The translations under genes were made by a program, and so were the position numbers. Source: an uncultured Lachnospiraceae bacterium (GTDB lineage Bacteria > Bacillota > Clostridia > Lachnospirales > Lachnospiraceae). Taken from it: a DNA stretch of 37,871 nt. The DNA lies in the NCBI GenBank assembly GCA_902777355.1, contig CACYTU010000027.1, forward strand, positions 53,110-90,980, written 5' to 3'. Shown one piece after another: positions 1-37,871 of the stretch (within the stretch, counting starts at the first letter, position 1; every line of letters starts with the position of its first letter). The notes under the pieces were generated by a model. The model was given only the letters and a program-made list of their open reading frames with translations. It searched no databases and was not told the origin of the DNA.

Positions 1-885
1 GGTCTTTACGATGAACTCCGCCGTCTTTACGGCGATGTCCCTGCTGATCCCCTTTGCCCTGGCCCAGAGCCGCGGCATGCGCCGCGCCCCGTGCTGCTGC
101 GCCCTTTTGATCCTGCCGACTGCCCTGTCCAGACGGTCGTTCTCTCCGGAGAGTTTTAATGACTTCCTCCCCGTGACCGTGCCGTCCGGTCCCATGACGC
201 AGCAGGTGCAGGCGCTGTTGATGCCCAGGTCCACCGCCAGGATACTCCTCCCGCAGGCCTCTGTATCCGGCAGATCGATCTTTTCCTCAAAGGCAAAGTC
301 CAGATACCACAGTTTCCCGCGTTTGTGCAGGGTCGGGACGCACTCCCTGCGGTTTTTGCAGTGACGGGTGATGTAATCCGCATCCCCTTTGCGCAGGCTG
401 ATCTCCAGCCAGTCCCAGGTATTGCGGGTGAACACCTTGATGGATGCCGTATACGTACCGGTGCGGATGAACATGTTGTCCCTGTACATGGCCGGATATG
501 CATATCCGGCGGAAGGATATCCGGGAATCCTGCCCCGTGTACGAGGGTCAGAAGATTCCCAGTTCTTCAGGTTCGACTTATAGGAGGAGACCTTTCCGAC
601 CGCCTGCGCGATCGCCGCCCGCCTGAGATAGGACGGGAACTTGTAGAAATCCTTCCCGAAATCGTAAGGGACTGTTTTCCGTTTAGAAGTCTTTACCGTA
701 AAGGCTTCTACGGCGTTCACTTTCCCGGTCTGCCCCTTACAGGCAGAAACTGCCCCCCACTCCTCCATACAGACGCTGATAAAGAAATCCACAGCCTTCC
801 GGTAGATGCCCGCCGTGGCGGACAGGGTCTTCCGTATGTCAGCGGACCGGCTGATCCTGACAGGATATGAAGACATCTGTTTCAT
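1..885 (-). CDS. tnpB: IS200/IS605-family TnpB (RNA-guided nuclease), 3' end outside window
   Basis: The minus-strand frame is open from an ATG at 885 to the window edge, giving 295 codons with no stop, so the C-terminal part is missing. An AGGAGG lies 8 nt upstream of the ATG. The N-terminal part (about residues 1-210) is the basic wedge/REC-like region typical of TnpB. A RuvC-I motif ILAVDLGIN follows, with the probable catalytic Asp at residue 219; RuvC-II, the zinc ribbon and RuvC-III would lie beyond the edge. TnpB proteins of this family are omega-RNA-guided DNA endonucleases that help retain the element. tnpA lies 93 nt upstream in the same direction, as in classic tnpA-tnpB elements. 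The visible part is intact, but its right end and omega-RNA cannot be judged here. Confidence 0.88.
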   Translation of the reverse strand, partial: MKQMSSYPVRISRSADIRKTLSATAGIYRKAVDFFISVCMEEWGAVSACKGQTGKVNAVEAFTVKTSKRKTVPYDFGKDFYKFPSYLRRAAIAQAVGKVSSYKSNLKNWESSDPRTRGRIPGYPSAGYAYPAMYRDNMFIRTGTYTASIKVFTRNTWDWLEISLRKGDADYITRHCKNRRECVPTLHKRGKLWYLDFAFEEKIDLPDTEACGRSILAVDLGINSACTCCVMGPDGTVTGRKSLKLSGENDRLDRAVGRIKRAQQHGARRMPRLWARAKGISRDIAVKTAEFIVKT

Positions 886-978
886 TGAAAGCACCTCCTG
901 TGCAGATGGAGCTGTACAGATACAGGATGGCCAGACTGCCGGCTGTCATCCTTTCCGGCACATGATCCAGGGCCGCAG

Positions 979-1551
979 TCATGTGGATACGCTTCTGTGA
1001 TCTTCAGGGAGCTTCGGGGCACCGGGATCCCTGCGGGGGCCGGCATGATCTGCACCGAGTACTTCCCTGTGGTATCTCTGGAGCCTTTCCAGGTCCCGCG
1101 GCGGACGTCCCTTCCCTCCCCAGGCCTTTTCCTTCTGGCTCCTGATATACTCCTCCACCTGCTCCCTGCTCCGGTCGCTGACGATCACCACGCAGTAGGA
1201 AGGGTTCCACAGGTGCCCTCCCCAGAGCTTTTCCTTCATCTCCGGATGCAGCAGGAACAGGCGCCTGGCAAGGGTGCCCTTCATGATCTTCACCATGTCA
1301 GAGATATAGAACTGCGGCTTCGCGTCGATGAGCACATGGACATGGTCCGGCATGACCTCCATTGCCAGGATCCCGAAACTGTACTCCTCCGCAAGATCCA
1401 GAAGGAGCTGCCTGCAATCTTCATCGGCCCCTGCGGCAAGTACCTTCCGCCTGTATTTAGTACACCAGACGATATGGTACTGGAGCGAATAGACATATCC
1501 GCGACCATATGATAATACGTTTTCATTGATATTATAAATACTCTTTTCCAT
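979..1551 (-). CDS. tnpA: IS200/IS605-family transposase TnpA (Y1 HUH)
   Basis: The predicted protein has 190 residues. The HUH motif is in MPDHVHVLI (His70 and His72), and the catalytic tyrosine is probably Tyr135 in EEYIRSQK. These are the hallmarks of single-strand peel-and-paste transposases. The N-terminal YSLQYHIVWCTKYRRKVL is typical of the family. Usual family length is roughly 130-155 residues, so the Arg/Pro-rich tail after about residue 150 is an extension; it may be natural or result from loss of the original stop codon. No strong ribosome-binding site is visible before the ATG. It is followed by tnpB in the same direction. The subterminal hairpins of the left end were not identified with confidence. 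Confidence 0.92.
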   Translation of the reverse strand: MEKSIYNINENVLSYGRGYVYSLQYHIVWCTKYRRKVLAAGADEDCRQLLLDLAEEYSFGILAMEVMPDHVHVLIDAKPQFYISDMVKIMKGTLARRLFLLHPEMKEKLWGGHLWNPSYCVVIVSDRSREQVEEYIRSQKEKAWGGKGRPPRDLERLQRYHREVLGADHAGPRRDPGAPKLPEDHRSVST

Positions 1552-1983
1552 GTATCTAATATATCATATGTAATTAGGATCCGCAAGAAAAACGAATATA
1601 TGTTCTGTTTGTGACGATATATTGCAGGCCTGCTTTTCTGATGGGTACTCTGATCGTATCAGCTCCTGTCAGGGTTCACCTGCTCTGGGACATTATGTCT
1701 GACAATGGATCCGTCTTTCTCATTTCTGGATCCTTCCAGAGAAAAAATGACAGCCGGTTACGGCAGTTCGAACACTCCCTTATATGGGGAAACAAAAGCC
1801 AGCTAACTCATGACTGAAGTCACAAGAATGCGCTAGCTAATCTTTCAATATTTTTTATTACAAAAATCATATCGGCACACCTTTCCGGTGTCAATCTGGA
1901 ACATGGAAATGAACAATGGCTGGCATCCGGAACATGGAAACGAAAAATTTCAACGGAAAAATGAAAAAGCCGCAACAAAAAAA
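1552..1983. other. Gene-free stretch upstream of tnpA
   Basis: No convincing coding region was found. The left end of the IS should lie close to tnpA (AT-rich, about 1552-1610) but no clear boundary is visible. A 12-bp word GGAACATGGAAA occurs twice about 31 nt apart (near 1898 and 1929). The 1755-1850 part is described separately. Confidence 0.4.
1755..1850 (+). ncRNA. Possible remnant of a TnpB right end / omega-RNA tail
   Basis: On the plus strand, AAGTCACAAGAATGCG (about 1817-1832) resembles from memory the AGTCACGAGAAT core found near the right end of many clostridial IS605-type tnpB elements. A GGGGAAAC segment lies upstream and an AGCTA/TAGCT pair (1801-1805, 1834-1838) encloses it. 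No tnpB coding remnant precedes it on this strand. It could be a decayed second element or part of the end of the adjacent one. Weak support. Confidence 0.25.
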
Positions 1984-2016
1984 GCGCAGCCCCGTCAAAA
2001 AGAAACGGGGCTGCGC
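1977..2016 (-). terminator. Rho-independent terminator of the glp operon
   Basis: A perfect 12-bp stem (GCGCAGCCCCGT at 1984-1995 pairing with 2005-2016) has a 9-nt loop and is followed on the minus strand by a run of seven T. It lies about 330 nt past the DUF1667 stop codon and is the first strong terminator after it. Confidence 0.9.
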
Positions 2017-2032
2017 TCTGCCTTCTGTTATT

Positions 2033-2143
2033 GATCCGGTTTTTCAGAGATGACAGGACTCACTTGCAGGCAAATACCATGAAATCACGGATTCAGGCCC
2101 GCAACCGGCACCTGGTGAGTCTGTCATCGTCTCTTTCCGGATC
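2033..2143. repeat. Long imperfect inverted repeat
   Basis: The arm at 2033-2063 (GATCCGG...GATGACAGGACTCAC) pairs imperfectly with 2115-2143 (GTGAGTCTGTCATC...CCGGATC), enclosing about 51 nt. It lies in the 3' region of the glp operon before its terminator. It may be a small MITE-like element or a structured 3' UTR; nothing else was recognised. Confidence 0.55.
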
Positions 2144-2163
2144 CGGCTGGTCAATGCGTGACC

Positions 2164-2340
2164 ATAACTCTTGATTAAGCAGCATAACTCTTAATGGATT
2201 GCTATTACTCTTTATGGATAACCATAACTCTGAATTAGTATCCGTGAGCTTTCATGGGTAATAGTATACCCTTCATGGGTAATAGTATACCCTTCATGGG
2301 TAACAGTACACCCTTCATGGGTAACGGTACACCCTTCATC
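2164..2340. repeat. 20-21 bp tandem repeat after the DUF1667 stop
   Basis: Four near-identical 21-bp units (2251-2271, 2272-2292, 2293-2313, 2314-2334; minus-strand core ATGAAGGGTATACTATTACC) are followed by a partial fifth. Leftward they grade into diverged 20-bp units with phased ATAACTC words at 2164, 2184, 2204 and 2224. The array starts 7 nt after the stop codon of the DUF1667 gene and so should be in the operon's 3' UTR. The mixed 20/21 period argues against coding. Confidence 0.9.
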
Positions 2341-2347
2341 CCTGTCT

Positions 2348-2713
2348 TCAGGCGGCATCTACATTTTTAGTCGCCACAACGTCCACTCCTGTCCCGCAGA
2401 CATCTTTGATCACGATGTCTCCGATCCGGACCGGGGCAGCGACTTTGGTGTGGTTGATCGCGTCCATGCATGCGAAGATCTTCTCTTTAGGAATATTTCC
2501 TTTTGTCTTAACGCTGCAGCGCTCTTTATCGCCGCCGGTGACAATGATGGTCGATGTAACTGTGCGCTCGGGATGCGTCACTTCCTGGCGGGCATATTTG
2601 TCGCCGATCGCACAGGTATTGCCTGTGACGCTGAAGACTTCTTCGCCCTCAAATTCCACTGTGATCTGGCAGCCCATAGGGCAGCCGATACAGGTCAGAT
2701 TTCTTTTTTCCAT
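2348..2713 (-). CDS. DUF1667 protein of the anaerobic glycerol-3-phosphate dehydrogenase cluster
   Basis: The protein has 121 residues. The ATG at 2713 was chosen over an in-frame TTG six bases upstream because AGGAG lies 10 nt before the ATG but only 4 nt before the TTG. The N-terminus carries CIGCPMGC, with a further Cys in GNTCAIGDKY, a likely metal or Fe-S ligand set. DUF1667 proteins are commonly encoded directly after GlpO- and GlpB-like FAD proteins in Firmicutes, as here. They are thought to form the third subunit that passes electrons from glycerol-3-phosphate oxidation, possibly replacing the Fe-S subunit GlpC; that role is inference. It is the last gene of the glp operon, 221 nt after the preceding stop. 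Confidence 0.88.
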   Translation of the reverse strand: MEKRNLTCIGCPMGCQITVEFEGEEVFSVTGNTCAIGDKYARQEVTHPERTVTSTIIVTGGDKERCSVKTKGNIPKEKIFACMDAINHTKVAAPVRIGDIVIKDVCGTGVDVVATKNVDAA

Positions 2714-2819
2714 AATCAATATTCTCCTGCTTTATATAGGCCGGGAGGAGGCGGTCAAGGCCGTTTCTGCCTCCCGCTGCGTCTTCGTCCAGGGCACCGC
2801 GGGCATCTGCTACAGTTTA

Positions 2820-2905
2820 TGATGCTCTGTCAGATACTGATGCAGCATCTGATGAAGTATATCGGATACTGTATCTGTTTCAGTATTTGATGCTGTATCG
2901 GATGC
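2820..2905. repeat. Degenerate short repeats between the glpB-like and DUF1667 genes
   Basis: This stretch consists of loosely repeated GATACTGATGCAGCATC-like words of about 12-15 bp (GATGC, GATACTG, GTATC recurring on both strands). It begins about 30 nt after the stop codon of the upstream gene. The unit is too diverged to define exactly. Confidence 0.5.
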
Positions 2906-2934
2906 TTTCACACGGCACCTGTCCCCTTTTGTGA

Positions 2935-4212
2935 TCAATCAGCCTCAATCTTGATGGTGATTGTCTTGAGGTCGGGGCGCTCCTGCAGTTTCTTCTTCTG
3001 GATGATGACCTGCTCCATCTCGCCGGGTGCCATGATTCTCTTTTTGCGGTGCTGGACCCTTTCGTCATCGAAGTAGACGCTGACGTAGCTGTCCTTGAAG
3101 ACCGCTCCGACGCGGAAGCGCACGGTGAGGTTGTCCTCCATGCGGGAGACATTGATGGTTCCGGGGACAGTGTAGCGGGCGCCTTCGGTGGCGACCAGTT
3201 TGATATCCTCTCCCTCTTTGGCGTCTTTGCAGCCGCTCTGGACATAGGCGGCGGCATTCGCGCCGGCGCGGGTTGCCTCCTCAGAGACATAGTCCACGAG
3301 GTCATGGACATGAAGGACATTACCGCAGGCGAAAACGCCGGGAATGCTGGTCTCGAGGATCTCGTTGACGGCAGGGCCGTTTGTGACGGGATTCATGGCG
3401 ACTCCTGCTCCGCGGGAAAGTTCATTCTCAGGGATCAGACCTGTGGAAAGAAGGAGTGTATCGCAGGTATAGCGCTCTTCCGTTCCGGGAATGGGCTTCA
3501 TGTCAGGGCCGACTTCCGCGATGGTGACCGCGGAGACGCGCTCCTTGCCCTCGATGTCCACGATCGTGTGGGAGAGTTTGAGCGGGATGCCGTAGTCATC
3601 CAGACACTGTACGATATTTCTCTTCAGACCGCCGGAGAAAGGCATGAGCTCAGCCACGACCTTGACGATCGCGCCCTCAAAAGTCATGCGGCGGGCCATG
3701 ATCAGGCCGATATCACCGGAACCCAGGATGACGACCTCACGTCCGGGCATATAGCCTTCCATATTGACCAGGCGCTGTGCCGTGCCCGCGCTGTAGATGC
3801 CTGCGGGACGATAGCCGGGGATGTTCAGGGCGCCTCTGGGCCTCTCGCGGCAGCCCATTGCCAGGATAACAGCTCCCGCCTGGATCTGGAACATGCCCTC
3901 AGTGCGGTTCATGGCTGTGACGACCTTGTCGTGGGAGATATCCATGACCATGGTGTCCAGTTTGTATTCGATGCCCAGGTCATAGACCTGTTCGATAAAG
4001 CGATATGCGTATTCGGGGCCGGTCAGCTCTTCTTTGAATGTGTGGAGACCGAAACCATTGTGGATGCACTGGTTCAGGATACCGCCCAGCTCCTTGTCAC
4101 GCTCGATGATGAGAATGCTGTCTGTACCAGCTTTTTTCGCGGAAACCGCAGCAGCAAGGCCGGCAGGGCCGCCGCCGACGATCACGATATCATAGGAAAT
4201 CATGCCTGCCAT
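2935..4212 (-). CDS. FAD/NAD(P)-dependent oxidoreductase, GlpB-like subunit of glycerol-3-phosphate dehydrogenase
   Basis: The protein has 425 residues. An N-terminal FAD-binding Rossmann motif IVIVGGGPAGLAAAVSAKKAG is followed by a second dinucleotide fold VVILGSGDIGLIMARR (about residues 160-175) and the FAD-closing ACGNVLHVHDLVDYV. This is the pyridine nucleotide-disulfide oxidoreductase layout. Its start overlaps the upstream stop by one base (TAATG), implying translational coupling to the GlpO-like subunit. In this gene order the two FAD proteins and DUF1667 probably form a membrane-associated anaerobic glycerol-3-phosphate dehydrogenase giving dihydroxyacetone phosphate. Related FAD proteins act in opine or sarcosine oxidation, but the glpF/glpK context supports glycerol. 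Confidence 0.88.
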   Translation of the reverse strand: MAGMISYDIVIVGGGPAGLAAAVSAKKAGTDSILIIERDKELGGILNQCIHNGFGLHTFKEELTGPEYAYRFIEQVYDLGIEYKLDTMVMDISHDKVVTAMNRTEGMFQIQAGAVILAMGCRERPRGALNIPGYRPAGIYSAGTAQRLVNMEGYMPGREVVILGSGDIGLIMARRMTFEGAIVKVVAELMPFSGGLKRNIVQCLDDYGIPLKLSHTIVDIEGKERVSAVTIAEVGPDMKPIPGTEERYTCDTLLLSTGLIPENELSRGAGVAMNPVTNGPAVNEILETSIPGVFACGNVLHVHDLVDYVSEEATRAGANAAAYVQSGCKDAKEGEDIKLVATEGARYTVPGTINVSRMEDNLTVRFRVGAVFKDSYVSVYFDDERVQHRKKRIMAPGEMEQVIIQKKKLQERPDLKTITIKIEAD

Positions 4213-5669
4213 TACTGCACACCTCCTTTCGTTCTCTCAAGGACCATCCTGGAATCTCCGCCCAGTTTGGTAATCTTCTCCATGGGGATTCCAAGCTCTC
4301 TGTTGATGATTTCCATTGTGCGGGGTGAGCAGAATCCAGCCTGGCATCTGCCCATTCCGGCTCTGGTTCTGCGCTTGACGCCGTCCAGAGAACGGGCTCC
4401 GAGCGGACGATGGATCGCGTCGATGATCTCGCCCTCGGTGACCATCTCGCAGCGGCAGATAATGCGGCCGTAAGCGGGATCTTTTTTGATCAGCTCATTG
4501 CGCTCTTCGATGGAGAGATCGGAGGGATTCAGAATACCCTTTCTGGTTCCGACCCAGTTCTCCTTCTCCTCCAGTCCCATCTTCTCCTTCATCATCTGGG
4601 CGACAAACTCGCCGATCGCGGGAGAGGATGTCAGGCCGGGGGATTCGATACCTGCGCAGTCGATGAAGTGAGGAGCGTCCTCGACCTCGCCGATGATGAA
4701 CTCATGGCCGTCTTCGTGGGCGCGGAGGCCTGCGAAGGATGTGATCACCTGACGGATAGGCAGGTTGCGGACATGGTCGCCAGCCTTGGAGATCAGGTCA
4801 TTGATGCCTTCTGCTGTTGTTGCGTTGGACTCTTTGTCTTCAATATCGATCGCAGTGGGACCTACGATCAGGTTGCCGTGGACAGTCGGGGAGACCAGTA
4901 CGCCCTTACCCAGCTTTGTGGGCTGCGGGAAAATGGTGTGGCTGACATGACCGCCGACAGTCTTGTCCAGAAGGCAATAGTCGCCTCGTCTGGGGGTGAT
5001 ATGGATCTTCTTTTCGGAGACCATATTGTGGAAATAATCCGCGTACACACCCGCCGCGTTGATGACATATTTTGCTTTGTACTCGCCGTTATTGGTGCGG
5101 ATCTTCCAGATGGGCTTACCGCATTTATCGCATGTGGCGGGAGTGAGCTTCTCGACTTCAGTGTTGAAGAAGAATTCCACACCGTTCACGCATGCGTTTT
5201 CCGCCATGGCGATATTGAGCATGAAAGGACAAACGATTCCGCTGGTCGGCGCATAGAGAGCTGCCACTACCTTCTCGGAGAGATTGGGCTCTTTTTCAAG
5301 AGCTTCTTCGCGGTTCAGGATCTGAAGGCCCTTGACTCCGTTGGCAACGCCCCTGTCATACAGATCTTTGAGACCGTCCTTTTCGGACTCGTGAATACAC
5401 ACGACCATGGCTCCGTTTCTTTTGAACGGAATATCCAGATCAGCCGCAAGCTGGTCCATCATCTCATTGCCGCGCACATTGAAGCGGGCCATGAGAGATC
5501 CCTCAGCCGCGTCAAATCCGGCATGGATTATAGCGCTGTTGGCCTTGGATGTGCCGCAGCAGACATCCTCTTCCTTGTCGAGCACACAGACGTTCAGTTT
5601 GTAGCGGGAAAGTTCACGTGCTACGGCACTCCCCGTGACGCCTGCGCCGATAATAATCACATCATACAT
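4212..5669 (-). CDS. glpA: Glycerol-3-phosphate dehydrogenase, GlpA/GlpO-like FAD subunit with C-terminal BFD domain
   Basis: The protein has 485 residues. The ATG at 5669 was chosen over an in-frame start 27 nt upstream because AGGAGG lies 9 nt before it and the product then starts MYDVIIIGAG, placing the FAD Rossmann motif at the very N-terminus as usual. The DAO-type oxidase domain spans about residues 1-370. The C-terminal segment CRCEMVTEGEI...GMGRCQAGFC carries four cysteines typical of a BFD-like [2Fe-2S]-binding domain, as in the anaerobic GlpA type rather than aerobic GlpD. It oxidises glycerol-3-phosphate made by GlpK. The upstream 350-nt leader holds a structured element resembling that of glpP, so expression is probably under GlpP control. 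Confidence 0.88.
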   Translation of the reverse strand: MYDVIIIGAGVTGSAVARELSRYKLNVCVLDKEEDVCCGTSKANSAIIHAGFDAAEGSLMARFNVRGNEMMDQLAADLDIPFKRNGAMVVCIHESEKDGLKDLYDRGVANGVKGLQILNREEALEKEPNLSEKVVAALYAPTSGIVCPFMLNIAMAENACVNGVEFFFNTEVEKLTPATCDKCGKPIWKIRTNNGEYKAKYVINAAGVYADYFHNMVSEKKIHITPRRGDYCLLDKTVGGHVSHTIFPQPTKLGKGVLVSPTVHGNLIVGPTAIDIEDKESNATTAEGINDLISKAGDHVRNLPIRQVITSFAGLRAHEDGHEFIIGEVEDAPHFIDCAGIESPGLTSSPAIGEFVAQMMKEKMGLEEKENWVGTRKGILNPSDLSIEERNELIKKDPAYGRIICRCEMVTEGEIIDAIHRPLGARSLDGVKRRTRAGMGRCQAGFCSPRTMEIINRELGIPMEKITKLGGDSRMVLERTKGGVQ

Positions 5670-5719
5670 AAGTAGATTCCTCCTGAAAGTTACCAAGGAT
5701 CAATGTCGGAAACAGAAAC

Positions 5720-5777
5720 GGAGTCAGACAACAGGGCCGTTATCACAATGACCTCCTCTATTGCCCGACTCCATCTC
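5720..5777 (-). promoter_or_regulatory. Putative GlpP-responsive leader hairpin upstream of glpA/glpO
   Basis: An imperfect 12-bp stem (5761-5772 with 5720-5731, 10 of 12 paired plus wobbles) lies about 50 nt before the gene start. Its 5' side reads GGAGA..GAGTCGGGC..TAGAGGAGG. The glpP leader carries a closely similar string (GGAGA..GAGTATGGC..TAGAGGGAGG). Only short interrupted T stretches follow the stem, so terminator activity is uncertain. That it is an antitermination target is inference from the shared motif. The rest of 5670-6015 shows only a weak promoter-like sequence near 5800-5830. Confidence 0.5.
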
Positions 5778-6015
5778 CGCAATGATCAATGTTTAAAATA
5801 TTAGTTCGAAGACAAGACAAAATCGGATCATACCTGAATCTGTCTGCCACGCCTGATACTTCCCGTAACAGGCCGCGGCATGCCGTTGCTGATAAGAATC
5901 AATTATTGCTGTCTGCTGTCAGAAGCAAAGCCGTATATACATCCGGCGCTGACAGAGTATTTTTCTGCCGGAATAATTTCTTCCGGACAAATAATGGGTG
6001 ACGCCTGCTCTCTTA

Positions 6016-6741
6016 TTATGCAGGGAAAGGCATCACGCCGTAAACGATTGCTGCCACGACTGCGCCGCAGATGGGAGCGATCACAGGAATCCATGCATAA
6101 CCCCAGTCAGCGTCTTTATTCTCGCCGGGGCAGAAGAGATAGAAGGCAATACGAGGGCTCAGGTCTCTGGCCGCGTTCATTGCATAACCGGTCACACCGC
6201 CGAAGGACATGCCGATGGCAGTGATGATAGCCCATACGAAGACAAAGTTGAGGCCAGTGTCACCAGCTACAGTCTGGCCGATGCCCAGGATCGCGAACAT
6301 CAGGACAAATGTGTCGATGAACTCGGACAGGAAGTTCATTCCGGTGTTGCGGATGGAAGGAGCTGTGCAGTAGCAGCCGCGCTTGACATCATTTTCAGGT
6401 GTAGCTGCCAGATGATCGTGATACATCGCTGTAAGGATGGCAGCACCGATGAAACCGCCGAGCATCTCGCCGATGATATAGAAGGGAACTACTCCCCATG
6501 AGACAGAGCCGTTTACTGCAAGAGCGATTGTAACAGAAGGGTTGAAGTGCGCGCCGGTTGCTTTGCCGAAGATAAACGCGGGAACCATGACTGCAAGACC
6601 CCAGCCAATGCCGCACAGGCAGGCGCCGCCGCCTTTCTGACCGGACTTATTCAGGTTGATGTTCATGCACACGCCGTCGCCCAGAAGGACGAGAAGTGCT
6701 GTGCCGACCAGTTCGCAAATAAGAATACTCATTCCACTCAT
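6016..6741 (-). CDS. glpF: Glycerol uptake facilitator, MIP/aquaglyceroporin family
   Basis: The protein has 241 residues, the usual family length, with six hydrophobic segments and two half-helix loops. The two channel motifs normally read NPA; here they read NPS (residues 67-69, HFNPSVTIAL) and NAA (189-191, YAMNAARDLSPR). The selectivity-filter Arg192 follows the second motif. GGGGG lies 7 nt before the start. It lets glycerol diffuse across the membrane to be trapped by GlpK, encoded 224 nt upstream in the same direction. The altered motifs could change water/glycerol selectivity. The glp context makes glycerol the most likely substrate. Confidence 0.95.
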   Translation of the reverse strand: MSGMSILICELVGTALLVLLGDGVCMNINLNKSGQKGGGACLCGIGWGLAVMVPAFIFGKATGAHFNPSVTIALAVNGSVSWGVVPFYIIGEMLGGFIGAAILTAMYHDHLAATPENDVKRGCYCTAPSIRNTGMNFLSEFIDTFVLMFAILGIGQTVAGDTGLNFVFVWAIITAIGMSFGGVTGYAMNAARDLSPRIAFYLFCPGENKDADWGYAWIPVIAPICGAVVAAIVYGVMPFPA

Positions 6742-6965
6742 GATAAACCCCCTTTTAGGATAAGGCGCCGGACCGGGCAGACCCGGCGCCTGTTACAATA
6801 AACATTTAACAATTAAACAGTTTCTTCATTGTTTTTCCGAAACATTATTTCCGGAATCATATTTCCGGAACAATAGCTCCAAAGCACCCGGGTATTTCCA
6901 GGACTTCCCGGGCACTTATTTTTACCCGGCATGCCGGAGTAAAAAAACTGTATCGAAAGTTTTAT
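6742..6965. other. glpK-glpF intercistronic region with several GC-rich palindromes
   Basis: Three separate inverted repeats are visible: 6763-6771 with 6783-6791 (AGGCGCCGG/CCGGCGCCT); a CCGGG pair around 6888-6920; and a stem centred on CCGGCATGCCGG near 6927-6938 flanked by complementary A and T runs. None is followed by a clean T tract on the minus strand, so they look like RNA-stabilising or processing hairpins rather than a strong terminator. Confidence 0.5.
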
Positions 6966-8570
<1,605 letters not shown>

Positions 8571-8590
8571 GGATGTACACAATCTTTCAG

Positions 8591-8726
8591 ATGGGCTGCT
8601 ATGTGCTGTTTCCTGCCCTGAATGCGCCGGACTTCCGGACGGGCTGCTATGTGCCTGTTCCCCGCCCGCACGTGCCATACTTCCTGACAGGACCGTTCCG
8701 CGCCCTACATGCGCCAGACCTCCGGA
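8591..8726. repeat. 48-bp direct repeats copying the 3' end of glpP
   Basis: Two 48-bp units (8591-8638, 8639-8686) and a shorter third (8687-8726) share GGGCTGCTATGTGC and GCGCCGGACTTCCGG-like blocks. The third unit contains the last codons of glpP, from about 8705. The repeats therefore look like successive diverged duplications of the gene's own tail into the glpP-glpK spacer. Confidence 0.75.
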
Positions 8727-9283
8727 CAGCTGGTCGAAATCGCGATCACACCGTTGTCCAGCATATTCATCACATCTTCCCGGTCCTGAATGAGGCCTCC
8801 GGCCACGACCGGCACCCGGCTCATCGCGCAGATCCGCTTGACAACCTTGGGCACAAGCGTGCCCGGGAGAATTTCGATCACATCGGGCTGGGAGGCATAT
8901 CCCTGCTGGGACAGCTTTTGTATATTGTCGAGAGCCATGCTGTCCAGAACGAAGTATCTGAGCACAGTGGCCAGTCCCCTCTCCTTAGCGTGCCTGATCA
9001 GATTGGTCCGGGTCGTGATAATACCGTCCGCACAGGTCTTATCCCTGATATAATCGATCGATATTTCCTTCTGCGTCAGGCCGGCGACCAGATCCAGATG
9101 CACCATGGCGATGCGGCCGGAACTTTTAATCTTTTTTGTGATATCGGGAATCGTACACACATCACCGTAAAGAGTGAATACGACATCCACATCAGTAGCC
9201 AGGCAGCGCTCCAGTTCTGAATCATCCTTGACTGCAGCAATGATCGGAAACGCCTCAATCTTGTCAACAAAGTCTCTTCCCAT
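8705..9283 (-). CDS. glpP: Glycerol-3-phosphate-responsive antiterminator
   Basis: The protein has 192 residues, the normal GlpP length. It has the small TIM-barrel-like GlpP fold with DVVFTLYGDVCTIPDI, GRIAMVHLDLVAGL, DGIITTRTNLI and DVIEILPGTLVPKV blocks, and ends VVAGGLIQDREDV. In Bacillus, GlpP binds glycerol-3-phosphate and the leader RNAs of glp transcripts and prevents premature termination. Here it is the first gene of its own operon, and its leader holds a terminator hairpin, so autoregulation is likely. GGGGG lies about 5 nt before the ATG. The C-terminal codons are part of a 48-bp repeat array. Confidence 0.95.
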   Translation of the reverse strand: MGRDFVDKIEAFPIIAAVKDDSELERCLATDVDVVFTLYGDVCTIPDITKKIKSSGRIAMVHLDLVAGLTQKEISIDYIRDKTCADGIITTRTNLIRHAKERGLATVLRYFVLDSMALDNIQKLSQQGYASQPDVIEILPGTLVPKVVKRICAMSRVPVVAGGLIQDREDVMNMLDNGVIAISTSCPEVWRM

Positions 9284-9315
9284 TTTTACCCCCGTACAAA
9301 TTCAACTGTGCGCAG

Positions 9316-9333
9316 GACACTGTTTCCAGTGTC
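9316..9333 (-). promoter_or_regulatory. Perfect stem-loop in the glpP leader
   Basis: A 7-bp stem GACACTG/CAGTGTC closes a GAAA tetraloop on the minus strand, 33 nt before the glpP start and downstream of the leader terminator. It may stabilise the antiterminated transcript; function is unknown. Confidence 0.5.
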
Positions 9334-9375
9334 AGGGAATCCTGTGACAAATGAGACCCGCTCTCCGCCGTCTGC

Positions 9376-9431
9376 AAAAAAAAAGAATATGCCACTAAAA
9401 AGGGATTCCCTCCCTCTACGCAGCCATACTC
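9376..9431 (-). terminator. Leader terminator of glpP, probable GlpP antitermination target
   Basis: On the minus strand, GAGTATG (9431-9425) pairs with CATATTC (9391-9385), with an inner AGGGA/TCCCT stem, followed at once by nine T (9384-9376). It lies between the glpP promoter and glpP. The 5' arm belongs to the GGAGA..GAGT..GGC..TAGAGGGAGG motif shared with the glpA/glpO leader. Control by GlpP is inference from the known mechanism in Bacillus. Confidence 0.75.
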
Positions 9432-9465
9432 TCTTTTCTCCAGGCGACCTGATTAACTTGAATTA

Positions 9466-9494
9466 ACAATACCATGAAAGGATGAAAAAATCAA
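9466..9494 (-). promoter_or_regulatory. Sigma-A-type promoter of glpP
   Basis: -35 TTGATT (9494-9489), 17-nt spacer, -10 TATTGT (9471-9466). Predicted start is near 9459, giving a leader of about 175 nt. The upstream 9495-9600 is AT-rich and contains no gene. Confidence 0.75.
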
Positions 9495-9712
9495 CATATT
9501 TGTTAAATTTCTTTAAACAATCCAGAGCAAATCACGGTCATTTTGCTTAAATTTTAACAAAATTTCCGCTCGAAATTGTGTATATTACATAAACCAACCC
9601 CGTCATACGCACATCCCACAGTCATTATAACCACAGCCCCTGATCAGCTCCGCAGAATTGCAAAAAGCGCAGGCCTTTCCTGATACCTCCCTCTTTCCCC
9701 CGACCGGCCCGA

Positions 9713-9756
9713 GTCCGCCGCAGGGCAGAAAATACATTTCACGGGCTGTGTCATAA
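9713..9756. repeat. 44-bp dispersed repeat, copy 1
   Basis: It starts GTCCGCCGCAGGGCAG and ends GGGCTGTGTCATAA. It is the same element as 17805-17848, 22682-22727 and 30079-30123. It abuts the T tract of the terminator at 9754-9792 on the downstream side. The rest of 9600-9712 shows nothing recognisable. Confidence 0.85.
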
Positions 9757-9792
9757 AAAACCGAAGGGACAGGCTGACACCATCCCTCCGGT
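9754..9792 (-). terminator. Rho-independent terminator of the HPr-LDH gene
   Basis: A stem of ACCGGAGGGA with TCCCTTCGGT on the minus strand (9783-9792 with 9760-9769) is followed by a run of T (9759-9754). It lies about 130 nt after the stop codon. Confidence 0.88.
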
Positions 9793-9923
9793 CTGTATTC
9801 ATTATATTTTCAGCAGCCGCTGATCCGGCGCTCAGGCCCCGAGAACGGGTCCAGAACCAAGCGCCCGCTGGCGGAGCTTGAAAAGCCGGTTCCTCTTTGT
9901 CTTATCCTTCTTTTATTTATACC

Positions 9924-11222
9924 TTATTTTACCTCCGCCATTCCGAAGGGAAGCTCCTCGTTGAAGTTGCGGGCATTCTCCATGGTGACAGCCGCGATCG
10001 CCTGCAGAGCTTCCCGTGTAAAGAAGGCCTGATGAGAAGTCAGGATCAGGTTGGGGAACATGGTGAGACGGGCGACAATATCGGTATCGATCATCTCATC
10101 GGAGCGGTCCATGTAGACGTTGGGATCCTCGCCCTCATACACGTCCAGAGCCACAGCATGGAACTTGTTGGCCTGCAGGCCGCGGATCAGAGCCTCGGCA
10201 TCGATCAGAGGACCGCGGGAAGTATTGACCAGCATGACACCGTCCTTCATCATTTTGATCGCGTCCTCGTCGATCAGGTGATAGGTTCCTCCATCGCCCA
10301 TGATCAAAGGAGCGTGCAGGGAGATCAGATCTGCCTTTCTAAGCACTTCTTCCTTGGTAACGTAGGTCAGAAGGCCATCCTCTTCAAGCTTCTTGTTGGG
10401 GAATGCGTCCCAGCCAAGGACAGTCATTCCATAACCTTTGCAGATTCTTGCCATAATCTGGCCGATCCTGCCGGTACCCAGGATTCCCGCCACCTTGTTG
10501 TGCAGGTCAAGACCGAGCAGGCCGCTCAGCGCGAAGTTGTTGTCCTTTACTTTAATGTATGATTTGTGGATCCTGCGGTTGGCCGCCTGGATAATGGTCA
10601 TGGCGTGCTCAGCTACAGCATAAGGGGAATAAGCCGGAACCCGGAGCACAGTGATCCCGCACTCCTTCGCGGCGGCCATGTCGACATTGTTGAAGCCGGC
10701 GCAGCGCAGAAGGATCAGCTTTACTCCGCCCTCGGCAAGTTTTTCCACGACAGGGCGGGGAGCTTCATCGTTGACGAAGATACAGACAGCGTCATAACCA
10801 TCCGCCAGATGCGCTGATTCAACAGTCAGTCTGCTGCTGAAATACTTGATATCGACGTTATATGTGCCTTCGCCTTTATCCCTCGAAAGTTCGCTGAAGA
10901 AAATCCGGTCGTAGTCCTTCGTCCCGTAAAACGCGACCTTCAGGACTTTTGCCTGTTTGTCTTTAGGGGCAATATTCCGGAGAACCTCCTCAATCTTTTT
11001 GATCGCCTCCTCTTCATCAGGTCCTTCCACCGTAATATTCAAAATAGAACCTTTTGCAGCGTGAAGCCCGAGAATCTGGAGTACATTTTTGCCGGATGCC
11101 TCATTTCCGTTGCACTCGAGCGTAACGGCACTCTTAAGATCTGTGCATGCCTGTGCCAGCAGAGCAGCCGGACGCGCGTGAATGCCAAGAGGATTTTTTA
11201 CGGAGTACTGTAAGCTTTTCAT
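9924..11222 (-). CDS. HPr phosphocarrier domain fused to D-lactate dehydrogenase
   Basis: The protein has 432 residues. The ATG at 11222 was preferred to upstream in-frame starts because AAAGGA lies 6 nt before it and it puts the HPr histidine at exactly position 15. Residues 1-88 are an HPr domain: NPLGIHARPAALLAQ with phosphorylatable His15. The SGKNVLQILGL segment has Asn46 where Gram-positive HPr has the HprK/P target Ser46. Residues about 93-432 are a D-2-hydroxyacid dehydrogenase of the fermentative D-LDH type: GxGxxG 249-254, Arg336 in NTSRGPLID, the Glu in DVYEGE, and His397 in SHQAFFT. It should reduce pyruvate to D-lactate with NADH. It is monocistronic with its own promoter and terminator. 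Coupling of PTS phosphorylation to fermentation is inference. Confidence 0.92.
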   Translation of the reverse strand: MKSLQYSVKNPLGIHARPAALLAQACTDLKSAVTLECNGNEASGKNVLQILGLHAAKGSILNITVEGPDEEEAIKKIEEVLRNIAPKDKQAKVLKVAFYGTKDYDRIFFSELSRDKGEGTYNVDIKYFSSRLTVESAHLADGYDAVCIFVNDEAPRPVVEKLAEGGVKLILLRCAGFNNVDMAAAKECGITVLRVPAYSPYAVAEHAMTIIQAANRRIHKSYIKVKDNNFALSGLLGLDLHNKVAGILGTGRIGQIMARICKGYGMTVLGWDAFPNKKLEEDGLLTYVTKEEVLRKADLISLHAPLIMGDGGTYHLIDEDAIKMMKDGVMLVNTSRGPLIDAEALIRGLQANKFHAVALDVYEGEDPNVYMDRSDEMIDTDIVARLTMFPNLILTSHQAFFTREALQAIAAVTMENARNFNEELPFGMAEVK

Positions 11223-11354
11223 TACCGTTCCTTTCATAATCAATAGACATAATCGTGCAGACGTTATTTCCGGAGTTTTCTGTTTCGAACGGGGACAGGA
11301 CTGTCAGTCCAACTCTCCACACGGATCACCCGTCAGAATCCTGAAACTAATCTA

Positions 11355-11383
11355 ATTATAAAGAGTTAGTTTATACAAATCAA
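11355..11383 (-). promoter_or_regulatory. Promoter of the HPr-LDH gene
   Basis: -35 TTGATT (11383-11378), 17-nt spacer, perfect -10 TATAAT (11360-11355). The leader is about 125 nt. Upstream (11384-11495) is AT-rich and includes TTGTTATCAAATTATCAT, which only loosely resembles a Rex site. Confidence 0.8.
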
Positions 11384-11495
11384 TGTTTTTTTACAATTCG
11401 TATAACTTATATAGCGTTAATTGTTCGTTTTTATGCATTTTATCCATGGCATGATAATTTGATAACAAAAATATCGTCATCTTGACGAATGCGTC

Positions 11496-11528
11496 AAAAA
11501 AAAGAGCATCTGTCACGATGCCCTTTTT
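11496..11528 (-). terminator. Terminator after the CntK-like racemase gene
   Basis: GGGCATC/GATGCTC stem (11523-11517 with 11510-11504), 6-nt loop, then eight T on the minus strand (11503-11496). Five T follow on the plus strand, so it may work in both directions. It ends the amino-acid ABC transporter operon. Confidence 0.88.
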
Positions 11529-11610
11529 ACAATTGCGGTCTTCAAATATCTCAGGACTTGGATGCTGACTGCTCAGTCAAAATCCAGCCACATCGGCACT
11601 TACTTACAGT

Positions 11611-12504
11611 TTAAACATCAACAGACAGGAAAATCTCCTCTTCCATGTGGATCCTGCCGCCCATGATTCCAAGCAGTCTTCCGTTTTCATCCCGGTCCAG
11701 GCGCACGATGATCCCGCCTCCCGGCTCCCGGAATTTCCAGATTCCGGAACCGGCAGGGTTTTCCCTCTTCCGTTCCGGACCGTCCGCAGCCATGTCCGTA
11801 ATTTTCCGTTCCCGGGAAATCGTCTCCAGATACCAGGCTGCGGCCAGAGATCCGCTTCCGCAGGAGGATTCATACACCAGTGAATCCGATGCCCCTACAT
11901 AGACTACGGGGATCAATACATCCCCCTTCAGAAACTGCATCCCGAAAGCGTCGTACCTGTGCCCGTACCGCCCGATCATACGATGAATCAGATCGGAGTC
12001 CGGCTCTTCATCCTCCAGGATCATATGGACGATTCCTTCGCTGATGACCAGAGGGTAACCTTCCTCAGTATACTCCAGCCCCTGCGGCATAGGCATCTCC
12101 GAAAAAGCTGTTCCCTGCTCCGGGTCACAGTACACTCGAAGAAGCCCGGCAGATCCTGAAATCTCAATCAGAATATCCCCCGGAACATCCCCGCTCATTT
12201 GCTTATCCGACAGGGGATATGATCCAGAATCCGGTCTTTCTGCCTGTTGGGCATTTTCTCTCTCCAGAAAGCACAGAAAGCCAAAGCTTCTCGCGGCGTT
12301 CCCACAGAATTCGCCTCCCATCATCTCCAGGCGGCCGGCTCCTCCCATGACCGGATCTGTCTCAAATCCGACCTGCTCTGCCCGCAGTTCCTGTATTTTC
12401 ATGATTGCCGCGGCTGTTTTCCCACGCAGTTCCAAAGGGACAGGGCTTCTGACAATGGCCGTCCGGTTGCCCGCGGGATCTGCCATGATTAGTCTCAGTT
12501 CCAT
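11611..12504 (-). CDS. CntK-like amino-acid racemase, diaminopimelate-epimerase fold
   Basis: The protein has 297 residues. The ATG at 12504 was chosen because GGGAGAG lies about 8 nt upstream and the product then starts MELRLIMADPAGNRTAIV, as in the family; the longer frame to 12648 adds an unrelated Cys-rich tail. The paired catalytic cysteines of PLP-independent epimerases are Cys67 (GGEFCGNAA) and Cys215 (ESSCGSGS). PAGNRT, EQVGF, EFCGNA, SSCGSG and PGGGII match histidine racemase CntK better than DapF, which has GND and CGNG motifs. No opine synthase lies nearby. It is the last gene of an amino-acid ABC operon, so racemisation of an imported amino acid is a reasonable guess. Three imperfect AAAACATGCC units lie just upstream (12519-12552). 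Confidence 0.8.
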   Translation of the reverse strand: MELRLIMADPAGNRTAIVRSPVPLELRGKTAAAIMKIQELRAEQVGFETDPVMGGAGRLEMMGGEFCGNAARSFGFLCFLERENAQQAERPDSGSYPLSDKQMSGDVPGDILIEISGSAGLLRVYCDPEQGTAFSEMPMPQGLEYTEEGYPLVISEGIVHMILEDEEPDSDLIHRMIGRYGHRYDAFGMQFLKGDVLIPVVYVGASDSLVYESSCGSGSLAAAWYLETISRERKITDMAADGPERKRENPAGSGIWKFREPGGGIIVRLDRDENGRLLGIMGGRIHMEEEIFLSVDV

Positions 12505-12669
12505 TTCGTAACTCTCCCAAAATGCCCCAAAACATGCCTCAAAACATGCCCCGGGCATACCGGAGCACGTCTGTGTGCAGGAAGCGTCAGTCCGCGCACA
12601 GCGTCTGTACACACACGGCACCGGCACGCAGATACTGTCATCGCGCATACATTGTCATTTTCTGACCGC

Positions 12670-13434
12670 TCACTGGTTGGAGAATCTGGACAGGAACTGC
12701 TGTGTGCGCTCCTCCTGGGGATTGCTGATGACATCGTGAGGATGTCCCTCCTCAACGATATATCCGCCGTCCATGAAAATGACACGGTCCGCCACGTCCC
12801 TGGCAAAGCCCATCTCATGCGTGACGATCACCATAGTCATCTTTTCCTCCGCCAGCTGGCGGATGACCTTGAGGATTTCACCTGTCAGTTCGGGATCCAG
12901 AGCAGATGTGGGCTCGTCGAAAAACAGCATCTTGGGATTCATGGCCAGTGCGCGGGCAATGGCCACACGCTGCTGCTGACCGCCGGACAGCCTCTGGGGA
13001 TAAGCGTTCTCCTTGCCTTCAAGCCCCATCTTGCGGATCAGCTCCCGGGCCTCGGCCTCCACCTCGGCCTTGTCGCGCTTCTGAACATGAATCGGCGCTT
13101 CCATGAGATTGCGGAGGACGGAGAAATGAGGAAACAGATTGAAGTTCTGGAATACCAGGCCGAAATAGCCTTTAATCCTGCGAAGTTCCGCGGGAGTCGC
13201 GTAGACCGTGTGCCCCGACGCGTCGTTTTTCGCGGCAGTCTCCCCCAGATAAATCAGAGAACCGCTGTCCATGGTTTCCAGCATTGTGGCGCAGCGCAGA
13301 AGGGTGGATTTGCCGCTGCCCGAAGGCCCGATAATGGCGACCACTTCGCCCTCATTGACACGGACGGAAATATCGTGGAGGACAGTCAGGCTGCCGAATG
13401 TTTTTCTCACATTATTGATTTCAAACAGGCTCAT
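12670..13434 (-). CDS. Polar amino-acid ABC transporter ATP-binding protein
   Basis: The protein has 254 residues, normal for GlnQ/HisP-type ATPases. Walker [10 protein letters not shown] is near residue 33, signature [15 protein letters not shown] near 145, Walker [14 protein letters not shown] follows, and the switch His is in IVTHEMGFA. Two copies should sit on the cytoplasmic side of the permease and power uptake. It starts 11 nt after the permease stop codon, within one operon with permease and binding protein. Substrate cannot be named from the ATPase. Confidence 0.95.
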
Positions 13435-13445
13435 TCGTATCCTCC

Positions 13446-14096
13446 TTATTCAAAGTAGGACAGGCTCTTCTCGACTCTGCCCATAGCCCATGCGACTATG
13501 ATATTGAAAATATAATAAAAGAGGCCTGCGACAAACAGGGGCATGATGCTGGACTGTGCCGCTGCGACCTGTTTTGCCATGGTGAACATCTCGGCGTAGG
13601 CGATGGCGAATGCCATGGAAGTATCCTTGACCAGAGTGATCACCTCATTGGTCACAGGGGGAACAACACGCTTGACCATCTGGGGGAAAACGATTTTAAA
13701 GAAAGTCTGGGTCCTGGTAAATCCGAGGACCTCCGCCGCTTCGTGCTGTCCGACAGGCACCGCCTCGATTCCGGCACGGAATATTTCTCCGAAATAAGCA
13801 GCGTAGTTAATGGAAAAGCCGATGAGGGCTGCATAGACACGCCAGCCGGTGGAGAGTTTGATGCCAAACACATAATAAGGCATGAAAAAGACCACAATCA
13901 GCTGCAGCATAAGGGGGGTTCCGCGGAGAATGGAAATGCAGACCTGCATGAAAATATTCAGCGGCTTAAATTTGCTCATCCTCGCGAGCGCGAAAAGAAT
14001 GCCGAGGGGCAGCGAAAAAAGCAGCGTGAAAAAGAATATAAGCAGAGTCGTCCCGAATCCTCCGATGATCTGCTGTACAATTTCCATAAAGCCCAT
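13446..14096 (-). CDS. Amino-acid ABC transporter permease
   Basis: The protein has 216 residues of the HisMQ/GlnP family, with about five hydrophobic segments. The EAA-like coupling loop is [18 protein letters not shown] near residues 120-137, and an upstream [18 protein letters not shown] block is typical of polar amino-acid permeases. It forms a homodimeric membrane channel with the ATPase encoded next. A terminator hairpin in the spacer before it suggests it is made at lower level than the binding protein. Confidence 0.94.
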
Positions 14097-14145
14097 ATAC
14101 TCTTCCTCTTCCTGTTCTTTTGAGAAAATATGACAAAAATACTAT

Positions 14146-14198
14146 AAAAACCGCCTGCAGGCCAGGCTCCCGTTCAGACAGGGTCCGTCCTGCAGGCG
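14146..14198 (-). terminator. Intercistronic terminator between binding protein and permease
   Basis: A 10-bp stem CGCCTGCAGG/CCTGCAGGCG (14189-14198 with 14152-14161) has a long loop and is followed on the minus strand by TTTTT. It sits within the operon, so it is probably leaky and raises the ratio of binding protein to membrane components. Further upstream in the same spacer, ATTCGTAACAG occurs twice (14212-14244) and CCTGTTTAAACAGG is a palindrome (14258-14271). Confidence 0.8.
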
Positions 14199-14294
14199 TC
14201 CGCTTTATTCTGTTACGAATATTATACTGTTACGAATAATGATTTCTTTTGCTGTTCCCTGTTTAAACAGGTTTTACTATCTTCCACTTGCAGA

Positions 14295-15194
14295 TCACTT
14301 GCCGATGATCAGCATCTCGGGCAGGTTATAATCCGCATAATTGGCAACGATCTTTTCAACTGTTCCGTCTGCCGCCATCTCGTTCAGAGTCTCCTGAACC
14401 TGATCGCGAAGCTCAGTGTTGCCTTTCGCGAAAGCAATGGCATACTGCTCGGTGGAAAGGGGCTCCTCAAGGATCCTGTACTTGCCTTCATTCGCTGCCA
14501 GCTGATACTGGGCGACGCCGATATCAACCGCGATAGCGTCATAGACGCCTGCGTCCATCTGCATGAAAGCATCGTTGTAATCCTTAATGGTCTCATAACC
14601 TGCGAAGGTGCCCTTGAGCTCCGGCTTATCGTTCAGAGCAGTATCCGCGGAGGAAGCTGCCTGCGCAACGACCATCTTTCCGGCGAGGTCTGCCTCGGTC
14701 TGAATATCAGAATCCGCGGTGACTGCGATCACAATGGTATTATCAACATAAGGCTCGCTCCATGTGTAATCATTTTCACGTCCGTTATAGGTCATACCGT
14801 TCCAGAGACAGTCAATGGCGCCGGAGTTGATCTCCATGTCCTTGGCGTCCCAGTCGATGGGCTGTTTCTTCAGTGTCCAACCGCGGCGGCGGCAGACTTC
14901 CTCAGCCAGCTCGAGGTCAAATCCCGTATAGTCGCCGGTCTTCTCATCCTTAAATCCATAAGGGGGATACTCAGCATCGAAACCGACCGTAAATGTCCTG
15001 CCTTCCTCAGCCACTGCAGCACCCTTGGCAGTAGCGGCGGCCTCAGTGCCCTCAGCACCCGCAGCGTTCTCAGCACTCTCGGTCTTGGCTTCCTCTTTTC
15101 CGCTGTCACCTGCCGCGGAGCCCGCAGATCCGCACGCAGTCAGAGCGCCTGCACAAAGAATTCCCGCAAGCAATAAAGCTACAAACTTTTTCAT
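14295..15194 (-). CDS. Amino-acid ABC transporter substrate-binding lipoprotein
   Basis: The protein has 299 residues. An N-terminal signal has a lipobox LTAC with acylated Cys21, then a low-complexity Gly/Ala/Glu linker to about residue 65, then a family 3 periplasmic-binding fold beginning RTFTVGFDAEYPPYGF. The block YTGFDLELAEEVCRRRG and the later WNGMTYNGRE are typical of polar amino-acid binders. It is anchored outside the membrane and delivers substrate to the permease. It is the first gene of the operon, with a good promoter upstream. The exact amino acid is not evident. Confidence 0.93.
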   Translation of the reverse strand: MKKFVALLLAGILCAGALTACGSAGSAAGDSGKEEAKTESAENAAGAEGTEAAATAKGAAVAEEGRTFTVGFDAEYPPYGFKDEKTGDYTGFDLELAEEVCRRRGWTLKKQPIDWDAKDMEINSGAIDCLWNGMTYNGRENDYTWSEPYVDNTIVIAVTADSDIQTEADLAGKMVVAQAASSADTALNDKPELKGTFAGYETIKDYNDAFMQMDAGVYDAIAVDIGVAQYQLAANEGKYRILEEPLSTEQYAIAFAKGNTELRDQVQETLNEMAADGTVEKIVANYADYNLPEMLIIGK

Positions 15195-15253
15195 TAGTTC
15201 TTCCTCCCATTCTGGTTTATGAGCTGTTTAGTAATTTATCACAGCGCAGTGAT

Positions 15254-15282
15254 ATTATACTGAACTACAGAAGACAAAACAA
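15254..15282 (-). promoter_or_regulatory. Promoter of the amino-acid ABC operon
   Basis: -35 TTGTTT (15282-15277), 17-nt spacer, perfect -10 TATAAT (15259-15254). Confidence 0.7.
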
Positions 15283-15307
15283 GTCCAAAAGACAATTCTT
15301 TAAGACT

Positions 15308-15351
15308 CTCTTATTGATCTCTTATTGATCTCTTATTTATCTCTTATTTAT
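15308..15351. repeat. Four 11-bp tandem repeats upstream of the ABC operon promoter
   Basis: CTCTTATTGAT occurs twice, then CTCTTATTTAT twice (15308-15318, 15319-15329, 15330-15340, 15341-15351). The period is close to one helical turn, directly upstream of the -35 and downstream of the kinase stop codon. A regulator-binding array or slippage product are both possible. Next to it (15363-15400) are two small hairpins; CTGTTCACGCCCTGTC there matches an arm of the 155-bp element copy at 29458-29612. Confidence 0.8.
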
Positions 15352-15416
15352 CGCTGTTCACGCCCTGTCCAGGGCGCGGCAGGTAAAGCCGCGAATACTT
15401 ATAAGTCCGTCTTCTA

Positions 15417-16085
15417 TTAATCTCTGATTCCCAGTGTCTCCATGATCTCGGCACTGATGTCTTCAATCGCGCGCATCTTCCCTTCCCGGGCGCAGCTTAT
15501 CTTCTTCCATCCCAGCTTTTGACAGCAGTAGGCAGCGGCTTTTGCGGATCTTTGCAGATACTGCACATTGCGCTCGTGGATGTCCTTTCTGGCCTCATCG
15601 CCCTCATAGCGCCCTGCCATCAGCTTCTGTGAAATCTCAGGATCAACCTCCAGATAGATCACCGCCTCGGGGGCCGGTATTCCCAACAGCTCATATTCAT
15701 AGTGAAAGAGCCACTGTAGAAAGGCGTCCCACTCTTCCTCAGGCAGCTTGGAGCACTGGTGCACCGCATTGGAGGTGGTGTAACGGTCGGCTATGATAAT
15801 CCCGCCCTCCTCATAGAAAGAGCCCCAGTCCGCCTTGTAGCCGGCGTAGCGGTCGACGGCATAAAAACTCGAAGCCGCATAGGCATTGACCGAAGAGGGA
15901 TCCGTCCCGAAATCTCCCCTCAGGTACATTCTCACAGGAGCTGAGGAATCCGACGCATAGTTGGGGAAGGAGACCTTCCTCACTTCTATCCCTTTCTTCT
16001 TCAGTTTCCCGAACAGAAGCTCCGCCTGGGTTCCTTTCCCTGAGCCGTCCAGACCTTCGATCACATACAGCTTTCCCTTTTTCAT
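15417..16085 (-). CDS. Thymidylate kinase-like nucleotide kinase
   Basis: The protein has 222 residues. P-loop YVIEGLDGSGKGTQAELL has Gly where most thymidylate kinases have Ser (GSGKST). DRYTTSNAVHQ corresponds to the DRY substrate/magnesium motif, and a RYEGDEARKDIHERN block forms the lid. The fold is that of dTMP kinase, which makes dTDP in the cytoplasm. The divergent P-loop and longer chain suggest a paralogue beside the housekeeping enzyme, so deoxynucleoside kinase activity cannot be excluded. It lies 55 nt after the GH32 gene in the same direction and may share its transcript. Confidence 0.82.
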   Translation of the reverse strand: MKKGKLYVIEGLDGSGKGTQAELLFGKLKKKGIEVRKVSFPNYASDSSAPVRMYLRGDFGTDPSSVNAYAASSFYAVDRYAGYKADWGSFYEEGGIIIADRYTTSNAVHQCSKLPEEEWDAFLQWLFHYEYELLGIPAPEAVIYLEVDPEISQKLMAGRYEGDEARKDIHERNVQYLQRSAKAAAYCCQKLGWKKISCAREGKMRAIEDISAEIMETLGIRD

Positions 16086-16140
16086 CTCTGCCTTCTTTCA
16101 CTATATGCAAAAATACAGCTTATTGCATTATTGCTGCGCT

Positions 16141-17625
16141 TTACAAAACGATATCATATTTCTCGACATCCACGATTGCCATGCCCTCTGCCTCGAAGGA
16201 GATGCCCTCCGCTTCCGGCTCGGTGTAAATGGTGGAGGACAGTGCCTGTTCTCCGCCATTGACAAAGACTTCGACCGAATACAGGTCGATGATGATTCTG
16301 AGTTTGATCTTGCCGTCGCGGAAACGGGTGACGACATCTCGGCTGGATACGATATCGCGGCGCAGACCGGAATTGCTGCGGTCAAAGGTCAGGATGCTCT
16401 CTCCGGGAGAATAGGTGATCGAAGTGTAGAACCGCGTGTCCTTAGCCACCTTGATGATGAATCTTTCGTAGAGCCTGCCGCCTGAGGGACGGACAGTCAC
16501 AGTCATATCGACACAGCGTCCCTGCACTTCGGGCAGCTGAATTCTCTCCTGTACATCCACATCTGTGTAGAAGACACCGTTTGCGCGGTACTGCTCCAGC
16601 TCGCGCACAGGCTGCTGGATCAGTCTGCCCTTTTTGATGGACAGCTCGCGGGGCAGTGTCATCATGCCGAACCACTTGCCGATATAGGTGTGGTCGTGGC
16701 TGCTCTCCCAGGACTGCATCCAGGCGATCATGATCCTGCGCCCGTCCGGAGACTCCAGGGTCTGTGGCGCATAAAAATCAAGACCGTAGTCGATCGCGTG
16801 CGCTGCTTTTCTGACAAAGCGGTATGTCTGGGGATCATAGGTGCCGGTCAGGTAGATATTGCCGAATCCGTTGTGGAATGCACGGCCTCTGGAAAGCATC
16901 TCCTGGGGGGAGGTGATCAGAACGGCACAGTCTCCCATCATAAAGAAATCAGGGCACTCCCACATTCTCCCGTACTCGTTCCTGCTGCGGTCCAGAACCG
17001 AGACCATCTTCCAATTGACCGCGTCCTCACTGCGGTAGAGAAGGATCGCCCCGCTCCCGTCTTCCGTGCGGTTGGCCACTACGACATAGAAGCAGTTCTC
17101 TTTGTCATCCCGCCAGATTTTGGGATCGCGGAAATCGACAGCGCTGCCGCCTTCGGGAAGATCCGCGGCTGTCAGGACAGGGTTGTTCTCATATTTCTCA
17201 TAATCGACACCATCGCCGAAAGCGATGCACTGCATCTGGCGGCTCTCTATAAAGCCGTCCTCGCGCTGGTTTTCCTTGACGCCGGTATACATCAGGAGCT
17301 GCCTTCCGTCCGGCATCTCCACCGCGCTGCCCGAAAAACAGCCCGCATTGTCATATTCGGCGTCCGGAGCAATCGCGGCGGGAAGCCACTCCCAGCGGAT
17401 CAGATCCTTTGTCTTCACGTGACCCCAGTGCATGGGGCCCCAGCTGGTGTTATAAGGATAATATTGATAGAACAGATGGTACTCCCCCTTATAAACGGAA
17501 AAACCGTTGGGGTCATTCATCCATCCGATTCTGGGTACAACATGAAAAAGAGGCCGCTCCGCTTTGGGAATCCGGTCTCCGTAAATCTCTTCGTAATTTC
17601 TCGCCTGCTGCAGCTTTGAATCCAT
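16141..17625 (-). CDS. Glycoside hydrolase family 32 (sucrose-6-phosphate hydrolase / fructosidase)
   Basis: The protein has 494 residues. The ATG at 17625 was chosen over one 63 nt upstream because AGGAGG precedes it closely and the upstream start falls near the predicted transcription start. Catalytic motifs of GH32 are all present: WMNDPNG (nucleophile Asp), FRDPKIW, and WECPDFF (acid/base Glu). The five-blade propeller covers about residues 30-330 and a C-terminal beta-sandwich follows. No signal peptide is seen, so it is cytoplasmic and probably cleaves sucrose-6-phosphate or short fructans. No PTS or sugar transporter is adjacent, so substrate entry is unresolved. Confidence 0.93.
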   Translation of the reverse strand: MDSKLQQARNYEEIYGDRIPKAERPLFHVVPRIGWMNDPNGFSVYKGEYHLFYQYYPYNTSWGPMHWGHVKTKDLIRWEWLPAAIAPDAEYDNAGCFSGSAVEMPDGRQLLMYTGVKENQREDGFIESRQMQCIAFGDGVDYEKYENNPVLTAADLPEGGSAVDFRDPKIWRDDKENCFYVVVANRTEDGSGAILLYRSEDAVNWKMVSVLDRSRNEYGRMWECPDFFMMGDCAVLITSPQEMLSRGRAFHNGFGNIYLTGTYDPQTYRFVRKAAHAIDYGLDFYAPQTLESPDGRRIMIAWMQSWESSHDHTYIGKWFGMMTLPRELSIKKGRLIQQPVRELEQYRANGVFYTDVDVQERIQLPEVQGRCVDMTVTVRPSGGRLYERFIIKVAKDTRFYTSITYSPGESILTFDRSNSGLRRDIVSSRDVVTRFRDGKIKLRIIIDLYSVEVFVNGGEQALSSTIYTEPEAEGISFEAEGMAIVDVEKYDIVL

Positions 17626-17689
17626 CAGTCCTCCTGCCTCCTCGTATATATTGAAACAATATCTGTAAAAATCCGGCAAATCTGTCATT

Positions 17690-17719
17690 ATCTTAATAAG
17701 CAGGAGGGGGACTTGTCAA
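17690..17719 (-). promoter_or_regulatory. Promoter of the GH32 gene
   Basis: Perfect -35 TTGACA (17719-17714), 18-nt spacer, -10 TAAGAT (17695-17690). It supports the shorter GH32 start. Confidence 0.65.
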
Positions 17720-17747
17720 TGATAACAGCCCCCTTACTAATCTGTAC

Positions 17748-17804
17748 GTTACAAGTCACTCCCCCACCGGATTCGACGTGTTTTTGAGCGCCGGAATGCT
17801 CAGC
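17748..17804 (-). mobile_element. 155-bp GTTAC element, truncated copy D (minus orientation)
   Basis: It begins GTTACAAGTCACTCCCCCAC and continues GACGTGTTTTTGAGCGCCGGA, which is nearly the reverse complement of the last third of the copy at 19566-19719. It is cut in its third hairpin exactly where the 44-bp repeat at 17805 begins. The two other hairpins are missing. Confidence 0.85.
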
Positions 17805-17848
17805 GTCCGCCGCAAGGCGGAAAATACATTGCGCGGGCCGTGTCATAA
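17805..17848. repeat. 44-bp dispersed repeat, copy 2
   Basis: GTCCGCCGCAAGGCGG then AAAATACATT and a GGGCCGTGTCATAA end, the same 44-nt length as copy 1. It sits between truncated element D and the terminator at 17853-17887. Confidence 0.88.
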
Positions 17849-17852
17849 CGAA

Positions 17853-17887
17853 AGCCTCCCCTGAATGCTGATATTTCAGGGGAGGCT
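17853..17887. terminator. Terminator hairpin after the MBL-fold gene
   Basis: A 13-bp perfect stem AGCCTCCCCTGAA/TTCAGGGGAGGCT with a 9-nt loop. On the minus strand (after the MBL-fold gene) it is followed by TTTCGTT; on the plus strand by CTTTTT. Probably bidirectional. Confidence 0.8.
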
Positions 17888-17904
17888 GCTTTTTGCGGGA
17901 CCAT

Positions 17905-19209
17905 CTATATCGTGTACGCGTCGCGCTTTCCTGATTTCGAGGTTGAAACAGTCACTTTTTTCCCGACAATGTCAATCTCGATGTGTCCGTCGTCTGCTGT
18001 GGAATAGCATGTTGCGCCGACATTTTCTGCTTTTTTCTTCGGTCCTTTTCTACCGGACCGCCAGAGCGGATGATGATAATTGGAAACGCAGATCCTGGGA
18101 CGGGTTGCGTTCATGAGGTTGTCGTTTGTGGCATTTCCGTCCGTGTGCCAGTGAAATTCCAGACCGTGACACTTTATGCTGACGCCGGCTTTTTTCATTG
18201 CTGTTACAAACAGATTGTTTACCGGATTCTGGGCGTCTCCGGCTGTATGCCAGATAAAATCTCCGCACTGGAAATGACATAAAGGTGACATGTTGTTCAC
18301 ATAATGATGGGGGTCGTGTTCGTTCAGGTCTTTTGCTTTCGCGGCATATAAGCAGGAAAATTTGATCTCACCGAAAAGGGCTTTATCGCCCTGCTTGTAC
18401 CAGCGGAAATTTTTCACTTTCCTGGCTTGTCTTCTCAGAGCGTTTCCATATGTCTTCTGATATCTGTCGAGTTCGGCTGTTTCTGGAAGATAGAGCCACT
18501 TGACAGGAATCGCCTTGGCGACTTTACCGAGGCCGCCGTAATGATCTCCGTGAGCATGGCTGATAAAGAGCGCGTCAATCTGCCTGACTCCCTGGGCTTT
18601 GAGGTCCTGAATCACAACATCAGCCGTCTTATCCATAGCGGTATCAATGAGAATGCATTTTGAGATGGTCTTTCCGTCTGCCGCATACTGGAAAAGAGCA
18701 GTGCAGGCGCCATATGCGGATTCATCTTTTCGGCAGAAATGCTCTACATGTATTCTGAATTTTGTTGCAGTGCCCGGCTGCGGTTCTTTGGGCTTGAGAA
18801 TCTGATTCACCTTTTTCATCACTTCCGCGGGATTATATCCGCAGAATGACAAAAGCAATTCCCTGACCGTTTCCTTGTCATAATTGTCATTTATGACATC
18901 TTTAGCAGCCTGATCTATGGACTTGCCCCTCATGCTGTAAATTGCATTGATTCTTGCTTGGACTTTATCTGCCCACTTTCCGAGTTTTTCTGCCCGCTCT
19001 ATGTTTTTTCCGTAATGATCAGCGATACATGCGACAGCCAGGTATTTATCTTCAAGACTGTTGCCTATGCAAAAATTGACTTCCTTCTCGATCTCTTCCG
19101 CGCCCTGCTCTCCGTATTCTTTTATGAGCCGGGCTTTCCTGTCCTGCTTTGTGCTGTACATATTTAACAGGACATCAGATACAGCAAGAACTAATTTCAG
19201 TCTGTCCAT
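17905..19209 (-). CDS. Metallo-beta-lactamase-fold hydrolase with N-terminal Cpl-7 (CW_7)-like repeats
   Basis: The protein has 434 residues. Residues about 185-425 are a metallo-beta-lactamase fold of the ComEC-like or nuclease branch, with the zinc motif SHAHGDH (His218, His220, Asp222, His223) and later His-rich segments (HTAGD; NYHHPLW). The first 140 residues read as three diverged repeats (about 8-48, 53-92, 97-139), each ending like KVNQIL or ARINAI after a K/R-rich turn. Repeat 3, DVINDNYDKETVRELLL, is close in pattern to the CW_7 cell-wall-binding repeat of phage Cpl-7 lysozyme. No signal peptide is present. AGAGGTG precedes the ATG. The combination suggests a phage-derived or cell-wall/DNA-directed hydrolase; substrate unknown. 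Confidence 0.75.
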   Translation of the reverse strand: MDRLKLVLAVSDVLLNMYSTKQDRKARLIKEYGEQGAEEIEKEVNFCIGNSLEDKYLAVACIADHYGKNIERAEKLGKWADKVQARINAIYSMRGKSIDQAAKDVINDNYDKETVRELLLSFCGYNPAEVMKKVNQILKPKEPQPGTATKFRIHVEHFCRKDESAYGACTALFQYAADGKTISKCILIDTAMDKTADVVIQDLKAQGVRQIDALFISHAHGDHYGGLGKVAKAIPVKWLYLPETAELDRYQKTYGNALRRQARKVKNFRWYKQGDKALFGEIKFSCLYAAKAKDLNEHDPHHYVNNMSPLCHFQCGDFIWHTAGDAQNPVNNLFVTAMKKAGVSIKCHGLEFHWHTDGNATNDNLMNATRPRICVSNYHHPLWRSGRKGPKKKAENVGATCYSTADDGHIEIDIVGKKVTVSTSKSGKRDAYTI

Positions 19210-19264
19210 GATTCACCTCTGAGGTCTTCGTGCTTTGAAATATACACAGTCATCGCTTTATTTT

Positions 19265-19436
19265 ATGATGTCGGGGTCAAAAGGTGGTTAAAGATAATCC
19301 GTCTCGTCAATATGCACAAACACCTTGGACACGCTCTCGCTCAATCCTCGCTGGCAGCGGTCGCAATGGTCCTGCGGTTGTATGTGCATATTGACGAGAC
19401 TCAGAGCCTTTTCCTGGCTTTTGACCTTTACATCAT
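19265..19436. mobile_element. MITE-like element with 54-bp inverted arms
   Basis: Arms 19265-19318 and 19383-19436 are inverted copies. Each reads ATGATGT-N3-GGTCAAAAG-N17-GTCTCGTCAATATGCACA, with the inner 18 bp identical. The N17 spacers differ in sequence but are equal in length. A 64-nt centre separates the arms. Flanks TTTATTTT (19257-19264) and TTTATTCT (19437-19444) match at 7 of 8 positions, as expected for an 8-bp target duplication. No reading frame is present, so it would need a transposase supplied elsewhere. Confidence 0.75.
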
Positions 19437-19491
19437 TTTATTCTGTACGTAGTGGTTTGTTATTATGTTTATTATTATTTTGTTTATTATA

Positions 19492-19765
19492 ATGATGTCT
19501 ATATCAAAAGATACACGATGGAACTGAGTTTCGTCAATATGCATAACCGCCCGGGCACACTTTCAGTTACCGTCACACCCTGACCAGGGTGTGACGGTAA
19601 CGTTGCGTTCGGCGATTCCAATTTCGCTTCGCTAAACGCCGAACGCCCTAAAACTCCGGTTTTTGAGCGCTCCGGCGCTCAAAAACACGTCGATTCTGGT
19701 GGGGAAGTGAACTTGTAACTACTCTCACTCCTGCCCGCCGGCAGCGGTATTACAGCCGCTGAAAG
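19492..19765. mobile_element. Second copy of the 54-bp-arm element, interrupted by the GTTAC element
   Basis: 19492-19545 is a third 54-bp arm with the same spacing (ATGATGT...TCAAAAG-N17-GTTTCGTCAATATGCATA). The following GGGCACACTTTCA and, after the insertion, ACTCTCACTCC...GGCAGCGG, match the centre of the first copy (GGACACGCTCTCGCTC...GGCAGCGG). The centre is split at 19566-19719 by the 154-bp GTTAC element. The right arm is missing. Confidence 0.7.
19566..19719 (+). mobile_element. 155-bp GTTAC element, copy A (154 bp)
   Basis: It starts GTTAC and ends GTAAC. Hairpin 1 is a perfect 17-bp stem (19566-19601). Hairpin 2 is GCGTTCGGCG/CGCCGAACGC enclosing ATTCCAAT..CGCTT. Hairpin 3 is GTTTTTGAGCGC/GCGCTCAAAAAC with a TCCG loop. 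The tail reads CGTCGATTC...GTAAC. Flanks CACTTTCA and TACTCTCA agree at 6 of 8 positions. No open frame of note. Confidence 0.85.
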
Positions 19766-19769
19766 ACAA

Positions 19770-19844
19770 CTGCCGGTACCTGGCCACAATAATACAGCTG
19801 CCGGTACCCGGCCGCTAAAATACAGCGGCAAGGTACCGGCAGCT
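19770..19844. repeat. 28-bp direct repeat and strong hairpin after the vWA gene
   Basis: CTGCCGGTACCTGGCC... (19770-19797) repeats at 19798-19824. A 13-bp perfect stem AGCTGCCGGTACC/GGTACCGGCAGCT (19796-19808 with 19832-19844) has an inner CCGCT/AGCGG stem. It lies about 95 nt after the vWA stop codon on the minus strand; without a T tract it is at best an unusual terminator. Confidence 0.7.
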
Positions 19845-19936
19845 CACAAAGGCCCTTCGATTGTATTAGTGTATCTACAGGGCGGCGGATGTTGCCGTCG
19901 GATACTGCTGAAGGATATTACTTTTACTGACGGATT

Positions 19937-20617
19937 TCACTTTTTCCGTCTGCTCCTTTTGCGGAAGTCCTCCCTGATGGGAGCCATCGCCTTATCTTCG
20001 TCAAACATGGCGTTCATGGCTTTTGCGCTGCGGGCTGCGCGGGCACAGCTCACTGCGTCAGCGAGCGCGGAATACTGCACTCTTGTACCCTCGCCGTCAT
20101 GCACATAGTTGGCGGTACGGCTGGCATGAATGCCGATCCTGGCACCCTCTTCCGCCGCGTCAATATTGGCTCCGACAAACAGGAATTCCCAGTTGTACTT
20201 TTCCTTCTGTCTCTCGATCATCTGCTTTACTTTGGCATAGCTGTAGGCACGGCTGGCATTCTCTTTTCCGTCTGTCGTAATGATAAAGATGGTCTTCTCG
20301 GGAACATCCTCCTCGCGGGCGTATTTATGAACATTGCCGATGTGATGGATCGCGCCGCCGACAGCGTCGAGCAGTGCCGTGCAGCCCCTGACGTAATACT
20401 GGGCATCAGTCATAGTCTCCACTTCGCGGATGTCCACCCGGTCATAGATCACTTCGGACCGGTCATCAAAGAGAACCGCGGAAATCAGTACCTCGCCCTG
20501 CTCTTTGCGCTGTTTTTCAATCATGCTGTTGAAGCCGCCGATCGTATCTTCTTCCAGTCCCCGCATGGAACCGCTGCGGTCAAGAATCATAACAAGCTCT
20601 GTAAGTCCTTTTTTCAT
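19937..20617 (-). CDS. von Willebrand factor A domain protein
   Basis: The protein has 226 residues. The ATG at 20617 was chosen because AGGAGG lies 8 nt upstream; a GTG six bases earlier is less well placed. A complete MIDAS is visible: LDRSGSM near residue 15, a Thr in GCTALLDAV near 80, and Asp in IITTDGKENA near 115. Residues 20-200 form a single vWA fold, with a short basic tail RKRSRRKK. No signal peptide or transmembrane helix, so it acts in the cytoplasm, probably as a metal-dependent protein-binding module. It follows the macro-domain gene by 175 nt, and the two may act together. Confidence 0.88.
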   Translation of the reverse strand: MKKGLTELVMILDRSGSMRGLEEDTIGGFNSMIEKQRKEQGEVLISAVLFDDRSEVIYDRVDIREVETMTDAQYYVRGCTALLDAVGGAIHHIGNVHKYAREEDVPEKTIFIITTDGKENASRAYSYAKVKQMIERQKEKYNWEFLFVGANIDAAEEGARIGIHASRTANYVHDGEGTRVQYSALADAVSCARAARSAKAMNAMFDEDKAMAPIREDFRKRSRRKK

Positions 20618-20692
20618 AATCACTGCCTCCTTATATTTGTTTATGTTTCCCTCGGTGATGTAATAAGGATAGCAGGACTTAGGGATGAAATG

Positions 20693-20709
20693 GTCGCTTT
20701 AAAAGCGAC
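20693..20709. promoter_or_regulatory. Palindrome upstream of the vWA gene
   Basis: GTCGCTTT-A-AAAGCGAC is a perfect 8+1+8 inverted repeat about 80 nt before the vWA start, in the spacer after the macro-domain gene. It could be an operator or an RNA stem; no regulator is identified. Confidence 0.4.
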
Positions 20710-20792
20710 ATCTTATATCAGCCTGGAACAAGCCGGTCAGCTGGGGGAATTTCCCGTCTTTTTTCCTTTCTTCAGCACCGGCTGTTTTCCGG

Positions 20793-22454
20793 TTACACTG
20801 CCCCCAGAAGCGGCAGGTCATAATCGAAGAGCAGAGCGTTGACTTTGTAAATATCATAAATCCCGTTCTGAATACAATAAGAAATAATCAGGTCAAATTT
20901 GTTCCCCGGAGAGAGTGCCATTCCCGCTCTCCTGAGCAGGTCCACTGCTTCGTCCATGTTCAGTTCCAACGCAATCGCAAGCGCGATCACTGTGCGGCGG
21001 CTGGGACTGTAATTGGGATTACAACGGATTTTTGAAAACAGCTTTCGGTCAAGATTTGCGCGCTTGTAGACCTGCGCGTCGGTGAGTCCTCTCTCGTCAA
21101 TCATCCTCAGGAGGCATTCCTGAAAGCTCTCGCCCATATGGGAGATGACATCCTGAAGGCTTCTCCTGTGGACGGAGCTGCCGCTCTCAACCCGCCTTTC
21201 CTCTTTGCGAAAAGGTTTTTTCGATGGGCGCTTCCCTGCCGGCCGGGAGTAGGCGTCCACCCTTGCCATATGTTCCGCAGAATCCCGGGGACTCCCGGAA
21301 GGACTCTGATATGAATCTCCTGCCCCCGGTAAGAGGTCTTCCGAACCGGATTTACGGGAATAAAAGATTTCGCTTTCATCCGCTTGAGCATCATGCGGAT
21401 GAACAGCTTCCGGAGCAGTTTCTTCCGATCCCTCCGGATAAGCGTCCCCGGGCTCCGATCCCTCCGGATAAGCGCTCCCCTGTTCCGGTCTGTCCGGATA
21501 AGCGCTCCCGGGTTCCGGTCTGTCCGGATAAGCGCTCCCGGGTTCCGGTCTGTCCGGATAAGTGCCCCCGGGTTCCGGTCTATCCGGATAAGTGCCTTTA
21601 GGTTCCTCCGAAAAAGACAGTTCACGATCAGACCCGGATCCGGAATGCTCCGGGAATATAGCAGAGTACTCCTCAGGGCTTTCCTCCAGAAAGATATCCG
21701 GCACTTCCCCTGTGTCTATGGCGGGCACAGGGATCTGCTCCCGGTCCGCGCTCATCTCCTGCGGAGCTTTGTCCGCACTGAGCTCCCGGGGGGATTTGTC
21801 CGCGCTGAGCTCCTGTGAAGATTTATCCGCGCGTCGACGGGACCTCAGATACTCCAATATATGATCGGAGCCTCCCTGCCTTCTCCCAGGATACTGGCCG
21901 CTGTATTCCTTCCGGAGACGGTTCTCCACATAATGCTCGTCGATATACTGGCTGACATCCTTCCTCAGTTCGGACGAAAGCTCAAATGTTTTCCTGTCGA
22001 AAACCACCAGAGTGACATCCATCTCCTCTTCTTCCAGAAAGGACGAGATCTGGTCAAGGGCAATGTTGAGGGCTTTCTCTCTGGGGAAGCCATAGGTGCC
22101 TGTTGAGATCAGGGGAAAGGCGATGCTGCGGCAGTGCAGACGGCGGGCAATCTGCAGTGACTTGCGGTAGCATGAAGCCAGCAGTTCGAATTCTCTGTGC
22201 TCTCCGTCCACCCAGACAGGTCCCACTGTATGAATGATATATTTCGCCTTCAGGTTAAATGCCGGAGTGACCGCGGCTTCTCCCACCCCCAGACGACCGA
22301 TCCTGCGGCGCTCCGCCAGAAGCTTCTTCTCGCCGGCCGCCCTGTATATGGCGGAATCTGTACCTGCGCCGTAAGTCGGATCAGGATTTGCCGTGTTGAC
22401 AATTGCGTCGGCATGCACTTTGGTAATATCGTTTCTGATGATCTTGAAAGGCAT
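20793..22454 (-). CDS. Macro-domain protein with repeat linker and C-terminal HTH-like domain
   Basis: The protein has 553 residues. Residues 1-165 are a macro domain (ADP-ribose or related ligand binding): ADAIVNTANPDPTYGAG, SAIYRAAG, FPLISTGTYGFP. Residues about 190-435 are a low-complexity acidic/Pro linker with ELSADKSPR-type repeats and then a ten-residue YPDRPEPGSA-type repeat (about six copies). Residues about 440-553 form a helical domain with GLTDAQVYKRANLDRKLFSKI, which resembles an XRE helix-turn-helix. GGGAGAG precedes the ATG. ADP-ribosyl hydrolysis or sensing of ADP-ribosylation is the likely role of the macro part; DNA binding by the C-terminus is inference. The vWA gene follows. 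Confidence 0.85.
   Translation of the reverse strand: MPFKIIRNDITKVHADAIVNTANPDPTYGAGTDSAIYRAAGEKKLLAERRRIGRLGVGEAAVTPAFNLKAKYIIHTVGPVWVDGEHREFELLASCYRKSLQIARRLHCRSIAFPLISTGTYGFPREKALNIALDQISSFLEEEEMDVTLVVFDRKTFELSSELRKDVSQYIDEHYVENRLRKEYSGQYPGRRQGGSDHILEYLRSRRRADKSSQELSADKSPRELSADKAPQEMSADREQIPVPAIDTGEVPDIFLEESPEEYSAIFPEHSGSGSDRELSFSEEPKGTYPDRPEPGGTYPDRPEPGSAYPDRPEPGSAYPDRPEQGSAYPEGSEPGDAYPEGSEETAPEAVHPHDAQADESEIFYSRKSGSEDLLPGAGDSYQSPSGSPRDSAEHMARVDAYSRPAGKRPSKKPFRKEERRVESGSSVHRRSLQDVISHMGESFQECLLRMIDERGLTDAQVYKRANLDRKLFSKIRCNPNYSPSRRTVIALAIALELNMDEAVDLLRRAGMALSPGNKFDLIISYCIQNGIYDIYKVNALLFDYDLPLLGAV
21424..21605. repeat. 30-bp in-frame tandem repeat inside the macro-domain gene
   Basis: Five full 30-bp units (21441-21590) plus partial units at both ends; the units at 21501-21530 and 21531-21560 are nearly identical. 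Each encodes ten residues of the type AYPDRPEPGS. Because 30 is a multiple of three, copy number can change without breaking the frame. Confidence 0.92.
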
Positions 22455-22498
22455 TTTTTTCTCTCCCGATGCAGAATGTTTCTGTTAATTGAATTATA

Positions 22499-22527
22499 AG
22501 TATACCGCAGACCAACCGGGATGTCGA
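22499..22527 (-). promoter_or_regulatory. Promoter of the macro-domain gene
   Basis: -35 TCGACA (22527-22522), 17-nt spacer, -10 TATACT (22504-22499). The remaining 22528-22681 shows nothing recognisable. Confidence 0.6.
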
Positions 22528-22681
22528 TGAAGAGCGTTTCCTTTCTGAACGCAGGTCCCGCAAAAGGAGACTCGGGAATCCTGCGGCTGAGATCAGGAAT
22601 ATTGCAACGGTAAGAATTATCCTGCTCAGCAGTTCATAGGAGGCACCACGTCCTGCCGCCCTCTGTCTCCAGCCGGACCGC

Positions 22682-22727
22682 GTCCGCCGCCAGGCTAAAA
22701 AACCGCATTGCGCATGACGCGTCACAA
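22682..22727. repeat. 44-bp dispersed repeat, copy 3 (diverged)
   Basis: GTCCGCCGCCAGGCTAAAAA then GCATTGCGCATGACGCGTCACAA. It is recognisably the same element with two extra bases and several changes. It directly follows, on the minus strand, the T tract of the terminator at 22725-22776. Confidence 0.65.
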
Positions 22728-22776
22728 AAAGACTGCCATGCGCGGAGATTGAGCCAATCTCAAAGCACGGCAGTCT
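22725..22776 (-). terminator. Terminator of the iscS-iscU-metY-cysK operon
   Basis: AGACTGCC/GGCAGTCT outer stem (22769-22776 with 22730-22737) with an inner GAGATTG/CAATCTC stem is followed by five T on the minus strand. It lies about 200 nt after the cysK stop codon; the intervening 22777-22972 is pyrimidine-rich with no gene seen. Confidence 0.85.
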
Positions 22777-22972
22777 CATTTACTTCTGTCTTCTTTTGTT
22801 TTTCCTATTTTTACTTTTACTTTTTCTTTTAATTGTAATCCATCAGCTTTCCCGCCATTTTCTTCCAGTCATGCACGGACACGTCTGTTTGACGACATCT
22901 GTGAAAAGAATACAGGCAGCATGATTCAAGACTCGCTAGCGGTCTTTCGCGCCGGCTGCGGGCAGTTCATTT

Positions 22973-23905
22973 TTATTCCGTGAACAGGGCGGTCGAATAG
23001 TATCTGTCACCGCTGTCAGGCAGCAGGGCTACGATGACTTTTCCCTTATTTTCGGGTCTCTTCGCAAGTTCGATTGCCCCGTGCAGGGCGGCGCCTGAGG
23101 AAATTCCGACGGAGATGCCCTCCTTCTTCGCAAGCAGTTTGGCAGCCGCGAAAGCGTCAGCTGTCTGTGCGCGGAAAATCTCGTCATACACCTTGGTATT
23201 GAGTACATCCGGCACGAAGCCCGCGCCGATTCCCTGGATTCCGTGAGGTCCTTTTCTGCCCTCGGACAGGACCGGCGAGTCCGCCGGCTCCAGCGCCACG
23301 ATCTTCACATCCGGCTTCTTTTCCTTCAGAAATTCACCGGTGCCGGTCAGAGTGCCGCCGGTGCCTACGCCTGCAATGAAAATATCCACTTTTCCGTCTG
23401 TATCATTCCAGATCTCGGGGCCGGTCGTAGCCTTGTGAACTGCCGGATTTGCCGGATTGACAAACTGTCCGGGGATAAAACTGCCAGGAATCTCCGCTGC
23501 CAGTTCCTTTGCCTTTGCGATGGCTCCGGGCATTCCCTTGGCTCCTTCTGTCAGGACGATCTCCGCACCGTAGGCCTTGAGGATATTTCTGCGCTCCACG
23601 CTCATCGTCTCGGGCATTGTAAAAATGGCGCGGTATCCTTTGGACGCGGCGATTGAGGCAAGGCCTATGCCTGTATTTCCGGAAGTCGGCTCGATAATGA
23701 CCGCTCCCTCTTTCAAAACTCCCCTGCTCTCGGCATCCTCGATCATGGCTTTGGCGATCCTGTCCTTGACGCTTCCCGCGGGATTAAAGTACTCCAGCTT
23801 TACAAGAACCGTGGCCTCCAGCCCCAGTTCCTTCTCAATATTGACAACCTCCACCAGAGGTGTATTTCCGATTAGTTCAACGACTCCCTTATAAATGTTT
23901 GACAT
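22973..23905 (-). CDS. cysK: Cysteine synthase (O-acetylserine sulfhydrylase)
   Basis: The protein has 310 residues, the normal length. The PLP lysine is in NPAGSVKDR, the substrate loop is EPTSGNTGIGLA, and the phosphate-binding loop is GVGTGGTLTGTGE. It makes cysteine from O-acetylserine and sulfide in the cytoplasm. AAAAGGAG precedes the start by about 6 nt. It is last in a sulfur-handling gene set after metY, iscU and iscS, so the cluster joins cysteine synthesis to cysteine consumption for Fe-S assembly. Confidence 0.96.
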   Translation of the reverse strand: MSNIYKGVVELIGNTPLVEVVNIEKELGLEATVLVKLEYFNPAGSVKDRIAKAMIEDAESRGVLKEGAVIIEPTSGNTGIGLASIAASKGYRAIFTMPETMSVERRNILKAYGAEIVLTEGAKGMPGAIAKAKELAAEIPGSFIPGQFVNPANPAVHKATTGPEIWNDTDGKVDIFIAGVGTGGTLTGTGEFLKEKKPDVKIVALEPADSPVLSEGRKGPHGIQGIGAGFVPDVLNTKVYDEIFRAQTADAFAAAKLLAKKEGISVGISSGAALHGAIELAKRPENKGKVIVALLPDSGDRYYSTALFTE

Positions 23906-23948
23906 GATGTCTCCTTTTCCTGTGCTTCTTATGCCGGACTATTCCTGC

Positions 23949-24015
23949 TTTTCTTTCGGAATGACGGTATTTTTCTTTCGAAATGACAGTATTTTTTCTT
24001 TATGAAATGGTGGAA
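23949..24015. repeat. 22-bp tandem repeat directly after the metY stop
   Basis: Three units (23949-23970, 23971-23992, 23993-24015) share TTTTCTTTCGGAATGACGGT or close variants. The array ends one base from the metY stop codon. Confidence 0.8.
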
Positions 24016-24016
24016 T

Positions 24017-25312
24017 TTATGCGTCCGCCTTTTTTACAGCCTTGAATCCCTTCTCCAGATCGGCGATTATGTCATCGATATGCTCGGTGCCGATGGAGAG
24101 CCTGATGGTATTGGGGCGGATCCCCTGGTCGAGAAGCTCCTCTTCGGAGAGCTGTGAGTGGGTGGTCGAAGCGGGGTGGATCACCAGGCTCTTGACATCC
24201 GCGACGTTTGCCAGCAGAGAGAAGATCTCCAGATGATCGATGAAAGTCCAGGCCGCTTTCTGGCCTCCCTTGATCTCGAAGGTAAAAATAGACGCGCCCC
24301 CGTCGGGGAAATACTTTTTATACAGTTCGTGGTCGGGATGGTCCGGCAGGGAAGGATGGTTCACCTTTTCCACAAGGGGATGTGCCTGCAGGTATTCCAC
24401 GACCTTCTTTGTGTTTTCGGCATGTCTCTCAAGGCGGAGAGAAAGGGTCTCCACGCCCTGCAGAAGCAGGAAGGCATTGAAGGGAGAGATCGCAGCTCCT
24501 GTATCGCGCAGGAGAATGGCGCGGATGTAAGTGACAAAGGCTGCGGGGCCGACCGCATCATAGAAGGAGATTCCGTGATAGCTGGGGTTGGGCTCGGCAA
24601 TCTGGGGATATTTGCCGCCGGCTTCCCAGTCGAACTTTCCGGACTCAACGATAATACCGCCCAGGGTCGTTCCGTGTCCCCCGATGAATTTGGTCGCCGA
24701 ATGTACCACAATGTCAGCCCCGTGTTCAATCGGTCGGATCAGATAGGGAGTTCCGAAAGTGTTGTCAATGACAAGCGGAAGTCCGTGGCGGTGGGCGATC
24801 TCCGCGATCGCGTCTATATCCGGGATGTCGCTGTTAGGGTTTCCCAGTGTCTCCAGATAGACAGCCCTGGTATTTTCCTGAATAGCGTTCTCAACCTCTT
24901 CCAGATTGTGGGCATCCACAAATGTCGTCGTGATCCCGAACTGGGGCAGAGTGTGGGAGAGCAGGTTGAAGCTGCCGCCGTAGATAGTCTTCTGGGCTAC
25001 GACATGTCCCCCGTTGGGCGCCAGGGCCTGAATGGTATATGTGATCGCTGCGGCTCCCGATGCCAGGGCAAGACCTGCGCTTCCTCCCTCGAGGGCGGCC
25101 ACTCTCTTTTCCAGCACATCCTGTGTGGAATTGGTCAGTCTTCCATAGATATTACCGGGATCCGCAAGGCCGAAACGGTCAGCAGCATGCTGACTGTTGT
25201 GAAACACATAGGAAGTTGTCTGATAAATCGGCACAGCGCGGGAATCCGTAGCCGGATCCGCCTGTTCCTGTCCGACATGAAGCTGAAGTGTTTCAAATTT
25301 ATATTTACTCAT
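24017..25312 (-). CDS. metY: O-acetylhomoserine aminocarboxypropyltransferase (homocysteine synthase)
   Basis: The protein has 431 residues, the typical MetY length and about 50 more than cystathionine gamma-synthases. The Cys/Met metabolism PLP enzyme motif [12 protein letters not shown] carries the PLP lysine, and the N-terminal [10 protein letters not shown] and TTSYVF blocks are characteristic. It should use sulfide (or methanethiol) and O-acetylhomoserine to form homocysteine (or methionine). It starts 24 nt after the iscU stop codon with AAAGGGAG upstream, so it is co-transcribed. Confidence 0.94.
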
Positions 25313-25336
25313 TTTTATTCTCCCTTTTATACAGTT

Positions 25337-25768
25337 TTATGATTCATCATGAGGATCCCGCACCGGCCTGTTTTCAAAATCGGCCGGCTTCTTTTCAGGA
25401 TTCTTTGAATAATAATCTTCAAGTGCTGAGTGTATCGCTTCCTCTGCCAGGACCGAACAGTGCAGCTTGTAAGCCGGAAGGCCGCCGAGCGCCTCGGTCA
25501 CAGCTTTATTGGTAAGGTGCATGGCCTCGCTCACAGGCTTGCCCTTGATCAGCTCCGTAGCCATGGAACTTGAGGCGATCGCGCTTCCACAGCCGAAGGT
25601 CTCAAATTTCACATCCTCTACAATATCGTCCTCGATCTTGAGATACATCTTCATGATATCGCCGCACTTGGCGTTGCCGACCTCGCCGACCGCGTCCGCG
25701 TCCTCGATGACGCCCACATTGCGGGGATTTCTGAAATGATCCATTACTTTTTCACTGTACAGTGCCAT
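25337..25768 (-). CDS. iscU: Fe-S cluster assembly scaffold, IscU/NifU N-terminal type
   Basis: The protein has 143 residues. The three cluster-ligand cysteines are in NAKCGDIM, FGCGSAIASSS and LHCSVLAEEAI. The usual Asp is present two residues after the first Cys (CGD). The last 25 residues form a charged tail beyond the core. It accepts sulfur from the cysteine desulfurase encoded immediately upstream and assembles Fe-S clusters. GGAGGAG precedes the ATG. Confidence 0.94.
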   Translation of the reverse strand: MALYSEKVMDHFRNPRNVGVIEDADAVGEVGNAKCGDIMKMYLKIEDDIVEDVKFETFGCGSAIASSSMATELIKGKPVSEAMHLTNKAVTEALGGLPAYKLHCSVLAEEAIHSALEDYYSKNPEKKPADFENRPVRDPHDES

Positions 25769-25871
25769 TTTTCTCCTCCATTCTCATGCGGCTTTGTCCC
25801 GCATTGCTCTCGCAGAAATTTCACATTCGCTTTACTGATCATTTGTATATGCCACGCGCGGTTTCCCGCGT

Positions 25872-25925
25872 CCTGTATTTAAAGAATGTCCTGTATTTAA
25901 AGAATGTTCTGTATTCACAGAATGA
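25872..25925. repeat. 18-bp tandem repeat overlapping the iscS stop
   Basis: Two identical units (25872-25889, 25890-25907; minus strand ACATTCTTTAAATACAGG) and a third (25908-25925) diverged copy that contains the last codons and stop of iscS. Confidence 0.85.
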
Positions 25926-27102
25926 AAGGAGTCTTTCCTGCCATCAGGTCTCTCCAGACCGGTGAAAAGCTTCTGAGATATTCGACGACCTCTTTGACCG
26001 ATTTGATCATGTAATCGACTTCCTCCTCAGTGATATCCTCCCCGAGGGTCAGCCTGAGGGATCCGTGTGCCACATCGTGCACCCTCCCGATTGCCAGAAG
26101 TACATGACTGGGGTCCAGCGACCCCGAGGTACAGGCACTTCCTGAGGAAGCACAGATTCCCTTGTCATCCAGAAGCAGCAGAAGGGATTCACCCTCAATT
26201 CCCTCGAAACAGAAATTCACATTTCCCGGCAGACGCTTCTTCTGGTCTCCGTTCAGCGCGGAGTGGGGAATCTCAGACAGGCCTCTGATCAGCCTGTCCC
26301 TGAGCGCGCTCTGATGCGCCATGTTCTTATCTATTCCTTCAGCAGCTTCCTTCAGAGCCGCCGCCATGGACATGATGCCCGGCACGTTTTCCGTGCCGGC
26401 TCGCTTTCCTTTCTCCTGCGCACCGCCCTCGATCAGATTGGTGAGGACTATTCCCTTCCTGGCGTACAGAAATCCGACGCCCTTGGGGCCGTGGAACTTA
26501 TGGGCGGAGGCAGACAGCATATCCACATTCCACTCTTTTACATCGACATGCAGATGTCCCATTGCCTGCACGGCATCCGTATGAAAGAGGACACCGTGCT
26601 TTTTACATATTTCTCCAATCTCTTTGATCGGCTGGATCGTGCCGATCTCATTGTTGGCAGTCATGATGGTGACCAGACATGTATCATCCCTGATCGCCGC
26701 TTCCAGCTCCTGCGGCAGGATAATCCCGTTTTCATGGACAGGAAGGAGAGTCACTTCAAATCCCTCTTTCTCCAGTCTGTTCAAAGTGTGCAGAATCGCA
26801 TGGTGCTCAAAGGCGGAGGAAATGATATGCTTTTTCCCTTTCTTTGCCCCGAAAGCCGCTGCTGACCTCAGCGCCTGATTGTCGGCTTCGCTCCCGCCGG
26901 ATGTAAAAAAGATTTCCTGCGGAGAAGCATTGATGACAGCCGCGACCTCCTCTCTTGCAGACTCAAGTGCTTCCTTGGCACGCTGTCCTGTCTCATACAG
27001 GCTGGAGGGATTCCCATAGATTTCCTCCATGTAAGGGATCATGGTATCGATCGCCTTCCTGCTCATTTTCGTGGTCGCCGCGTTGTCCGCGTAAATCTTC
27101 AT
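25915..27102 (-). CDS. iscS: Cysteine desulfurase, NifS/IscS family
   Basis: The protein has 395 residues. The ATG at 27102 was chosen over an upstream in-frame start because GGGAGG lies 7 nt before it and the product begins MKIYADNAATT, the family N-terminus. The PLP lysine is in SASAHKFHGPKGVGF and the active Cys loop is SSGSACTSGS. It removes sulfur from cysteine for Fe-S assembly on IscU, encoded next. It is the first gene of the iscS-iscU-metY-cysK operon, under a near-consensus promoter with an overlapping palindrome. The last codons belong to an 18-bp repeat array. Confidence 0.95.
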   Translation of the reverse strand: MKIYADNAATTKMSRKAIDTMIPYMEEIYGNPSSLYETGQRAKEALESAREEVAAVINASPQEIFFTSGGSEADNQALRSAAAFGAKKGKKHIISSAFEHHAILHTLNRLEKEGFEVTLLPVHENGIILPQELEAAIRDDTCLVTIMTANNEIGTIQPIKEIGEICKKHGVLFHTDAVQAMGHLHVDVKEWNVDMLSASAHKFHGPKGVGFLYARKGIVLTNLIEGGAQEKGKRAGTENVPGIMSMAAALKEAAEGIDKNMAHQSALRDRLIRGLSEIPHSALNGDQKKRLPGNVNFCFEGIEGESLLLLLDDKGICASSGSACTSGSLDPSHVLLAIGRVHDVAHGSLRLTLGEDITEEEVDYMIKSVKEVVEYLRSFSPVWRDLMAGKTPFIL

Positions 27103-27203
27103 AATATATCCTCCCGTTCTACTGCAGCACAGGCTTTTTCCGTCCCACAGCAGTCTTGATCTCTTCAATAATCTTCTGGAAGTATTATCACTTGACATGG
27201 CAG

Positions 27204-27238
27204 ATTATAATTCTATTAACCTACTATGTCAATAGGTT
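27204..27238 (-). promoter_or_regulatory. iscS promoter with overlapping palindromic operator
   Basis: Perfect -35 TTGACA (27232-27227), 17-nt spacer, perfect -10 TATAAT (27209-27204). A 21-bp palindrome (AACCTA-N9-TAGGTT, 27218-27238) spans the -35, the place expected for a repressor. An Rrf2-family regulator (IscR or CymR type) is the obvious candidate, but the nearby rrf2 gene is broken. Confidence 0.8.
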
Positions 27239-27270
27239 TATAAAATAAAATCTTATCTGTCCAAAATTTT

Positions 27271-27425
27271 GTTACATGTACACGCCCCCTCGAAGGGCGT
27301 GTACATGTAACATTGCGCGCGGCGATTCCGATACGCTTTGCGTGCGCCGCGCGCCATACAACTCGGGTTTTTGCGCTGAAAATCGCGCAAAAACGCCTCG
27401 AATTCGAGGGGGTCTGTACTGTAAC
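27271..27425 (+). mobile_element. 155-bp GTTAC element, copy B
   Basis: It starts GTTAC and ends GTAAC, 155 bp. Hairpin 1 has a perfect 17-bp stem (27271-27311). Hairpin 2 is GCGCGCGGCG/CGCCGCGCGC enclosing ATTCCGATACGCTT. Hairpin 3 is GTTTTTGCGC/GCGCAAAAAC. The loop of hairpin 1 (CCCCCTCGAA, 27285-27294) is perfectly complementary to TTCGAGGGGG (27403-27412) near the 3' end. Flanks AAAATTTT and AAATTTTT agree at 7 of 8 positions. It lies upstream of the iscS promoter. The remaining 27426-27560 is AT-rich with small hairpins only. Confidence 0.88.
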
Positions 27426-27560
27426 AAATTTTTCAAAAATGTTCCAAAACGAGCAACTTTAACTCCCTCAAGAGGGTATGACAGTTACTTTTACCTCTTA
27501 TTTCGTTCCGTTCATAAAAAAAGGACAGTTAAAAATTCTCACCGTCCGGAAAAAAACAAT

Positions 27561-27621
27561 AAAAAACCGCCGGCACACTGGTGTCCTGCCTGGGGGAAGC
27601 ATTTCACACTGCAGCCGGCGG
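27561..27621 (-). terminator. Terminator of the double methyltransferase gene
   Basis: CCGCCGGC/GCCGGCGG stem (27614-27621 with 27567-27574) with a long loop, followed by six T on the minus strand (27566-27561). Confidence 0.82.
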
Positions 27622-27676
27622 CTTTTCCGCTCTATCGTTATACTTGTGGTCATAATCTCGTGTTTACAAACACATC

Positions 27677-29191
27677 TCAGGAAGTCTTTCCACCCCATCT
27701 GAATGTCGCCCACCGGTTGTTCATCTTCGGGACCAGCATGGCAAACAGCCTTCCCCTGAGGGTATATTTTTTCATTTCCTCATTGAAACTATGCTCCTCC
27801 ACCAGCTGCAGGCCGTCTACCATGTCTGCGATCTCCTGCGCGGAATCTGTTCCAGACAGGAAGCGCGCATTGGTGCTTTTGACCGCGTCGTGATGCTTTT
27901 CATTTCCCGCCATCAGCTTGCAGTTCTGCTCCGCGATCATAAGACCGCCGTCCGGAAAATGCCTGACTATATTCCTCAGAAGATCCGCAATCTGCTCCAA
28001 TGTAAAGTACATAAACAGGCCTTCGGCTATGAAAACCGGTTTTGATTGTCTTCCTTTAAGAGCTTCTTCGATGGCTCCGAACCAGTCCTCTGTCAGCACA
28101 TCAGCCTCAACCATGGTGACCCTGTCCCGCTCGGGAAACGCTTTTTTTCTGGCAGCGATTGAGTCCGCAAGGTCTATGTCAAACCAGAGGATTCTGCCGT
28201 TGTCCACACGGGAAAACCTGTCGTCGAATCCCGCCCCCAGGTTGACGACCACCGTGTCCGGATGCTTTTTAATAATGCTCTTCATCTGACGGTCCAGCAT
28301 AATCGTTCGGGCTACGACGCCCTCATGGGAAAGAAACTTATCATATGGCCGCGGATCCAGCTGAAGGGCCTGTATGATTTCCACTGCCTTCGGATCTCTG
28401 ATCCTGGGATTTTTCCGCAGTGTCTCACCTGCTTTGATGGCTACCGGAATAAGGGCTGTTGTCTGAACATCTCCGAGCTGCAGTTCCACCTTATTATCTC
28501 CTTTCTCCATTTCACTCCTGACCCTGTTTTTGTCAGTCCTGTTTATCTGACCGGGCTTTCTGGCGACCAGGTGCATTCTGAATTTCTCAGCTCTTTCCAG
28601 ATTTTCGACCTTCAGACCTGCATTGGCGCACAGAGTTCTGATTTCTTTCAGCGAACGCGCCGCCACATCGCCGTGCCCCGTCAGGTTTGCCAGAGGCATC
28701 TCCATGTGGTTCATCAGCCACAGAAGCGGGCCGGGAGCCGTGTAGTCCTGAAGGATCAGTCTCCCGCCGGGACGAAGCACTCGAAAAGCACTATTGAAAA
28801 AGGCCTGCGGATCCGGGTAATGATGAAAACTGTTCGAGCAGATGATCACATCAAATCCAGCCTCCTCAAAAGGCATATTCTCACAGTCTCCCACGACCCA
28901 TTGGACGCCTGACAGATTTTTGTTCCTTGCTGCCCCGATCATGGCAGGAGTGATGTCCAGTCCGGTATAATGCTTTGACGGGTCCTTTTCGTAAAGGATG
29001 GAGATCATAGCCCCTGTTCCACAGCCGCAGTCCAGCAGGTCTGTGAACTCCTCCTTTGATAATTCCTCCTCAATATAGGGATAATCCTCCCTGCACATCT
29101 CATAGATCCCTGCACGCAAAGTCTCATAACGATTCGCCGCCCTGGTAAACTCTCTGACCGTCAATTCCTTATACTGTTTCTGTGTCTTCAT
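27677..29191 (-). CDS. Two-domain S-adenosylmethionine methyltransferase
   Basis: The protein has 504 residues. The ATG at 29191 was chosen because the one at 29254 would fall at the predicted transcription start. Domain 1 (about 20-230) is a UbiE-like class I methyltransferase: LLDCGCGTGAM, DVIICSNSFHHYPDP, LRPGGRLIL. Domain 2 (about 240-490) resembles leucine carboxyl/PPM-type O-methyltransferases: VVNLGAGFDDRFSR, ILWFDIDLADSI, VFIAEGLFMYF. Each domain has its own SAM site. The substrate is unknown; fused methyltransferases of this look suggest secondary or metal-related metabolism. It is monocistronic, with its own palindromic operator and terminator, and lies between two inverted copies of the 155-bp element. 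Confidence 0.82.
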   Translation of the reverse strand: MKTQKQYKELTVREFTRAANRYETLRAGIYEMCREDYPYIEEELSKEEFTDLLDCGCGTGAMISILYEKDPSKHYTGLDITPAMIGAARNKNLSGVQWVVGDCENMPFEEAGFDVIICSNSFHHYPDPQAFFNSAFRVLRPGGRLILQDYTAPGPLLWLMNHMEMPLANLTGHGDVAARSLKEIRTLCANAGLKVENLERAEKFRMHLVARKPGQINRTDKNRVRSEMEKGDNKVELQLGDVQTTALIPVAIKAGETLRKNPRIRDPKAVEIIQALQLDPRPYDKFLSHEGVVARTIMLDRQMKSIIKKHPDTVVVNLGAGFDDRFSRVDNGRILWFDIDLADSIAARKKAFPERDRVTMVEADVLTEDWFGAIEEALKGRQSKPVFIAEGLFMYFTLEQIADLLRNIVRHFPDGGLMIAEQNCKLMAGNEKHHDAVKSTNARFLSGTDSAQEIADMVDGLQLVEEHSFNEEMKKYTLRGRLFAMLVPKMNNRWATFRWGGKTS

Positions 29192-29258
29192 AAGCTGCCT
29201 CTCATCAAATCGCCATCGCCCCTTCACGTAAAATCCTAAGGTCCCTTGAGACATTTTA

Positions 29259-29287
29259 ATGTTAGCTTAAGCTAACCAAATTGTCAA
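29259..29287 (-). promoter_or_regulatory. Methyltransferase promoter with perfect 16-bp palindrome
   Basis: -35 TTGACA (29287-29282), 17-nt spacer, -10 TAACAT (29264-29259). GTTAGCTTAAGCTAAC (29261-29276) fills the spacer and -10 region. Its TTAGC..GCTAA halves recall DtxR/MntR-family operators, so metal control is possible but unproven. Confidence 0.65.
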
Positions 29288-29357
29288 ATATCTTATCACC
29301 AACGGCATAAGAAATTCAGGATAAGAAATTGTCCTCTCGTCGATGCCTTATTTACAC

Positions 29358-29386
29358 TTGATTCACCTATTCGCCTACGGTATAAT
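29358..29386 (+). promoter_or_regulatory. Promoter of the rrf2 pseudogene
   Basis: -35 TTGATT (29358-29363), 17-nt spacer, perfect -10 TATAAT (29381-29386). The transcript would have a leader of about 275 nt that includes element copy C. Confidence 0.7.
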
Positions 29387-29457
29387 AGTATAAATTTTCC
29401 TGAAAAAGACAATGTTAAAACAATGATAAAAATACACAGTTACTCAGCAGACAAGTC

Positions 29458-29612
29458 GTTACTTTTCAGACCGGCACGGAACTCGAGGTGTTTTCGAGCT
29501 GTTTTAGCGGGAAAACCCGGGGGTTACGGCGAAAGTCGCGTGCTCAAGCGCATTGGAATACGATTTCGCAAGTATCTGTTCACGCCTTCGACAGGGCGTG
29601 AACAGGAGTAAC
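29458..29612 (-). mobile_element. 155-bp GTTAC element, copy C (minus orientation)
   Basis: It is 155 bp, GTTAC to GTAAC. Read on the minus strand, hairpin 1 is CTGTTCACGCC/GGCGTGAACAG, hairpin 2 is GCGAAA-TCG/CGA-TTTCGC enclosing ATTCCAATGCGCTT, hairpin 3 is GTTTTC/GAAAAC, and the tail is CCTCGAGTTCC...GTAAC. Flanks GACAAGTC and GATATGTC agree at 6 of 8 positions. It sits between the methyltransferase and rrf2. Confidence 0.82.
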
Positions 29613-29667
29613 GATATGTCTTGCAATACCGGTCTTATCAGCCGGATTTTGTAGAGGGAGATAGAAT

Positions 29668-30050
29668 ATGATTTCAACAAAAGGACGTTACGCTCTGCGC
29701 GTCATGCTGGATCTTGCAGAGAATGACAGCGGGAAATTTATACCGCTTAACAGAATATTTCAAAAAAATATCTGGAGATTATTGTGAAGGATCTGGTGAA
29801 GGGCGGTCTGGTCAGCGGTGCCAGCGGCAAGGGAGGCGGTTACCGCCTCTGCCGCAAACCCGAAGAATATACTGTCGGGGAGATACTGGACCTTACAGAG
29901 AACACAGCCCTGACGACAGTGGCCTGCCTGGCTGAAGATGCTGAAAAATGCCCTTATGCAGCCGGATGCAGGACCCTGCCCATGTGGACAGAATTTGATA
30001 ATATGGTACACGATTTCTTTTATGGAAAAAAACTGAGCGATCTTCTCTGA
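29668..30050 (+). pseudogene. Frameshifted Rrf2-family regulator (IscR/CymR type)
   Basis: The first frame reads MISTKGRYALRVMLDLAEND...KFIPL, the canonical Rrf2 start. It then jumps frame. The second frame continues QNISKKYLEIIVKDLVKGGLV, then SGKGGGYRLCRKPEEYTVGEIL, and the Cys-rich ACLAEDAEKCPYAAGC expected for an Fe-S or cysteine-sensing member. About six codons of the DNA-binding helices between IPL and QNIS are missing and only two bases remain, consistent with loss of about 16 nt. The gene therefore cannot make an intact product unless this is a sequence error. Rrf2 proteins usually repress iscS/iscU or cysteine genes, which lie close by. GGGAG precedes the ATG. Confidence 0.85.
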
Positions 30051-30078
30051 TTCCATGAACTGCTCCCGGCCTGCCTGT

Positions 30079-30123
30079 GTCCGCCGCAGGGCGGATCATA
30101 CATTACACGGGTCTTGTCATTAA
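30079..30123. repeat. 44-bp dispersed repeat, copy 4
   Basis: GTCCGCCGCAGGGCGG then ATCATACATTACACGGGTCT and TGTCATTAA; 45 bp. It lies after the rrf2 pseudogene and, on the minus strand, beyond the terminator and repeat array of the inositol operon. Confidence 0.85.
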
Positions 30124-30166
30124 GATGACAGACAGTCTGACCCGAACGGAACAGGGCGCCCAAAAA

Positions 30167-30322
30167 CTTTGTATACAAAAAAGCTTTGAATACTAAAAGC
30201 TTCAAATATCAAGAAGCTTTGAATACCAAAAAGCTTTGAATACCAAAAAAGCTTTGAATATCAAGAAGCTTTGAATACCAAAAAAGCTTTGAATATCAAA
30301 AAAGCTTTTGATACCAAAAAAC
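30167..30322. repeat. Nine-unit AAGCTTTGAATACCAAAA tandem array
   Basis: Nine units of 16-18 bp, each close to CTTTGAATACCAAAAAAG, fill the space between rrf2 and the terminator at 30316-30347. Unit length varies by one or two A residues. No coding potential seen. Confidence 0.92.
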
Positions 30323-30347
30323 ACCCGGCCGCAGCCGGGTGCTTTTT
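30316..30347. terminator. Bidirectional terminator between rrf2 and the inositol operon
   Basis: CACCCGGC/GCCGGGTG stem (30322-30329, 30334-30341) with CGCA loop; TTTTT on the plus side and TTTTTT on the minus side. It can end both the rrf2 transcript and the leftward iol operon. The remaining 30348-30513 shows no gene. Confidence 0.88.
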
Positions 30348-30513
30348 CTATGAGGTAATGAATAAATCCTTAATGACTGTCCGAAAACACGGATACCTGT
30401 CATTTCAGGGGACCCGGAACCCTTTAAACGCCTGCAGGAGGGATATCCTGACAGTCATCTAAAGGGCCGGGAAAAAGATGTCAATCCGTCAGATTAGTCC
30501 AAATCAGATCAGA

Positions 30514-31668
30514 TTAGTCCCAGAGCTTCTTGTACAGGTCAATCAGCTCTTCCTTGGTGGGCTGATGCCATGTGTTCTGAGGGCTGCCGCTGGTCAGAGC
30601 ATCGTCTGCCATCTTTTCGAGATTCTTGAAGAACTCGTCTTTGTCGATGCCGAACTGTGCGGGAGTGGGGATACCCATCTCGTCGACCATGGACATAACC
30701 TTAGCCATGAACTTCTCAGCTGCGGTCTTGTCATCGTCTGTGTCTGCTGCAACGCCGATGGCCTTGCCCAGATCTGCGAAACGAGGATAGCAGCCGGTAA
30801 TCATGAAGGGCAGGCAGACCTTGATCAGCATAGCGTTGGATGTGCCGTGAGGAACATGGAACAGAGCTCCGATGGGACGGCTCATGCCATGGATGATGGT
30901 AACAGAAGCGTTTGTGAACGCAATACCTGCCTCGAGAGCAGCGATGGACATCTGAGCCCTTGCTTCCACGTTCTTGCCATCATGATAGCAGGTGGAAAGA
31001 TTTGCCACGATGCGCTTAACAGCGGAAAGTGCGAAGGTATCTGTAAGGGGCTGTGCCAGTCTGGAGGTATAAGCTTCCATGCAGTGGCAGAGGGCGTCAA
31101 GACCGGTGTTGGCGGTAACAGAAGGCGGAGCCGTCATGGTGAACTGGGGATCAACGACTGCTACGGGAGGAACAATGCTGGGTCCGAACAGCATCATCTT
31201 TACCTTGTTCACAGTGTCAGCGATGATGGTGACTCTGGTTGCCTCGGAGCCGGTGCCTGCTGTTGTGGGGATTGCGACCATGGGAGCCACGTCCTCTTCA
31301 ATGCTGCGGCCCATGTAGTCTGTGATTGCGCCGCCGCCTGCAGCCACGACTGCGCAGGCCTTCATGGTGTCGATGCAGCTGCCGCCGCCGAGAGCGATCA
31401 TGTAATCGCAGCCTTCAGCCTTGTACATTGCCACTGCAGCCTCAACCATCTTGTCGGTGGGCTCGCCGGTGATATCAGAGAAAACAGCGTAAGGAGCATT
31501 GTTGCTCTTGAGCATATCCTCAACCTTAGCAACGTTGCCGAACTTGATCATGAAGGGATCAGTCACGATGAGAGCCTTCTTACCAAGCGCACAGATGGAA
31601 GGGCCTGCCTTTGTCAGAGCACCTTCTCCGGTGAAAATCTGATGAGGAACCAATAATACGTTTGCCAT
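30514..31668 (-). CDS. Iron-containing (group III) alcohol dehydrogenase
   Basis: The protein has 384 residues. The ATG at 31668 was chosen over one 39 nt upstream because AAAGGA lies 8 nt before it and the product begins MANVLLVPHQIFTGEGAL. Nucleotide loop ALGGGSCIDTMKA and AIPTTAGTGSEAT are typical. Metal ligands are probably the Asp and His in LDALCHCMEAY and the two His in IHGMSRPIGALFHVPHG. It should interconvert an alcohol and an aldehyde or ketone with NAD(P)H. As last gene of an inositol operon it may reduce a downstream aldehyde or dispose of reducing power; the true substrate is not evident. Confidence 0.92.
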   Translation of the reverse strand: MANVLLVPHQIFTGEGALTKAGPSICALGKKALIVTDPFMIKFGNVAKVEDMLKSNNAPYAVFSDITGEPTDKMVEAAVAMYKAEGCDYMIALGGGSCIDTMKACAVVAAGGGAITDYMGRSIEEDVAPMVAIPTTAGTGSEATRVTIIADTVNKVKMMLFGPSIVPPVAVVDPQFTMTAPPSVTANTGLDALCHCMEAYTSRLAQPLTDTFALSAVKRIVANLSTCYHDGKNVEARAQMSIAALEAGIAFTNASVTIIHGMSRPIGALFHVPHGTSNAMLIKVCLPFMITGCYPRFADLGKAIGVAADTDDDKTAAEKFMAKVMSMVDEMGIPTPAQFGIDKDEFFKNLEKMADDALTSGSPQNTWHQPTKEELIDLYKKLWD

Positions 31669-31737
31669 TCTGTAAGTCCTTTCCGGGGAACAACAGAGTC
31701 CCCTCACTTCTTGTCATATCCCTTTATCGTTCAGGCC

Positions 31738-31772
31738 CCATGATCACGGATAACAGGCATCCATGATCATGG
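31738..31772 (-). other. Stem-loop between iolE and the alcohol dehydrogenase gene
   Basis: CCATGATCA/TGATCATGG arms (31738-31746, 31764-31772) without a following T tract; likely an RNA processing or stabilising hairpin. Confidence 0.45.
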
Positions 31773-31814
31773 AAAGCGGGCGATGAACAATTTTTTTAAA
31801 GTTATACTGATAGA

Positions 31815-32714
31815 TTAAAGGCCAGTGTGCTCTGCGATGTACTTTCTTGCCTTCAGAGCATACTCGAACGGATTCGCCAGAGCGGGATCCTGCTCAGCTT
31901 CGACAACAACCCAGCCCTTGTAGCCGGAATCCTGGATGATCTGGAAGATGGGCTCGAAGTCGACATCGCCGTCGCCGGGAACAGTGAATGTGCCCTTGCG
32001 GACGCCTTCAAGGAAGCTCCACTTATTCTTGCGGGCCTCAGCTACGACGCTGCGGCGAAGGTCCTTGAGGTGGATGTGGCGGGTGCGGTCAATGTATTTG
32101 CCCAGAACCTTGATGGGATCGATGTCTGCATAAGAGCAGTGGCCGCTGTCGAACAGAAGGAATACATAGTTGGGATCTACCATATCCATGAAGCGGTCGA
32201 TTTCTTCCTCAGTCTGGACAACTGTGCCCATGTGGTGATGGAATGTAAGAGTCATATCCATTTCCTTAGCAACCTTACCCAGTTTGCTGAGGCCTGTGGT
32301 CAGAGTCTCCCACTCATCATCGTTCATGACATATTTGCCTTCCAGGATGGGCTGGGGCTTGCCCTGGATGCTGTAGCTCTGTTCGGAAGCGCCGATAACG
32401 CGGGCGCCTACATAGTGAAGGAAATCACACTGTTTGACGAACTCTTTCTCAACTTCCTCATAGGGCTTTGTCAGCAGGAAGGAGGAGAACCACTGGTTGC
32501 AGATGACCATGTCACGAAGGTCAAGAGCTTTCTTCAGCTCATATTTATCTGTAGGATAGTGGCCGCCGACTTCGCTTCCCTTGAAGCCTGCAAGAGCCAT
32601 CTCACTGATGGTCTGCTGGAAGGTGTTCTCCGCGCCAAGCTCGGGCATATCATCGTTTGTCCAGCCGATCGGAGCGATACCCAGTTTTACTAAATCTTTG
32701 TTCAGAGTAGCCAT
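31815..32714 (-). CDS. iolE: Inosose (scyllo-inosose) dehydratase
   Basis: The protein has 299 residues, the usual IolE length. It starts LVKLGIAPIGWTNDDMPELG, the diagnostic IolE opening, and has a xylose-isomerase-like TIM barrel with metal ligand segments FKGSEVG, LLFDSGHCSYAD, HIHLKD and VVVEAEQDP. It removes water from 2-keto-myo-inositol to give the trione substrate of IolD. GGAGAGG lies upstream of the ATG. It follows iolB and precedes the alcohol dehydrogenase in the operon. Confidence 0.94.
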   Translation of the reverse strand: MATLNKDLVKLGIAPIGWTNDDMPELGAENTFQQTISEMALAGFKGSEVGGHYPTDKYELKKALDLRDMVICNQWFSSFLLTKPYEEVEKEFVKQCDFLHYVGARVIGASEQSYSIQGKPQPILEGKYVMNDDEWETLTTGLSKLGKVAKEMDMTLTFHHHMGTVVQTEEEIDRFMDMVDPNYVFLLFDSGHCSYADIDPIKVLGKYIDRTRHIHLKDLRRSVVAEARKNKWSFLEGVRKGTFTVPGDGDVDFEPIFQIIQDSGYKGWVVVEAEQDPALANPFEYALKARKYIAEHTGL

Positions 32715-32816
32715 GCTTTTTCCTCTCCTTTAAAAAAGACACTAAAAATTGTAAAAGGCCGAGTGACCGGCCTGTGAATGAAATCACAGACCTGCACTCC
32801 CTTCCATGCTCTTTAA

Positions 32817-33626
32817 TTACCAGGGCTGGTTGACGATCTTTGCGTCGTGAAGCCATACATAGGCATCATCTTCGCAGCGGTCAGTCTGCAGCCAGGGATT
32901 GCCGGGCAGATGACGGATCATCCAGCAGGTGTACATCAGATAGCCGGGAGCTGCCGACTGGGGATGAAGCCTTCCGCCGGGAATAGCGGAGAAGCTGTTG
33001 TCAACACTCTTGAAAACATCGTCGCCGACGAAGCTGGCGCCGAAGCCTTCAGGGCGGTCAAATTTGAAGTAGTAGAGCTCGGGCTGGGGATGTCTGTGAG
33101 GCAGGTATCCGGACCAGTTGCCGCGGTCATTCATGACTTCGCCGAGAACCATATTGGACTCAGGGCAGATGTCATGATCAAAGATGGTGTTGACCTGGCG
33201 GTTAGCGGTATCGCCGAATTTGCCCTTTGCGCCGGAGTATGCCCAGGGAGCATCTTCAGGAGAATACAGACGGGAAGCAAAATCCTTCTCGTTCTGTGTG
33301 CACTGCACAAGAATCTCAGCGTCCTTCACTGCCGTGACGGTGATCTTCTTGCCGCCGGAGACGTGAAGCGCCCAGGGGCCTTCTGTGAAGACGTCTTTTC
33401 TGGAGACAGTCTTCTCGCCTTCCGCCCACTTAAAGGTGATTTCGCCGGAAAGAAGCAGGACTGCGATTTCTTCGCCTTCTCTGCAGAACTCTCTTGTGCT
33501 GCCGGCAGCCATACGATAGAGACGGACATCCATCAGCATGTCGCGATATTCGTTGTCGTAAGTGGAAAGAATCTCCTCGCCATTCTCGTCGAATGTGGGA
33601 TATCCGAATAATTTCTTTTCTACCAT
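32817..33626 (-). CDS. iolB: 5-deoxy-glucuronate isomerase
   Basis: The protein has 269 residues. The ATG at 33626 was chosen because AAAGAGG lies about 10 nt upstream; the frame can extend to 33689 but without a better site. It is a bicupin: GTREF-like AAGSTREFCREGEEIAVLLLSG in the first half and metal-binding YLPHRHPQPELYYFKFDRPEG in the second, ending near HLPGNPWLQ. It converts 5-deoxy-glucuronate to the 2-keto form after IolD. It lies between iolD and iolE. The 172-nt spacer upstream holds two GTTATATAAC palindromes and a GC stem. Confidence 0.94.
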   Translation of the reverse strand: MVEKKLFGYPTFDENGEEILSTYDNEYRDMLMDVRLYRMAAGSTREFCREGEEIAVLLLSGEITFKWAEGEKTVSRKDVFTEGPWALHVSGGKKITVTAVKDAEILVQCTQNEKDFASRLYSPEDAPWAYSGAKGKFGDTANRQVNTIFDHDICPESNMVLGEVMNDRGNWSGYLPHRHPQPELYYFKFDRPEGFGASFVGDDVFKSVDNSFSAIPGGRLHPQSAAPGYLMYTCWMIRHLPGNPWLQTDRCEDDAYVWLHDAKIVNQPW

Positions 33627-33675
33627 ATTGAGATTAACCTCTTTCATTATATAGGCGTTATATATGGCCGGACAT

Positions 33676-33753
33676 GTTATATAACCCATATGTTATATAA
33701 CCGGTCTGGAGACAGCGGGAGGCGATGCTGCTGTCAGATCTCCTTCCGCTGTC
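33676..33753 (-). other. iolD-iolB spacer palindromes
   Basis: GTTATATAAC occurs twice (33676-33685, 33692-33701). A GACAGCGG/CCGCTGTC stem (33711-33718, 33746-33753) follows. No T tract; likely intercistronic RNA structure. Confidence 0.45.
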
Positions 33754-33798
33754 CGCCATTCAATTACTCATTAATGGGTTTTTAACCCGGGGGTATTA

Positions 33799-35622
33799 TT
33801 AATACTTCCTTGCCTCAGCTCTGCGGTCAAGGACTTCCTGTGCAGCTTCACGGACGCTCTCGCTGTCGGAGACCATAGCCATACCGACGTTCCACCATGC
33901 GCCATAGCCGTCTGTCATAGTCTTCGGAACGACCTTGAGGTCGAACAGGCAGGCAACAGTCTGCTTCCTGGAGTCGATGAGCGCATCGCGCAGCTCTTCG
34001 ACGCTCTTGCAGGAGTAGGTCTTCATGCCGTAAGCCTGGCCGATCTTGGTGTAATCTGTGGGAACCAGATCTCCGCAAGGCTTCTTGCCGTCGGTGTAAC
34101 GGAACTCTGTAGCGATGGAGCCGATACCGTGGGTCATCTCCAGGTTGTTGATGCAGCCGAATCCGCAGTTGTCGAAGACCAGGATATTGGTCTTGCGGCG
34201 CTCCTGCATGATGGTGCCCAGCTCGGAGTTGAGCATCTGGAAACCGGAATCGCCGATGCAGGTGTACTCTTCGACATCGGGCTCAGCCATCTTGACGCCG
34301 AGGGATGCGCCGACTTCATAACCCATGCAGCTGTAGCCATACTCTACATGGTAGCCGCCGCGCTTGTCGGTCTTCCATACACGCTGCATGCAGCTGGGAA
34401 GAGAACCGCCGGCTGTGATGATGATATCGTCGGGACCCATGCAGGCACGCAGAGTAGCGAGTGCTGCGGTCTGGGTCAGGGATGTGCCATACAGGCGATA
34501 GAATTCCGGAACAGTCCTGGGATCTCTTGCCTTGATGATGGGCTCGAAATCCTCGCCTGTGCAGACGATGCCGCCGAGGCGCTCAAGCTCTGCATCCCAC
34601 TCAGCCTTGGCATCAGCGATCTCGTTGGTGTATGCACTCTTGTAGCCCTTGGCACGAAGGATCTCAGCCAGAGCCTGAACAGTGACCTTGGCATCGCCGA
34701 CAGCCTTGACAGCGTCGAACTTGTATGCATGGTAACGGCTGTTGTTGATGGAGACAAAGCGGACGCCTTCCTTCTGGAAGAGCCACTTGGAGCTGGTGGT
34801 GAAGTCGCTCATTCTGGTGCCGATTGCGATGATGCAGTCAGCTTCTTTAGCCAGCTTGTTGGAAGCGGATGTGCCGGTCACGCCGATACCGCCGAGGCAG
34901 TAAGGATGGCTGGACTTGCAGGCGCTCTTTCCGCCCTGGGACTCGCCGAAGGGGATGCCGAACTCTTCGCAGAAGTTCTCGACCACTTCACCGGCCAGAG
35001 AGTAGCGGACGCCGCCGCCGACGATGATCAGGGGCTTCTTGGAAGCAAGGATCTCAGCCGCGACATCTTCCAGCTCTTCCTGTACAGCTACAGGGCGGGT
35101 GATGCGGTGAACTCTCTTCTTGAAGAAGCTCTCGGGATAGTCATAGTACTCACCCTCAACGTCCTGAGGAAGGCCGATGGAAACCGCACCGGTCTCGGCG
35201 GGATCTGTGAGGACGCGCATAGCGTTGATCATAGCGCTCATCAGCTGCTCAGGCCTCTGGATGCGGTCCCAGTATTTAACTACGGGCTTGAAAGCATCGT
35301 TAGTAGCTGTCGCGCAGGCAACAACCATGTTCGCGGAGCCGGGGCCTACAGACGCTGCGCAGGGGATGATCTTCTTGCGGTCATTCTGCTTTGCGAAAGC
35401 TGTTGCTGTGTGGCACATACCCTGCTCATTGCGGCCCTGCATCACGTGGATGCCGCCGGGGTTGCGGTCGAGAGCCTCGCCGAGGCCGACTGCGATGCCG
35501 TGTCCGAAGATTGTGAAGAAATCCTCGACGAACTTGGTCTCTTCACCATCCATGCAGACATACTGGTTGTCAAGGAATTTGACGATTGCCTGTGCGGTTG
35601 TCAGTCTGATTGTTTTTTCCAT
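33799..35622 (-). CDS. iolD: 3D-trihydroxycyclohexane-1,2-dione hydrolase
   Basis: The protein has 607 residues, slightly short of the usual roughly 620-645. It is a ThDP-dependent enzyme of the acetolactate-synthase fold: N-terminal LTTAQAIVKFLDNQYV, the FFTIFGHGIAVGLGEAL block, and a ThDP motif starting GDSGFQMLNSEL and ending NCGFGCINN. The usual GDG is GDS here. It hydrolyses the cyclic dione to 5-deoxy-glucuronate. AAGGGAAGG precedes the ATG. It lies after the transaldolase-like pseudogene, with a GCCTGCGG/CCGCAGGC stem (35649-35678) in the spacer. Confidence 0.94.
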   Translation of the reverse strand: MEKTIRLTTAQAIVKFLDNQYVCMDGEETKFVEDFFTIFGHGIAVGLGEALDRNPGGIHVMQGRNEQGMCHTATAFAKQNDRKKIIPCAASVGPGSANMVVACATATNDAFKPVVKYWDRIQRPEQLMSAMINAMRVLTDPAETGAVSIGLPQDVEGEYYDYPESFFKKRVHRITRPVAVQEELEDVAAEILASKKPLIIVGGGVRYSLAGEVVENFCEEFGIPFGESQGGKSACKSSHPYCLGGIGVTGTSASNKLAKEADCIIAIGTRMSDFTTSSKWLFQKEGVRFVSINNSRYHAYKFDAVKAVGDAKVTVQALAEILRAKGYKSAYTNEIADAKAEWDAELERLGGIVCTGEDFEPIIKARDPRTVPEFYRLYGTSLTQTAALATLRACMGPDDIIITAGGSLPSCMQRVWKTDKRGGYHVEYGYSCMGYEVGASLGVKMAEPDVEEYTCIGDSGFQMLNSELGTIMQERRKTNILVFDNCGFGCINNLEMTHGIGSIATEFRYTDGKKPCGDLVPTDYTKIGQAYGMKTYSCKSVEELRDALIDSRKQTVACLFDLKVVPKTMTDGYGAWWNVGMAMVSDSESVREAAQEVLDRRAEARKY

Positions 35623-35754
35623 AAAATACCTTCCCTTGTTTAAAACATGCCTGCGGAAAATACCCTGATCCCGCAGGCACGTATGAAAAAAACTTGATAT
35701 GTTACAAAATTAATTTACTCTAAGCAGATTTAAGAGGTTTAAATACTGCCTGAA

Positions 35755-36794
35755 TTACACGATCATGTAGCCGCGGATCAGCTGGACAAGGCTGTCATAG
35801 CCGCCCAGGAACTGCTTCATGGTTGCAAGGAACGCGCCGTAGTGCTGGAACTCTTCGGGCTTGAGGCCGTCGGGCTCATATGCCTGGACGAACTCAGGGA
35901 TCTGCTTGAGGCAGTTGAGATAGAACTCATCAACGGGCTTGTCCATGTTGTTCTCGATCTTCATCCAGTCGCAGTTTGCGAACTTTCTCTGCCAGTCGGA
36001 AGTGATGGTGAAGATGATGTCGCCGCCGAGGAAATCAACATAGTGGTGATAGTTTCTGTAAGCAGCGGTCAGCAGAGTGGTGCGGAAGCCTTTCTCTTTG
36101 TAAACCTTGTAAGCGTTCTTCATAACAGCAACGCCTGCCAGATCCATTGCCTCAGCGGGGACGCAGATATCCCTTGCCTTGACGACGTTCTTGATGTAGT
36201 CGTCGGTACGGCCGATCATGATGGTGCAGACGGGGTGCATCCAGGAAGTATCAAGGCCTTCAGCCTCTCTTCTCTTGAGACCGCGCTCGACTGCCTCACC
36301 GACTGCGACTGCCTGTGCGCAGGTGAAGGAAACAGTAGCGTTGATGGAGATTCCGCGATATGTCAGCTCTTCGAAAGCCTCGACGCCGGCTTTGCTGGTA
36401 GGAGCCTTGATCTGGCTGTTGGGAACCAGTGCAGCGAGCTTGCAGGCCTGTTCGACCATGAGGTCTTTATTGCAGTAATACTTTGCATTGGTCTGGAAGG
36501 AGATACGGCCCTTCTGGCCATGAGACTCTTCAAACATAGGAAGAAGGAGCTTGGAAGCCTTTGTGCCGAGCTTTCCGATGATATCCCATGCGACATCATC
36601 TTCTGTCCATGTCGGGTTGTCAGCGATCACCTGTTTGATGGTGTCTTCCCAATCCGGAAGCTCTTTCTTCAGAACGTTGCCGACGATAACAGGGTTTGTT
36701 GTAGCGCCGGAGCCGCCAACTCTTTGCAGCTGCAGGAGTCATTCCAGAACTCGGTCTGAGGGAACATTGTTACCATTTCGTTTAACTTGGACAT
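35755..36794 (-). pseudogene. Frameshifted transaldolase-like gene at the head of the inositol operon
   Basis: The first frame starts at ATG 36794 (AAAGGGG upstream) with MSKLNEMVTMFPQTEFWNDSCSCKE, then runs out of frame to an early stop. The second frame continues VGGSGATTNPVIVGNVLKKELPDWEDT...IADNPTWTEDDVAWDI and stays open to 35755. The usual helix between KEL and GGSGATTNP is missing, so a short deletion with frame change is likely. The long part has the transaldolase barrel, with GRISFQTNAKYY and QIKAPTSKAGVEAFEEL carrying the expected Lys region. Relatives occur in clostridial inositol operons. Either the gene is broken or the assembly has an error; the remainder shows no decay. Confidence 0.8.
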
Positions 36795-36845
36795 CTTTTT
36801 ACCCCTTTCTCAATGAGTTAGTTAAAAAAATAATTGCTGTCTATA

Positions 36846-36874
36846 ATTTTACCACATCCAAAAGTTATTGGCAA
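36846..36874 (-). promoter_or_regulatory. Promoter of the tal-iolD-iolB-iolE-adh operon
   Basis: -35 TTGCCA (36874-36869), 17-nt spacer, -10 TAAAAT (36851-36846), about 50 nt before the transaldolase-like start. Confidence 0.65.
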
Positions 36875-36891
36875 AAAATAGAAAAAACCGT

Positions 36892-36964
36892 TTTGCGTGC
36901 CATTTGCGTGCCATATCTGTTCTTTTGTTCTGAAATAAGAATAGCACGCAAATGTTCTGCGTGC
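36892..36964. promoter_or_regulatory. Operator-like boxes upstream of the iol promoter
   Basis: TTTGCGTGC occurs at 36892-36900 and 36903-36911, its complement GCACGCAAA at 36944-36952, and a one-mismatch TCTGCGTGC at 36956-36964. They sit just upstream of the -35. A LacI-type or IolR-type regulator is the natural guess; none is encoded in this window. Confidence 0.6.
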
Positions 36965-37260
36965 AAGTACTATTTTTTCACCTTTTCGGTTTTCTCCATT
37001 ATGCACAATTCAGACCACCTGTATTTGTGCATATTTAAAAGATAACCTGTCTCACGGAAGAAGAAAGCACTCCGGATCACACTGTATCGGAGGGGCGTGA
37101 ACCCCTTTAATTCACTGAAAAACCGGTCACGCTGCCCCTCTGCTCCTCTCTCTCCTGTCCGCCTGCGTTTCTGCTGTCCGGGCGCCTGGTGAAAGGTATT
37201 CTTTTTTCTCCACTGCGGCATTCCTGTCGCGCAGAATCCGATACCGCGTGCTTTTTGCCA

Positions 37261-37293
37261 ATTTTTGCACGCAAAATTATTTTTGCACGCAAA
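37261..37293. promoter_or_regulatory. Two further TTTTTGC-AC-GCAAA boxes
   Basis: GCACGCAAA at 37267-37275 and 37285-37293, each preceded by TTTTT, forms a near-perfect TTTTTGC-AC-GCAAAAA inverted repeat, 18 bp apart. A GCGTGC half lies at 37246-37251. The rest of 36965-37240 shows no gene. Confidence 0.55.
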
Positions 37294-37332
37294 AATCCGA
37301 CCGGAAACATAAAATGTGTTTTCCGGCCGGAT
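37291..37332 (-). terminator. Terminator after iolG
   Basis: ATCCGGCCGGAAAACA pairs with TGTTTCCGGTCGGAT on the minus strand, followed by TTTTT. It separates iolG from the downstream iol operon and lies about 130 nt after the stop codon. Confidence 0.82.
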
Positions 37333-37459
37333 CTGTGCTATTCCGATTTTCTATATTCTGTTTTTTCATCAAAACACTAGCAATCCCCCTGCTGAAAAAA
37401 CAGCAGAAATCTGATAAAAGAAATCTTTAAAGATGAAATCTGATATTATGAATCTGATA

Positions 37460-37871
37460 TTATGCCTCGATCTCGGAAAGCTTGACGGGTCTGCCTTCCT
37501 TGAGGGACTTCTTGGCAGCGATCGCGATGCGGACGGGCTCAAGACCATCCTTGCCGCCTACAGGGACTTCCTTGTCGTTGAGGACTGCGTCGACAAATGC
37601 CTTGGTCTCTGCGACGAAAGCATCGTTGTAGCGCTCAAGGAAGAAGTAGGTGGGCTTTGCGGACTCGACGGTCTCGGCAGTGCTGATGAAAGCTTCGTTC
37701 TCGAGGTGGTTGTTGTCCTGGACAGCGCCCTTCTCGCAGAGGACTTCGACTCTCTGGTCATAGCCGTAAGGGGCCTGGCGGCAGTTGTCGATGACGCCGA
37801 TCGCGCCGTTCTCGAACTTCAGGGTGACGATCGCGGTGTCGACATCGTCATACTCGGCATAGCCGGGATCG
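37460..37871 (-). CDS. iolG: Inositol 2-dehydrogenase, C-terminal part (5' end outside window)
   Basis: The minus-strand frame is open from the window edge to a TAA at 37460-37462, 136 visible residues. It reads DDVDTAIVTLKFENGAIGVID then NCRQAPYGYDQRVEVLCEKG, the characteristic Gfo/Idh/MocA C-terminal sheet of IolG, and ends RIAIAAKKSLKEGRPVKL. The enzyme oxidises myo-inositol to 2-keto-inositol, the first step before IolE. It has its own terminator, and the other iol genes follow from a separate promoter. The NAD-binding half lies outside, so a related sugar dehydrogenase cannot be fully excluded. Confidence 0.88.
   Translation of the reverse strand, partial: DPGYAEYDDVDTAIVTLKFENGAIGVIDNCRQAPYGYDQRVEVLCEKGAVQDNNHLENEAFISTAETVESAKPTYFFLERYNDAFVAETKAFVDAVLNDKEVPVGGKDGLEPVRIAIAAKKSLKEGRPVKLSEIEA

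Follow-up and report, generated by a model that had tools for sequence, protein, structure and literature searches.

A modular family of structured MITEs with IS66-like ends in a Lachnospiraceae genome and its genus

In a 37,871-nt stretch of a Lachnospiraceae genome (the window), three repeats of about 154 bp run from GTTAC to GTAAC and fold into three successive hairpins. What moves such a repeat, and why do its stems stay paired while their sequences diverge? An earlier note had recognised no named family. The repeats can now be described as a MITE whose ends and target duplications are IS66-like; we class them as a MITE family that is structured and modular, an unusual form of a known kind.

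The three full copies were present as first described, one of them inverted. Copy 1 (154 bp, plus strand, 19566..19719; covariance model E 2.6e-31) consists of hairpin 1 (19566..19601, GTTAC..GTAAC), hairpin 2 (19605..19646, with an unpaired ATTCCAA at 19615-19621) and hairpin 3 (19657..19689, CG..GTTTTT / AAAAAC..CG), all placed by folding and family covariation. In copy 2 (155 bp, plus strand, 27271..27425; E 2.2e-39), the best preserved in the window, the hairpins were placed in the same way at 27271..27311, 27315..27354 (unpaired ATTCCGA at 27325-27331) and 27365..27397. Copy 3 (155 bp, minus strand, 29458..29612) is the most decayed: its model match (E 6.7e-29) ends at 29609, hairpin 1 (29572..29612) was placed by folding, hairpin 2 (29529..29569) by family alignment, and the hairpin 3 region (29487..29518, fold and covariance model) is poorly paired. 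Because these copies are among the 43 from which the model was built, their E-values are no independent test. Folding z values against dinucleotide shuffles, for 150-nt pieces, were -7.6, -7.3 and -2.9 for copies 1, 2 and 3. A supposed truncated copy at 17748..17804 (minus strand, E 0.041; 89% identity to 19664-19710 of copy 1) is a real piece but has a single end only, the inverted 3' end; it stops within hairpin 3 and joins another repeat.

The 8-bp flanks are near-repeats, and the earlier count of 19 matches in 24 positions was borne out. The flanks CACTTTCA (19558..19565) and TACTCTCA (19720..19727) of copy 1 agree at 6/8 positions, a decayed target duplication, as against 7/8 for AAAATTTT (27263..27270) and AAATTTTT (27426..27433) of copy 2 and 6/8 for GACAAGTC (29450..29457) and GATATGTC (29613..29620) of copy 3. 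The ~154-bp element has no coding capacity, as expected of a MITE; only one listed ORF of at least 80 aa overlaps any full copy in the window, and this ORF (27276-27893) begins inside copy 2 and extends 468 bases past it. A canonical terminator was rejected for hairpin 3, which by eye has T before and A after the stem on either strand.

The covariance-model search that the earlier note had proposed found at least 50 matches in the window's genome and, among 61 sampled genomes of the genus, matches in 11 and none in 50. The 43 copies used for the model came from 52 non-redundant ones, nine insert-bearing copies of 169-192 bp being left out and five others of at least 165 bp kept. Two sets of model matches (80 and 94) gave 153 distinct insertions, 144 of them with both flanks. 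Pair counts were made on 141 distinct rows, close-copy comparisons on 130 full rows, and counts of clusters, the 7-nt stretch and terminal arms on 141 copies having no more than 25 gaps.

A core pattern matched 25 times in the window's genome (0 for the reversed control) and an end pattern 87 times (control, 1), many of the latter matches belonging to a second family. The GTTAC/GTAAC ends and the three-hairpin order held in full copies, but GTTAC..GTAAC also bounds hairpin 1, so that most elements carry three end motifs. Hairpin 2 is made up of a lower stem that varies, a stretch of 7 unpaired nt (ATTCCAA in 103/141 copies, ATGCTRA in 25/141) and an inner stem. An additional covarying G-C/C-G pair was seen in hairpin 3. 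Hairpin types were found in many combinations across copies, which indicates that copies exchange stem sequences. In the loci of relatives, 59 close end pairs were found: 54 span 132-192 bp (mode 154) and five span 38-40 bp, the latter including hairpin 1 alone. One 40-bp end-only palindrome (L173, 2127-2166) has an exact 8-bp duplication, and those in L079 and L081 have duplications of 7/8 and 6/8. It is conceivable, though we think it unlikely, that mobility depends on folded DNA and not on conserved internal sequence, with stems free to vary if paired, extruded hairpins joining the ends of a DNA of about persistence length for a DDE transposase, and the 40-bp palindrome as a form to which the unit can shrink.

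Exact 8-bp target duplications flank 75 of the 144 copies with both flanks, and 100 of the 144 reach at least 7/8 identity; random flank pairs gave 0.015% and 0.1%, respectively. Among 123 candidate end pairs, which take in the second family and lone hairpin 1, the duplication was exact at 8 bp in 51, at 7 in two and at 9 in five. Of 130 joined-flank queries against the collected loci, six gave spanning matches, five being self or overlap matches. The empty-site comparison did produce one orthologous locus without the element (79% identity), but the junction itself is diverged and gapped. With this locus, the exact duplications and autonomous elements with similar ends, the signs of transposition that the earlier note had reported are strong. 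By crude ORF calls, to be given little weight, 32 of 129 copies lie within an ORF of at least 100 aa and 96 between ORFs, with one unplaced.

A transposase with GTTAC ends had been suggested as the thing to look for, and IS66-like elements with such ends were found in the genus, none of them in the window's genome. These candidate partners are 2.2-2.7 kb long and encode divergent transposases of IS66 type; their GTTAC ends resemble those of the MITE, and their 8-bp duplications are exact (L198/L201, 2628 bp, CAAAAATT; L203, L204, L205, L206 and L199/L207). Two GTAAC-ended elements, L200/L208 and L209, also have exact 8-bp duplications, so that eight autonomous elements have duplications of the same length as the MITE's. 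A PF03050 (DDE_Tnp_IS66) scan covered L198, L199 and L200, which scored 41.7, 46.5 and 135.1 bits, all above the cut-off of 23.1 bits; the transposases of L203-L206 and L209 were identified by their relatedness to the L198 protein. With the NCBI equivalog NF033517 (cut-off 180), the GTTAC-ended L198 and L199 scored below the cut-off (110.4 and 162.7 bits) and the GTAAC-ended L200 above it (234.8 bits); we use the label "IS66-like" because the L198 and L199 transposases fall under this cut-off. Both L198 and L199 also carry a companion ORF of 125 aa, for which Pfam gave no match.

The family 3' consensus matches the L198 right end at 21/25 positions and an end in L212 at 20/25, and the 5' consensus matches L212 and the L203 right end at 15/16; 5000 shuffles of 25-mers gave a mean of 6.4 and a maximum of 15. 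Terminal repeats common to autonomous elements of the same genus are thus present in the family consensus and weaker in single window copies, whose ungapped matches are lower (3', 8-11, 13-18 and 13-17 of 25; 5', 6-10 of 16).

We consider it very probable that the element is a non-autonomous, gene-less MITE that depends on an IS66-like DDE transposase acting in trans, with DNA hairpins aiding movement. We infer the IS66-like class of the mobilizing transposase, and likewise infer that DNA hairpins matter for movement. The transposase would cut or copy the element in trans at its GTTACnGTnCAnnCC ends, and the target cut would be staggered by 8 bp. A length of 154 bp is about one persistence length of DNA and hence costly to bend; most likely, extruded DNA hairpins would shorten the 154-bp piece and draw its two ends together, and hairpin 1 carries an additional inverted end motif. 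A highly copied folded repeat would in this way be linked to a likely transposase class.

The copies might instead be spread by another 8-bp-duplicating transposase family, their IS66-like ends being due to chance or convergence. What speaks for this is the lack of a partner in the window's genome (84% complete, 150 contigs), where PF03050 and the L198 protein both gave 0 matches, together with weak tracking across the genus, with L198-protein relatives in 4/11 carrier and 6/50 non-carrier genomes. The carriers G017 (97% complete) and G428 (94%) had no PF03050 match, and G419 (98%) had one, without such ends. The 15 further PF03050 loci showed no pair of such ends in the available flanks, several of which are cut by contig ends; one of them, L251, has a single near-match to the ends. 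Nor did 20 further regions behind unpaired ends in the window's genome hold an autonomous element, five of them being uninformative as they end at a contig edge near the element. The families searched were PF03050 and PF06782, which we take to be the ISLre2-type transposase; the latter had no match in the window's genome, its control being silent as well. Nevertheless, one IS66-like end agrees with the family consensus at 21 of 25 bases and GTTAC-ended elements with IS66-like transposases occur in six genomes of the genus, and we regard a different family as improbable. Three long candidates for autonomous elements were rejected. Of the two long end pairs in the window's genome, that in L064 encloses housekeeping genes (adk by eye), and that in L065 marks a short element into which a transposase gene (IS110-like by eye) has inserted; the 4.3-kb candidate L114 has other genes inside.

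Having assigned the element very probably to IS66-linked movement, we turn to its stems, which had been described as diverging yet staying paired through compensatory change. This was borne out: of 30 pairs, 25 show two-sided change in at least one copy (10.2 when shuffled), and 97.0% of 2073 cells are paired versus 82.9% shuffled. Terminal arms also covary among the 141 copies (GTTAC/GTAAC in 97, GCTAC/GTAGC in 12, GTTTC/GAAAC in 3, GCTGC/GCAGC in 2 and GTTGC/GCAAC in 2), and mismatched arms exist (GTTAC/ATAAC and GCTAC/GTAAC, each 2/141). Five amplified clusters, each made up of 3-9 nearly identical copies, yield consensus sequences in which all counted pairs are Watson-Crick, 30/30 in four and 29/29 in one; fully paired isolated copies number 41/110. 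The chance of full pairing is ~2% for four of four clusters and 0.7% for five of five, the five not being fully independent because two of them share stems. Exact duplications flank 18/31 cluster copies, with only 2/8 in one cluster. Pairing was 96.3% in copies with intact duplications versus 95.8% in those with decayed ones (p 0.32).

Strong covariation, a conserved unpaired motif and the stable folds of two window copies (z -7.6 and -7.3) speak for an encoded, structured RNA on which selection acts at the level of the host or of the element. However, mismatches in 3923 cells comprised 56 G·T and 52 A·C (p 0.77), and since the two are equally common, no RNA strand is favoured; the result bears mainly on standing copies, which may be decaying. 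The recurrent mismatch states, 7 G·U and 5 A·C, point the same way. By crude ORF calls, insertions between co-directional genes are sense in 22 cases versus antisense in 26, and convergent sites are few (11/96). Rfam gave no match at the gathering threshold, none at E 1 in 27200-29700, and in six other loci only two chance-level, sub-threshold matches. An encoded RNA is therefore, in our estimate, improbable. Of the earlier proposal that transposition is combined with selection on RNA or single-strand DNA structure, the transposition and the kept pairing are supported and RNA selection is not. The mismatch symmetry test helps to tell RNA from DNA readings and is applicable to other such repeats.

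Stem pairing looks like a DNA-level property, reflecting either the mobile copy's need or palindrome-preserving replication errors. In the latter case, which concerns the fold only and is compatible with an IS66-linked MITE, pairing would be a functionless by-product of replication errors (hairpin template switching, gene conversion of the arms) and module exchange. Between close copies, two-sided changes occurred in 8 cells in 52 copy pairs versus ~1 expected (rate from 1539 cells), small palindromes were gained inside hairpins (L004, L023, L150; L103, L124, L149, L167), and both the many combinations of hairpin types and swaps like C-G/U-A/A-U with few intermediates fit such an origin. Yet 61 of 69 changes between close copies are one-sided, so palindrome correction is not fast, and cluster consensus sequences are nonetheless fully paired; the unpaired 7-nt stretch, moreover, is conserved within variable stems. 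We hold the by-product reading to be a tentative possibility. About 150 copies (153 distinct insertions) let one question whether palindromy in bacterial mini-transposons reflects a need of the mobile copy, a host RNA or a by-product of replication.

Our preferred reading, a MITE moved by an IS66-like transposase, can be set against known systems. Ends starting with GTAA are known for the IS66 family; here they start with GTTAC, or with GTAAC in two elements. The family shares with IS66 elements the 8-bp duplication, terminal repeats and, in the scanned presumed partners, a PF03050 transposase, and differs from them in that the MITE has no genes and three hairpins and the presumed partners L198 and L199 have the 125-aa companion. 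Within the available excerpt, the Paracoccus IS66 elements ISPpa5a and ISPpa7 have 8-bp duplications and terminal repeats of 22 and 35 bp (PMC3281130). Our literature searches turned up no paper that we recognised as describing such a MITE, either linked to IS66 or from Lachnospiraceae. MITEPsy1, in the excerpted text, is 100 nt long, makes 4-nt duplications and is a probable derivative of ISPsy2 (PMC3189936). Like it, our element is short, gene-less, multi-copy and equipped with a target duplication and terminal repeats common with an IS; unlike it, the element duplicates 8 bp. The term "secondary structure" is absent from the text on MITEPsy1 (PMC3189936).

For the bcr elements of the Bacillus cereus group, the partial texts describe a tie to a TTTAT motif and a mechanism that may resemble recombination (PMC6542083, PMC2267715). 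As far as these texts describe it, bcr1 is likewise a ~150-bp mobile folded repeat, group-restricted and in tens of copies, but in the present family the ends are IS66-like and the 8-bp duplications vary in sequence. REPs are, per the excerpt, palindromes of 20-40 bp (PMC3733652). Judged by that excerpt, our element resembles them as palindromic DNA in many copies and differs in its ~154-bp length and target duplications. To our knowledge, REP/BIME palindromes give no target duplication on insertion; in the element described here, exact duplications are present.

Three full copies of the element, which the earlier note had described as a structured mobile element of 154-155 bp with GTTAC..GTAAC ends and three hairpins, are present in the window at 19566-19719 (+), 27271-27425 (+) and 29458-29612 (-), flanked by 8-bp near-duplications that match at 6/8, 7/8 and 6/8 positions, respectively. 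The fourth, truncated piece indeed lies at 17748-17804 (-), with 89% identity to 19664-19710 across 47 bases; it proved to be an inverted 3' end running into another dispersed repeat. Two of the full copies folded far better than dinucleotide-shuffled sequences and the third only moderately (z of -7.6, -7.3 and -2.9). A separate 59-bp dispersed repeat occurs at 9699-9757, 17791-17849 and 30065-30123, its three copies being 78-80% alike and one adjoining the truncated piece. Inverted repeats around GTCTCGTCAATATGCAC (19265-19543) adjoin the first full copy.

In the genome from which the window comes, the core pattern ATTCCRATN{0,4}CGCTT was matched 25 times (reversed control, 0), and a 153-nt query matched 51 pieces, the weakest of which are short, chance matches. 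The covariance-model search proposed in the earlier note, using a model built from 43 element copies, gave at least 50 matches in this genome. Such matches were found in 11 of 61 sampled genomes of the genus (hereafter carriers; 6 to at least 50 each), with none in the remaining 50 at E 0.001 under stricter filters. An end pattern, derived mainly from a second family of short elements described below, was absent from 391 other genomes in an order-wide sample drawn from outside this genus. Scanning one genome per species for 84,980 species with the hairpin 1 pattern returned 76 stretches, whose titles all name MAGs of Lachnospiraceae or Eubacteriales or else 'Sarcina sp. DSM 11001', an isolate that NCBI places in Clostridiaceae.

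RNAalifold on 43 sequences gave 30 pairs in three hairpins, with two-sided changes at 16 pairs. Stems had been proposed to stay paired while diverging in sequence, and this was borne out in 74 distinct rows: 97.0% of cells were paired versus 82.9% in shuffles, a figure favoured by the alignment having been fitted to the same structure (slid versions give 40-49%), and two-sided change was seen in at least one row at 25 of the 30 pairs, versus 10.2 in shuffles. In hairpin 2, the lower stem was paired at 10/10 positions in 102 of 134 rows, and its arms are of at least 25 types. Among 141 copies, the unpaired 7-nt stretch reads ATTCCAA in 103 and ATGCTRA in 25. Types of hairpins 1, 2 and 3 were found in many combinations, which we read as an exchange of modules between copies. 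Covariation also links the terminal bases to the inner arm of hairpin 1: 12 of the 141 copies have GCTAC/GTAGC, and the far end of such copies can remain GTAAC.

Exact flanking repeats peaked at 8 bp (51 at 8, 2 at 7 and 5 at 9) among 123 candidate end pairs, a set that takes in members of the second family and cases of hairpin 1 alone. The duplication was exact in 75 of 144 model-defined copies and matched at 7/8 or better in 100, versus 0.015% and 0.1% of random flank pairs; C was the final base in 48 of the 75. For the empty-site comparison, a relative's orthologous locus lacking the element was found (79% identity over 401 columns), and its counterpart copy in the window's own genome has an exact duplication; the alignment has gaps close to the junction.

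A transposase with GTTAC ends, another suggestion of the earlier note, was found in elements of relatives and not in the window's own genome, where only short elements with these ends, and no transposase of this IS66-like type, were detected. A PF03050 search in relatives led to L198, a 2628-bp element with ends GTTACAGTTCAGGCCCTACTGA and GTTACAGTTCAGACCCATCTGA and duplication CAAAAATT, which encodes a 557-aa PF03050 transposase and a 125-aa companion. Further presumed autonomous partners have GTTAC ends (L199/L207, L203, L204, L205 and L206) or GTAAC ends (L200/L208 and L209), and all eight, L198 included, carry exact 8-bp duplications. The transposases of L198, L199 and L200 were profile-scanned and the remaining ones recognised as L198 relatives (29-42% identical); those of the GTTAC-ended L198 and L199 score above the Pfam cut-off and below the NCBI IS66 equivalog cut-off, and the companion proteins of these two are 38% identical across 104 residues. 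The 3' consensus of the short element agrees with the right end of L198 at 21/25 bases and its 5' consensus with ends in L212 and L203 at 15/16; the window's own copies match partner ends less well than the consensus does. Against this partnership stand, besides the negative result for the window's own genome, the counts among its relatives: proteins related to that of L198 were found in 4 of 11 carriers and in 6 of 50 non-carriers, two carriers, G017 and G428, gave no PF03050 match, and a third, G419, gave one without such ends. Either the partner transposase was lost after the burst, or it lies in parts of the genome missing from the assembly, or the element is moved by a different enzyme.

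From the ends and duplications, we infer that an IS66-like transposase would bind both ends and insert the element with an 8-bp stagger. After insertion, copies decay mostly on one side of pairs; between close copies, 61 of 69 changed cells were one-sided. Were a single RNA strand in use, one would expect G·U to be tolerated and A·C not. Selection at the RNA level, which the earlier note had entertained, found no support: of 3923 cells, 56 are G·T mismatches and 52 are A·C (p 0.77), and the mismatch states recurring in at least three rows number 7 for G·T and 5 for A·C. Since single copies decay after insertion, this comparison speaks mainly about standing copies, and clusters of near-identical copies were used to read source sequences. 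In the consensus of five clusters (3 to 9 copies each) every counted pair was Watson-Crick; 41 of 110 isolated copies are fully paired, a rate at which five of five would arise by chance in ~0.7% of cases, or by arithmetic ~2% if two clusters that share stems are counted as one. Exact duplications were found in 18 of 31 cases within these clusters, so not all copies are very recent. One-sided decay together with a fully paired consensus of the amplified copies is read as mobile DNA needing its fold, which probably draws the ends of the 154-bp piece together. The chief competing account of the fold is that palindromes renew themselves through replication errors and module exchange. Two observations fit it: close copies differ by more two-sided changes than expected (8 versus ~1, by arithmetic), and small palindromes have been gained within element copies. 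A need for the fold and palindrome self-renewal may both act. MITEs, IS66 elements and folded mobile repeats are already known; the literature searched yielded no recognised description of an IS66-linked MITE of this kind.

The second MITE family in the window's own genome shares the ends of the element and has the pattern GTTACAGTTCAGGCC (e.g. L066 111-234, L067 79-241, L070 and L075). Its members, of ~110-207 bp, have long imperfect terminal repeats, many with exact 8-bp duplications, and a one-end query gave 51 matches. One copy contains a probable IS110-type gene, recognised by eye (L065 450-1571). End-only palindromes of 39-40 bp at L173 2127-2166, L079 103-141 and L081 118-156, with flanking 8-bp repeats matching at 8/8, 7/8 and 6/8, represent either the shortest units that still move or what deletions have left behind. 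A third type, of ~87 bp (L114, about 5139-5225), has a GTAAC end and, besides hairpin 1, one further small hairpin.

The third full copy in the window sits immediately upstream of an Rrf2-type regulator gene (29669-30050), whose listed frame (29784-30050) spans the C-terminal part only, with PF02082 from profile position 44; by eye, the start upstream of it is in a different frame, which points to a disrupted gene or to an assembly error. An IS200/IS605-type pair occupies 1-894 and 979-1551 (-), comprising a Y1 transposase that scores above the cut-off of PF01797 and a TnpB-like protein that falls short of the one for PF01385 and whose frame extends past the window edge. Short tandem arrays were found at 2230-2355 (21-bp TTCATGGGTAATAGTATACCC units), at 30162-30320 (16-18-bp AAGCTTTGAATACCAAA-like units) and at 21393-21602, the last being a 30-bp repeat within the gene of a macro-domain protein.
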